This document shows positions 1 to 53,101 of a stretch of 53,101 bases of DNA, piece by piece. The notes beneath the pieces were generated by a model. The model made no database searches and was not told the DNA's origin. It saw only the letters and a list, made by a program, of their open reading frames with translations. The translations under genes were made by a program, and so were the position numbers. The stretch comes from Gammaproteobacteria bacterium (lineage in GTDB: Bacteria > Pseudomonadota > Gammaproteobacteria > CAIRSR01): contig CAUYTW010000341.1 in NCBI GenBank assembly GCA_963575715.1, positions 1-53,101 of the forward strand. The letters are read 5' to 3'. How positions within the stretch are numbered: position 1 is the stretch's first letter; each line of letters begins with the position of its first letter.

Positions 1-2
1 CA

Positions 3-806
3 AGTGGTGGTGGCTCAACAAGTAGTAGTGGTGGTAGTTCTGGTGGTTCAGCCAGCTCAACTAGTGGTGGTGGCTCAAGTTCCACGAGTGGTGGCACTTC
101 CAGTGGTAGTACATCAACAAGTGGCGGTTCGACCAGCGGTGGTAGTTCTGGTGGTTCAGCCAGTTCTACCAGCAGTGGTGGTTCAAGTTCCACAAGTGGT
201 AGTTCGACCAGCGGTAGCACATCAACAAGTGGCGGTTCGACCAGCGGTGGTTCAAGTAATGGTGGCTCAACAAGTAGTAGTGGTGGTAGTTCTGGTGGTT
301 TAGCCAGTTCTACCAGCAGTGGTGGTTCAAGTTCCACAAGTGGTGGAACGTCCAGTGGTGGCACATCAACAAGTGGCGGTTCGACCAGCGGTGGTAGTTC
401 TGGTGGTTCAGCTAGTTCTACCAGCAGTGAAGAAGCGAACAAGATAGGAAAAGTAGAGCAGACCGTAGCGAATACGGTTACCAATAGCGTTCCTGATGCT
501 TTACCGCAAGAAATACCCATTGCTTCGGAGGCTGGATCCGCCCCAGAAGCATCGTCTCACGGGCAAGCCGCAAATACTAATAACAATGTTGATACCGGTA
601 ATAGAAGCGATACCAATCAAGGTGAGGAAAAAGTTCAAGATCAAGATAGACAGGAGACTCAAGGGACTCAGGATAATCAAGGAACTCAAGATAATCAGGA
701 GCAAGATGATGAAAAACAAAGTAAGGAAAATAAAAATAAGGGAGAGGGCACGAGTCAGGGCAAAAATAAAAAGGAAGAGACCGCGCGGAAAAAATATTGC
801 AACTGA
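3..806 (+). CDS. 3' end of a Ser/Gly/Thr-rich repetitive protein (partial, start off window)
   Basis: The frame beginning at base 3 is open from the window edge to a TGA at 804-806 and has no start codon inside the window, so this is the C-terminal part of a longer protein. Residues 1-142 are almost purely Ser, Gly and Thr with some Ala. A block starting GGTAGTTCTGG recurs at 33, 141, 285 and 393, spaced 108, 144 and 108 bases, which means a 36-residue unit made of 12-residue subunits. The last ~125 residues change to an acidic and basic Gln/Asn/Glu/Lys-rich tail (repeats such as QGTQDNQ, then KNKKEE) with no membrane anchor or sorting motif that I recognise. It is probably a surface or secreted low-complexity protein, but the function cannot be inferred. 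Two apparent Val- or Lys-rich reading frames on the same strand overlap this gene and are frame shadows. It converges on bioF, leaving 22 bases between stops. Confidence 0.75.
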   Translation, partial: SGGGSTSSSGGSSGGSASSTSGGGSSSTSGGTSSGSTSTSGGSTSGGSSGGSASSTSSGGSSSTSGSSTSGSTSTSGGSTSGGSSNGGSTSSSGGSSGGLASSTSSGGSSSTSGGTSSGGTSTSGGSTSGGSSGGSASSTSSEEANKIGKVEQTVANTVTNSVPDALPQEIPIASEAGSAPEASSHGQAANTNNNVDTGNRSDTNQGEEKVQDQDRQETQGTQDNQGTQDNQEQDDEKQSKENKNKGEGTSQGKNKKEETARKKYCN

Positions 807-828
807 TTTTTTAGCCTTGGCTCTAGCT

Positions 829-2004
829 TCAAAGGTCCAGCAAGTTGTTGGCAGTCACGATTTGCGTCAATGCGTCCGCTAGTCTGTCGATTTGGTTCAT
901 GCTGTGGGCACTTGTCAGTGTGATACGCAGGCGTGCAGTACCTACTGGTACGGTAGGCGGGCGGATGGGGGTGACGAGGATATCGCGTGCCAGCAGTGCC
1001 TCGCTCACTGCGATGGCACGAGTTGCTGTTCCTAAGATCACCGGCTGAATGGGGGTTGACGAAGGCAGCAACGATAAGGGAAGTTCCGCGAGCCGTACCC
1101 GTAGATACGTCACCAGGGCACGCAGATGTTCTCGACGCCAGGGTTCTTCATCCACAATCCGCAGTGCGGCGCGGGTGGCTTCGGCTACAGCCGGGGGAGA
1201 GGCGGTGGTATAAATATAAGTACGCGCCTTCTGAATGAAAGTTTCAATGAGTGTTTCCGTCCCCGCCACGAAGGCACCGGCGCTGCCCAACGCCTTACCC
1301 AAGGTGCCCATGAGAATGGGCACATCATCAAGTCCTAAATCATGGTGAGCAAGAATTCCACGGCCTTCTCCGAGAACACCGATGCCATGGGCGTCATCCA
1401 CCATCAACCAAGCGTCGTGGCGACGCGCAAGCGTAACCAAGTCTGGCAGCGGTGCCAGATCTCCGTCCATGCTAAAAACTCCGTCCGTGACCACCAATCG
1501 TTCTGCTCCTTGCTGCGAAAAACGTACCAAGCGTGCCTCCAAATCCGTGGTGCTGACATGCTCGTAACGCGTAAGCGATGCTCCTGCGTAATTAGCAGCA
1601 TCCAATAAAGAAGCATGATTGAGCCGATCCTCAAAAATTCGGTCGTGGTGGCCAAACAAGGTTCCGATTATCCCCAAATTAGCCATGTAACCCGTGGAAA
1701 ATAACAAGGCGCGAGGGCGACCGACGAATGCAGCCAACTCCTCCTCCAAAGCATGATGGGCGGCGTGATGACCGGTTATTAAATGCGATGCTCCCGCGCC
1801 TACTCCATAACATCTTGCTCCCGCTACAAAAGCCTCTATGACCGCCGGATGATGAGCTAGACCAAGGTAATCATTACTACAGAAATTTAGAACGACCCTG
1901 CCATTCAACACGGTTTCAGGACTGCTTGGTCCTTCTAGGATTCGGCGGTGACGATAGAGAGAACGATTATGGAGTTCAATAAGTTGGTGACCAATATCTT
2001 TCAT
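829..2004 (-). CDS. bioF: 8-amino-7-oxononanoate synthase (BioF)
   Basis: PLP-dependent enzyme of the alpha-oxoamine synthase family that condenses pimeloyl-ACP/CoA with L-alanine in biotin synthesis. Family signatures visible are FCSNDYLGL near the N-terminus, the stretch DRLNHASLLDAA, GVFSMDGDLAPL, the PLP-contacting VDDAHGIGVLG, the Schiff-base lysine in TLGKALGSAG, and the C-terminal IRPPTVPVGTARLRITLT typical of BioF rather than Kbl. The length, 391 residues from the ATG at 2004, fits the family (E. coli 384). An upstream in-frame ATG at 2028 would add eight residues (MCFHAKIF) encoded by a palindromic repeat-like stretch, so I prefer 2004. No other biotin gene is adjacent. The gene stands alone, facing the end of the repetitive protein. 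Confidence 0.93.
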   Translation of the reverse strand: MKDIGHQLIELHNRSLYRHRRILEGPSSPETVLNGRVVLNFCSNDYLGLAHHPAVIEAFVAGARCYGVGAGASHLITGHHAAHHALEEELAAFVGRPRALLFSTGYMANLGIIGTLFGHHDRIFEDRLNHASLLDAANYAGASLTRYEHVSTTDLEARLVRFSQQGAERLVVTDGVFSMDGDLAPLPDLVTLARRHDAWLMVDDAHGIGVLGEGRGILAHHDLGLDDVPILMGTLGKALGSAGAFVAGTETLIETFIQKARTYIYTTASPPAVAEATRAALRIVDEEPWRREHLRALVTYLRVRLAELPLSLLPSSTPIQPVILGTATRAIAVSEALLARDILVTPIRPPTVPVGTARLRITLTSAHSMNQIDRLADALTQIVTANNLLDL

Positions 2005-2062
2005 AAAAATTTTTGCGTGAAAACACAACGCCCCTTCAGGATTAAGGAGTTTTTGACGCTCG
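2005..2062 (-). repeat. Degenerate copy of the start-codon-adjacent palindromic element (bioF)
   Basis: Directly against the bioF ATG lies a sequence with GCGTGAAAAC on one side and TTTTTGACGC on the other, enclosing CCCCTTCAGG. The order resembles the type II elements found against other start codons (GCGTGGAAACC, an inner hairpin around CTGAAGGG, then AAACGCTGCC), but similarity is partial. I call it a decayed copy with low confidence. Confidence 0.35.
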
Positions 2063-2079
2063 GTGAGTAATTAGATTAG

Positions 2080-2245
2080 GAGTTACACAGTTGAATTTGT
2101 AACTCTATACAGGATTGAGTTTTTTTGTCATTCTGCGCGGAGGTCGCGTTAACGACCGTAGTCGCAGAATTTATTATGTAGATGGATTCTGTGACTCCAC
2201 TTCGCTTCGCGCAGAATGGCTTCCTATTTTTCAACTGCGTAACTT
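2080..2245. mobile_element. MITE with inverted ends AGTTACRCAGTTGAA (copy 1)
   Basis: A 166-base non-coding element. The left end at 2080-2095 and the right end at 2230-2245 are inverted repeats with 14 of 16 matches (GAGTTACACAGTTGAA versus AAGTTACGCAGTTGAA). Inside, a second pair of inverted repeats brackets the core (TCATTCTGCGCG and CGCGCAGAATGG). Both ends are preceded by TA in the extended TAG(G/A)AGTTAC form, which suggests TA target duplication as in Tc1/mariner-IS630 derived MITEs. A second copy of almost the same size lies at 41758-41922 and a degenerate end at 50182-50200. The rest of the 2063-2465 interval is AT-rich and shows nothing further. Confidence 0.7.
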
Positions 2246-2465
2246 CTATAGATGTAAGCGAAAGATGATAGCGTATTGGATATACAAATGATTGCTCAAT
2301 AAATAATCATACATTATAATGATTAGACATTTGAGTTAAATATTATTAATAGATAATCTTATCCAAATTGAAAAATTTGATAAGAGTTACATAAAAAATA
2401 TATCTTTTTATTTTTATTAATAAAAATATTCTCAATTCATTATTCATTTTTTGTTTGGAATAATC

Positions 2466-2984
2466 ATGAAGAATAAAATCAGCCCTACATCCGTGGAAAA
2501 AAAGATGCGCGAGGAGGATTTCATCGTATCCAAGACCGACCTCACGGGAAAAATTATTTATGGTAATCGTATTTTCATCGAGTTTTCTGGATTCACGGAA
2601 AAAGAACTCCTTAATAAACAACATAGCATTATTCGTCATCCGGATATGCCGCGTGGAGTTTTCAAATTTTTGTGGGATACAATTCAGGCAGGGAATGAAT
2701 GTTTTGCCTACGTAAAAAATATGTCCAAAGATGGAAGTTTTTATTGGGTATTTGCCAACGTTACTCCTTCTTTCGATATCCAGGGCAACATGATTGGCTA
2801 TTTTTCGGTTCGGAGAAAACCAAAATCTCAAGCGATCACAACCATGACCGAGGTTTACCGTGCCATGCTGGCCGCTGAAAAGCGTGTGCCCCCACGTGAT
2901 GCCTGCAATACCTCCCTTGCGCTGCTAACAAAAATTCTTGCTGAAAAAGGCGTTTCCTATGAAGAATTTATCCTTACACTTTAG
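2466..2984 (+). CDS. Aer-like PAS-domain sensor (PAS only)
   Basis: 172 residues, essentially one PAS domain of the Aer type, the redox/energy sensor that in E. coli Aer binds FAD. The segment [19 protein letters not shown], then [34 protein letters not shown] and [10 protein letters not shown] match the Aer PAS core closely; the aer-like receptor at 30589-33051 carries the same block. Unlike Aer, this protein ends after a short helical tail (residues ~125-172) and has no membrane segment or signalling domain. These are encoded by the next gene, which starts inside this one. I chose the ATG at 2466 over the TTG at 2451 because a GGAA stretch precedes it. Its probable job is to deliver a redox signal to the receptor downstream. 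Confidence 0.8.
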
Positions 2985-4431
2985 ATTCACATTGATTTTG
3001 GCATTATTCAACGGACTGTTAATTTTCGCGTTTATTCTTGAGACGCTACGTGATGGTTTTTCCGCGCTATGGCTCGCCATACTCGGATGCGGCTTATCCA
3101 TGGGGATTTTCACGTATGTCCAAAGTCGACATTGGTTCGCGCCACTCAAGCAACTCTCCATGATGGTACAGCTCGCCGCCGAAGGAAAATTCAATCAACG
3201 GATAACCGGAATTTCCGATGAAAACGAAATTAACCTATTATGTTGGCAGATTAACGATATGTTTGACCAATTGGAATGTTATTTCCGGGAAGTATCTACT
3301 GCTTTTGATTATTATACCAAGGAAAAATTTTTCAGAAAAACTAATCCGACTGGATTACACGGAAAATTTCGAGTTAACTTGGAGGAAAAAATAAATTTTT
3401 CACTCAATTCTATGGTAAGCATGTCTCAAGAAAAAAAGCGTAATGAATTGCTGGCAAAATTACAAAAACTCAATACCTTCAATTTGATCGACAATCTCTT
3501 AACCGCGCAGCAAGATTTAAAAAACATCACGGAGTTAATCGAAAACGTTGCCACTGAAGCAGGAATGACACGCACTGACGCAGAAGCGAGTCAGCATTCG
3601 GTTGAAACCACTACTACCGGGCTTAAGGATATTGTTAGCCGTATTGAAAATACAGTAACTACTGTGGAAAAGTTAAATGCTCGGGGTGGTGAAATCCAAC
3701 AAGCAGCGGTTTTAATCAATGATATTTCTGATCAAACTAATTTATTAGCCTTGAATGCCGCTATTGAGGCAGCGCGGGCGGGTGAGGCGGGTCGAGGTTT
3801 CGCAGTAGTGGCTGAAGAGGTTAGAAACCTCGCCGAAAAGACTAAAACCGCGTCGAGTTCTATTGGGCGAATTATGCACGAACTGATTAGCGACACGGTC
3901 TCAATGAAGGATGATTCTCATGCGATGCTTATTCATGCGAACAACGCCTACCAAGTTGTCGATGAATTAACAGCGCGTTTTCGAGGCTTCGCGCGTTCAG
4001 CGCGTGAAACCCTTCAACAAATTCATCAGACGCAGGATCAATGTTTCGCAACCTTGATTAAGGTCGATCATGTGATTTATAAACAACGTGCTTACTTAAC
4101 CGTCAGTACGAATGGTGATATTCAATATGTTCAGCCAGTATCATTGGATCACCATGATTGCCGCCTTGGCAAGTGGTATTATCAGGGAGAAGGAAAAGGA
4201 CGATTCAGTTCCCAGCATTCCTTTGATTTATTGGAATCACCTCATGAATTAGTACATGCTTCCGCGCATGAAATACTAACAATACTTAAAAATAAAAACT
4301 GGGACGAAAAAACGGGGTTAAGAGAAAAACTATTTGAAAAATTCGAGAATATGGAAGCGGGTAGTGCCGGAGTTATTAAAATTATCGATCATCTGGTTGC
4401 TGAAAAAAAGTCAGAATTCACAGTGCAATAA
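2959..4431 (+). CDS. Transmembrane methyl-accepting chemotaxis protein with C-terminal CZB zinc-binding domain
   Basis: 490 residues from the ATG at 2959, which overlaps the end of the PAS gene by 26 bases and suggests translational coupling. Two hydrophobic segments near the N-terminus (about residues 8-25 and 37-55) are followed by a HAMP-like region (~60-110). The signalling hairpin has its conserved tip at [32 protein letters not shown]. The last ~130 residues form a chemoreceptor zinc-binding (CZB) domain: a His in KVDHVIY, the [12 protein letters not shown] motif with its cysteine, and a later [12 protein letters not shown] domains bind zinc through three His and one Cys. The PAS and MCP-CZB pair together look like an Aer receptor divided into two polypeptides. 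The MCP itself has no periplasmic sensor, consistent with sensing inside the cell. Confidence 0.85.
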
Positions 4432-4467
4432 ATAGATATAATTATGCAGTTCTTGAGATCCTGAATT

Positions 4468-4908
4468 TCACCTGGGACTAGAACCATTACTCCAAGGAAT
4501 ATTTTGGTAATTTAAAGGGTTGGAAAAGTTCCATAATTCACTGTCTTGCCAGTGATCTGACCATTTCTCCATTCGATCTCCCCAAGATTCCATCCGATCC
4601 ATCCAGTGATTCATTACGCCTGGAGAACCTCCGAAAAGAAACAGACCCCAGACTTCACCGTTCGGACCGCGCGATAAGGAATAACTCTGAGGAACTGGCA
4701 TTTTTTCACCCGGAAACTTTGGATGGGACGGCTCGATATTTGCCCACCAAGGGGGAGAACGTCTGACGGTAGGAGGCAATGATTTTAATGGTGGCTGTGG
4801 TAAATAAGAGGGTTTATCATCGTCCCACCAAGGACGCGCACCAAACCCTGAAGAAGGAATAATCTCCAGGGCTAGGATGGTGGCAAAAAGATAGCGTTGG
4901 ATTTTCAC
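4468..4908 (-). CDS. Small secreted Trp/Pro-rich protein
   Basis: 146 residues starting with a Sec-type signal peptide (MKIQRYLFATILALEIIPSS, then a GFGA region). The mature part is rich in Trp, Pro and Met, with PWWDDDKPSYLP, SPPWWANIEPSH, GPNGEVWGLFLFGG, and a helical stretch near the C-terminus in which Trp, Met and His recur (MDRMESWGDRMEKWSDHW). No enzyme domain is recognised. It lies with four other secreted proteins on the same strand. Sulfur-globule envelope proteins are also Sec-exported and rich in aromatic residues and Gly, so a role in an extracytoplasmic granule or matrix is possible. That is inference from composition and context. Confidence 0.65.
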   Translation of the reverse strand: MKIQRYLFATILALEIIPSSGFGARPWWDDDKPSYLPQPPLKSLPPTVRRSPPWWANIEPSHPKFPGEKMPVPQSYSLSRGPNGEVWGLFLFGGSPGVMNHWMDRMESWGDRMEKWSDHWQDSELWNFSNPLNYQNIPWSNGSSPR

Positions 4909-4970
4909 ACACCGGCCAAATAATCGACGACAAAATCAGCATCAAGTATTTCCGAAACAAATAAGAATAT

Positions 4971-5681
4971 TCAGCGTGGAGGTGCGCTGCGTGGAGGAGT
5001 CACTTGAGATGGAGGAGATGCAGATGCCCCGTTTGAACCAGGGCTAGAACTAGGCGCTGAACGTCCTTGAGGTGGCTCTGTTTTTTGATAACCATTAGGT
5101 AGTTCAAATAAATTATCGGGTTGTGCCTCTTCCTTTATATTGCGCAACTCCATAGCAGCCATTCCAGGTGATTCCTCGCGGATAGCCATCCCGAGTTTAG
5201 GATCAATCCAAACTAAGCTGCGCATGGTTTTTCCTTCCCGCATGAAACTCAATTCCCATTTATCGGTCTGACGATTACCTATATTATCCGTACCCAGCTT
5301 GGCGCAGGAAATTCCCTTTTCCTTACCTTGGGAACAAGGATGGCGACTATCGCCCGGCAGAGGGGGCTGTTCCATGGGAATTTTACCGTTTCTTTCCCAA
5401 TATTTGCGCTTTTCAGGAAATAACTGCCACATGGCTTGGCGCTGAGGATTAATAATCTGCACCACAGTTTGGCCATATTCTTCGATAGTTCGCTTATCCG
5501 AAATTGACATTTCTTTGCGCTGACGAAAATTTCCTATATAAATTTTACCAATAACACGTTCAGTTCGATCATTAAGATTAATGGTCACTACGTCGGCTGA
5601 AAATTCAGGGCCTTCCGCCTTTATTAGCGATGACCATAGTCCAAAAATCCCCAAGCCGCACAGTAATAAAATTTTACGCAT
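4971..5681 (-). CDS. Secreted LolA/DUF4412-like protein with Pro/Ser-rich tail
   Basis: 236 residues with a clear signal peptide (MRKILLLCGLGIFGLWSSLIKA, cleavage near AEG). The body (~23-190) has the pattern of DUF4412-like and LolA-related proteins. A first strand EFSADVVTINLNDRT is followed by GKIYIGNFRQRKEM, then QTVVQIINPQRQAMWQLFPEKRKYWE, a pair of cysteines (residues ~116 and 124) and a final strand block KLGMAIREES. The last 40 residues are Pro/Ser/Gly-rich and probably disordered. Proteins of this fold in the periplasm bind lipids or act as lipoprotein chaperones, but the role here is not established. It is the first gene of the secreted cluster and is followed 62 bases later by the Trp/Pro-rich gene. 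Confidence 0.65.
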   Translation of the reverse strand: MRKILLLCGLGIFGLWSSLIKAEGPEFSADVVTINLNDRTERVIGKIYIGNFRQRKEMSISDKRTIEEYGQTVVQIINPQRQAMWQLFPEKRKYWERNGKIPMEQPPLPGDSRHPCSQGKEKGISCAKLGTDNIGNRQTDKWELSFMREGKTMRSLVWIDPKLGMAIREESPGMAAMELRNIKEEAQPDNLFELPNGYQKTEPPQGRSAPSSSPGSNGASASPPSQVTPPRSAPPR

Positions 5682-5833
5682 CAGTTTTTACTCCCTCCAG
5701 ATAATAAAAATAAATTATAATTTTTTTTCGTAACATGGGTTTTACTTTTTGACTATATCCGATACATTTTTATTAACAAATGCTAATAAATGCACACTGA
5801 AGATAACTCTTCAGTGAGGGGGTATCTCCCAAT

Positions 5834-5979
5834 GGTTGTGAAAAGTTACCTTTCCACAACCGCGTATAAAATAAAGAGAATAGCTTGGTTATCGCTATGC
5901 AATCTCTTTATTTTTTAGTACCTTAAAGGTTTTATTCTGCAAAGGATTGCTTGCAGAAACCACGTACCTTTCCGATAAC
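5834..5979. other. Highly structured intergenic region (several nested inverted repeats)
   Basis: The 450-base gap between the secreted DUF4412-like gene and the IS remnant holds four inverted repeats packed into 146 bases. These are GGTTGTGAAAAG/CTTTCCACAACC (5834-5861, one mismatch), AATAAAGAGA..TAGC with GCTA..TCTCTTTATT (5870-5912, followed by T-rich sequence), TTCTGCAA/TTGCAGAA (5935-5958) and a long-range pair GTTATCG/CGATAAC (5888-5894 with 5973-5979). The long-range pair encloses the third hairpin. Such nesting suggests a structured RNA or a palindromic element rather than a simple terminator. No open reading frame of note is present. The flanks (5682-5833 and 5980-6100) are AT-rich and show nothing else. 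Confidence 0.45.
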
Positions 5980-6099
5980 AGCAAATGAATTATAGCTGTA
6001 AAATTTCAGTACTGTCAAACTGTTACTATTTTTGAACTATTACCTTAATTTAGAATTTATTAATAAATATAAGTAATGATTAACAAATCAGATACTATG

Positions 6100-6337
6100 C
6101 GTGAACCCCACAAGAAAACCACCACGATTTTGCCGTGGTGAAGTATGCGGGCGGTTTTCAGACATCAGTAAAAACCTGTCTTTCCTGGCAGTTTGCCTGT
6201 AAAGGCGGTTCGGCTTGCGCCGGTTATGTTTGCCTCCAAAGACTTATGCGCTTTTCGCACCGCACATCTTGCCCAAAAGGACGGGGCTTGCGGCTGCACT
6301 CGAACGGTCCCTTGTCGTCATCGTGCGCCACGATAGG
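6100..6337 (-). ncRNA. IS200/IS605 right end with omegaRNA-like sequence downstream of the TnpB remnant
   Basis: Directly 3' of the TnpB remnant. IS200/IS605 elements make the TnpB guide RNA (omegaRNA) from this region, and it runs into the flanking DNA that serves as guide. The plus strand at about 6177-6215 reads CCTGTCTTTCCTGGCAGT then GCCTGTAAAGGCGG. The same succession (CCGGTCTTTCCCGGCGGT, GTAAGCGG) occurs at 35955 and 8968. The likely right end carries a perfect 7-bp hairpin, CACCACG/CGTGGTG (6120-6140), on the far side. I infer a decayed omegaRNA/right end; transcription is unknown. Confidence 0.6.
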
Positions 6338-6439
6338 CTAATTGACATTAGCCCTTGCAGCGATATTGATCGCCGTATTTTTATCCGCATTCGCAACATG
6401 TCCACAGCAGACACATTGAAAACGAGATTGCGCGGTGCG
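6338..6439 (-). pseudogene. tnpB: TnpB (IS200/IS605 OrfB) C-terminal remnant
   Basis: Reading the minus strand from 6439 gives 33 residues before a TAG at 6338-6340. They contain SRFQCVCCGHVANADKNT and AINIAARANVN, the C-terminal zinc-ribbon half (CxxCG) and final RuvC motif (NADxNxAxNIAxR) of TnpB nucleases. An in-frame stop lies immediately upstream, and no other TnpB sequence is present, so the gene is a relic. Just upstream in its own direction is a perfect palindrome (6448-6467), so the element seems to have lost everything between its left hairpin and the TnpB C-terminus. Confidence 0.85.
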
Positions 6440-6447
6440 CTATCCCT

Positions 6448-6467
6448 CCCCGGCATTTATGCCGGGG
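6448..6467. repeat. Hairpin CCCCGGCAT/ATGCCGGGG next to the TnpB remnant
   Basis: A perfect 9-bp inverted repeat with a 2-base centre, in the context GAGAAG-hairpin-GAGG on the minus strand. This is the same arrangement as the type I palindromes elsewhere in the window (CGAGAAG..hairpin..GG). It is probably the left-end hairpin of the deleted IS200/IS605 element, and it lies 20 bases past the stop codon of the secreted Gly/Tyr-rich gene. Confidence 0.6.
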
Positions 6468-6488
6468 CTTCTCGCGCAATTCGGGCGA

Positions 6489-7187
6489 TCACCACGAGCG
6501 GGTCTTGCCATCCCTTGTAAACGAAGGTGACGAATTTTGGGTATTTCCCCACGGTCGTCCCGTTGCATCACCCCAGGAGTCTCCACCTGACCATCCAGAG
6601 TTTTCCCATTGATTTCCGGTTTGGGATCTATCCCAGGAATTATTTCCGTATTCCGAAGATGGAGCATCATACTGCCTCCCGCGATAAGATCCCTCATGGC
6701 CATAATAATAGCCCCCGCGGTCGTTACCGGTTGAAGGATCGTAGCCATAACGGTAACCATACTCACCGGATGGCTGCTCGTATCCGTAATCATAAGCCCG
6801 ACCATAGTCGTAGTCACGACGTCCCCAATCCTCTCCGTAATATCCTTTTTCTCCCCGATCATACCCACGATTACCGTAAGAGCGTCCATGGTCTGCACTG
6901 TCCCAGTGGCTACTACCCCCCGGATAATAATCACTGGAGTCCCGCCCACGATATCGGTCACGATAACCCAAACTTTCCCATGGCTCATCACCCGCCGCAC
7001 GCCGTCGCCGGCCGCCATAATCACGTAAACCCGGGAATCCTCCTCCCAATGGGCTATCAAACCACGGGTTATCAAGCCACCAGCTCTCCCAAGGAGATGG
7101 CCACCAGGCATGAGATTTTTTTGAACCCATGGCAGTTATTAATCCAGCCATTAGGGCAATGCCCCATACAGCACCCTTGTGTACCAT
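6489..7187 (-). CDS. Secreted Gly/Tyr/Arg/Asp-rich low-complexity protein (sulfur-globule-protein-like)
   Basis: 232 residues. The N-terminus is a signal peptide (hydrophobic VWGIALMAGLITAMG, cleavage after SHA). The mature protein begins WWPSPWESWWLDNPWFDSPL and continues as a Gly-, Tyr-, Arg-, Asp- and Ser-rich chain without predicted fold (GYGYEQPSGEYGYRYGY, GRSYGNRGYDRGEKGYYGED). Exported, Gly/Tyr-rich proteins starting with an AWW-type motif are typical of sulfur-globule envelope proteins of purple and colourless sulfur bacteria, and this is my best guess. The C-terminus ends 20 bases before the hairpin of the IS remnant and may have been altered by that insertion. It follows the next such gene by 14 bases, so they are probably one transcript. 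Confidence 0.65.
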   Translation of the reverse strand: MVHKGAVWGIALMAGLITAMGSKKSHAWWPSPWESWWLDNPWFDSPLGGGFPGLRDYGGRRRRAAGDEPWESLGYRDRYRGRDSSDYYPGGSSHWDSADHGRSYGNRGYDRGEKGYYGEDWGRRDYDYGRAYDYGYEQPSGEYGYRYGYDPSTGNDRGGYYYGHEGSYRGRQYDAPSSEYGNNSWDRSQTGNQWENSGWSGGDSWGDATGRPWGNTQNSSPSFTRDGKTRSW

Positions 7188-7201
7188 AAAAATTCACCAA
7201 A

Positions 7202-8176
7202 TTATTTTTTTTCCGATTCTTCAGCTGGTTTTCCGGTATCGGCAGAACCAGGCGACAGGCCACCCGCAGGAGAAGGAATTAGACCAGTTCCCGATCCGGC
7301 AGAAGAATCCCAAGGTGAGTAACCACCTTGATTGGAAATAGCCTCTCGATTATCTGAACCAAAGCCATTTTTTTCCTGGCTACCAAAGCCCGAACCCGGA
7401 TTGTTACCCACGTTCGACGGGCCGACATTTTCATATTGATTATTGCCATAACCATTTTTTTCATGAGCGTAAGATGAAGATTCATGGACATTCCCACCTT
7501 GTCCCGCCCAAGATGGTGCTTCATCAGTATCTTGCCTAGGAGAGCCGTAACTTTGATTCATGCTCCAATCGTAACGACCGTTCGATTGGCCTGCGGATTG
7601 GTAGCCGCGACCAGCACCCCAGCCATAACGATCGCCTGGCAGCATACGCCTTTCATCACCTGAATTAATATTGGGATTATTATATTCAGAATTATAATTC
7701 GGATTTCCACTCCATCCTTGTCCGGGAAAAGCCGATCCATACCCTTCATGGGCTGGCCGATTCCTGGAACCACGATTTCCATAACCTGATTCCATTCCGA
7801 ACCCTGAACCATTTCCTCCATCGTAATAACCAGGAGATCTTCCTCCATAATAACCGCTTTGGACGGGAGGGGTTCTATAATTTGGACTTCCATTGTAATT
7901 CGGTTCATAGCCCGATTCAGTACCGCGATCCCAGGGATTGTTGTAACCAACGGACGGGTGATAACCCTGGCTTGGGGAAATGCTATCGTAAGGAGCGCCA
8001 CCCCACGGAACGGACTCCCGACTGCGGGCATAATCGGATCCGTATCCATTTCCCCAGGGAGTTCCATAACCCTGCCAAGGGCCACCGCCATACCCATAGT
8101 CTGCGGCATTGGTCACCGCGATACCGCTCAAACCCACTCCTGCCACAATCCACAGATAGCTATGAAATTGCATCAT
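7202..8176 (-). CDS. Secreted Gly/Tyr/Asn/Ser-rich low-complexity protein
   Basis: 324 residues. The signal peptide MMQFHSYLWIVAGVGLSGIA ends in VTNAA, with cleavage before DYGYGGG. The rest is one low-complexity chain with repeated GYG, YGN, NPWDRG and SGYG elements, no Cys and no recognisable domain, and an acidic/basic end (KPAEESEKK). Composition is like sulfur-globule or silk-like structural proteins. It lies upstream of the similar 232-residue gene. Two ATG codons in a row (8176 and 8173) follow a type II palindromic element whose end reads GAATTTAGATGATG. There is no Shine-Dalgarno sequence other than what that element provides. Confidence 0.65.
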   Translation of the reverse strand: MMQFHSYLWIVAGVGLSGIAVTNAADYGYGGGPWQGYGTPWGNGYGSDYARSRESVPWGGAPYDSISPSQGYHPSVGYNNPWDRGTESGYEPNYNGSPNYRTPPVQSGYYGGRSPGYYDGGNGSGFGMESGYGNRGSRNRPAHEGYGSAFPGQGWSGNPNYNSEYNNPNINSGDERRMLPGDRYGWGAGRGYQSAGQSNGRYDWSMNQSYGSPRQDTDEAPSWAGQGGNVHESSSYAHEKNGYGNNQYENVGPSNVGNNPGSGFGSQEKNGFGSDNREAISNQGGYSPWDSSAGSGTGLIPSPAGGLSPGSADTGKPAEESEKK

Positions 8177-8240
8177 CTAAATTCGGCGCGAAAACCTCGA
8201 GCTTTAGCCATAATGAGGAAGCGCCGCCCTCCTGTTTTTT
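8177..8240 (-). repeat. Type II start-codon-adjacent palindromic element (secreted protein, 8176)
   Basis: Read on the minus strand: AGGGCGGCGCTTCCTC, an inner hairpin with GGCTAAAGCTCGAGG, then TTTTCGCGCCGAATTTAG running into the ATGATG start. The outer arms GGCGC/GCGCC pair. The same order recurs at 21780, 24768 and 33052. Confidence 0.75.
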
Positions 8241-8277
8241 TGACTTTAAAATGAAAAATATAGGTGGCAATTCATTA

Positions 8278-8303
8278 CCCACAATTTTTCAAAATTGTGG
8301 GAA
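8278..8303. terminator. Perfect hairpin between two secreted-protein genes, possible terminator
   Basis: CCCACAATTTT/AAAATTGTGGG with a 2-base loop, followed on the plus strand by AATTTTTTT and on the minus strand preceded by the same A-tract. It sits 42 bases past the stop of the 8345-8875 gene. The T-run is on the plus side, so termination of the minus transcript would rely on the stem. It may instead block antisense transcription. Confidence 0.5.
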
Positions 8304-8344
8304 TTTTTTTAACCACTTTTTTGTCAATCAACGAAAAATTTACT

Positions 8345-8875
8345 TTAATGGCATATGCTTGATTGCTGAAATTGCCGCTGCGAAAAATTAGGCACAAAAC
8401 CAGGATAAGGCACGAAATAACCTTCTGGCGACATCGGACCTGGATAAGCTCCTATGTAGGGAGGAGGCATGAAGGCAGTGCGAGAAGGCCCCCACTGCTG
8501 CATCGTCCAGGGACCAGCACCATAGCCGCCAGTATAGGGGTTGGGAGGACCCCACCTAAAATTTGGATAATGCGGTGGCGGAATCATTCTCTCCGAATAA
8601 AAATCCCATCCATCTGGTGGCATGGGCCGAAAATACCCACCTGGCGGATCGTTCCAATTTTTTGGCGGTGACATATAACCTCCATTTGGAGGAGGTGGTG
8701 GAGGTTCAAACATCCTTTGTCCCTGGTACCAATAGGGCATTGAATAGGAATTATATGGATAATAAGGACGATAGGGCCCAAAATTGGAAGAATAAGGTTG
8801 GGCGCTTGTGAAGGATGAACAAAGCATCATGAGGATGCCGCTAATAATCCATAATGGTTTTGATAAGAAAGTCAT
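8345..8875 (-). CDS. Secreted Pro/Tyr-rich protein
   Basis: 176 residues with a signal peptide (MTFLSKPLWIISGILMMLCSS, cleavage near TSA-QPY). The mature chain is rich in Pro, Tyr, Gly and Phe: PYRPYYPYNSYSMPYWY, a run of six prolines around residue 60, PPPHYPNFRWGPPNPYTGGYG. It resembles Pro/Tyr-rich cell-wall or sulfur-globule (SgpC-like) proteins. No domain is recognised and the last five residues include its only mature Cys. The ATG at 8875 is preceded by a type II palindromic element whose end, CCGAGGATTT, supplies a good Shine-Dalgarno sequence (GAGGA) five bases from the ATG. Confidence 0.65.
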   Translation of the reverse strand: MTFLSKPLWIISGILMMLCSSFTSAQPYSSNFGPYRPYYPYNSYSMPYWYQGQRMFEPPPPPPNGGYMSPPKNWNDPPGGYFRPMPPDGWDFYSERMIPPPHYPNFRWGPPNPYTGGYGAGPWTMQQWGPSRTAFMPPPYIGAYPGPMSPEGYFVPYPGFVPNFSQRQFQQSSICH

Positions 8876-9305
8876 AAATCCTCGGCGTGGAAACCCCTTG
8901 ATCCTGAAGGGTCGAGGGGAGGAAACGCTGCCTTTGATGTTGAACCAAAGGCTAGCCCAAAATAGATACCAGTCTTTATCCGGCAGTCAGCCCTTATGCG
9001 ACCCAAGTGACGTACACCTTGCAGTGTGGCTCCCCTGGCCAAGGTTGCAACACAGCTTTAGTTCTTGGGAACCTGACGACAAACCATTTCGTCTGCATCC
9101 GCCGTTCTACGACTTCGCGCAGGACAAGCTTTTCAGAGCATGGAGTTACCTGTCTGCCGACAAGCAGGATGAAGCTCACCATGGTGAATTTTGTACTTCG
9201 TCGCAATATAGTCCGATGTTTTGGACTTATGCTGGTCAAGTTGGGACTTATGAGTTTTACCTCACAAGCCCATCAATCCCGAAGGGTTGAGGGATTCTTG
9301 ACTTT
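8876..9305 (-). mobile_element. IS200/IS605-derived non-coding element with omegaRNA-like block, upstream of the Pro/Tyr-rich gene
   Basis: The 490 bases between 8876 and 9366 carry no credible gene. In minus-strand order there is a type I-like hairpin (about 9262-9298, GTCAAGAATCCCTCAACCC and its complement) and then ~170 unassigned bases. A block of ~122 bases follows (9089 down to 8968), closely similar to 36073-35953 in front of cheA: both begin AAATGGTTTGTCG and end with a GCCGG..AGAC..GG hairpin. A type II hairpin (8932-8876) then abuts the ATG of the next gene. The terminal block resembles the sequence downstream of the TnpB remnant, so I read this as an element with left and right hairpins and no transposase. 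Confidence 0.65.
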
Positions 9306-9366
9306 CTAGTTTCACCTTGTTAAGAACAATGCAAGTCTACGTATACCTGGAAAAGAGTCAAGTTAT

Positions 9367-10416
9367 TCAAGTATGAGCATTGGGGGGTAAGGATTTCAAA
9401 CGGATGCCACGACGTTTCACGCTGCTGCGTTCCTTACGACCGGGACGGGTAGCTTTTTGTACGTCATGCGTGTAACTTTTCTCCACCGTCGCTGAATCAC
9501 TGATTGGTGTAGAAATTGGTTCAATTTCAGTGTCAACCTCCAATGACGAAGATGGCGACGCAAAACTGGAAAGATTCAATTGCGCTATTTTATCGATATT
9601 CACGCTCGGATTTAGAGGCGATGTATCCAATGGCGGTGTTAATTCGCTCCGTGGCTCCCTAACGGTTATCAAAGGCCGTGGTACTGACTGATCGAAAGGT
9701 TGTGCAGAGTCAACAATAGGAATGGAACGCGATAAGCAAATAGTGTCTTCATGACTGTGATTGGGCATGGCCATCGCAATCACCGGAACCGTCGAGGAGA
9801 TCGCTACCTCCGTAATTAGCGACCGCGGCTTGGATTCAATATAAGGGCGAATTAGAACAGGAACGGCAAACTCGGTTGCGGTTAGTTCAAGCGGCGACGG
9901 AATAATGGTTGTTTTGAGTGACGATTCACCAATTTTTTCCGCTTCGGTGGGGAGGGAAACCAACGCGCCAAGTAAAAGAGACGGTGACGCCACCGAATGA
10001 GGGGCCAATAACGGGCGAGGAACGTCCGCCATAGGTACCATAGGTGCCTCTTTCATCGCAACCGTCGTTGGTACCGATTCGATGGTTCGAGGAACCAATG
10101 CTTCTGCCTCTGTTAATGCTGCCTCGGCTGGTGGCGGTAACGATGATGAAGTGGTAGCATCGTTATTGGAACTACTAGATGATAAAGAATCAGTAAAGCA
10201 ATCAGTTTTACTAGCGTCAGAATTGGTCCGGCGGCGAAGGGCTGTCATTATGGGCTTGATATGTTTTCTTCCTATTATCATTATTTCAATCAAGATAAAC
10301 AGTATTAACCAAAAAATAATCCATTTTGCAAAAACCAACATAAACAAATTACAAATTATAAAGTTAATTAACGTTCCAATGGCAAGCAGGTCTGATTTTT
10401 TTTCTAAATTAATCAT
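9367..10416 (-). CDS. Membrane-anchored protein with long disordered Ser/Pro-rich tail
   Basis: 349 residues, unknown family. Residues ~10-48 contain two close hydrophobic segments (IGTLINFIICNLFMLVFA and WIIFWLILFILIEIMII), so the N-terminus is probably a membrane hairpin. The remainder is low-complexity Ser/Thr/Pro/Ala/Val-rich sequence with no domain. The end is strongly basic (RPGRKERSSVKRRGIRLKSLPP), which may bind nucleic acid or acidic surfaces. The ATG at 10416 has a good GAGGTGAG ribosome-binding site. It is divergent from the RND permease. I cannot assign a function. Confidence 0.55.
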   Translation of the reverse strand: MINLEKKSDLLAIGTLINFIICNLFMLVFAKWIIFWLILFILIEIMIIGRKHIKPIMTALRRRTNSDASKTDCFTDSLSSSSSNNDATTSSSLPPPAEAALTEAEALVPRTIESVPTTVAMKEAPMVPMADVPRPLLAPHSVASPSLLLGALVSLPTEAEKIGESSLKTTIIPSPLELTATEFAVPVLIRPYIESKPRSLITEVAISSTVPVIAMAMPNHSHEDTICLSRSIPIVDSAQPFDQSVPRPLITVREPRSELTPPLDTSPLNPSVNIDKIAQLNLSSFASPSSSLEVDTEIEPISTPISDSATVEKSYTHDVQKATRPGRKERSSVKRRGIRLKSLPPNAHT

Positions 10417-10561
10417 TTACTCACCTCATACTCTACTCTAACGAAATCTGTTTTTTATGAATTTCACAACACAACAATGAAATTCATCAATCGTTCTTAA
10501 TAATTCCACAATGTTAGCAATAATTAACCCATCCCGCCACCTATGAAGTAAAAAGGCTATC

Positions 10562-13500
10562 ATGAGTCATGATCATCACCCTGGACTGATAAAAACCCTT
10601 CTTTTTTTTATAGAATCACCCCTTACACCGCTATTAATTGTTGCTTCGCTTCTGCTTGGGACTTTGGCAATTGCATTGTTACCACGCGAGGAAGAGCCTC
10701 AAATTGTTGTCCCGGTGATCGACATTTTTGTCGGTATGCCTGGCTCCAACGCCAAAGAAGTGGAGCAGCGTGTCACTTTGCCATTGGAGAAACTGGTTTG
10801 GGAATTACCAGGAGTTGAATACGTCTATTCCACTTCTAGTACCAATCAATCTCTTACCATCGTGCGGTTTCTTGTAGGTTGGAATGAAGAAGACGCAATT
10901 GTCCAGCTTTATCAAAAACTTTACGCCAACCTTGATCGCATTCCTGCTGGTGCCACTCAACCGATTCTGAAGCCCAGGCGTATTGATGATGTTCCGATCC
11001 TTGCATTGACTTTTCACGGCGGTGGGCAGGATGCCTATAGTCTGCGCCGGATCGCTGCGAAGGTGGATGACGTAGTCAAGCAGGTCGCCGATGTCTCCGA
11101 AACTACTTTAATTGGCGGTCAGCGCCGTCAAGTACGAGTGGAATTGGATGTTGGCAGGTTGGCCTCCTATAGTCTCGATCCGAGCCAGGTACTGCATATC
11201 CTACAGGCCGCTAATCAGCAGGTTCCGGCAGGTAGTTTTTCCGCCGGAGATCGCGAGGTGCTGGTCGAGACTGGCGGATTCCTCACTGACGCACGCGAGG
11301 TGGGAGCGGTCGTTGTCGGAGTGAACCAGGGGCAATTGGTTTACTTGCGGGATATCGCCATGATCCATGATGGCCCGGAAGAGGCAGTGGATTATCTGCT
11401 CTTTGGTTATGGTGCTGGGAATCCTTCTGCTACGAATCAACAAGTAGTTGAGCCAGCGGCTACCCTAGCAGTGGCCAAGCGCAAGAAAACCAATGCAGTC
11501 GTCGTCGTGGAAAAAGTGATGGAAAAGGTAGCGTTGCTGCGTGGCAACCTAATTCCCGAGGGTGTCGAAGTTACGGTAACCCGCGACTATGGCCACACCG
11601 CTACCGAAAAGTCGAACGAACTCCTGTTCCACATGGCTCTGGCAATCGTTGGTGTTTCCATTCTCATCGCTTTTGTGCTCGGCTGGCGCGAATCCGGGGT
11701 AGTGGCTATCGCAATCCCGGTTACTCTTTCATTGACGCTGGCTACTTTTTATTTCCTCGGATTCACCCTCAATCGGGTTACTCTATTCGCGCTAATCTTT
11801 TCCATCGGTATTCTAGTAGATGACCCCATTGTTGGCGTCGAAAACGTGGTGCGTCACTTTCGTATGCCGCGTAACCGGAGTCGATCGCTCAAACAGGTTA
11901 CCGTCGAGGCGGTGAGTGAAATTTTGAGTCCCTTGATCCTTGCAACCATGACCGTGATCGCTGCGGTGTTGCCGCTGGCTTTCGTTGCTGGATTGATGGG
12001 GCCGTATATGCGCCCGATTCCCATCGGCTCCACCGCTGCCATGCTGTTTTCTATACTGGTTTCTGTCACGGTCACTCCGTGGGCCGCCTATCGTGCCTTG
12101 CGTCATCATAGTGCTCATGATCACAAGGCATCCTCGCACGACGCCGAAGACTGGTTTACGCGTATGTATCGGCGGGTCATGAACCCCATGATTCGTCGTC
12201 CTCTCCTGGGCGGCATCTTCCTTGTCGTCATCACCTTACTGCTCGTTGATGCAGTGGCGCTGGTGGCGACCGGTGCGGTGAAAGTCAAGATGCTCCCCTA
12301 CGACAATAAAAGCGAGTTGCAGGTGATTATCGACATGGATGACGGAACTACCCTCGAACGCACCACCAATGTCGCACTGGAATTGGCCAAGGCATTGCGT
12401 AACGAACCAGAGGTTCTGAATTACCAGGTCTACGCAGGAACTGCGTCTCCTTACAACTTTAACGGATTAGTCCGTCACTACTTCCTGCGCCGTGGCCCTA
12501 ATGTTGCTGATATTCAGGTCAACCTCGTTGGCAAGGATGCGCGTAATCAACAATCTCATGAAATCGCAAAACGTATCCGCGAGCGCATCAAGCCCATTGC
12601 CCAGACGCAGGGAGCCCGCATTAAGGTTGCCGAAATTCCGCCTGGCCCGCCAGTATTGCAAACCATCGTGGCCGAAATTTACGGTCCTGATCATAAAGAA
12701 CAAATTGAGATTGCCCGACGGATACGTGGCATTCTCCAGGAAACTCCCGGTGTGGTTGACGTAGACTGGTATGTGGAGGCCGATCAACCCAAACTAATCT
12801 TCCGTTTTGACCAGGAGAAGGCAGCGAAACATCATATTGGTGCCGAGCAGGTGTCAGGAGTGATACGCATCGCCGAGCATGGTGAACAAGCGGGGCTGTT
12901 ACACGCTTCCAATGAAAAGGAGGATGTACCAATTCAAATCCGCCTGCCCATCGGACAACGTGCCCAGCCCACAAAACTCTTTCCGATTCCAATCTGCTCC
13001 GGCGAGCATTGCGTGCCACTGGGCGAAGTCACACGAATTGTGCGGGATGTTGGCGAGAAGAGTATCTACCACAAAAACTTGCTGCCCGTGGTCTATGTCA
13101 CCGGCGATGTTGCCGGTACTGAGGAAAGTCCGGTTTACGCCCTGCTAAAACTGAACGAAAAAATCGCTCAATACATTCCCGAGGGTCGTAATGCACCGAT
13201 GGATGTCTGGAATATCCGCCAACCGTTCTCCACGCAAATTCCCTCAATGAAATGGGATGGCGAATGGCATATCACCTATGAAGTTTTCCGCGACCTGGGC
13301 GTCGCCTTTGGGGTGGTATTGGTGTTGATCTACATTCTGGTGGTAGCGTGGTTTTCATGCTTCCGTATCCCATTGGTGATCATGTGCGCAATTCCTTTTT
13401 CATTGGTAGGCATCCTGCCCGCACATTGGGCGATAGGAGCTTTTTTCACTGCCACTTCAATGATTGGTTTTATCGCTGGCGCGGGAATCGTGGTGCGAAA

Positions 13501-13798
13501 CTCAATCATCCTCGTTGACTTTATCCATTTACGACTTGAAGAAGGTATGCCATTAGAGGACGCAGTGGTGGATGCAGGAGCGGTACGTTTTCGTCCAATG
13601 ATGCTGACGGCAATGGCGGTAGTGGTGGGGGGTAGTGTAATTCTTTTTGATCCTATCTTTCAGGGACTCGCGGTGGCGCTAATCTCTGGTGAGATTGCAT
13701 CATTACTGCTCTCACGCATGGCAGTGCCCGTTATTTATTATTTTTCCGCACGCAAGGAATACTATACCAAAATGGCAGCAAAAACCTGCGGCATATAA
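10562..13798 (+). CDS. RND-family efflux permease (AcrB/HAE1 type)
   Basis: 1078 residues, full length for an RND inner-membrane permease driven by the proton gradient. It begins with the cytoplasmic stretch and TM1 ([25 protein letters not shown]), followed by the porter-domain start [29 protein letters not shown]. Two six-TM blocks are visible (from ~360 and ~890), including [17 protein letters not shown] in TM4, where RND proteins carry their proton-relay acidic residues. Unusually, no membrane-fusion protein or outer-membrane channel gene lies on either side; these normally share an operon. The substrate is unknown. The gene has 120 bases of non-coding DNA in front of it and a terminator-like hairpin after it. 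Confidence 0.9.
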
Positions 13799-13845
13799 AA
13801 TTCGTGACAATATTTGTGCTCTTAATTTGAGTGATTTAAATGGTT

Positions 13846-13871
13846 CCGGCCATTATCATGGCCGGATTTTA
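13846..13871 (+). terminator. Rho-independent terminator after the RND permease
   Basis: Perfect 8-bp stem CCGGCCAT/ATGGCCGG with a 4-base loop (TATC), followed by ATTTTATT. It lies 48 bases after the permease stop codon and before the response-regulator gene. Confidence 0.7.
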
Positions 13872-13965
13872 TTGTGATTAAAGCCTGTTTTAGCGAAATT
13901 ATCCGCTCACGGTCGATAATTATAAACTAAACAAAGAGTTTTCCAAAATCTAAAGTAAAAGATTC

Positions 13966-15594
13966 ATGAGAATCGATCTAAGTAATAAAACCGTTCTCGT
14001 TGTCGATGACATGGGATCAATACGCAACATTATTGGTCAAATGTTGAATTCCCTGGGAATTAATAAAATTGATTTCGCCGCTGATGGGGATGAATGCTTA
14101 CGACGCATGGACAATCGTTCTTATGATATTGTTCTGTGTGATTATAATTTGGGTGATGGGCGCGACGGAATGCAGATCCTTGAAGAAGCTAAACAACGTC
14201 ATTTAATAGGTCTCACCACGGTATTTGTCATGATTACCGCTGAGTCGAGCATCTCCATGGTACTTGGTGCGATGGAGTATCGACCTGATGATTATCTGGT
14301 CAAGCCCATTACGCCTCAAATTTTGCAGGAACGCCTCCCACGATTAATCGCGCGTAAAGAGATTTTAGTCGATATCGAGCAAGTAATGCGCAAGGGCGAC
14401 TTGGAAAAAGCCGTGAAAATGACGGCAGCGCAATTGAAGGAGCAGCCGAACCACACGATTGAATTAATGCAAATTCAGGCGGATTTATTGATCCGTTTAG
14501 GGCAATTTGAAACCGCAAGTAGTGTAATTGAAGCCGCCGCTTCTGTCCGCGAAACTTTCTGGGTCAAATTGGGACGTGGACGGGTGTATTATTATCTGGG
14601 AGACTACGAAGCAGCAGCAGCGGCCTTCACTGCCCTGATTGCTGAAAATCATATGTACACCGAGGCCTATGACTGGCTGGCGCGGGTTTATCAAGCCGCT
14701 GGAAATTTTCAAGGCGCTAAGGAAACGCTCGCCACTGCTGCGAAAATATCTTCCCGTTCAATTCGACGCGCGCAATTGCTTGGTGAAGTTAGCCTGCGTA
14801 CCGACGATGCCGCATTGGCAGAACAGGCTTTTCGCAGCGCCGTGCGACTGGGTCGTTTTTCCGTTTATAATGATCCCAATGATTCTGCACGTTTAGCGCG
14901 AGTGCTCATGGAAAGAGGAAATTCTAAGGAAGCCAGTCGTATCATTAAGAACGCCCGCAAACAATATCAAGGAAATACTAGCGCTACACTAGCGCTTACC
15001 ATCTCCGAGGCATCTAATTGCCATCAACTTAATTTATCCGATAGCGCCAAGCGAATGGTTGAAGAGGCTATTGCTATTTACCAGGATGCCAGGGATACAT
15101 TACCTGCGGATTTGGCAATTGAATTAGCTAAATTGTGTCATTCCTATGATCGGGATATCCAAGCCGCTGCAATAATTACCCGCATCGTTTTTTATCATAT
15201 AGAAGATGCAATGATAATGGACCAAGTCAGGAAAGTATTTTGTAGCTTGGGCATGGAGCAAACTGGATCTAAATTTATAAACGATCTATGGATGAAAGTG
15301 GCTGCTGTGAATAGCGCGGGAGTACGTCTCATCCAGGAAGAAAAATTGGAAGAGGCACGGGTACTGCTAGAAAAGGCAGCTAGCGATATGTCCTTCAACC
15401 CTACTACCAATCTTAACGCGGCGCGAGTCCTTTTGATGATTATTGAAAAAAAGGGACGAATTGATAATTTTCTTGAACGCGCTAAACAATACCTGGACGC
15501 TGTTTCGACCACGCACTGGGCTAATAATGATAAATTCCTGCGTCTACGTGGTGTCTGGACTAAATTATATAATCAAAGCTGCTCATCGGAATAA
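13966..15594 (+). CDS. Response regulator with TPR repeats
   Basis: 542 residues. Residues ~7-130 form a receiver domain: acidic pocket D14-D15, phospho-acceptor D59 in VLCDYNLGDG, the T/S position in VMITAES, and the lysine in YLVKPI. The rest is helical with tetratricopeptide-type repeats (from ~140), for example GRGRVYYYLGDYEAAAAAFTALI, MYTEAYDWLARVYQAAGNFQGAKETL, and again near 440-500. There is no DNA-binding or enzymatic output domain, so phosphorylation probably controls protein-protein contact through the TPR scaffold. Proteins of this layout occur in many aquatic gammaproteobacteria. It is monocistronic by spacing; the kinase is not adjacent. Confidence 0.85.
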   Translation: MRIDLSNKTVLVVDDMGSIRNIIGQMLNSLGINKIDFAADGDECLRRMDNRSYDIVLCDYNLGDGRDGMQILEEAKQRHLIGLTTVFVMITAESSISMVLGAMEYRPDDYLVKPITPQILQERLPRLIARKEILVDIEQVMRKGDLEKAVKMTAAQLKEQPNHTIELMQIQADLLIRLGQFETASSVIEAAASVRETFWVKLGRGRVYYYLGDYEAAAAAFTALIAENHMYTEAYDWLARVYQAAGNFQGAKETLATAAKISSRSIRRAQLLGEVSLRTDDAALAEQAFRSAVRLGRFSVYNDPNDSARLARVLMERGNSKEASRIIKNARKQYQGNTSATLALTISEASNCHQLNLSDSAKRMVEEAIAIYQDARDTLPADLAIELAKLCHSYDRDIQAAAIITRIVFYHIEDAMIMDQVRKVFCSLGMEQTGSKFINDLWMKVAAVNSAGVRLIQEEKLEEARVLLEKAASDMSFNPTTNLNAARVLLMIIEKKGRIDNFLERAKQYLDAVSTTHWANNDKFLRLRGVWTKLYNQSCSSE

Positions 15595-15656
15595 TATACC
15601 TGAGTGGTATTTGTCTACTGCTGGGTTGATAATCAAAAAATAATCTTGGAGGCGTG

Positions 15657-16406
15657 ATGAGTGATAACGGAGGTGTCTTGCTGGGAGTTAATATTGACCA
15701 TGTGGCTACCTTGCGTCAGGTCAGAGGGACACGCTATCCAGCGCCATTGTTGGCGGGCCTAGAAGCCGAGCAGGCAGGGGCTGATGCCATTACTTTGCAT
15801 CTGCGCGAGGATCGGCGTCATATTCAAGAACAGGATGTAGAAATGCTCCGCCAGGTATTAGTAGTCAGAATGAATTTGGAGATGGCGGTAACCGAAGAAA
15901 TGATAGCCTACGCTTGTCGCATCCGGCCTGCTGATTGTTGCCTGGTTCCCGAGCGACGAGAAGAATTAACCACCGAGGGTGGATTAGATGTTGTCAGCAA
16001 TTCGCGTCGAGTTAAAACGGCATGTTCACGTTTAGCTGAGGCAGGAATCCGTGTTTCACTCTTTATCAATCCCGATCCGCAACAGGTGGACGCCGCTGTG
16101 GAAGTAGGCGCGCCGGTTGTTGAAATCCATACTGGAAGTTATGCCGACGCCACACATGGAATGAATCAGGATACAGAATACAGACGCATAGTGGAGGCTG
16201 CTCGTCATGCCCGCACTGCGGGCTTGCAGGTGAACGCGGGTCATGGTCTTAATTATCAAAATATTGATCCCATTGCTGCCATTCCCGAAATATCAGAACT
16301 TAATATTGGCCACGCCATTATTGCCCGTGCCCTGTTTATCGGATTACACGAGGCCATACGGGAAATGAAACGTCTAATACGTGAAGCGCGGCCTGCTCAT
16401 CCATGA
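15657..16406 (+). CDS. pdxJ: Pyridoxine 5'-phosphate synthase (PdxJ)
   Basis: 249 residues, TIM-barrel enzyme that condenses 3-amino-2-oxopropyl phosphate with deoxyxylulose 5-phosphate in the DXP-dependent vitamin B6 pathway. Signatures are [20 protein letters not shown] at the N-terminus, [13 protein letters not shown], the NLEMA strand, [46 protein letters not shown] and the C-terminal [17 protein letters not shown]. The GGAGG at 15648-15652 is four bases before the ATG at 15657 but only one base before the GTG at 15654, so the ATG is the better start. The stop overlaps the start of the next gene (ATGA), which indicates coupling to the HAD-IGPD fusion. Confidence 0.95.
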
Positions 16407-18343
16407 ATCATAACGAAACCAAAATGATTTTAGCGAACCGTATTACAATTCCAGATAACACCCGTGCGTTATTATGGGATATGGATGGTGTATTAATCGA
16501 CAGCTTGTTACTAGACTATGAAATATGCGGCAAAATATTATTTTCCTGTACGGGGATTGATGTTTTTATTGAACATTCATTGATCAAAGAATTATTTCCT
16601 TTTGATTTACATGAAATGTGGCGGCAAATTTTAGAAAAAATTGACTTTGTTCAAAAAGAACGTGATGAATTAATTGCACGGCTGGTAAAAAAACATGAAG
16701 CAGCAAGGCAGACAGCTCAATTTTCAGTTAATTCGGGAATTAAAGAAATTCTTGAAACGGCACGCCAACAACAATTAAAGCTCGCTGTCGTTTCTAACAA
16801 TCCAACGGACAGATTAAAAGAAATTCTTCGGAATGTTGATCTTTTCAGGTTTTTTGACGAAATTGTGGGTAACGACCTCGAAAATATTGAAAAAAAACCA
16901 GCTCCTGATTCCTATTTATTGGCAGCAAGACTGCTCGGTATTGCACCATCACAATGCGTGGTCATTGAAGATTCACTGGTAGGTTCTCAAGCAGGGCATG
17001 CTGCTGGATGTTATACCATAGGCGTGGCAACCGGAGCGGATTCATTCGAGAGTCTAATTTCTTCGCAATTGATTGATTGTGCATATACTTCCTTTGAGGA
17101 AAGAATAGTATTTTTTACGCCAGGGCCGGTGACTGAGAAAAAAATTATCACTCCAAATGAATTTGTTAGTCACATGATTGAACATTTAGCCTGGCGGCTA
17201 GGTTGTTCAGTAATTGTGAGCTGGTATAACTCAGATTGGCTATCATTGGGATGGGCGCTGGGAAAAAGTTTAACCAAATTTTCACGGCGTGCTGACTCAA
17301 CGGCTGTCATTGGTATGATTGATGATGGCAGTGCTGAGATTCGTATCATAGCTGCGCAAAAAAGTGAGTTATCCTTAAAAGGTACTGCGCGGATCGATTT
17401 AAATTGGTTCTTGACAAGTCGTTGCGAGCAATTATCCTCGGGAAAGCCTCTGGTTAAATTATTAGAAGGAATTGCGGCGGCATTTCCCCTGTTGATTGAA
17501 ATCACGGTTTGCAGTTTTGAGGATCCCCACCATACTTGGGAAGGAATATTTCGTTCCGTTGGCGTCGCATTAAATCGTCTACTGATTATTGATTCACCAA
17601 ATGCTGAATCCATGGAGGTCACCGAAACTGCGCAAAATTTAGATGCTGATGAGCGTCATTGGGTATTGTTGCACGAATCACCGATGGTTGTTGAATTATT
17701 ACGGAAAACCGCTGAAAGTGAAGTGCGCGTGGTGTTGGATTTTTCGCGTTCCGGGCCACCTCATTGCTATTTTCAAGTCGCAGATTCAATCCATGTTGAT
17801 GGCTTGATCGATTTATTGGGAGAACTTACCCATCATGCCCATTGCCAATTAGAACTTGCATTTAAGGCGACCCGACTTAGTTCCAGCCATGTAGTCATGG
17901 AGGACACGGGAATGGTTATTGGACGGGCACTGAAGATTATCTTGGTTCAACGAATGCAGAGCTACGGGATTAATGGAGCGGGAAGTAGCGTGTCGAGTCC
18001 CGCTGAACTCGATCAATCTCCGATTGGAGTTGGCCTGAGTGTTGAAGGTAGAAAATTTTGGACATTCGTTCCCTTTCACGCGACACATGATGAATTTCGG
18101 CGACAATTTCTTATCGGCCATACGGTAGGTCGTGGTTTATTTTCCGAAGATCTTGATGACTTCATTGATGGATTCGCGGGCGGACTCAGTGGCAGTATCC
18201 TGGTGCATGTGCGTCGTTCCATCTCTCCTCAAGAAGGTTGGCCGTTAATCTTTCGTGGTCTTGGAAAAGCAATTGCTGATACCTTGGCACCAAATCCTGC
18301 CCGAAAAGGAGTTCCGCCGGGAGTCAAAGCTACACTGGCCTGA
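16403..18343 (+). CDS. HAD-IA phosphatase fused to two degenerate IGPD (HisB)-like modules
   Basis: 646 residues. Residues ~22-225 form a HAD hydrolase with cap: DMDGVLIDS (nucleophile Asp), [13 protein letters not shown] (Lys) and VIEDSLVG. From ~245 on, I see two imidazoleglycerol-phosphate dehydratase-like modules. Module 1 has [12 protein letters not shown], a segment [14 protein letters not shown] where HisB has its first HHxxE metal motif, and a retained second motif [17 protein letters not shown]. Module 2 has [19 protein letters not shown], close to DDHHTVEDTGLALGEALKI of HisB but with one His lost, and ends [21 protein letters not shown], lacking the His pair. Each module keeps roughly one metal motif. 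E. coli HisB is also phosphatase plus IGPD, but with a different HAD subfamily and one IGPD domain. It is coupled to pdxJ and followed by a HisC-like gene; substrate unknown. Confidence 0.75.
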
Positions 18344-18372
18344 CCAATAATTGTTCTCTATTTTAAAGATTA

Positions 18373-19485
18373 TTGATTGAAAGCGAGAAAATTTTGATTC
18401 AAGTCAAAACGAACCTCAACAGTATTCATGCGTACACTACTCCCTGGGCCGGCCTTGATCGCAGCCAGTATCTGCGATTGGATCTGAATGAAAGCACTCA
18501 ACCGATACCTGATCAGGCTATCGCGCGAATGATGAAATTCATTTCACAGGTAGGAGTGCAATGTTATCCTGAATATCAAGGATTTATTAAAAAGTTATCT
18601 TCTTACTGTGGTGTTGCGGAAAATTGGCTATTGGCAACCAATGGTTCCGATCAGGGAATTGATATTGTTCTTCGTGCTTTTCTTTCTCCGGGCGATGAAA
18701 TGGTTATTGCCCGACCTGAATTTGCCATGTTTGGCAATATCGCCCAGTTGCTCGAAGCCAGAATCGCCGGAGTACCGTATACGACGGAATTTTTGTTTCC
18801 TTATGAAAAATTTCACGAAGGGATTTCTCAGGCTACTCGTCTTATTGTGATAATCAATCCAAACAATCCTACCGGAACCATAGTTTCCCTAGAATATATT
18901 GAATGGTTATTACAGCGATTTCCAAATTTGCCAATTTTGGTGGATGAAGCGTATTACGAATATACCGGAAGCACAGCCATGGAGTTTATGCGACGCCACG
19001 ATAATTTAATCATCTTGCGGACCTTTTCCAAGGCATTTGCTATGGCAGGGCTAAGACTTGGCTATGTAATGGCGAGACCAGAATTAATAACTCATTTTGA
19101 AAAAATTCGAGGACCATTCGCGGTCAATAGTCTTGCCGTGGAAGCCGCGACCGTGCAAATAGAGTATCTGGAAAAGATGCGTGCGCATGTTGATGAGATT
19201 ATGAAAATCGCAAAACCCTTTACTAAAAAATTTCTCGCAGCACATAATATTAAATTTTTCGATGGGGCGGCAAATTTTCTTCTGATAACCATGCCAAATA
19301 TCAATGATATGGTAGAGCATCTTAAATCAAATAGGATTCTGGTACGTCCATTGCACGGTACTGGATTAGATGGTTTGATTCGGATGGGTATCGGGACGTT
19401 GGACGAGATGCGTTTGGTGGAAAAAGCAATTGCATCTTTCCATAACTCAACTTTAAAATTTTGTAAAAATTCTTTGGGATGTTGA
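18373..19485 (+). CDS. HisC-like PLP-dependent aminotransferase
   Basis: 370 residues, aminotransferase class I/II, closest in pattern to histidinol-phosphate aminotransferase. Visible are LRLDLNEST, CYPEYQGF (as in HisC YPD), ATNGSDQGIDIVLRAF, IINPNNPTGT, VDEAYYEY, RTFSKAFAMAGLRLGY with the Schiff-base lysine, and the C-terminal RPLHGTGLDGLIRMGIGT with its carboxylate-binding Arg. The frame starts with TTG at 18373; no ATG occurs before residue ~53, so the exact start is uncertain and TTG at 18394 is an alternative. It lies 29 bases after the HAD-IGPD fusion. Together they mimic the hisB-hisC order, suggesting a parallel pathway that makes and aminates an imidazole- or phosphate-containing intermediate. 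Confidence 0.8.
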   Translation: MIESEKILIQVKTNLNSIHAYTTPWAGLDRSQYLRLDLNESTQPIPDQAIARMMKFISQVGVQCYPEYQGFIKKLSSYCGVAENWLLATNGSDQGIDIVLRAFLSPGDEMVIARPEFAMFGNIAQLLEARIAGVPYTTEFLFPYEKFHEGISQATRLIVIINPNNPTGTIVSLEYIEWLLQRFPNLPILVDEAYYEYTGSTAMEFMRRHDNLIILRTFSKAFAMAGLRLGYVMARPELITHFEKIRGPFAVNSLAVEAATVQIEYLEKMRAHVDEIMKIAKPFTKKFLAAHNIKFFDGAANFLLITMPNINDMVEHLKSNRILVRPLHGTGLDGLIRMGIGTLDEMRLVEKAIASFHNSTLKFCKNSLGC

Positions 19486-19522
19486 TGGATGTGTGAGGCC
19501 ACGCATTCGTGGTATAAAAAAC

Positions 19523-19562
19523 GCGCATGATTGTAATTTCATGAATAATGCGCTTATTTTCT
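19523..19562 (+). terminator. Probable terminator after the HisC-like gene
   Basis: GCGCAT/ATGCGC arms around an AT-rich loop, followed by TTATTTTCT, about 40 bases past the aminotransferase stop and before the DUF4389 gene. The long loop makes it a weak candidate. Confidence 0.4.
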
Positions 19563-19578
19563 GAATTGATGAATTAAC

Positions 19579-19917
19579 ATGTTGACAGAAAATCTCAAAA
19601 ACCGTATTACTGATCCTTACATGACTCGCCGTGCGGCGTATATGTTGGTATTCATTGTATTATTCACCGTAATCGCGGATACCCTTCTCCCGGCCATCAT
19701 GTTGGTGCAAATGATCCACCTACTAATTACCGGTCGGCGCAACCGCCAATTAGTGTGGATCGGGAAGATCCTCACCGACTATACTTGTGCAGTGTTACAT
19801 TACCTCACTTTTGCTAGCGAGGATAAACCTTTCCCCTTTGGGGAATGGCCGAGCAGTTTTGGAAAATTTGGCCGTCGGACGTCTGGCGAGCGTCCTGCGG
19901 GGGAAGCGTCTGAATAA
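19579..19917 (+). CDS. DUF4389 membrane protein
   Basis: 112 residues with two hydrophobic segments (AAYMLVFIVLFTVIADTLLPAIMLVQMIHLL). The DUF4389 pattern follows: LLITGRRNRQLVWIGKILTDYTCAVLHYLTF, then SEDKPFPFGEWP. The C-terminal ~25 residues are a Gly/Ser/Glu-rich tail. The function of this family is unknown, although members are frequent near chemotaxis and cell-envelope genes in gammaproteobacteria. It lies 61 bases before cheV on the same strand. Confidence 0.75.
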   Translation: MLTENLKNRITDPYMTRRAAYMLVFIVLFTVIADTLLPAIMLVQMIHLLITGRRNRQLVWIGKILTDYTCAVLHYLTFASEDKPFPFGEWPSSFGKFGRRTSGERPAGEASE

Positions 19918-19978
19918 TTTGTTTCCATCAACTTTAAGCATGATATACCCGCAGTGTATAAAAATTTAGGGGATAATA

Positions 19979-20905
19979 ATGGCTAGCGTGTTGGATGGGG
20001 TCAATCAACGAACTCAGCTGGTAGGATACAACCGACTAGAGTTACTATTATTTCGCTTGGGGGGAAAGCAACGGTTTGGAATCAATGTTTTCAAGGTACG
20101 CGAGGTAATTCAATGTCCATTACTTACGCGCCTGCCTGGATCACATTCTGTGGTGCGTGGTATCGCCAACATCCGTGGACGTACCATCCCGGTGGTAGAT
20201 TTGGGGGTAGCGGTGGGAAAGCAGCCCTTAGCGAATATTAATTCTTGTTACGTAATCATCACCGAGTACAACCGTATCACTCAAGGTTTTCTAGTGAGTG
20301 AAGTTGATCGCATCGTGAATATGAATTGGGAAGAGATTCATCCACCACCCAAAGGTTCAGGACGTGGAACTTCCTATCTTACCGCCGTCACTCAAGTTGA
20401 TAAGGAATTAGTAGAAATTATCGACGTGGAAAAAGTGTTGGCCGAGGTCACACACCCCAATGAAGAAGTGTCTCAATCTATTGCATCTGAGTGTGCCATT
20501 ACACCCAAAGCCATGTGTGAAGTATTGGTGGTTGATGATTCATCGGTGGCCCGCCGGCAAATTCAACGCACATTAGAGCAGGTGGGAGTTACGCCTTTGA
20601 TGGCATGTAATGGGCGCGAGGCGTTAAATATGTTGCGTGACCTAGCTGTCGATGGCAAGCAATCGATAAAGGAACGGATAGCGATAGTGATTTCCGATAT
20701 TGAAATGCCGGAGATGGATGGTTATACCCTAACCACTGAAATCCGTCGTGATCCTGCCCTTAAGGATCTTTATGTATTGCTTCATACTTCATTGAGTGGA
20801 GTTTTTAATCAATCCATGGTTAAAAAAGTTGGAGCAGATCATTTTATTGCGAAATTTTCACCCGATGAATTAGCGAAGGCGGTATTGGATCGCGTTAAGG
20901 GATAA
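19979..20905 (+). CDS. cheV: Chemotaxis coupling protein CheV (CheW + receiver)
   Basis: 308 residues. Residues ~20-160 are a CheW domain (LLLFRLGGKQRFGINVFKVREVI, VVRGIANIRGRTIPVVDL). Residues ~180-305 are a receiver with VLVVDDSSVARRQI, the phospho-Asp in VISDIEMPEMDGY, a Thr/Ser pair in LLHTSLSG and the conserved Lys in FIAKFSPDEL. CheV couples receptors to CheA and adapts through phosphorylation. The ATG at 19979 has GGGGATAATA before it. The stop is one base from the GTG of cheR, so the two are translationally coupled. Confidence 0.93.
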   Translation: MASVLDGVNQRTQLVGYNRLELLLFRLGGKQRFGINVFKVREVIQCPLLTRLPGSHSVVRGIANIRGRTIPVVDLGVAVGKQPLANINSCYVIITEYNRITQGFLVSEVDRIVNMNWEEIHPPPKGSGRGTSYLTAVTQVDKELVEIIDVEKVLAEVTHPNEEVSQSIASECAITPKAMCEVLVVDDSSVARRQIQRTLEQVGVTPLMACNGREALNMLRDLAVDGKQSIKERIAIVISDIEMPEMDGYTLTTEIRRDPALKDLYVLLHTSLSGVFNQSMVKKVGADHFIAKFSPDELAKAVLDRVKG

Positions 20906-20906
20906 C

Positions 20907-21776
20907 GTGCTATATCCAATTACTGAAGAAGAATACCGTAATTTTCGCGGTTTCCTGGAGGAAGCGACGGGAATTCTGCTCGGCGATAATAAGCACTATT
21001 TAGTGGCGAGTCGTTTGCACCGATTGCTCGAAGAACAGAGATTATCCAATATCGGAGAATTGCTGGTTCGTCTGCATCGAGAAAGACATGGAGAACTTCG
21101 TGGTCGAATCATTGAAGCGATGACGACTAATGAAACGCTCTGGTTTCGGGATATTCATCCTTACGAAATCCTGAAAAATCTTATTCTTCCTGAATTAGCA
21201 AACATAGGGAATCGCCGGGTTACGGTATGGTCTTCAGCCTGTTCCTCAGGCCAGGAGCCTTATTCTATTAGCATAGTAGCAGAAGAATTTTTGTCTAGGC
21301 GTTCTGGCGCTTTATCTGGAGGAGTTTCCATCCTTGCGACTGACATTTCAACGCGAGTGCTTAATGAGGCGCGCAATGCCATTTACGATCCTACTAGTAT
21401 TACGCGAGGTCTTTCTGAGGAACGACGCAAGCGTTTCATGATTCCGATCACAACAAAGACGGGTCAGGCATGGGAAGTTCGTCCTGAGATACGTGCGCGA
21501 GTAACCTTTCGTGAATTTAATCTCACCGAGCCGTTACTGGGAATAGGGCGCTTTGACATAATTTTTTGTCGTAATGTGCTTATTTATTTTTCTTCCGAGT
21601 TCAAACGTACTCTGCTTTCCCGATTTACCGGAGTATTGAATCCTGGGGGGTGGCTAGTACTTGGCGCTTCGGAATCCATTGCGGGCATTTCAGAAAATTT
21701 CGAAATGATTCGAGCTGAACGTAGTGTGGTCTATCGGCATATTGTTCCGCGCTCTACGACTTCGCTGCTCCGCTAG
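20907..21776 (+). CDS. cheR: Chemotaxis protein methyltransferase CheR
   Basis: 289 residues. Uses S-adenosylmethionine to methylate receptor glutamates. The N-terminal helical domain (~1-85) contains RGRIIEAMTTNETLWFRD, and the Rossmann domain has VTVWSSACSSGQEPYSI (SAM loop), ILATDIS, FDIIFCRNVLIYF and a final LVLGASESI. The start is GTG at 20907, one base after the cheV stop; no better ATG exists. No cheB or cheD is seen in the window. The 3' end is followed by a palindromic element in the plus orientation and then the convergent hybrid kinase. Confidence 0.93.
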   Translation: MLYPITEEEYRNFRGFLEEATGILLGDNKHYLVASRLHRLLEEQRLSNIGELLVRLHRERHGELRGRIIEAMTTNETLWFRDIHPYEILKNLILPELANIGNRRVTVWSSACSSGQEPYSISIVAEEFLSRRSGALSGGVSILATDISTRVLNEARNAIYDPTSITRGLSEERRKRFMIPITTKTGQAWEVRPEIRARVTFREFNLTEPLLGIGRFDIIFCRNVLIYFSSEFKRTLLSRFTGVLNPGGWLVLGASESIAGISENFEMIRAERSVVYRHIVPRSTTSLLR

Positions 21777-21779
21777 GTA

Positions 21780-21888
21780 AGGCTGACAGCCGGGAAAGAC
21801 CGGCAATTTTACTTCAACGGCAAGAAAAAACAGGATGCGGCGCTTCCTCCACCATGGCTAAAGCCAGCGGTTTCCGCGCCGAATTTGG
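21780..21888 (+). repeat. Type II palindromic element with omega-like hairpin (plus orientation, no real gene after it)
   Basis: Starts with the conserved hairpin GCCGGGAAAGACCGGC (~21788-21803), then a linker, then CGGCGCTTCCTC, an inner hairpin CCATGGCTAAAGCCAGCGG, and TTTCCGCGCCGAATTTGG running into ATG at 21889. The reading frame from this ATG has only 25 codons and overlaps the antisense end of the hybrid kinase, so the ATG seems to belong to the element rather than to a gene. It is the only plus-oriented copy. Confidence 0.75.
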
Positions 21889-21933
21889 ATGAATGCCAAT
21901 CTCTTTTGCGCAATTCTGGTGACACGTCTGCCA

Positions 21934-24681
21934 TCATTTTTGCATGCCACCCAGTGCCGTCAGTAGGCCAATAAGCACGTTCGGATCCACCGGTTTAACC
22001 AGGTGGTAGTCAAAACCCGCTTCACGGGAACGGGTCTGCGCTTCTTCATGACCATAACCGGTCACTGCGACCAGGTACAGTTCGTCTCCGCCCGGCAGAG
22101 CGCGTAACCGTTGCGCTGTGACATACCCATCCATGCCCGGTAAACCAATGTCGAGCAGCACTATTTGAGGCTGAAAAAGCGGTGCCTGTTCCAGAGCTTC
22201 CTCGCCAGTGTGGGCAACACGCACTTCATGGCCTTCCATCGTCAACCAGAGAACGGTTGTTTCGGCGACCGTAACATCATCTTCTACTACCAAGATCCGT
22301 AATCCGCCGCTTGATTGATTTTGTGTTTTGCCTGCGGTTGTTGTGTTTGGCGTCGGCGAATCCGACAGTGGTAATTGGACGGTAAAGGTTGATCCTTGGC
22401 CAGGTCCAGGGCTATGAGCTTTGACCTGCCCGCCGTGGAGCTTCACCATTTGTCGCACCAGGGTTAGCCCAATGCCAAGTCCACCTTGAGAGCGATCTAG
22501 GCTGCGCTCTCCTTGTTGAAACAGGTCGAACACTCGGGGCAACAACTCTGACGGAATACCCATACCGTTATCGTGGATCGAAATCACGAGTTCTCGCCGA
22601 ACAACCATCGCCGTCAGTTCGATCTCTCCCCCTTCCTTGGTGTACTTGGCCGCGTTATCCAGCAAATTCTGCAATACCTGTGACAGGCGCACCGCATCAC
22701 CTTCAAAAGTGACCGGATAAGTAGGTAGGCGTACCGTAAGCCGGTGCTTACGCGCCTCGATGACAAGCCTGGCTGATTCCTGTGCCTGTTGCACAAGTGA
22801 GGTGAGTTCGATGCGCTCCTTTCTGAGCGTGATTTTGCCGCGGACAATGCGCGAAATGTCCAATAAATCGTCCACCAGGCGGGCCAGATGTCGCACCTGG
22901 CGATCGATAACCTCGCGTACCCATTTGAGTTTGGGATCGGGGAGATCGATCAAGCTCATGATGTGAACCGCGTTGCGGATAGGCGCGAGTGGATTGCGCA
23001 ACTCGTGGGCGAGCATTGCCAGAAATTCATCCTTGCGACGGTCGGCGGTACGTAATGCTTCCTCGGCTTGACGGCGTGCATCGACATCGGTGGAGGTACC
23101 GTACCATTTGATCACCTGACCTGAGGCGTCACGGACGGGTACGGCACGGGTTAAATACCAGCGGAAGGAGCCGTCGGAACGTTGGACGCGGTGCTCGATC
23201 TCGTAGGGAGTCCCACTCTGCACCGAGTGCCGCCAAGCCTCGGTGGTCCGCCAGCGGTCGTCTGGATGCAAGATCGGACGCCAGGGAATGACCGCGTGCG
23301 GGTGGGGGTCGGAAAATTCCTCGTGACGACGATTGTAATAGTCCACCATGCCTTCGTTATTGGCCGTCCAGACCAGTTGGGGCATAGCTTCTGCGAGCTC
23401 GCGCCAACAACGCTCACTGTCCATTAGTGCTTCTTCGACCCGTTTGCGTTCAGTGATATCAAGGTTAAGACCAGATAGCCGCAACGGGGATCCATCCGGT
23501 GCACGCTCAATGCGCCCGATGCCCAGCAACCAGCGCATACCGTAACGCGGATGCAAAACGCGGTACTCGGCGCGATATTCCGGGGCGCGACGTTCAAAGA
23601 TGGGACGAATATGCAGCCCGGTACGCTGTTCGGGAACCCGCTGATCGAGGGCAGTATGAATCGCACGCTCCACGACTGAACGATCATCCGGCAGTAGGCA
23701 ATTTTTCCACTCGCTATAGTTTGGAGCACCCTCTGCGGGATTCAGGCCATAGAGGTCGAAATTCTCCAGCGACCATACCGATGCGCCGGTATGCAAATCC
23801 CATGACCAAACCCCGGCCTTCGCGCCGTGCAGCGCCAGCCGGAGTCGCTCTTCATTTTCGCGCAGCCGCTGCTCCATCGCTTTGCGTTCGGAGATATCCC
23901 AGCAAAGCGCCATGATTCGTCCCATCTCAATATCCGTCCAGGTGGCGTGAATATCAATATTGAAAATGGTCCCATCTCGGCGTCGATGGATGCTCTCGAA
24001 TTGGTTGTTGCCCTGCTCACGGATGAGCCGAACCCGAGATTGAAGCGAGATGGAATCTTCCTGCGTTACCTCCAAATCCTCAATGCCCATCAGCAATAAT
24101 TCATCGCGGCTGTAGCCAGTCATCTGGCAGTAGATATCATTGACTTCCTTGATTCGTCCTTCCGTGTCAGTCATCCAGAATCCAGAGTCCAGCGTTTCCA
24201 GAATGATGAAGGAATATTCCTTACCTTGCTTCCTTTCCAGGTTCTGAGGAACTGATTGATTTTTTTGCGGCGGTAGAACGACGGCTACCGGTGGCAGTAC
24301 CTCTACCAGGGTGCCGATGATGCGGACTATCTGTCCGATGGCATCAAAAAATGCGTAGCCTCGCTCCTCTAGTAATGCGGTACCTGCTGGACGCCCGATG
24401 GTGAAACGGATGGCATAAGTCGGAGCCACCGGGGTAAGACTGCAACGCATGTGGATCAAACGCTCGCGGTCAGATGGTTGGACACGATTAAGAAGCGCAT
24501 GACCAGTATTCGGCATGGCCTCCAGGGTACAACCAAAAAACGCGGCAACCCCGGGAGAGTAGTGCAATCCATCGGTAATGCAATTCCATTCAAAAAATTC
24601 CTGAGTAGCCAAAAATTCTTGCCATGTAGCATCCGGCGTATCAACGCTTACGCAGGCATGGCGCTGGCAAATGGTCGTCAT
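21934..24681 (-). CDS. Multi-PAS hybrid sensor histidine kinase
   Basis: 915 residues, no membrane segment, so probably cytoplasmic. Four PAS-like regions can be traced (~20-125 weak; ~155-275 with DSGFWMTDTEGRIKEVNDIY; ~278-405 with GAKAGVWSWDLHTG; ~410-535 with MPQLVWTANNEGMVDYYN). A HisKA domain follows with the phospho-His in MLAHELRNPLAPIRNAV. The HATPase domain has NLLDNAAKYT (N box), DNGMGIP and GGLGIGLTLV. A C-terminal receiver has VVEDD, LLDIGLPGMDGY and YHLVKPVD. The type II element directly upstream supplies the start context. It converges on cheV-cheR, and the signal is unknown. Confidence 0.9.
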   Translation of the reverse strand: MTTICQRHACVSVDTPDATWQEFLATQEFFEWNCITDGLHYSPGVAAFFGCTLEAMPNTGHALLNRVQPSDRERLIHMRCSLTPVAPTYAIRFTIGRPAGTALLEERGYAFFDAIGQIVRIIGTLVEVLPPVAVVLPPQKNQSVPQNLERKQGKEYSFIILETLDSGFWMTDTEGRIKEVNDIYCQMTGYSRDELLLMGIEDLEVTQEDSISLQSRVRLIREQGNNQFESIHRRRDGTIFNIDIHATWTDIEMGRIMALCWDISERKAMEQRLRENEERLRLALHGAKAGVWSWDLHTGASVWSLENFDLYGLNPAEGAPNYSEWKNCLLPDDRSVVERAIHTALDQRVPEQRTGLHIRPIFERRAPEYRAEYRVLHPRYGMRWLLGIGRIERAPDGSPLRLSGLNLDITERKRVEEALMDSERCWRELAEAMPQLVWTANNEGMVDYYNRRHEEFSDPHPHAVIPWRPILHPDDRWRTTEAWRHSVQSGTPYEIEHRVQRSDGSFRWYLTRAVPVRDASGQVIKWYGTSTDVDARRQAEEALRTADRRKDEFLAMLAHELRNPLAPIRNAVHIMSLIDLPDPKLKWVREVIDRQVRHLARLVDDLLDISRIVRGKITLRKERIELTSLVQQAQESARLVIEARKHRLTVRLPTYPVTFEGDAVRLSQVLQNLLDNAAKYTKEGGEIELTAMVVRRELVISIHDNGMGIPSELLPRVFDLFQQGERSLDRSQGGLGIGLTLVRQMVKLHGGQVKAHSPGPGQGSTFTVQLPLSDSPTPNTTTAGKTQNQSSGGLRILVVEDDVTVAETTVLWLTMEGHEVRVAHTGEEALEQAPLFQPQIVLLDIGLPGMDGYVTAQRLRALPGGDELYLVAVTGYGHEEAQTRSREAGFDYHLVKPVDPNVLIGLLTALGGMQK

Positions 24682-24737
24682 AAATGTTTACGTGGAAATC
24701 CCGCGATCCTGAAGGGTCGAGGTGAGGAAACGCTGCT
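24682..24737 (-). repeat. Type II start-codon-adjacent palindromic element (hybrid kinase)
   Basis: Minus strand: AGCAGCGTTTCCTCACC, an inner stem around GACCCTTCAGGATC, then GGATTTCCACGTAAACATTT and the ATG at 24681. Closely similar to the copies at 8876 and 28214. Confidence 0.75.
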
Positions 24738-24767
24738 TTGCTAGGTTCGATTACTAAATTTTAGTTA

Positions 24768-24890
24768 TCCAAATTATGCGCGGAAACACCCCACCTTATG
24801 GACGGGGCGAAGAGGTGCTGTCCTTTTATTTTTTTGAAATTAAATTTGAAGTTGCCGATCTTTCCCTGCGGTCGTCCTTTATAGACATCG
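24768..24890 (-). repeat. Type II palindromic element with omega-like hairpin (tandem neighbour, not at a start codon)
   Basis: Minus strand: GACCGCAGGGAAAGATCGGC (hairpin), an AT-rich linker, then AGCACCTCTTCGCCCCGTCC, a hairpin, and GGGTGTTTCCGCGCATAATT followed by TGGATAAC. The usual ATG is ATA here and no gene begins. The remaining bases of the 24738-24984 interval show nothing else. Confidence 0.7.
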
Positions 24891-24984
24891 TGACTAACGT
24901 CTTGCGCTCGTTTTGGTAAATTTAGTTTAATTCAATTCAACCATTAGCTTTAGCGGTGAATCATTTATCAAGCTGGACCCTCGA

Positions 24985-25257
24985 TTATTTTTCTACGACC
25001 AGAAAGAAACTTTCATTCTTTTTTATCATGCCCAGCTCCATGCGTGCGCGTTCTTCTACTGCGTCCATTCCTGATTTAAGATCGCGAACTTCTGCCTCCA
25101 TGGATTGATTACGCTCCAGCAATTTTTTGTTCTCTCCACTTTGATCCTTGATGGCTTGACGAAGGGCTGCTACTTCTTCCAAACTGCCGATGCCATGCCA
25201 CAATCGGTATTGAAGTCCAATAATCACCAAAATCAGTAACGCCACAAGCCATTTCAT
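24985..25257 (-). CDS. ftsB: Cell division protein FtsB
   Basis: 90 residues: short cytoplasmic N-terminus, one TM (residues 2-17, WLVALLILVIIGLQY), YRLWHGIGSLEEV and a coiled coil (~25-65), ending with ERARMELGMIKKNESFF, the conserved FtsB C-terminal motif. FtsB works in the FtsQLB divisome complex. It lies five bases downstream of eno, the usual eno-ftsB arrangement of gammaproteobacteria. The normal neighbour ispD is absent. Confidence 0.93.
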   Translation of the reverse strand: MKWLVALLILVIIGLQYRLWHGIGSLEEVAALRQAIKDQSGENKKLLERNQSMEAEVRDLKSGMDAVEERARMELGMIKKNESFFLVVEK

Positions 25258-25262
25258 GATTT

Positions 25263-27592
<2,330 letters not shown>

Positions 27593-27600
<8 letters not shown>

Positions 27601-28213
27601 GGTAGTTGCTATCGCCCTCCTCGGCGCGGGAGGGCACCATTGAGCGAATGCGTAGTATGGCAAAAACGGACATCAGCATCCGTCGCGCCACGCAATGCTT
27701 TTTTTGTTGTTCTTTTTCCAGCCAGGGCAAGACCGCCTCAATCAGCATGCGCAAACTGTCGGGATCTGCACCAGCAAAACGAATTTGATCCCTCGGTGGT
27801 GCATACGGCAGGTCAATAAGAATTCGGCCTCGTTCCGACCAGGGGAAACCTGCCGGATCGTTAGAACTAAGCCAATGGAGCCACGACTCGCCGGTAAGAC
27901 TTGCGCAGGCCGGACGCCCACAACGGGCCATGGCAATGCGCCGCAATAATTCCGCAAGCTGCGCTGTGATTTCCTTAGCTCCCAGCTGATGCACGCGCGT
28001 TCCTAATTCACGCAAACGATGACGCGCGTCGCTCCGCCAATCTCGATTCCAAATATGGATCCACCACGCAATCAGCAGGCCGCCAACCATTATCATTGCC
28101 ACGGCCACGAGTAACACCCACCATCCAGGAGCAAGTGGCCACCAAAAAACCGGATCCAAATCATGGATATCACGGAATTGATCGAGAACAGGATTATGCA
28201 GGGTAAGATTCAT
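27593..28213 (-). CDS. DUF4381 membrane protein of a MoxR-Bat-type cluster
   Basis: 206 residues with DIHDLDPVFWWPLAPGWWVLLVAVAMIMVGGLLIAWWI near the N-terminus (one TM at ~28-52), the DUF4381 hallmark, followed by a basic helical region and LPYAPPRD. These proteins accompany VWA/MoxR genes; the molecular role is unknown. The last eight bases overlap the VWA gene. The upstream MoxR and DUF58 genes usually found with it are missing: upstream there is only a type II element and flhA in the same direction. Confidence 0.8.
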
Positions 28214-28275
28214 AGATCTTTGGCGTGGAAACCCCTCGATCCCGAAGGGTCGAGGGGAGGAAACGCTGCCTTTTA
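28214..28275 (-). repeat. Type II start-codon-adjacent palindromic element (DUF4381 gene)
   Basis: Minus strand: GGCAGCGTTTCCTCCCC, a stem TCGACCCTTCGGGATCGA, then GGGGTTTCCACGCCAAAGATCT and the ATG at 28213. It differs at only a few positions from the copy at 8876. Confidence 0.8.
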
Positions 28276-28362
28276 TGGTTAAAGTAAAAATAAGGACGTG
28301 CGGTGAGTCAGTTCAAATAAATTGATAACATTGAAAAATAATGGTCATGGCGGTTTGACAGG

Positions 28363-30453
28363 TTACCGTCCCACTGCTCCTACAATGCGAATCTGCCGAT
28401 CCTCGGGAATTTCGTGGTAAGAAAGCACATACAAGCCAGGCACGCTATGTCGTACAAAACGCGACATCCATGGCCGCAAGGCTGCGGATACCACCAAGAT
28501 TGCCGGCTGGCCAAGGGTTTCCTGACGGTTGGAGGTCTCGGCCAGGGATTTATGGATTCGCTCCGTTAATCCCGGTTCCAACATTGGCCCAGCTTCTCCC
28601 CCGCTTTGTATTCCTTGGTGCATCAACTGTTCAAGTGCGGGATCGAGAGTAATCACCGGTAATTCTTTAGTTACTCCGGTAATGTTTTGGATAATCGCAC
28701 GTCCCAGGGCAATTCGTACTTGGGCAGTGAGTGTATTCGGGTCGCGCGCGCTGCTTGATGCCAAGGTTTCGGCGATAGTGCGCATGTCGCGCAGAGTGAT
28801 GCGCTCTTCTAGAAGGTTTTGCAAAACCTTCTGGATAATTCCCAAGGGAATCGCCGCGATAAGATCTTCGACCAGCTTAGGGAAAGAAGTTTTGAGTTTG
28901 TCCAGAATTTGCTGGACTTCCTCGCGTCCGAGAAGTTCATGCGAATGATCCTGAAGAATCTGCGAAAGGTGCGTGGCTACCACCGTCGAGGCATCGACCA
29001 GAGTGTAGCCCAGGGTTTGCGCCTGATCGCGCAGACCGGCCTCGATCCATACCGCATCCAGGCCAAAGGCGGGATCTTTGGTATCAATGCCCGGCAGGCT
29101 TCCATAGACTTTACCGGGGTTAATGGCCATGTCCCGTTCTGGATGGACCTCCGCTTCGCCTTCCGTGACTCCGAGCAAAGTAATGCGGTAGGTGCCCGGA
29201 GGTAGGTCGAGATTGTCACGAATATGGACCGCAGGAATTAAAAATCCCAGATCTTGGGAAAGTTTCTTGCGCACTCCCTTGATGCGTTTCATCAATTGTC
29301 CGCCCTGTGCCTTATCAACCATGGGTATCAGACGATAGCCCACTTCCAGGCCAATCAAATCCACCTGCGTCACGTCTTCCCAGGATAATTCACGCTGCTC
29401 CTGGGAGATTTCTGGGGAAACCGTCGCCACCTCGGTCGATGGTGCCTTTTCAATCGGTGCAGGTTTACGGGTCATGCGCCAGGTACCGAACCCCGCGAGC
29501 AAAGCCAGCGTTAGGAAAGGCAGGTTGGGCATCCCCGGAATCATCCCAAGAAGACCAATAATGCCCGCTGTCATTCCCAACGCGCGCGGGTCGTGGAAAA
29601 GTTGCGCTGCCAACGCTTTGCCCATGTCCTGGGCCGTAGAGACGCGGGTCACCATAATAGCCGAGGCGGTGGACAACATCAGCGAGGGTATTTGCGCCAC
29701 TAGACCATCGCCGACACTGAGCAGAGTATAGATACGCGCCGCTTCGGCCACGCTCAGACCATGCTGCAAGACACCCACGCTCAATCCACCAATGACGTTG
29801 ATGAACAGAATCAGAATACCCGCCACTGCGTCACCGCGAACGAACTTGTTGGCACCATCCATAGATCCGTAAAAATCCGACTCTTGCATGACTTCGGAAC
29901 GCCGGATGCGCGCCTCATCTTGATTGATGATGCCGGCGTTGAGGTCAGCGTCGATGGCCATTTGCTTGCCGGGCATGGCGTCTAAAGTGAAGCGGGCACT
30001 CACTTCGGAAATACGACCAGCGCCCTTGGTCACCACAACGAAATTAATGATCATCAGAATGGCAAAAACCACCAAACCAACCGTAAAGTTGCCCCCCACC
30101 ACGAAATCGCCAAATGCTTGGATCACCTGGCCCGCCGCTCCCGCTCCCGCATGGCCTTCAAGCAGCACCACCCTAGTCGAGGCAAGGTTGAGCGACAGCC
30201 GCAGCAAGGTGGTCACCAATAGCACCGTGGGAAAGGCGGCGAATTCCATGGGACGCTGGATATAGACCGTGGCCATCAGAACAATCAGCGACAGCGCGAT
30301 ATTGAAGGTGAAGAACATATCTAACATGAAGGGGGGGACCGGCAACACCATCATTGCCAGCATTCCCATCAACAATATCGGCGCACCCAGGCCATTGGCG
30401 ATTAAATTCTTGAGAGTGGCCTGAATAGTGCTGAGGGTTTGGGTTCGGGTCAT
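28363..30453 (-). CDS. flhA: Flagellar export apparatus protein FlhA
   Basis: 696 residues from the ATG at 30453 (E. coli 692). Integral membrane component of the flagellar type III export gate. The N-terminal half has about eight TMs (LLMGMLAMMVLPVPPFMLDM onward) and the complete FHIPEP signature GRISEVSARFTLDAMPGKQM followed by AIDADLNAG. The C-terminal half is the cytoplasmic ring domain. An upstream in-frame ATG at 30486 adds MAKAMGFSETL, residues encoded by the palindromic element. The same GFSETLM occurs in front of cheA, so these residues are element-derived and the true start is 30453. It is the last flagellar/chemotaxis gene of the minus-strand cluster, with no flhB or flhF adjacent. 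Confidence 0.95.
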   Translation of the reverse strand: MTRTQTLSTIQATLKNLIANGLGAPILLMGMLAMMVLPVPPFMLDMFFTFNIALSLIVLMATVYIQRPMEFAAFPTVLLVTTLLRLSLNLASTRVVLLEGHAGAGAAGQVIQAFGDFVVGGNFTVGLVVFAILMIINFVVVTKGAGRISEVSARFTLDAMPGKQMAIDADLNAGIINQDEARIRRSEVMQESDFYGSMDGANKFVRGDAVAGILILFINVIGGLSVGVLQHGLSVAEAARIYTLLSVGDGLVAQIPSLMLSTASAIMVTRVSTAQDMGKALAAQLFHDPRALGMTAGIIGLLGMIPGMPNLPFLTLALLAGFGTWRMTRKPAPIEKAPSTEVATVSPEISQEQRELSWEDVTQVDLIGLEVGYRLIPMVDKAQGGQLMKRIKGVRKKLSQDLGFLIPAVHIRDNLDLPPGTYRITLLGVTEGEAEVHPERDMAINPGKVYGSLPGIDTKDPAFGLDAVWIEAGLRDQAQTLGYTLVDASTVVATHLSQILQDHSHELLGREEVQQILDKLKTSFPKLVEDLIAAIPLGIIQKVLQNLLEERITLRDMRTIAETLASSSARDPNTLTAQVRIALGRAIIQNITGVTKELPVITLDPALEQLMHQGIQSGGEAGPMLEPGLTERIHKSLAETSNRQETLGQPAILVVSAALRPWMSRFVRHSVPGLYVLSYHEIPEDRQIRIVGAVGR

Positions 30454-30500
30454 CAGTGTCTCCGAGAAACCCATGGCTTTAGCCATGGGAAATTTCTAAC
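30454..30500 (-). repeat. Type I start-codon-adjacent palindromic element (flhA)
   Basis: Minus strand: TTTCCCATGGCTAAAGCCAT then GGGTTTCTCGGAGACACTG and the flhA ATG. The stem CCCATGGC/GCCATGGG is perfect. GGAG gives a Shine-Dalgarno sequence at normal distance from the ATG. Confidence 0.8.
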
Positions 30501-30588
30501 CTTTTTGGTTCTCGCTCCTTCTCGCCAAGTTTGCAACATAGATTAGATAATTGATTGTTTACCATATAAATTTAAGGCAACAATCCGG

Positions 30589-33051
30589 TTAGAATTCTTT
30601 CCAGTTATCCTCATTCCCCCTCACAGATAATTCTTGATTTTTTCCCATTTTCATTACGGACGACGGGCGCGTTCTGGATGGTTGTGGAGTAGCTTTAGCG
30701 GGAATGCGTGCCGTCGCGGGCTTAGCTACTGTGGGTGGCGGGGTAGCTCGTGTGGATAATTCTTGGCTTTTCAGCGACTTGCCTGACTTTTCCAGCTTTT
30801 CGACTGGCGGAAAACTGGATTGGGATGAAGGATTTTTTGCTACAGAAGTGTTTTCTTCCAGTTTGAATTTACTGACCGCGGTCAATAGCTGTTCGGCCTG
30901 CTCCTGGAGCGATTCGGAGGCCGAGGCCGCCTCCTCAACCAACGCGGCGTTTTGTTGAGTCACTTCATCCATTTGTGATATTGCCTGGTTGACCTGTTCA
31001 ATGCCTTTGCTTTGTTCGTTGCTGGCGGCGCTGATTTCGGCCATCAAATCGGTAACGCGCTTGACCGCCTGTACGATATCCCCCATGGTCTGACCGGCTT
31101 GTCCTACCAGACGACTGCCGTTATTAACCTGGGTTGTCGAAGCGTCAATGAGAGATTTAATTTCCTTGGCTGCCGTGGCGGAACGACCGGCGAGACTGCG
31201 TACTTCCGCCGCGACCACCGAGAACCCCCGCCCCTGTTCACCGGCGCGAGCTGCTTCGACCGCTGCATTCAGGGCTAATATATTAGTTTGAAAGGCTATT
31301 CCTTCAATGACCGAGATGATGTCGGCGATTTTAGTGGAGCTTTCGGTGATGGCGCTCATGGTTCGTACTACCTGGCCTACCAGTTCTCCTCCACGCTCGG
31401 CCACATCCCGTGCTCCCTGGGCAAACTGATTGGCTTGACTGGCATTGGAGGCATTCTGCTTAACAGTTGAGGTCAATTCTTCCATGGTCGCGCCGGTCTC
31501 CTCCAGGGATGCCGCCTGCTGCTCGGTACGCTTGGAGAGATCCATGTTGCCAATGGAGATTTCCCGCGAAGCCGAATTGATGGCTTCTGCTGCGGAGCGA
31601 ATATCTCCCGCCAGGGTTCCTAGTTGCTGAGTGGTTATATTGGTATTTTCCCGAATGCGGGCAAATTCCCCACCGTAAGTGTTATTGATGCGAATAGTGA
31701 GGTCGCCCCGCGCCATGCACTCTAGTGCATTGACGGTGTCGGACACTGCCCCCTCCACTGTTTCCAGGAGTTGGTTGAGGGATTCGGCCAAATTCCGCAA
31801 AAAGCCATCCTTGCCAGCAAGATCGATACGACGGGTCAAATCACCGGCCTGGGCGGTATTAACCATTTCCTTAACTTCGTTCTGGACACGTTTCATTTCG
31901 GTGCAATCAGTCCACTCTACCACGCTCCCCAGGCGCACTCCTTGCGCGTTGAACACTGGATTTGCCACCAGGTCGAAATTCCGTCCGCCAATGGTGAGGT
32001 GTGCCTCATAGTTTGCGTGTAAATTTTTCAACAACAGGCGTTGATGGGCAGGATTGACGTGAAATTCGTCAATGTTGCGACCAACCAGGTCGCGCGCGGT
32101 GAAACGTGGCAAATCCTTGCGGATGTCAGCTTCGGCGTGTGCCATCATCTCGATCACGGCACGATTGAGATAAATGAGGTTACCATCGGGATCAGCAATC
32201 ATGACGTTGGTCGAGACGTTATCCAACGCCGTCTGGACCCGTAACGCCGCGTCAGTCTGACGCCGTGCGTCATTCATATCGAAGGCAAGTTTGATTTGCA
32301 TTGACTTGAGGGCGAGCATCAAGCGTGCTATTTCATCCCGGCCTTTGGCTTCGATGCGCTGGTCGAAACATCCATTGGTCATTTCCTCGCAGTGCCTCAA
32401 GGCCGTAGTCAAAGCGCGTTGCGTGGCACGCAGTGCTAACCATGTCAGCAATGCCAGCAATCCCAATGCACCAATATCAGCGTATTTACCTATCTCGGCG
32501 TATTCTGTGGGTAAAAAACCAATCATCGCCAACTTGAAGAAGATAAACAGGCCCAATCCGGTCATGATGCGCCCACGCAAACCGATGTGGCGTAATGAAT
32601 TGGTCATCCGCGTGAACAACCCGAACCTGTCAGAACGTCCGGCGCGCAGCGCTGCGTAGTGACGCTCCGCTTCATCGACCTGGGCGCGACTTGGTCGGGT
32701 GCGTACCGACATGTACCCTACCGTCCGTCCCTTTTCACGGATGGGCATGACGTTGGCTTCCACCCAATAATAATCGCCATTCTTGCAACGATTTTTAACC
32801 AATCCGCTCCAGGGGTCGCCACGCTGAATCGTCACCCACAAGTCAGCAAAGGCCGCCTTGGGCATGTCTGGATGACGCACGATACTGTGCGGTGCCCCCA
32901 GCAATTCTTTTTCGGCGAATCCGCTGATCGCTACGAATTCATCGTTGACATAGGTAATGATTCCCTCAAGGTCGGTCCTTGAAACAATTCGTGCGTCTCT
33001 GCGTACTTCCCGTTCCGTTGTTGTCACCGGCATGTTCATCGGCATGTTCAT
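30589..33051 (-). CDS. Aer-like methyl-accepting chemotaxis protein with two PAS domains
   Basis: 820 residues. Residues ~15-125 are an Aer-type PAS ([56 protein letters not shown]). Two TMs follow (~165-185 and ~192-210), a HAMP-like segment, then a second PAS (~270-385, [20 protein letters not shown]). The signalling hairpin has [20 protein letters not shown] at its tip and [20 protein letters not shown], of the enteric Tsr/Tar length class. The last ~70 residues are Ser/Pro/Thr-rich without a clear CheR-docking pentapeptide. The N-terminus begins with a 12-base tandem duplication giving MNMPMNMP, right against a type II element. It lies downstream of cheW in the chemotaxis cluster and probably mediates energy or redox taxis. 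Confidence 0.92.
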
Positions 33052-33180
33052 CCAAATTCAGCGCAAAAACCTCACACCCCCTTTAGGCATGGTGAGGCAG
33101 CGCCGTCCTCCTGTATTTTTTGAGTTGAATTTGATCGGTTGGCGGTCTTTCCCGGCGGTCAGTCCTGACGGACTTGGTGA
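33052..33180 (-). repeat. Type II palindromic element with omega-like hairpin (aer-like mcp)
   Basis: Minus strand: GACCGCCGGGAAAGACCGCC, an AT-rich linker, AGGACGGCGCTGCCTCACC, an inner hairpin, then TTTTTGCGCTGAATTTGG and the ATG at 33051. It fills most of the 150 bases between cheW and this gene. Confidence 0.8.
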
Positions 33181-33201
33181 CGCTATTACATAATTCCTTA
33201 T

Positions 33202-33717
33202 TTAGTTATAGGTGAGGCCACGGCGTGCGAGGGTGCTTTCATCCACCAGGGCCATGTCACGACTTGTCATTAGCCGTTCAATATCCACCAGGATCAGCAT
33301 ACGATTTTCGATGGTTCCCAATCCCATCAAGTATTGAGTATCCAGGGCATTGCCAAACTCTGGCGCTGGTTTGATCTGATCTGCGCCGAGACTGACGACA
33401 TCGGAAACTCCATCGACCACAGTTCCCACAATACGTCCAGAAAGATTGAGCACGATAACCACAGTGCGTTCATGATAGTCCGCGTTGCCTAGTTGAAATT
33501 TTATGCGTAAATCGACAATCGGGACGATGGCTCCGCGTAAATTGACGACCCCTTTGATAAAAGAGGGCGTATTAGCGATAGGAGTCACGGGGTCGTAGCC
33601 ACGAATTTCCTGTACCTTCAATATGTCCACGGCATACTCCTCGGCTCCCAGGGTAAAAGTGAGAAACTCGTGGACGCCATGGGCGGGATCGATGTTCTGG
33701 ATCGCTTGAATAGCCAT
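33202..33717 (-). CDS. cheW: Chemotaxis coupling protein CheW
   Basis: 171 residues, a single CheW domain linking receptors to Che[23 protein letters not shown], the conserved [21 protein letters not shown], then [23 protein letters not shown] and a final [11 protein letters not shown] clear AGGAAA precedes the ATG at 33717. It is 44 bases from cheA. Confidence 0.95.
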
Positions 33718-33761
33718 GATGTTTCCTGGATTGAATAAATTTGGACTTTATGGAGGAGCAC

Positions 33762-35882
33762 CTAGCCGGCGCGAGCAGCGCGCCGAACCAGGTAACCTAC
33801 GTCAAGAATGAGGGCAACGCGACCATCGCCCATGATGGTGGCACCGGAAATACCGTCAACACGGCGGAAGTTCGATTCTAGGCTTTTAATGACCACCTGG
33901 TGCTGGCCGACAAGCTGATCCACGAATAGCGCGATGCGTCGCCCTTCGGCCTCCAGCAAGACCAGGATGCCTTCCTCAGGGGCGTGGATGTTCGGGATGA
34001 TCCTGAACACCTCATGCAGCGGCAATACCGGCAAGTACTCCCCTCGAACTTGCACTACCTGGCCACGTCCACTGATGGTACGAATATCGGCGGCGCGCGG
34101 ACGCATGGATTCCATGATGTAACCCAAAGAGATAATGAAAATTTCGCCGCCAACCCCTACTGATAGGCCATCCAGAATCGCTAAGGTGAGCGGGAGACGC
34201 ACGGTGAAGGTACTCCCTACGCCTTGCATTGATGTGATATCCACGGTGCCGCCCATTTCCTGGATATTGCGCCGGACGACATCCATGCCCACGCCGCGCC
34301 CCGAGACATCGGTAACCTGTTCGGCAGTGGAAAAACCCGGCGCAAAAATAAGCTGCCAGACTTCCTGATCCAGCATTCCATCATTCACCGCCAAGCCACT
34401 TTCCCGCGCCTTAGCAAGGATGCGCGCGCGGTTGAGACCCGCGCCATCATCACGAACCTCAATAACTACGTTACCTCCTTGATGAGAGGCTTCGAGAATG
34501 ATGTGCCCCAAGGGATCCTTGCCCAAACCAACGCGGGTCTCCGGGGACTCAACGCCATGGTCAAGACTGTTGCGTATTAAATGAGTGAGCGGATCAGTAA
34601 GTTTTTCAGTCAATCCTTTGTCCAGCTCGGTTCCCTCACCCAGGGTGATCAGCTCTACGCGTTTGCCAAGTTTTGCCGCCAAATCGCGCACCAAGCGGGG
34701 AAAACGGCTGAATACCACGCTGATCGGCATCATGCGGATGGACATGACACTTTCCTGGAGGTTGCGGGTATTACGTTCGAGTTGATCCAGCCCCGCCTGC
34801 AACTGTACAGTCCACACAGGATCCAGCTGCGAGGCAACCTGGGCAAGCATCGATTGAGCGATGACCAGTTCCCCCACCAGATTCATGATCTGATCGACTT
34901 TTTCCACGCTCACCCGAATCGAACTTCCCTCAGATTTACGGGCAGTTGGCCTGGTCTCGCCAACTGCAAGGGAAGCCGGTGTCGTGGTTGTTAATGATTT
35001 TGGATTGGGATCAGGAGCACCATTAGGAGCCACAGTAACTGAGGCACCATCCGGTTGCGTCGGCGTTGCGGACGGCGCGCCTGGCGCATCCGCAAAAAAA
35101 CCGAAAAAATTATCCTCGCTGTCCGGGTTAGATACCGGAGCATCGTCTGGTAAGGGCGCGAAAAAGCCATAACCTGGATCTAATTCTGATGCCGTTTCTT
35201 GTACAGACTCAACTTGAATTTGGGATGGATCGGCATAAAAGGCCAAATCTTCTCGGATATTCTCACTGGTCTCGCGCGTGACCAGATCAATTTCCCAATT
35301 CATTTCAGAGGCGGCATCGCCAGGACGCTGTTTCACCGTGACCGCTCCGCTTTGTGCCCACTCATCCAGTAGCGAATTCAACCCCAGTTCCGTAGTCCCA
35401 GCCTGAAGGAAAAAACGCAGTCGCCAGTGATGCAACGGAAGGGATTCGTCGTTCGCATTTCTCTTTATAAGGGAGTTGCCAATTTCCATTGGCAATTCTG
35501 TCATGAAAGTCTCAAGACTCTGGATTATCGCTTTAGCCGCCGCCGGGTCAACAATTTGATCGGTTCGATGCGCTTCAAGTTGATCGTGAATGATATCCAC
35601 CGATGCCAGGAAAACATTCACCATCTCGGGTGTAGGACGAAGTGTGTCTTTACGTAACCGATCCAGCAGCGACTCAAGGACATGGGTCAACTCGGTCATG
35701 TCGTTAAAACCAAAGGTTCCGCTACCTCCCTTGATAGAGTGGGCAGCTCGAAAAATGGCGTTGAGCGCATCCGGTTCGGGAGATTGAAGGTCCAGGCTAA
35801 TGAGCAAGCGTTCCATTTCCGCCAGGTGTTCGGTGGTTTCCTCGAAGAAAGCGGCGTGGAACATGGAAAGATCAATACTCAT
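33762..35882 (-). CDS. cheA: Chemotaxis histidine kinase CheA
   Basis: 706 residues from the ATG at 35882. P1 (Hpt) domain with phospho-His H48 in FRAAHSIKGGSGTFGF; a second weaker helical region (~150-270); an acidic, Pro-rich linker (~270-345); dimerisation helices with NLVGELVIAQSML; the ATPase domain with HLIRNSLDHGVESPE, DDGAGLNR and GRGVGMDVVRRN; and a C-terminal CheW-like domain. The frame can be extended 37 codons upstream to 35993, but these codons lie entirely in the repetitive element (ending GFSETLM, as in front of flhA), so 35882 is the true start. GGAGACATTG before it acts as the ribosome-binding site. Confidence 0.95.
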   Translation of the reverse strand: MSIDLSMFHAAFFEETTEHLAEMERLLISLDLQSPEPDALNAIFRAAHSIKGGSGTFGFNDMTELTHVLESLLDRLRKDTLRPTPEMVNVFLASVDIIHDQLEAHRTDQIVDPAAAKAIIQSLETFMTELPMEIGNSLIKRNANDESLPLHHWRLRFFLQAGTTELGLNSLLDEWAQSGAVTVKQRPGDAASEMNWEIDLVTRETSENIREDLAFYADPSQIQVESVQETASELDPGYGFFAPLPDDAPVSNPDSEDNFFGFFADAPGAPSATPTQPDGASVTVAPNGAPDPNPKSLTTTTPASLAVGETRPTARKSEGSSIRVSVEKVDQIMNLVGELVIAQSMLAQVASQLDPVWTVQLQAGLDQLERNTRNLQESVMSIRMMPISVVFSRFPRLVRDLAAKLGKRVELITLGEGTELDKGLTEKLTDPLTHLIRNSLDHGVESPETRVGLGKDPLGHIILEASHQGGNVVIEVRDDGAGLNRARILAKARESGLAVNDGMLDQEVWQLIFAPGFSTAEQVTDVSGRGVGMDVVRRNIQEMGGTVDITSMQGVGSTFTVRLPLTLAILDGLSVGVGGEIFIISLGYIMESMRPRAADIRTISGRGQVVQVRGEYLPVLPLHEVFRIIPNIHAPEEGILVLLEAEGRRIALFVDQLVGQHQVVIKSLESNFRRVDGISGATIMGDGRVALILDVGYLVRRAARAG

Positions 35883-36080
35883 CAATGTCTCCGAGAAACC
35901 TCGCCCTTCAGGGCGGTGAGGAAAGAAGACAGTTTTTGCAACCGTCGATAAAAATGCCGGTCTTTCCCGGCGGTCAGCTCGTAAGCGGCCCAAGGACGGA
36001 ACCTTTCAGCTCGCTCTCCTCGCCAATGTTACAACGCAGCTTCGGTTCTTACGAACCTTGCGACAAACCATTTAGCGCGG
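35883..36080 (-). ncRNA. OmegaRNA-like element with type I hairpin, between cheY and cheA
   Basis: About 200 bases that are not coding. Minus-strand order is AAATGGTTTGTCG (36073) and then ~90 bases matching the element at 9089-8968 along its whole length (including GTTCNNAAGAAC and CAACNTTGGC). A perfect GCCGGGAAAGACCGGC hairpin (~35955-35970) is followed by a linker and a hairpin CCGCCCTGAAGGGCG inside CCTCA..GAGG. The element closes with TTTCTCGGAGACATTG and the cheA ATG. The hairpin block also matches the sequence 3' of the TnpB remnant. It is probably an omegaRNA-derived solo element lying in the cheY-cheA transcript. Bases 36081-36164 show nothing else. Confidence 0.65.
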
Positions 36081-36164
36081 GAAGTGATTGAATGTCGCTG
36101 CTTCAAACTTTCCAGGGCGATGCGAATCAGGATATCGGTTTATGCCGCATTGACAATTAAAAAT

Positions 36165-36530
36165 TTAGCCAATTACTTTTTTTACGACTTCCAACAATTT
36201 TTGCGGATCGAATGGTTTAACCAGCCAACCCGTGGCACCTGCAGCGCGTCCCTGATTTTTCATCGCATCACTGGATTCGGTAGTGAGCATCAGGATTGGC
36301 ACGGTGCGGTATTGAGACGTGGCACGCAGATTCTTGATCATGGTCAAGCCATCCATGCCGGGCATGTTTTGGTCGGTCAGCACCAAATTAAAGGAATTGG
36401 CCCTGGCCTTGCTCAAGCCATCATTGCCGTCTACCGCCTCGACGACTTGATAGCCTGCACCCTTAAGGGTGAAAGCAATCATCTGACGAATCGAGCTGGA
36501 GTCGTCCACCGCAAGAATCATTTTTGCCAT
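36165..36530 (-). CDS. cheY: Chemotaxis response regulator CheY
   Basis: 121 residues, single receiver domain of the FrzZ/CheY type: AVDDSSSIRQMI, phospho-acceptor D53 in VLTDQNMPGMDG, TTESS, and the lysine in GWLVKPFDP. Phospho-CheY controls the flagellar switch. GAGGATCC precedes the ATG at 36530. It sits 18 bases after the receptor-like gene and upstream of cheA. Confidence 0.93.
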   Translation of the reverse strand: MAKMILAVDDSSSIRQMIAFTLKGAGYQVVEAVDGNDGLSKARANSFNLVLTDQNMPGMDGLTMIKNLRATSQYRTVPILMLTTESSDAMKNQGRAAGATGWLVKPFDPQKLLEVVKKVIG

Positions 36531-36548
36531 TATGGGATCCTCATGAAA

Positions 36549-37751
36549 TTAAAAAAGTTCGACATCGCCCGCCTGCATTTTTTGCTGGGAAACGGTGATA
36601 TGTTCAGTCTCTGCCAGCAGATCGCTCGCCTTGGCGATGGCTGCGCGCAGGCGTTCCACTCGACCTTCATGGGTAAATGATGTCATTGATTCCTGATCCG
36701 CCTCGATGGCGCGGATGCCCGCGAGGAGAGCGGACAGGCTGTTGATACGCCGATCCAGGTGTTGAATGAGCTGGCTGGTCAAATCCTCGAACTGAAGCGC
36801 GGTCACCGCGACATTGACACTACCTCGTACCTCTGAGTTGATACGGGAAATGGCGGTGATGCTGTCCTGAATTTTTTGGTCCAAGTGTTCTACTTCACCC
36901 ATCATTTTAGTGATGTTCATTTTCGATTGAAGGGCAAAATTCATGTCGTGGGAAGCCAGCTCGGCGCTTGCCTGCATGGCACCCTCCAGGGCGTCACGAA
37001 CCTCTTTTACGTGGGCGCGGATCTGGCCACTAAATTGTGAGGAGTGCAGGGAAAGTTTGCGCACCTCGTCGGCCACCACCGCGAATCCCCGCCCGGCAGC
37101 GCCGGCGCGTGCAGCCTCTATAGCGGCATTGAGGGCCAACAGATTGGTCTGCTTGGCGATGTTTTCTACGCCATCCACGTCCGTGAGGATTGCCACCACG
37201 GTTCGGTTCACATCATCCACGCGGTCGGCGATTTTTATGCTGTACATGCTGATACGGATGATGGTATCGACATAATGCTCCATGGTCTCGCCAGTTTGAC
37301 GCACGAATTCACTCACATTGATGGTACTGGTTTCATTGCCTGGAGCTGCCTTGGAGTGTGCAAGAATGGGTAAAATCAAATCCTGCTGGTGATGAGTCAT
37401 AGATTCCATGCTTTTGAAGCTCATAGCCAGTTTCGATACAGCGTCACGCAGCAAATCCCTCAGTTGCGTCAGCTCTAGGCTGATGGTACCGATCTGGGTA
37501 TCAAAATGCCGCGCGAATTCTTCCAGCAAGTCATGGAATTCTTCCGTCAGACCATTAAGGTCTTCCAGTTCAAAGTTGCGATGCCGTTCCTGGCGTCGCC
37601 AGGAGTAGTTCGTGATGATACTCGAGCCGACCCATCCGGCAGTAAGCACGATCACGGTCAGGAGATGCAGGAAAGGAATATCGGTAACCAATACCGTGAC
37701 GCAACCAATGCCGCCGCAAGTCAGGCCGATGATTAGGGATTTGTCGTACAC
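36549..37751 (-). CDS. Membrane-anchored methyl-accepting chemotaxis-like protein without sensor domain
   Basis: 400 residues. Two TMs near the N-terminus ([20 protein letters not shown], and [19 protein letters not shown]) with hardly any loop between them. The rest is coiled coil with the MCP signalling tip [20 protein letters not shown] followed by [15 protein letters not shown]. The C-terminus ends GDVELF, an ending I recognise from a class of chemotaxis-cluster receptors that includes CheZ-like regions ([18 protein letters not shown]). No ligand-binding domain exists. The start is GTG at 37751; I see no nearby ATG alternative. It is first in the mcp-cheY-cheA-cheW-mcp-flhA series and divergent from pgm. 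Confidence 0.85.
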
Positions 37752-37786
37752 GAGCGTTCCTTGATTTGAATGAATCGGATGGATAA

Positions 37787-39493
<1,707 letters not shown>

Positions 39494-39546
39494 CCATTCT
39501 TTCAGACCGATCTATTTTTTACAGGACAAATAATAAAACAACGATT

Positions 39547-40944
39547 TCAAATTCCCGCTGTCAGACGTTGCCGAATTTGCGCAGCCGGAATAAGGTTCCA
39601 CAATTTGGCTAATTCGGGGCCGATCAAGGTTCCGGTAAGAGCTGCGCGGAGGGGATGGAACAGTGTAGGACCATGTGTGCCAGTAGCTTTTTTTAGGGCA
39701 TTAGTAAACGCTTTGAAATCACTACCATGTTCAGTCAAAATTCTCAGGGCTGCGCCATGAAACTCCACGCCAGTTGCGGTAATGACAGTACGCGCCTCTG
39801 GCGTGATTTCTAGATTTTCCCCGTAAATTATTCGTGCCCAATACAACCCATCAACGGGTAACAAAAGATTGGGACGTACTGCGGCGATGAATAATTCCCG
39901 ATCCGCCACGGGCACCAGGTCATGAATCTCCGTAGGTAACCAATTCCAGAGTCGCACCCAATCGGCTATCGCCAGTGTTTCACGCTGCCAGTGACGGAGT
40001 GCTCCCTCGTCGTGATGTGCGGGCGCATGGCTTAGGTGAGTAAGACTGAAAGCGGACGCAAGTTGATCCAGGGTTAATGGATTGGTTTCGCCATAGGTAT
40101 GGCCGAGACGCGCCAAATGATTAAGCACGGCTTCTGGTAGGTATCCAGCTTCACGTAATTCACGCAGGCTGCGAGCGCCATGACGCTTGGACAATGGCGC
40201 TCCATCCGTCCCCAAAATCAGCGAGAGGTGACCATATTTCGGAACAGGCAACCCTAAGGCTGCCAGGATGAGCTGTTGGCGCGGCGTATTGGAGAGATGA
40301 TCGGCACCGCGCAGGACATGGGTAACGCCCATGAGTGAATCGTCCACAGCATTGGCGAATAAAAATGCCGGGCTGCCATCGGAGCGACGAATCACGAAGT
40401 CGCCAAGGTCATCACTGCGGAAAGATTGCGCACCACGTACCAGATCAGTGAATTCGAGCGTTAGTCCCGGCGGTACTCGTAGACGCAGGGATGCGGGCCT
40501 GGTTGTATGCCTTCCCTCGATTTTAGCGCGCGACAGACGAGCGCAGGTACCAGGATAACGCGGCGGTTGTCCAGCGGCCCGTTGCGCAACGCGATGGCGT
40601 TCAAGTTCTTCTTCGGTGCAAAAACACGGATAGCATCGATCCTCAGCCTCAATACGGGCATAAAATTCGGCATAGTGCCGAGTCCGTTCGGACTGCCGAT
40701 AGGGTCCATGGAGTCCACCGCAATCCGGGCCTTCGTTCCAGTTCAATCCTAGCCAGTGCAGATCAGCAATGAGTGACTTTTCATGGATCAAAAGGCTACG
40801 GGCGGCGTCGGTATCCTCAATGCGGAGCAAAAAGACACCCCCGGCGGAGCGGGCAAGGAGAGCAGCATAGAGAGCGGTGCGGGCATTCCCCAGGTGAAGC
40901 TCCCCGGTCGGACTTGGAGCGAACCGGGTGCGCATGAGATTCAT
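39547..40944 (-). CDS. gltX: Glutamate--tRNA ligase
   Basis: 465 residues, class I aminoacyl-tRNA synthetase. Shows RFAPSPTGELHLGNARTAL (HIGH-type motif), the zinc-site cysteines in CYPCFCTEEEL and YPGTC, DDFVIRRSDGSPAFLFANAVDD-type sequence, HVLRGADHLSNTPRQ and the KMSKS-type LSKRHGARS. The ATG at 40944 is directly preceded by the type I palindrome end TCTGGAGACCCTG; a second ATG three codons on is possible. The anticodon-binding part is present, so this is not the shorter GluQ-RS. Confidence 0.93.
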   Translation of the reverse strand: MNLMRTRFAPSPTGELHLGNARTALYAALLARSAGGVFLLRIEDTDAARSLLIHEKSLIADLHWLGLNWNEGPDCGGLHGPYRQSERTRHYAEFYARIEAEDRCYPCFCTEEELERHRVAQRAAGQPPRYPGTCARLSRAKIEGRHTTRPASLRLRVPPGLTLEFTDLVRGAQSFRSDDLGDFVIRRSDGSPAFLFANAVDDSLMGVTHVLRGADHLSNTPRQQLILAALGLPVPKYGHLSLILGTDGAPLSKRHGARSLRELREAGYLPEAVLNHLARLGHTYGETNPLTLDQLASAFSLTHLSHAPAHHDEGALRHWQRETLAIADWVRLWNWLPTEIHDLVPVADRELFIAAVRPNLLLPVDGLYWARIIYGENLEITPEARTVITATGVEFHGAALRILTEHGSDFKAFTNALKKATGTHGPTLFHPLRAALTGTLIGPELAKLWNLIPAAQIRQRLTAGI

Positions 40945-40988
40945 CAGGGTCTCCAGAAAACTTCGCTCTTTAGGGCGGGGTGATTGAC
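40945..40988 (-). repeat. Type I start-codon-adjacent palindromic element (gltX)
   Basis: Minus strand: CTGTCAATCACCCCGCCC, loop TAAA, GAGCGAAGTTTTCTGGAGACCC, then TGATG. GGAG serves as ribosome-binding site. The stem is less perfect than in the flhA and cheA copies. Confidence 0.7.
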
Positions 40989-41055
40989 AGAATTTGGGCA
41001 GAATTGATTATTGACACTGTGGAATACGCGCTGCTCGTCTCGTTTTGTTTGGTGA

Positions 41056-41733
41056 TCAGCTTGATAAAGTGGCACTATTTTTTTTAATAACCTTGATGTC
41101 ATGCCCAATGGCCTCCTCAAATGCGATCTGCCGCAGTCCGATCCGTACCACCAAGGCGGGATGGCGCTGTTGCAAAGTAATATCTTCTCCCGGCAATAAT
41201 CCCAAGGTCAAAAGGCGGTGCATACGTTGGGGATCTTTGGTATCCAGCGACATGATTCTAGCCTGTCCACCGATTTCCAATCGAGACAGAGGGATAAATC
41301 TGCTTTCCACTACGCTGCGTCCCTCCTGGCAGCAAACTCCTTCGGGAATAGGCTGTCCGTGCGGACAGGTCATTGGATGCCCCAGTAAGGTGCAAATGGC
41401 ATCCACCAAATCCGTCGCCAGGATGTGCTCGAATTCGCAGGCTGACCCTTCCGTGTCGTGGGGCTGCTTGCCCATGACATCGACAAGCAACCTCTCGGCC
41501 AGCCGATGGCGTCGCACAATATCCCTGGCTCGCTGGTGTCCTTTTTCCGTCAAAATGATGCGTTCCTGCTCCATGCGGAGCATACCGTTACCTTGGAATT
41601 CCTCCAGCCAGTCCTCGTACACATGCTGGGGATCGTGCTGGCGCAAAGAAGGAATGGTTAATTCCTCACGCTCGCGCAAACGCCAGAGCATTTCTAGCAA
41701 TTCATCCCGCCGCAGCTCAGTCTCAAGGTTCAT
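41056..41733 (-). CDS. DtxR/MntR-family metal-dependent regulator with FeoA-like domain
   Basis: 225 residues. N-terminal winged helix (~5-70), a dimerisation domain containing EGSACEFEHIL (metal-ligand Cys, Glu and His as in DtxR/IdeR), CPHGQPIP, and a C-terminal SH3/FeoA-like domain (~150-225, FIPLSRLEIGGQARIMSL then MHRLLTLGLLPGEDI). Such proteins sense Fe2+ or Mn2+ and repress uptake genes. It follows feoB on the same strand, so feoB is the obvious candidate target. A MITE now separates the two genes. Confidence 0.88.
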   Translation of the reverse strand: MNLETELRRDELLEMLWRLREREELTIPSLRQHDPQHVYEDWLEEFQGNGMLRMEQERIILTEKGHQRARDIVRRHRLAERLLVDVMGKQPHDTEGSACEFEHILATDLVDAICTLLGHPMTCPHGQPIPEGVCCQEGRSVVESRFIPLSRLEIGGQARIMSLDTKDPQRMHRLLTLGLLPGEDITLQQRHPALVVRIGLRQIAFEEAIGHDIKVIKKNSATLSS

Positions 41734-41757
41734 TGGTATTCCGTTTTTTGATTTCAG

Positions 41758-41922
41758 TAGTAGTTGCCAGTTAAAAATTGAAAATTTAAGTCATTCTGCG
41801 CGCAGCGAAGCGGAGTCGCAGAATTCATCTACAATAGAAATTCTGCGTTTTGCGACTGCGCACAAAATGATAGAAAAAATTAATTCTGTTATAGCGTTAC
41901 AAATTAAACTGCGTAACTTCTA
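41758..41922. mobile_element. MITE with inverted ends AGTTRCGCAGTT (copy 2)
   Basis: 165 bases between feoB and the DtxR-type gene. Left end TAGTAGTTGCCAGTTAAA (41758-41775) and right end TTAAACTGCGTAACTTCTA (41904-41922) are inverted repeats. The core contains GTCATTCTGCGCG and GTCGCAGAATT, as in the copy at 2080-2245. The element ends seven bases before the feoB stop codon. Confidence 0.7.
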
Positions 41923-41928
41923 TTCAGA

Positions 41929-43962
41929 TCAGATGAAAAGTCGCAATAAATAATTCACCGCCCCGCCTACCAAAAAGGCGATGGCCACGATGGCCAGATT
42001 GGCGACTATACCCCAGCGCAGGCCATATTCTTTAATCATGATCATGGTGTTTGACACGCAAGGCACGAACAGGGTGATCACGACCAAACCAGTGACGATT
42101 TGAACATAATCCAATTCAGCGGCTTCCACCATGTTTTTGAAATAGATCGCACCTACTTCGCGTCGAGCAAGAACCAGGATGAGAACTTCAGTCGCTTTAT
42201 CCGGCAAGGCAAGAAAATTGGTTACAAGCGGATGCATCATGGTCTTGATGCCGTTCAACAGGCCGGTCTGTTGCAAAATGAACATGGCCACGGCGGCAGC
42301 GGCGAACATCGGGATGGCTTCTAACAGAAACCATTTGAGCCGGTAGTAGGTCTTGCGCAGAATGTTGCGACCATGCGGCCAATGAAAGGATGGCAGCTCC
42401 AGAATGAAATCGGCACGTCCTTCACCGGAGGAGAGCAAATGGTTCATGAGCAAACCGCAGATTAGAGTGGTGCCGGTTACCACTCCAAGAACAATCAACA
42501 AGGCGGAAAAGGGCATGGTAGCCAGAATGGCCAGAAGAATACCCATTTGCACCGAGCAGGGAACCCCTAACGCCACTAGAAAAGAAAGTAGCAGCCGTTC
42601 CTTCCTGGTCTCCAGGATACGACTTGCCATGGTAGCGGTAGTATTGCAACCGGTTCCTAGCACCATGGGCAACACCGCCTTGCCGGTCAATCCCATAGGA
42701 GTCAGTACGCGGTTAGCCAACACGCTTAAATTGGGCAAATAACCCACATCTTCAAGAAAGTTCACGATCAAGAAAAAAATTGCCAGAATCGGCACTACGG
42801 TGACCATGGCATTGGCTACCCCCATGGTCAGCACGCCGAACTGTCCTACCAGGAACTCCTGAAGAAAGGGTTGGGTAACCCATACACCGATTTTTTGCGT
42901 GATGGGAGAAAAGATCCAGGTATCCAGCCATCCACCCAGATCCGTTGCTCCCAACCCCACACCCTTGAAAGTAAGCCAAAGGATGGCAAAAAAAATTGGC
43001 CATCCGAGCACGGGGTGGCGCGAGGCCCAGGCTAATTTTTGCACAAGGGTGGGCATGACATGACGGGCTTGCCGCATCACCTCGTTGACCTGGCGTTTCG
43101 CCCATGCCTCCCGGGCTTGAAACAGCGCAAGGTCCATGCCTGGTGTGCGTGACCGGAATTCATCCACCATGCGCCGAGCTTGGGCGAACACCTCCACGCC
43201 CAAGGCTTTGGTGAAATCATCCGCCACTTGTTTCTCAGCTCCCTGAAGAAATAACAAAAGTCGCGCACGGGAGGGACGAAGATCCACAGGAAACAAGCTG
43301 ACTAGCTGATTCATCGCCTCTTCCACCCGCGACGGATAGGTAATCGGGACGGGGGACAAACGATATTTTCTCTCGCCTTCCAGATATTCCTCCATGGTTT
43401 TCCGCAGAATATCCAATCCAATTCCGTGTTCTGCGGCCATTTCAATCACCGGTATGTCCAGCCGCACGGAGAGCAATTCACTGTCAATAACCACGCCATG
43501 ACTAGCGGCCTCGTCTTCCTTATTGAGGCAAAATATTACTGTCTGCTCCAACTCCAAAATTTGCACCAACAACATCAAGGATTGTTTAAGATACATGGCA
43601 TCGCCACAAAACAAGATGCCGTCTGGTTTTTCCTTAATCAAGACATTGAGGGTAATTTCCTCGTCAGGCGATTGCACACGCAAGCTGGCAAGGCCAGGAG
43701 TATCAACCAACTCAACCTGACGGTTATTTATCGTGACTCGCTGTCGTGTTGCCTCTACCGTAGTCTGAGGATAATTAGCCACGATGGAATAAGCACCGGT
43801 CAGTCCGTTGAACAGCACACTCTTGCCAGAATTGGCCGGGCCGATAATTACCCATCTACTCCGCATTCCCGAAATTTTGTTCAGGACATGGATGCTTGTC
43901 AGGGTGTTGCAGGCACATGCCAGCGTATTGCGATTGCATGTCAGGGTATTACAGTCACTCAT
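41929..43962 (-). CDS. feoB: Ferrous iron transporter FeoB with Cys-rich N-terminal extension
   Basis: 677 residues from the ATG at 43962. The G domain has GPANSGKS (G1), TTVEATRQ (G2 Thr), DTPG (G3) and NKED (G4). A helical region and a large TM domain (from ~320) follow, with the two Gate-type repeats (VLPMVLGTGCNTTATMASRILET and a later counterpart). FeoB imports Fe2+. The first 33 residues are unusual: a seven-residue unit repeats three times (CNTLTCN, RNTLACA, CNTLTSI) and adds Cys. Most FeoB proteins begin directly before G1, so an alternative start is the ATG at 43866. No feoA gene is adjacent, but the DtxR-type gene downstream carries a FeoA-like domain. Confidence 0.88.
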   Translation of the reverse strand: MSDCNTLTCNRNTLACACNTLTSIHVLNKISGMRSRWVIIGPANSGKSVLFNGLTGAYSIVANYPQTTVEATRQRVTINNRQVELVDTPGLASLRVQSPDEEITLNVLIKEKPDGILFCGDAMYLKQSLMLLVQILELEQTVIFCLNKEDEAASHGVVIDSELLSVRLDIPVIEMAAEHGIGLDILRKTMEEYLEGERKYRLSPVPITYPSRVEEAMNQLVSLFPVDLRPSRARLLLFLQGAEKQVADDFTKALGVEVFAQARRMVDEFRSRTPGMDLALFQAREAWAKRQVNEVMRQARHVMPTLVQKLAWASRHPVLGWPIFFAILWLTFKGVGLGATDLGGWLDTWIFSPITQKIGVWVTQPFLQEFLVGQFGVLTMGVANAMVTVVPILAIFFLIVNFLEDVGYLPNLSVLANRVLTPMGLTGKAVLPMVLGTGCNTTATMASRILETRKERLLLSFLVALGVPCSVQMGILLAILATMPFSALLIVLGVVTGTTLICGLLMNHLLSSGEGRADFILELPSFHWPHGRNILRKTYYRLKWFLLEAIPMFAAAAVAMFILQQTGLLNGIKTMMHPLVTNFLALPDKATEVLILVLARREVGAIYFKNMVEAAELDYVQIVTGLVVITLFVPCVSNTMIMIKEYGLRWGIVANLAIVAIAFLVGGAVNYLLRLFI

Positions 43963-43986
43963 ATATCACGGATTATTTGTTTCTTG

Positions 43987-44841
43987 TTAAGAGCATGATA
44001 AAATTTCCTTCATTTCATCGCTTATATCACGAAAATCCGTTTCCGTAATATCGAAAATTTCTAGTATTTTTCCTCCAGTCCGTTTCCACATGCCTTCTTC
44101 ATAACGTGCATGGAATTCATCGGAAAAATGTTCGGCAAGTGTTAAAAAACCGATTTTTTTGGCCAATGCATCATTCTGTTTATTTATTAATAATAATTCA
44201 TCATGGTGATGCAACACTATCTCACGAATCTCTTCCGGCAAGAACCAGGATCGCGTCACAAAATAGCCAACCACTGAATGATTAGTATTAAAAATTTTAT
44301 CCTCCGTGATCGTAATAGATTCTTGCGAATTTGTATTAGCCTGACGCAATATGTCAATATAATTAGAAAAGCGCTGCATTAAAATAGGAATACCACAATC
44401 ATGAAATAAACCAAGCATATAAGCATGGTCGGGTGTCATTATCCTAAGGCGTCGCGCCAATACTGCGCAAATCGTGGCCGTATCCGTGGCTCCATCCCAA
44501 AAATGTTCTAGTTTTACTTTATCTCTACCGGACGACATGGTCATTCGCAGTAAAAGACCAGTAACTAAACTCATGCTATTCGCAAGTCCCAATAAAATTA
44601 CCGCCTGGGAAATCGAAGTGACTTTTTTACGCAACCCAAAAGCTGGCGAATTAGCAGCCCGCAGCATGGCGGCTGAGAGTCCCACATCCTTAGACACTGC
44701 GGCAGCAATTTTATGTAGATCCGGATTGGCTCGTTGTTGTTCCCTCATGACAACATTCAGCACCGCAGGTTGAGGGGGGATATCGATCCCTTTCAAAAGT
44801 TGGGCAACGGCATTGTCGTCAAAGGTCTGAATGATGGTCAT
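43987..44841 (-). CDS. HDOD-domain protein
   Basis: 284 residues from the ATG at 44841 (preceded by GAGG at suitable distance). An HDOD domain spans ~15-215: PPQPAVLNVVMREQQRANPDLHKIAAAVSKDVGLSAAMLRAANSP is the usual opening, and FGLRKKVTSISQAVILLG follows. HD-like His residues are present in AYMLGLFHDCG and VLHHHDEL. HDOD proteins are non-enzymatic signalling scaffolds often linked to chemotaxis and cyclic-di-GMP. It lies 24 bases upstream of feoB. Upstream in-frame codons to 44898 fall in a direct repeat and are probably not translated. Confidence 0.85.
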   Translation of the reverse strand: MTIIQTFDDNAVAQLLKGIDIPPQPAVLNVVMREQQRANPDLHKIAAAVSKDVGLSAAMLRAANSPAFGLRKKVTSISQAVILLGLANSMSLVTGLLLRMTMSSGRDKVKLEHFWDGATDTATICAVLARRLRIMTPDHAYMLGLFHDCGIPILMQRFSNYIDILRQANTNSQESITITEDKIFNTNHSVVGYFVTRSWFLPEEIREIVLHHHDELLLINKQNDALAKKIGFLTLAEHFSDEFHARYEEGMWKRTGGKILEIFDITETDFRDISDEMKEILSCS

Positions 44842-44850
44842 CAGTGCCTC

Positions 44851-44901
44851 AGTACAGGATTTAATAACAATAACTCCTAGTACAGGATTTAATAACAATA
44901 A
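44851..44901. repeat. Direct repeat upstream of the HDOD gene
   Basis: The 23-base sequence AGTACAGGATTTAATAACAA plus TAA occurs twice (44851-44873 and 44879-44901) with a 28-base period, in the leader of the HDOD gene. It could be an operator with two sites or a recent duplication; it is too short to tell. Confidence 0.7.
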
Positions 44902-44971
44902 AAATAAATTTTTTTGAAAATGCAGAGAATTCTATTTTCATCTGTTTGTATTTTTATCTTACTGCTAATCT

Positions 44972-45322
44972 TCAAACTACAGGATTTTCTGCCATGCGAT
45001 ACTCAATCATCGTCAACATGAAAATTAAATCCTGGCTGTCGCGCTTTAATTCATCAAGAGCGACTTCTGCTTCTACATAATTTTGTTCCTTGAAAAGTTT
45101 TACAAGTAAATCTGCATTTTCATGAAAATGCTTGTGGCGCTTTTCGAGAAATGACATTTCAGGATATTTCCCATATTTTTTGATTCCTTCGTTATAAATC
45201 CAAATTCCCAATTCACATGATTTGTAGGATTGTAAATGCGGACTAGCATCTTGTCGCAATAACGTTTCTAATTGCAGCAGCCATTTGAGATGAATTAATC
45301 TTGCCCTAGAAATGTCTATCAT
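44972..45322 (-). CDS. Stand-alone CZB (chemoreceptor zinc-binding) domain protein
   Basis: 116 residues forming just a CZB domain: H11 in RLIHLKWLL, YKSCELGIWIYNEGIKKYG (Cys 36), and KRHKHFHENADLL (His 63 and 67), the three-His-one-Cys zinc set. CZB modules are usually attached to receptors or diguanylate cyclases and release zinc or respond to oxidants. Here it is separate and lies 17 bases after the cation-exporter gene, so it could report metal status to a partner protein. Confidence 0.8.
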   Translation of the reverse strand: MIDISRARLIHLKWLLQLETLLRQDASPHLQSYKSCELGIWIYNEGIKKYGKYPEMSFLEKRHKHFHENADLLVKLFKEQNYVEAEVALDELKRDSQDLIFMLTMIEYRMAENPVV

Positions 45323-45339
45323 AAATTTATTGCCTGTCT

Positions 45340-46311
45340 TTATTTTGCGACTGAGGAAGGATTGCTTGGTTTATTGACCATATTGGCGCGTGGCATCGAA
45401 AATAAATGACTTTTCCAATAGTCATCTTCTTCATTATCTCTTGATTCTTGTGGAACCGTGACAACCCAAACATGCTTTACCTTTGGAAAATTTGCCAGAA
45501 TCCGTTTTTTCAAATGAATCACGATGTCGTCTCCTTCACGAATCGTGATATTTTCATCAAGAGCAATGTGCAGATAAATTTCCCAATACTCACCAAGACT
45601 ACGACCACGAATTAACTTTACATCATGAACGCCCTGAGTTATCCGAACAGCACGGGCCATGTCGGACAAAGTTTCTTGTGACACAGACACATCCAGTAAA
45701 CCATTAATCGCATCCCAGGCGATCATCACACCGATTCTGACCACCATCAATACAATAACAAATGCAACAATTTTTTCTGCGGTGGGAATGCCGGCGTTTG
45801 ATAACAAGTTTCCAATTAGCACCATGACAGATGAAATTGCATCGACACGATTATCCAGCGAGGCTGATTTAATCGCTGAATTATTATTTTCTTTGGCAAC
45901 ACAGCTCATGAAATGGTACATAAATTCACTAGCGGATGCTGACAGCATAATGCCAAAAATTGTCACCATAGGATGTACTGACTGCACGCCCTCAACTCCA
46001 GTAAAAATTGTCAGACCCAGTGATACACCTCCAATCAGCAACCCCACGCCAATAATTAAGGAAGAGACGAACAGAATTTTCCCATAGCCAAATGGAAATT
46101 TTTTGCTGGGTGGCCGATTAGCAATTTGCACGCTAACCAACGTAACCACTTTTGCAAGAGCATCGCCAAAAGAATAAAGCCCCTGGACCACCAATCCCAA
46201 ACTACCGGATACCCACCCAAGAATGGTTCGGAAGATTGCCTGGGTTAGCGTACAGAACAAATCCGTCCATCCAGCTTGCATCACGCATTTTTTACAATGT
46301 TTGTATTTCAT
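45340..46311 (-). CDS. Cation diffusion facilitator, MamB/MamM-like
   Basis: 323 residues. It has six TMs and a C-terminal cytoplasmic domain (~210-300). The N-terminus MKYKHCKKC (C6, C9), followed by ILGWVSGSLGLVVQGLYSFGD and PFGYGKILFVSSLIIGVGLLIGG, is close to the magnetosome transporters MamB and MamM. The TM5 metal site is retained as DNRVDAISS, while the TM2 site is YSFGD with only one Asp. Family members export Zn2+, Fe2+ or Mn2+ from the cytoplasm. MamB-like CDFs also exist outside magnetosome islands, and no other mam gene is seen here. It is followed by the lone CZB protein. Confidence 0.85.
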   Translation of the reverse strand: MKYKHCKKCVMQAGWTDLFCTLTQAIFRTILGWVSGSLGLVVQGLYSFGDALAKVVTLVSVQIANRPPSKKFPFGYGKILFVSSLIIGVGLLIGGVSLGLTIFTGVEGVQSVHPMVTIFGIMLSASASEFMYHFMSCVAKENNNSAIKSASLDNRVDAISSVMVLIGNLLSNAGIPTAEKIVAFVIVLMVVRIGVMIAWDAINGLLDVSVSQETLSDMARAVRITQGVHDVKLIRGRSLGEYWEIYLHIALDENITIREGDDIVIHLKKRILANFPKVKHVWVVTVPQESRDNEEDDYWKSHLFSMPRANMVNKPSNPSSVAK

Positions 46312-46490
46312 TGATTTTTATTTTCTGGTTATTGTCTAATACTGGGTATTAATCGGTGCATAAATTAAGGCGACACCTGAAAAATTATTGGATAAGCTGT
46401 AGCTTGATTCTTGAATTTTCAACGTGTCACCTAACCAAAGCACAGATTAATATATAGATTCAATGTAAACCAAGGTATCGCATTGGTGTT

Positions 46491-46868
46491 TCAGTATACT
46501 CTTGTCCCGTAAAAACTTCCCGCCGAGTCAAATACAAGGCCATAGTCACTTTCATTAAACATTTGTATCAATCCCAAGATATCTTCTGATTGAAGTTTAT
46601 CAAATTGCAGTCCATGCAAAGGTTCCATTTTCCACAACACGCACGCACCCACTTCAATCGCGGAAGCCATTGTTGGCAATTTGAAATTAAGCTTTACCAC
46701 CTGACCGATGGCAAACGATTCAGGACTTGCTATTTTTATTCCTCCAATACTTATATCTACCGACATTCCAGTAAATATTCCATGTTCGGTCATGATTTTG
46801 ACTGGAAAATTACACTTGAAGCGTGGATGTGAGCGTTTTTCGTAGAAACTGCTTTCTGAATTCTTCAT
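46491..46868 (-). CDS. PilZ-domain protein
   Basis: 125 residues, one PilZ domain, the cyclic-di-GMP receptor fold: the RSHPRFKC motif (RxxxR type, slightly shifted), then SVDISIGGIKIASPE (D/NxSxxG motif) and GLQFDKL. It is probably a small c-di-GMP-responsive adaptor. It lies downstream of the PilZ-GAF gene on the same strand, with a type I palindrome about 50 bases before its ATG. Confidence 0.8.
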   Translation of the reverse strand: MKNSESSFYEKRSHPRFKCNFPVKIMTEHGIFTGMSVDISIGGIKIASPESFAIGQVVKLNFKLPTMASAIEVGACVLWKMEPLHGLQFDKLQSEDILGLIQMFNESDYGLVFDSAGSFYGTRVY

Positions 46869-46914
46869 TATTTAGCAATTATTCCCTATTTATCCGTGAT
46901 TTCAGCGTTTTCAA

Positions 46915-46961
46915 CAAAGTCTCCGAGAAGCGCCCTGGCTTTAGCCGTGGGGTTCTTGACT
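46915..46961 (-). repeat. Type I palindromic element overlapping the PilZ-GAF stop codon
   Basis: Minus strand: GTCAAGAACCCCACGGC, TAAAGCC, then AGGGCGCTTCTCGGAGACTT. The TAA in the loop GGCTAAAGCC is the stop codon of the upstream PilZ-GAF gene. The usual TGATG after GGAGAC is TTGTTG here, and the PilZ gene starts ~48 bases later. Confidence 0.75.
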
Positions 46962-47789
46962 GGTTCTAAACTTAATAAGATTGGCAATTATTGCCGCCGC
47001 CGCCAAAAGAAAATTTTCCTCATTTCTGTCTTGAACATGTCCATCGGGAACATATATATTCAATACTCCAAGAAGTTCCGAATCGTCAAGAATTGGCACA
47101 CAATAATGACCATGAGGCATCATGTCGTCATAGACAGTAACATGATCTTTATGAACATGATTACTAAAGACAATCTTTTTTAATTGTGCGGCACGACCGC
47201 ATAAACATTGACCAATAGGGACCTTGTTGCAAAGTATTTGTAAATCTTGAGCGTTTATACTTGTTTCCATTCGTAAAATCTGTTCCTGCCTGTCAAATGA
47301 GAATATTGATCCTTTATACTCAAGCGAACACCATGAAACTGTTAATATTATTTCAAGAGCAACCTCCAGTTGTCTATCAAGAGATAATTTGCTCAAAGTA
47401 GTTTCGAGAAGTGCATTAATGGCAATCCGTGATTGAATTGCCAACATTTCGTTATATCCTTCAATATCCAGGATCATGTCAATAAACCGTTTCAGTCCGT
47501 CGATATCTTTTGTTTTAAGCCCTATAAATTTGACTCCAATGGTTCTTTCATTATTTGAATTAACTCTTGAGCGAACCTCAGTATCATGAATCATGAATGG
47601 CAGTCTAAAACGTATATTAAAAATAGTATTTAAATCAATCTGTTTATTGTTGTCCATGATAATCAGCATTCCTTCAAAGCCTATATTCATCGCTATCCCA
47701 TCAAGTTCATCACCTCCTGTTATTATTTTTACTGGAAGATTACACGAATACCTTGGATATTCTCTAAGTTCTTTTATTCTACCTATCAT
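46941..47789 (-). CDS. PilZ-GAF domain protein
   Basis: 282 residues. Residues ~5-115 are PilZ-like (REYPRYSC, then MNIGFEGMLIIMD where the second motif would be, so it is partly degenerate). Residues ~125-275 are a GAF domain (LEVALEIILTVSW, GQCLCGRAAQLKKIVFSN, HGHYCVPILDDSELLGVLNIYVPDG). GAF domains bind small ligands; here Cys and His residues around IGQCLCG and DMMPHGHYC could bind a metal or nitric oxide. The last seven residues (TSQEPHG) and the stop codon are encoded by a palindromic element, so the original C-terminus was probably lost. It lies next to a second PilZ gene. Confidence 0.75.
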   Translation of the reverse strand: MIGRIKELREYPRYSCNLPVKIITGGDELDGIAMNIGFEGMLIIMDNNKQIDLNTIFNIRFRLPFMIHDTEVRSRVNSNNERTIGVKFIGLKTKDIDGLKRFIDMILDIEGYNEMLAIQSRIAINALLETTLSKLSLDRQLEVALEIILTVSWCSLEYKGSIFSFDRQEQILRMETSINAQDLQILCNKVPIGQCLCGRAAQLKKIVFSNHVHKDHVTVYDDMMPHGHYCVPILDDSELLGVLNIYVPDGHVQDRNEENFLLAAAAIIANLIKFRTSQEPHG

Positions 47790-47879
47790 TTTGATTCATC
47801 CTAAGCGTGGAATTGAAACAGATAAATAATTTTCCAGAAATTATCTTGTTAAGGTAATTTCAGTTCCAGTTCAGGTGAT

Positions 47880-48737
47880 TCAACAGTTGGAAGATCCAAA
47901 AATACTTGCTTCCAATTTAAGATCATTGATGGAGTTAATTAAAGCAAAGGATATTTCAAAATAATTGCCTTGCTCGATCATTACCTCTGCATCAGTGAAT
48001 CTTTTTTCATTAATCGCCTTTACAATATCTCCAGCATACTTGTGAAATTCAGTATGTTTAGCGATACAGATATGGTAAGTAGAAAATTGCGAATAATGTT
48101 TTTTTGCCTCACCATGCAGCCATTTACCAAAAGTACACTGATCATCCGTAAATACGGTCTCATCATTAATGATTTCCTTTTTATTAATTGCAATAATCAG
48201 CTTTTTTTTCCAGTCTATATGAGATTGAATAGCGAAGTTCAGATCAATATTTATTTTTCTTTCCATGTTGCGAGTACTATCCAGAGTAACGGTTCTCATG
48301 ACGCTGGCCACAATTCCATCTAGGACCGAATTAGCGCCACTCAAGTTGATATGGATCAGATTGGCGTTTGTAAAATTAGCGTTAGTCAAAATGGTATCAT
48401 ATAAGCATGCGTCAACCAGATTGGCATTAGTAAAATTGGTATTAGTCAGATTGGCATGATATAGTTTAGCGCCAATTAAATTAGCGCCAGTAAAATTAGC
48501 ACCAATTAAATAAGCGCCAGTAAAATTGGCACCAATTAAATAAGCACCCGCAAGATTAGCGCCAGCTAGATTAATATTTTCTGCATCAATATCCATCATA
48601 TTTGCATTGGCCAAATCTGCATTACATAAGCTGACATATCTTTTCTTGGCCGCTTCAACCGTCGTCTTAATAGTGTTATTTTCAACATTATAGGAGAATA
48701 ACACAAGCCCATCTATTGATCTGATTTCAATTTTCAT
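47880..48737 (-). CDS. Pentapeptide-repeat protein fused to a C-terminal CZB domain
   Basis: 285 residues. Residues ~38-140 are pentapeptide repeats (A(N/D)LxG-type: LAGANLAGAYLIGANFTGAY, NLTNTNFTNANLVDA), which fold as a right-handed quadrilateral beta-helix. Residues ~160-280 match the zinc-binding CZB domain: a His in QSHIDWKKKL, Cys in DDQCTFGKWLHGEAKKHYS, and His in KHTEFHKYA. CZB domains normally occur on chemoreceptors and diguanylate cyclases. I do not recall this combination. It lies downstream of the ZorB/MotB-like gene and could be a zinc-responsive regulator of it. The 190 bases upstream (48738-48931) are AT-rich without visible structure. Confidence 0.8.
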   Translation of the reverse strand: MKIEIRSIDGLVLFSYNVENNTIKTTVEAAKKRYVSLCNADLANANMMDIDAENINLAGANLAGAYLIGANFTGAYLIGANFTGANLIGAKLYHANLTNTNFTNANLVDACLYDTILTNANFTNANLIHINLSGANSVLDGIVASVMRTVTLDSTRNMERKINIDLNFAIQSHIDWKKKLIIAINKKEIINDETVFTDDQCTFGKWLHGEAKKHYSQFSTYHICIAKHTEFHKYAGDIVKAINEKRFTDAEVMIEQGNYFEISFALINSINDLKLEASIFGSSNC

Positions 48738-48931
48738 TATGATATCGTTACCAATTAATTAAATGTGCATACAGTAAAGTATCATTCTTTTTTAATCAAA
48801 AATTGCGTTGTGCTGGATAATTGTAACAGTAATAATTACTCTATCATTTTTTGATCAGTCCATGTACCAACATACTAAAATTCTTCAAAAACTTTAATTA
48901 ATTTTATTACAGGCTTATGGTTTGTGTATTT

Positions 48932-49915
48932 TTATGGTTTTGGCTGTGGTTCTATAGTATTCTCATTGTTGAGGGTTCCGAGCTTCTGAATTAATCGATC
49001 TAGACCTTCAAAGACCTGCGGGATAGCGGAGGGAGGTTTCGGATTGACCATAAAAAAACGAATGTCGATGCGTCGATTTGCCGCTTCTGGCGTTGGGCTG
49101 GAATGGGCAATGATTGGTCGATATTCTCCATACCCGCTGATGCCGAATATTGGTTGACCTTTTTGGTTGTGCAGTTCTGAGAAGTTGGATTCTTTGCCAG
49201 AAGCCATCACTAGAATTTCAAAAGTCTTAATGGCCCGCATACTGGAGAGATGAAGATTATTGGTATAGCGCTTTGAATTAGTGAGCGGTACATTGTCGGT
49301 ATGTCCCTCAATGTAAATTGCATCTAGGGTACCTGGATTCCATTTTCTATCCGCACAGAAGGACGGTCGACGCATATCGTCGTCAACTGATCCGCTATAA
49401 CATGGTAAGTGATATCGCATAACCTGCGCCAATTTTTTTAGAATTTCTTCGCCGCCAGGTACGAATTGATCAGAGCCTAAGGGAAACAGAATTTCTCCCG
49501 GAAAACGTAAAATTCCATGATGCGGATCAATAAATACACGTAAATTTTCCTTGACCTGTAAATCTTGCTGAATATCCGTCAGCAACTGCGACAATAATTG
49601 AGCTGTCTTAGCAAGTTGCATATCAACATCTTGCTTGAGATTGGATGCAAGATCACGCAGCTCAAGCATTCCGGTTTCCAAATTTTTTAATTTTTCTTCA
49701 TTCGCGGTATTGATTTGTTTTAATCGTTCTCGCTCTTCCGAGACTTGTATTGATTCTGAGCGATAATCACTTTCGGAAACACTCATATTGACGGAAAACA
49801 TAATCAAAATTAAAATAAAAACAAACAACAACGCAGACATGACATCGCTAATGGACAAGGAAAAATCCATAGCGATGTATTGTTGTGTCTGTACGTCCAG
49901 TTTGCGTTTATACAT
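48932..49915 (-). CDS. ZorB/MotB-like OmpA-domain motor protein
   Basis: 327 residues. One TM (~22-46, SDVMSALLFVFILILIMFSV) carries D24 at the position of the proton-carrying Asp of MotB/ZorB, in the ZorB-like context SISDVMSALLF. A coiled coil (~50-110) follows, then a peptidoglycan-binding OmpA domain with LRFPGEILFPLGSDQFVPGG, a Cys pair in LPCYSGS and RRPSFCA, LDAIYIEGHTDNVPL, LSSMRAIKTFEIL and GYGEYRPI with NRRIDIRF. The Cys insertion and these motifs fit ZorB of Zorya systems and the related orphan motor proteins rather than flagellar MotB. Upstream (minus strand) are a CheY-like gene and the long ZorA-like protein. The usual ZorC/D/E genes are not found downstream. Confidence 0.8.
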   Translation of the reverse strand: MYKRKLDVQTQQYIAMDFSLSISDVMSALLFVFILILIMFSVNMSVSESDYRSESIQVSEERERLKQINTANEEKLKNLETGMLELRDLASNLKQDVDMQLAKTAQLLSQLLTDIQQDLQVKENLRVFIDPHHGILRFPGEILFPLGSDQFVPGGEEILKKLAQVMRYHLPCYSGSVDDDMRRPSFCADRKWNPGTLDAIYIEGHTDNVPLTNSKRYTNNLHLSSMRAIKTFEILVMASGKESNFSELHNQKGQPIFGISGYGEYRPIIAHSSPTPEAANRRIDIRFFMVNPKPPSAIPQVFEGLDRLIQKLGTLNNENTIEPQPKP

Positions 49916-50207
49916 ATAAATCCGCCGCTAATGCTTGTCGCCGGCCTTCCCTGGCAGGATCCGACGCATTGTAGAGTTTATTTTAACCGGTAATGCCGGT
50001 GTTGCGATGGCAGTACCGGAATACGGGCATCCTATGAAGCGTACACCATTGCGAACGCAGATTTATGATTTATTTTTTTCGATGCTGATAAAAGTTACGT
50101 AATCGAAAAAATAAATTAACATTTTAATCGATTCAAAGGATAATCTTTTAGTAACTTTTTAGCGAAATCAAATGATTAAAATTTAACTGCGTAACTCCTA
50201 AACCATT
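49916..50207. other. Non-coding stretch between the CheY-like and ZorB-like genes, with MITE end
   Basis: 290 bases without a gene. TTTAACTGCGTAACTCCTA (50182-50200) matches the right end of the two MITEs, and AAAGTTACG (50091-50099) may be the decayed left end, giving a ~110-base deletion derivative. The rest, next to the zorB-like start, includes CCGGTAATGCCGG but no convincing promoter. Confidence 0.5.
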
Positions 50208-50609
50208 TTAGTTTTCCAATACTGTTGGATTCTTTTTAGCCATAACCTCTTGGATTCGTTTTGCCAAGGCATCAATACTGAATGGTTTTACCACATAACC
50301 ATCAATACCGGCCTGCAAAGCAGCAACAACATGCTTTTTGTCCGCATTGCCGGTAATCATGATGAATGGGATATTTTTCAATCGCCCGTCTTCCTTGATC
50401 CAAAGTAGAAGTTTATGACCATTGATTTCAGGCATTTCCCAATCACACAGTATCAGATCCACTGGTTTGTTATTTAGGATAATCTGGGCCTGGCGACCGT
50501 TGCCGGCTTCTATTATTTCGATTTGAGGAAAAATCTCAACGAGTCCAAAACGTATGAAACTGCGAATAGCACCAGCATCGTCGATAACCAATACTTTAAG
50601 ATTTTTCAT
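50208..50609 (-). CDS. CheY-like single-domain response regulator in the motor locus
   Basis: 133 residues, one receiver domain: VLVIDDAGAIRSFI (D10, D11), phospho-acceptor D56 in LILCDWEMPEINGH, ITGNADK, and the lysine in GYVVKPFS. There is no output domain. It sits between the ZorA-like and ZorB-like genes on the same strand, which I have not seen in Zorya loci. Its position suggests that phosphorylation regulates the motor as CheY regulates flagella, but the partner is not shown. The ATG at 50609 follows a type I element end (TTCGGAGACACTG). Confidence 0.85.
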   Translation of the reverse strand: MKNLKVLVIDDAGAIRSFIRFGLVEIFPQIEIIEAGNGRQAQIILNNKPVDLILCDWEMPEINGHKLLLWIKEDGRLKNIPFIMITGNADKKHVVAALQAGIDGYVVKPFSIDALAKRIQEVMAKKNPTVLEN

Positions 50610-50660
50610 CAGTGTCTCCGAAAAAACCCGCTTGCGCGGATTTCACAATAAAATTTCTTC
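50610..50660 (-). repeat. Type I start-codon-adjacent palindromic element (CheY-like gene of the motor locus)
   Basis: Minus strand: GTGAAATCCGCGCAAGCGGG, TTTTTTCGGAGACACTG, then ATG. The stem CCGC/GCGG is shorter than in other copies; the GGAG ribosome-binding site and GACACTGATG end are identical to the flhA copy. Confidence 0.7.
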
Positions 50661-50741
50661 GCACAGCGACGAAGCTAGTCAATTTGAAGACTTGCTTTCA
50701 CCAGCCTCACCCCTTATAGCTGGATATTTAACAGAATTACC

Positions 50742-53101
50742 TTACTCGTTTCCACGCTCCAAGATGGATATTATCAAATCATTAATTTCATTTAATCTAC
50801 CATTAAAATTAATGGTTGCTTCACGTAACTGCCTGGAGACATTTCCCATATGTTCATCAACACCTCCAATAAATTCCAGAATTTTTTCAGATGAGAATTC
50901 AGATAAGTCATTATTGATATAGGCCATGGTCTGCTGCATTGAGGTACTCACTCGATCAATATGACGTTTGGTATAGGACATGCTTTCCTGTATGGAATTA
51001 TTTACCTGATTAAAGTGGACTTGATGACTATTCAATGTTGTATCCATTCTACTTTGCATCAGATTGATCATTGATTGTATACGATTATAGGTCTCTCCGA
51101 TGATAGTTTTTGTTTCCTCATATTGATTCTGGATATTGCCATGAGCCGTGGAAACAACAGCAGCCAATCCTGTTAGATTCTCTATGCTGGCATGAATTTT
51201 TTCACCAGCCTGAGCAATTTGACGCGAGGTGTCTTCCATGGATTGAAGTGATAAAGATTGCGCCGTAGTCTTCTCCAAAAAAACACTCATGACTTTGGAC
51301 AGCGTATGAATTATGGTTTCATTGTCACGATTGTGAGTATTGTTGTGGACCATGGAAATGGCAGTAGTCAACCCATTAAGGGTCGCCATGCTGGAATGGA
51401 TCTTTTCACCAACCTGGGCGATTTCCCGAGAAGTGTCATGCATGGATTGAATCGACAAAGATTGATCCGGCATTTTTTCCAAAAATACATTCATAGTACC
51501 GTTCATGCTGTCCAATTTAACGCCAAAACCACCGATGACGTAACTCAGCTTCTCCGTAATGTTACCCATCTGATTTACTCCATTAACAAAGTTTGCCACT
51601 CGCTCGGAGAACATCTGAAGTCCACTTTTAAGATGGATAAAAGTTCTTTCAAGCGAATTGTTCACCTGTTCAAAACGATTCTCATAATCATGCCACATGA
51701 CACGTAACTGTTCGTAGGCATTGAGAATAGCACCTAAGGTCTGACGAGCGGTTTCTTGAGTGGCTGACAAGGCATCGGCGACCGCTTCCATCTTAGTGGT
51801 ACTGTTTTGCAACTTTTCTCCCGCCATCTCCATCATCATCGCGCCGGATTCCATAATTTCTATCAGATGACCAAAACGATTTTGCGCCTGACCGAAGCTA
51901 TTGGAAAACTGAATCATGGTCTCCATGAGATGACTTAGCTGTGCTACCAGATCCGTCTTAGTGCTGACAATTCCTACGGTCAGCTCACCAATCGCGTGAC
52001 TCAAGGGCGCAATTGCCTCCCGCAACGCTGTCTGCCCCGCGATTCCAGACTGAGCCTTGATTTCTTGCATCCACCGGAACAGCTCTTCCATCTGATTGAT
52101 ACGCTGCTGCTCAATATGACTGTCAAGCGTTGAGCAAGTCTCGGCGAAACGAGAAATCATATCATTGTTCAAATGGTGTAATCCTGCGGTCATTTCCGTA
52201 TTGTTCTGGGAGAAATGGTCTAAGAAGTTCGAGAAGAAATTGGCCAGGCCAAACATAGTTTCTTCGAGCTTTTCCGTTGCATTCAAGAACAGCTGCCCTG
52301 CACTGACCATGGATGCGCTCAACTGGCCTGAATCTTGGCGCGCCTCACTGCGGGATTGTTCCATGAACTGGATCAAGGATTGAAGCATGGCATCATTGTC
52401 ATTGCGTACCCGCATCTGGGTTTGATCCAAGAACGCCAACTTTTCACTCACGCCCCCTTGGAAACGTTCCAGCAGTTTTTCGGTCGCGGCCACTAATTGG
52501 GGAGCAGTACCAAGGAAACGCTGCATTTCTTCTTGCGCAGCCATCATGGCGTGCGACGATTGGGAAAGAGTAGTGAGAGTTTGATTCAACTGTCCGCCAA
52601 AACCAATCGCTGTCTGACTCAGCATGGTAACCATCTCGCCTTGAGCTGATTTCATGCTTTCCGCTACGGTGGCCAAATCAGTAACAGTGCGCGCCATGTT
52701 GCCGGCAAAGCCCGCCGATGAATCGCGCAGCAGCGCGGCCAGTTCCATTTGGGCGTTTCTCATCCCTTCGGCCACTGCGGATAAATCAGCAAGGGTGCGA
52801 TCCTGACGATCACTCATGGATACAGAAGAATCGCGCATCAACATGCCCATTTCTCGCAGAGCCGCCTGCATACCTCCAGCCGCAGCAGCCAAATCGGTAA
52901 TAGTACGTGCCATCACGACCGCTAAATCGGTGACGGTACGCTCCTGACGGTCGCCCATGGACACGGATGAATCGCGCATCAGCACACTCATTTCCCGCAG
53001 AGCCGCCTGCATCCCTGTGGCCACAGTAGCCAAATCAGTAACAGTGCGCGCCATGTTGCCGGCAAAGCCCGCCGATGAATCGCGCAGCAGCGCGGCCAGT
53101 T
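50742..53101 (-). CDS. ZorA/MotA-like long-tail protein (partial; N-terminus off window)
   Basis: At least 786 residues, open to the window edge; an ATG at 53054 is internal to repeats and not the start. The visible part is wholly helical and coiled-coil-like, rich in Met, Gln, Ser and Thr. Its beginning has 36-residue repeats (RTVTDLATVATGMQAALREM then SVLMRDSSVSMGDRQE) at ~2-37, 49-84, 85-120 and 121-156, plus a single 11-residue insert (RTVTDLAVVMA). Two stretches 357 bases apart are near-identical in DNA, including a 54-base match (52688-52741 and 53045-53098), a sign of recent duplication. No TM is in the window. ZorA proteins have a MotA-like membrane part and a long intracellular tail before ZorB, and this gene has the right place and tail. 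The membrane part must be checked upstream. Confidence 0.6.
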   Translation of the reverse strand, partial: LAALLRDSSAGFAGNMARTVTDLATVATGMQAALREMSVLMRDSSVSMGDRQERTVTDLAVVMARTITDLAAAAGGMQAALREMGMLMRDSSVSMSDRQDRTLADLSAVAEGMRNAQMELAALLRDSSAGFAGNMARTVTDLATVAESMKSAQGEMVTMLSQTAIGFGGQLNQTLTTLSQSSHAMMAAQEEMQRFLGTAPQLVAATEKLLERFQGGVSEKLAFLDQTQMRVRNDNDAMLQSLIQFMEQSRSEARQDSGQLSASMVSAGQLFLNATEKLEETMFGLANFFSNFLDHFSQNNTEMTAGLHHLNNDMISRFAETCSTLDSHIEQQRINQMEELFRWMQEIKAQSGIAGQTALREAIAPLSHAIGELTVGIVSTKTDLVAQLSHLMETMIQFSNSFGQAQNRFGHLIEIMESGAMMMEMAGEKLQNSTTKMEAVADALSATQETARQTLGAILNAYEQLRVMWHDYENRFEQVNNSLERTFIHLKSGLQMFSERVANFVNGVNQMGNITEKLSYVIGGFGVKLDSMNGTMNVFLEKMPDQSLSIQSMHDTSREIAQVGEKIHSSMATLNGLTTAISMVHNNTHNRDNETIIHTLSKVMSVFLEKTTAQSLSLQSMEDTSRQIAQAGEKIHASIENLTGLAAVVSTAHGNIQNQYEETKTIIGETYNRIQSMINLMQSRMDTTLNSHQVHFNQVNNSIQESMSYTKRHIDRVSTSMQQTMAYINNDLSEFSSEKILEFIGGVDEHMGNVSRQLREATINFNGRLNEINDLIISILERGNE

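What the first reader, a model, noticed from the sequence alone, without database searches (positions are those of the whole stretch)
48932..53101. Zorya-like motor pair with a CheY-like receiver between the motor genes
A ZorB-like OmpA protein (TM Asp D24, Cys-containing OmpA domain, IEGHTDN) is preceded by a very long helical-tail protein in the ZorA position. Zorya uses such a proton-driven motor for phage defence together with ZorC/D or ZorE. None of these is seen. Instead a CheY-like receiver lies between the motor genes, and PilZ and zinc-binding proteins follow. This suggests a signal-controlled long-tail motor, possibly for force generation, gliding, envelope sensing or a defence variant, not described in this form to my knowledge.
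Basis: partly seen in the sequence, partly recalled or inferred. Interest (0 to 1): 0.75.

Follow-up and report, generated by a model that had tools for sequence, protein, structure and literature searches.

The report
Giant Zorya-type motor in magnetosome island
The window ends inside a two-gene molecular motor related to the anti-phage system Zorya, but with a far longer internal tail and no phage-killing partner genes, and in this bacterium and its relatives it sits among the genes that build the cell's internal magnets, so it probably moves, holds or senses the magnets rather than fighting viruses.

Summary
Window 48932-49915 is a type I ZorB (TM Asp24, peptidoglycan-binding OmpA domain). 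50742-53101 is the distal tail of ZorA, cut by the contig end. Its MotA-like head lies at the end of another contig of the same genome (G000:C51). A canonical CheY receiver (50208-50609) separates tail and ZorB, in this genus only.

The system belongs to a clade (100/100 support) found here only in magnetotactic bacteria: 16 of 48 Magnetococcales genomes and 4 of 4 genomes of the window's gammaproteobacterial family. All 15 complete members have giant ZorA (1154-1610 aa; 60 other ZorA are at most 801). Where contigs allow, the genes mostly lie in the magnetosome island: 12 of 16 are 9.8-23 kb from mamK, and one relative has mamK-M-N-O-A-Q-B-S, feoB, flhG, zorA and zorB on one contig. ZorD is absent from the loci. 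Most members keep a ZorC-like protein ending in an HPt-like domain; the window's genus lacks it.

Best reading: a magnetosome-island motor or tether under receiver control, not phage defence. Function is inferred. Koziaeva 2019 noted three of these genes as unknowns; no paper in the library links Zorya to magnetosomes.

The parts
50742..53101 (-). ZorA, distal part of the cytoplasmic tail (785 aa, 5' end cut by the contig end). The MotA-like head is on G000:C51 (L007:2-1354, minus)
   Evidence: PADLOC ZorA1 E=1.9e-14; head ZorA1 E=2.7e-24; conserved distal tip ...EFSSEKILEFIGGVDEHM... in the relatives; helix-only low-confidence AlphaFold model
52632..53101 (-). Direct repeats (141 bp and 113 bp units) of the ZorA spacer at which the assembly stops; C51 ends in the same repeat
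   Evidence: the repeat finder; contig-end comparison (no overlap, same repeat module)
50208..50609 (-). CheY-like single-domain receiver between zorA and zorB
   Evidence: Response_reg E=1.6e-24; ortholog in G001 at the same place, 74% identical, purifying selection
48932..49915 (-). ZorB: one TM helix with Asp24, coiled linker, OmpA/peptidoglycan-binding domain
   Evidence: PADLOC ZorB1 E=3.7e-67; PDB best hit 8vvn_B, type I ZorB, E=7.7e-25; D24 invariant
47880..48737 (-). Pentapeptide-repeat + CZB (chemoreceptor zinc-binding) protein, downstream neighbour
   Evidence: Pfam; not found in the fetched relatives, role in the system unknown
46941..47789 (-). PilZ-GAF protein, downstream neighbour
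   Evidence: Pfam; not found in fetched relatives
46491..46868 (-). PilZ protein, downstream neighbour
   Evidence: Pfam; not found in fetched relatives
45340..46311 (-). MamV/MamB-like CDF metal transporter (magnetosome CDF family)
   Evidence: NCBIfam MamV E=3.3e-115 (384.6 bits, under its 500-bit cut-off), MamB E=1.7e-78
44972..45322 (-). CZB protein
   Evidence: Pfam
43987..44898 (-). HDOD protein; an HDOD-FeoB pair also lies next to a ZorAB-like pair in a Magnetococcales magnetosome island (L182)
   Evidence: Pfam
41929..43962 (-). FeoB ferrous-iron transporter; FeoB lies close to zorAB in G003 and several Magnetococcales islands
   Evidence: TIGR00437 E=9.2e-100; neighbourhoods
41056..41733 (-). 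DtxR/MntR-FeoA-like regulator, also close to zorAB in G003, L058, L064 and L065

Best explanation
This is a giant-tail ZorA-ZorB motor of the magnetosome island of a magnetotactic gammaproteobacterium. Shown here: ZorB has the ion-binding TM Asp24 and a peptidoglycan-binding OmpA domain. ZorA has three TM segments with the conserved Ser/Thr (GTF, TS/AS) motifs, then a helical spacer built from variable numbers of about 36/72-aa repeats, then a conserved distal tip. The pair sits with mam genes, feoB, an HPt protein and a STAS-like protein in the island (on one contig in a relative, by synteny in the window's genome). It has no ZorD, and in this genus a receiver is present and ZorC is not. Inferred from the solved Zorya structures: five ZorA around two ZorB form an ion-driven unit anchored in the cell wall, whose bundled tail projects into the cytoplasm. 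If it were one continuous helix, the 914-1370-residue tails would be about 140-205 nm long (over 260 nm in G001). Inferred mechanism: the tail tip engages a magnetosome or magnetosome-cytoskeleton component, or a partner recruited to it. Ion-driven rotation, or simple tethering between wall and tip, positions or holds magnetosomes against the envelope. The receiver, and elsewhere the HPt-like ends of ZorC, link this to two-component or chemotaxis signalling. The step 'acts in magnetosome or magnetotaxis biology rather than phage defence' is the main claim. The positioning or tethering step is the most likely form of it, but unproven.
For: Identity: PADLOC ZorB1 3.7e-67, ZorA1 2.7e-24; PDB relatives 8vvn and 8qyd-type ZorA/ZorB. 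Magnetotactic host: MamK over its cut-off in 4/4 family genomes and in 0 of 14 control genomes. One contig of G003 carries MamK, M, N, O, A, Q, B, S and ZorA-ZorB. In G000, C33 carries mamH-E-K-M-N-O-A-Q-B-S, and conserved order in G001 and G003 puts it before C51 and the window. Association: 16/48 Magnetococcales have the giant clade (E<=1e-145, next best 1e-41); 12 of 16 lie 9.8-23 kb from MamK and one more contig has MamE and MamH. Only 4 of 369 Gammaproteobacteria have it, all in this family. Clade support 100/100. Tail length 1154-1610 aa versus at most 801 aa in 60 others. In the window's genus mam genes follow the host family (MamB 84% to G003, 47% to Magnetococcales) but ZorA/ZorB follow Magnetococcales (65/69% versus 45%), so the pair was exchanged and still lies in the island. 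More diverged ZorAB-like pairs lie in the islands of G077, G084 and G090. No ZorD at the loci. HPt in 9/11 giant-clade ZorC. Purifying selection on ZorA, ZorB and CheY.
Against: No experiment links any of these genes to magnetosomes. 30 of 46 MamK-bearing Magnetococcales genomes lack the giant clade, probably including cultured chain-formers (a 4.7-Mb genome with MamK near position 2.9 Mb of one contig and no hit resembles strain MC-1; my inference), so it is not essential for magnetosomes. Two giant loci (G066, G103) have no mam gene on the contig stretches read, and a third (G060) is on a 7-kb contig. Neighbourhood can be inherited rather than functional. Tail tip partners are unknown. The PilZ/CZB genes of the window are not conserved near relatives' zorAB. 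In the window's assembly the link between C33, C51 and the window is inferred from the split ZorA and synteny; the contigs do not overlap.
Confidence: 0.5

Rival explanations
1. It is a divergent anti-phage Zorya that happens to sit in the magnetosome island and still defends the cell, with another effector in place of ZorD.
For: ZorA, ZorB and, in most relatives, a ZorC-like protein with EH signature are homologous to Zorya I. Magnetosome islands are mobile and repeat-rich, as defence islands are. ZorAB was exchanged horizontally between Magnetococcales and the window's genus.
Against: ZorD is missing at all loci read and ZorC is missing in the window's genus; in tested Zorya I each component is needed for protection (PMC11890865). 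The clade is confined to magnetotactic genomes in the searches made, and several of the same genomes carry separate ordinary Zorya-like genes elsewhere. The 4/4 occurrence in the family is unlike an accessory defence system.
Confidence: 0.2
2. It is a mechanosensor: magnetic torque on magnetosomes pulls the long tail and changes the state of the wall-anchored ZorAB unit, which signals through the HPt and CheY proteins to the flagellar motors (active magnetoreception).
For: Receiver between the motor genes in the window's genus; a CheY directly after ZorC in L056; HPt-like ends of giant-clade ZorC; an HPt and a STAS-like gene upstream of zorA, directly or a few genes away, in G000, G003, L056, L057 and L071.
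Against: The HPt phospho-histidine position is not conserved in most ZorC members. CheY between the genes is confined to one genus. Magnetotaxis is generally taken to be passive alignment plus aerotaxis (established view, from memory).
Confidence: 0.13
3. It energises iron or envelope transport for magnetite formation, as ExbBD/TonB or TolQR do, using the proximity to FeoB, DtxR and the CDF transporters.
For: feoB, a DtxR-like gene and a MamV/MamB-like CDF lie close to zorAB in several islands.
Against: The partner domain is a peptidoglycan binder, not a TonB-type energiser, and the extra length is all on the cytoplasmic side. feoB is a usual member of magnetosome islands anyway.
Confidence: 0.09
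4. It is a chance neighbour: a non-functional or selfish remnant carried along in a variable genomic island.
For: Assembly breaks, repeats and a pseudogenised second island copy with a zorB fragment in G001.
Against: Open frames, strong purifying selection (ZorA head dN/dS 0.05; ZorB pN 0.07 against pS 0.81), conserved tip and motor residues, and separate entry of different ZorAB lineages into islands.
Confidence: 0.05

Closest known systems
Zorya type I (ZorABCD)
   Same: ZorA with MotA-like head and helical tail, ZorB with TM Asp24 and peptidoglycan-binding OmpA domain; most relatives keep ZorC with the EH signature
   Different: Spacer-expanded tail (1154-1610 aa against at most 801 aa in 60 others); ZorD absent; ZorC absent in the window's genus and otherwise ending in an HPt-like bundle; receiver between the motor genes; in the magnetosome island
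The three unnamed genes in the magnetosome island of Ca. Magnetaquicoccus inordinatus UR-1 (WP_130470120-122; Koziaeva et al. 2019, PMC6783814)
   Same: They are members of this clade (L064): EH-signature = ZorC-like, MotB = ZorB, apolipoprotein-like = giant ZorA of 1609 aa
   Different: The paper did not recognise Zorya and knew them in UR-1, WMHbinv6 and WMHbin3 only; here they are found in 16 Magnetococcales genomes and a gammaproteobacterial family
MotAB flagellar stator and other ion-driven motors (ExbBD, TolQR, GldLM)
   Same: Ion-driven unit design, TM Asp, Ser/Thr ring motifs, and an OmpA-type wall anchor as in MotB
   Different: Very long cytoplasmic tail, Zorya-type ZorA profile hits, not in a flagellar stator operon; MotA_ExbB Pfam score only marginal (22.4-22.9 bits at a cut-off of 22.9)
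MamK, MamJ and MamY magnetosome-positioning proteins
   Same: MamK is encoded in the same island; the inferred role (arrangement of magnetosomes) overlaps
   Different: Cytoskeletal or membrane scaffold proteins, not ion-driven wall-anchored motors; mamJ and mamY are reported absent in Magnetococcales (PMC6783814)

Membership tests
ZorAB-type ion-driven motor | ZorB with TM Asp and C-terminal OmpA/peptidoglycan-binding domain | tested here: met
   D24 invariant in 17 sequences; PADLOC ZorB1 3.7e-67; PDB 8vvn_B E=7.7e-25
ZorAB-type ion-driven motor | ZorA with three TM segments and MotA-like Ser/Thr motifs | tested here: met
   On G000:C51, TM at 20-38, 152-170 and 190-208; GTF and AS/TS motifs conserved; PDB 8vvn_C E=4.3e-21
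ZorAB-type ion-driven motor | Long helical cytoplasmic tail of ZorA | tested here: met
   No further TM in the window tail, hydrophobic periodicity 3.5-3.7 as in ordinary ZorA, helix-only model of low confidence (pLDDT 54.7)
ZorAB-type ion-driven motor | 5:2 assembly and ion flow | not testable with these tools
   Known for Zorya I and II structures (PMC11890865); not testable by sequence
Zorya type I anti-phage system | ZorC encoded with ZorAB | tested here: not met
   Window's genus has no ZorC of this clade; only a distant copy elsewhere (C301, E=1e-12). G002 and G003 have it. Magnetococcales have an EH-signature protein matching only about the first 310 of 462 positions
Zorya type I anti-phage system | ZorD helicase encoded with ZorAB | tested here: not met
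   No strong ZorD hit on any contig with a giant ZorB; two weak helicase hits lie 18-20 kb away (G057, G103)
Zorya type II or III | ZorE, or ZorF and ZorG, next to ZorAB | tested here: not met
   No such gene among the window proteins 41056-53101 scanned or on C51 by Pfam and PADLOC
Zorya anti-phage system | Protection against phage | not testable with these tools
   No experiment possible
Magnetosome island component | Located with mam genes | tested here: met
   G003 on one contig; 12/16 Magnetococcales within 9.8-23 kb of mamK, one more with mamE and mamH. For the window itself by MamV-like gene, feoB and synteny only
Magnetosome island component | Restricted to genomes with magnetosome genes | tested here: met
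   All 20 genomes with the clade have MamK over cut-off; 4 of 369 Gammaproteobacteria carry it, all in the family.
Magnetosome island component | Needed for magnetosome formation, arrangement or magnetotaxis | not testable with these tools
   No phenotype data
Flagellar stator MotAB | MotA/MotB family over cut-off, in motility operon | tested here: not met
   MotB models far below cut-offs; MotA_ExbB marginal; an FlhG-like gene is adjacent but no stator or che operon surrounds the pair
CheY/receiver-controlled system | Intact receiver and phosphotransfer partner | tested here: inconclusive
   Receiver residues intact. HPt-like domains are close by, but the phospho-His is not conserved in ZorC and no cognate kinase was identified

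The most novel reading that the evidence does not exclude
Magnetotactic bacteria have recruited a Zorya-type, wall-anchored, ion-driven motor with a rod of roughly 140-260 nm to move, place or mechanically couple their magnetosomes, possibly feeding magnetic torque into chemotaxis signalling. To my knowledge it would be the first ion-driven motor dedicated to a bacterial organelle and the first non-defence role of the Zorya family.
Probability: 0.38. Interest if true: 0.93.

Novelty: new variant of a known kind. Interest (0 to 1): 0.77.

Why it matters
How magnetosomes are placed and mechanically coupled to the envelope in magnetotactic cocci and gammaproteobacteria is an open question; Koziaeva et al. 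2019 note that MamJ and MamY are absent in the cocci and that other mechanisms must have evolved. A wall-anchored motor with a very long rod, encoded in the same island, is a concrete and testable candidate. It would also show that the Zorya motor was taken out of phage defence into cell biology, and that annotation of these loci as anti-phage ZorAB by defence finders is misleading.

Tried and rejected
Rejected: a complete Zorya on the missing side of the contig (C51 read; no ZorC, D or E). Rejected: an ordinary flagellar stator (MotA/MotB models below or at cut-off). Rejected as a general trait: CheY between the motor genes; absent in G002, G003 and all Magnetococcales loci read. Contig-end overlap between C33, C51 and the window: none. 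AlphaFold of the distal tail gave only low-confidence helices (pLDDT 54.7), not used for detail. Foldseek of the ZorC-like model gave no significant whole-chain hit; its C-terminal four-helix bundle aligns with CheA P1 HPt domains (1tqg TMt 0.85, rmsd 1.5; 3kyj TMt 0.70) but at E about 0.15-0.5, so it is support only. Paper searches for magnetosome + Zorya found none; the library lacks most subscription journals. dS was saturated for ZorB and CheY, so only pN and pS are given; the 'ZorAtip' row of that call was run in the wrong frame and is discarded. Rfam found nothing in the window.
Full report
WHAT IS THERE. On the minus strand the window's right end reads zorA (tail, 50742-53101, cut), cheY (50208-50609) and zorB (48932-49915), then pentapeptide-CZB, PilZ-GAF, PilZ, a CDF transporter, CZB, HDOD, feoB and a DtxR-like regulator down to 41056. 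The window is one complete contig (C341) of a 3.70-Mb, 363-contig genome. PADLOC places the proteins in type I Zorya: ZorB1 E=3.7e-67, ZorA1 tail E=1.9e-14. The missing head of ZorA is on contig C51, which ends in the same repeat module; it has three TM segments, the MotA-like GTF and AS motifs and ZorA1 hits at 2.7e-24. Upstream on C51 come an FlhG/MinD-like ATPase, an HPt protein with one TM, a STAS-like protein, a 241-aa protein and a ParA-like protein. The sister genome G001 has the same order, with FlhG 2 bp before zorA, cheY 20 bp before zorB, and a ZorA of at least 2005 aa on two contigs.

WHERE IT IS. The CDF transporter at 45340-46311 is of the magnetosome family (NCBIfam MamV 3.3e-115, MamB 1.7e-78, below the equivalog cut-offs). 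All four genomes of the window's family have MamK over cut-off, none of 14 control genomes does. In G003 one 27-kb contig carries, in one direction, mamK, mamM, mamN, mamO, mamA, mamQ, mamB, mamS, then the 201-aa homologue of the 241-aa protein, STAS-like, HPt, feoB, flhG, DtxR-like, zorA and zorB, and a zorC fragment. In the window's genome the mam genes are on C33, which runs mamH-E-K-M-N-O-A-Q-B-S and ends shortly after the 258-aa gene that in G001 precedes the ParA-like gene of C51. So C33, C51 and the window are consecutive by synteny, though the contig ends do not overlap. Two genomes of the family are named uncultured Thiotrichales MAGs in NCBI.

WHO ELSE HAS IT. In 48 Magnetococcales genomes 46 have MamK over cut-off and 16 have this ZorB clade at E<=1e-145, with the next best at 1e-41. 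Of the 16, 12 lie 9.8-23.0 kb from mamK on the same contig, a thirteenth contig (L058) has mamE and mamH, one contig is only 7 kb, and two (G066 beside ribosomal genes, G103) show no mam gene on the stretches read. Random placement within 23 kb of one of about three mamK-like genes in a 4-Mb genome has a chance of roughly 0.035 per locus; relatedness reduces the independent cases, but about five separated branches are involved. Only 4 of 369 Gammaproteobacteria carry the clade, all from this family.

HOW IT DIFFERS FROM ZORYA. The ZorB tree puts all 17 rows in one clade, 100/100 support, with a long stem. All 15 complete ZorA are 1154-1610 aa; 60 proteins in the ZorA position of other genomes are at most 801 aa. 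Conservation is high in the head (up to 0.76) and the distal tip (up to 0.74) and low (0.1-0.3) in a spacer of 36/72-residue repeats. The tip holds two similar modules...GLQEFSDKVLQFIAGVDDHM... and ...DLSEFSSEKILEFIGGVDEHM.... At 1.5 A per helical residue, tails of 914-1370 residues would span about 140-205 nm, if continuous. ZorD is absent from the loci. ZorC is present in G002, G003 and most Magnetococcales but matches ZorC profiles only over the first two thirds; the rest is HPt-like (Pfam Hpt in 9 of 11, best 8e-9; four-helix bundle in a pLDDT 82.8 model resembling CheA P1), with the phospho-His position not conserved. In the window's genus this ZorC is missing and CheY stands between zorA and zorB.

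WHY A MAGNETOSOME FUNCTION. In the window's genus the mam genes and island neighbours are closest to the host family (MamB 84% against 47% for Magnetococcales; MamO 70/44; FlhG 71/none; HPt 49/29), but ZorA and ZorB are closest to Magnetococcales (65% and 69% against 45%) and nest inside them. The pair was exchanged on its own and is again in the island. More diverged ZorAB-like pairs sit in the islands of G077, G084 and G090; those of G077 and G084 have no acidic residue in the ZorB TM segment, so there the wall-to-cytoplasm link may be kept without the ion drive. This favours a tethering or positioning role. ZorA, ZorB and CheY are under purifying selection. Several of the same genomes keep ordinary Zorya-like genes elsewhere. 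All components of Zorya I are needed for protection in tested systems (PMC11890865), and this locus lacks two of four.

WHAT IS KNOWN. Koziaeva et al. 2019 (PMC6783814) reported three island genes in UR-1 (EH signature, MotB, apolipoprotein-like), also in two relatives, with no known homologues in magnetotactic bacteria. They are ZorC-like, ZorB and giant ZorA (L064). That paper also states that mamJ and mamY are absent in these cocci, that UR-1 magnetosomes are clustered rather than chained, and that other mechanisms of assembly and positioning have evolved. No paper in the held library contains both magnetosome and Zorya.

VERDICT. Identity as a ZorAB-type motor: near certain. Membership of the magnetosome island in the family and in most Magnetococcales carriers: strong; for the window itself by synteny. 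A role in magnetosome placement, tethering or magnetotaxis signalling: inferred, about even odds. Phage defence remains the main rival.

Noticed in passing
L036:7759-9831 (G000:C293): A second ZorB in the window's genome is directly preceded by a 432-aa receiver + coiled + C-terminal TM protein, not by ZorA; the matching ZorA is on another contig (C177), while in G001 and G002 the two genes are adjacent.
   Followed up: partly
L182:14329-16700; L183:4511-6951; L184:118-3794: Diverged ZorAB-like pairs with short tails (ZorA 398-484 aa) in magnetosome islands of three other Magnetococcales; two of the ZorB proteins lack the TM aspartate, the third is an 827-aa ZorB.
   Followed up: partly
L064:6719-7990 and alignment A5: Giant-clade ZorC-like proteins end in an HPt-like four-helix bundle, whereas an ordinary ZorC (L072) matches the ZorC profile to its end; the phospho-histidine is often lost.
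   Followed up: partly
G000:C244:14219-15214 (L145): A second MamK-like actin (384 bits, just under cut-off) beside a 1759-aa protein that starts like a carrier-domain (NRPS-like) protein, with no mam genes recognised nearby.
   Followed up: no
window 4468-8875: A run of small secreted-looking proteins rich in Gly, Tyr, Pro and Asn (146-324 aa) on the minus strand, with long overlapping antisense frames.
   Followed up: no
G001:C201 (L038, L147): Degraded second copy of magnetosome genes with a broken MamK, transposase-like genes and zorB fragments, next to an intact HPt/STAS/ParA/MamB stretch.
   Followed up: partly
window 50639-50690 and L007 right end: An intergenic sequence before cheY resembles one before the ParA-like gene at the end of C51; possibly a small repeated element that also breaks the assembly.
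   Followed up: no
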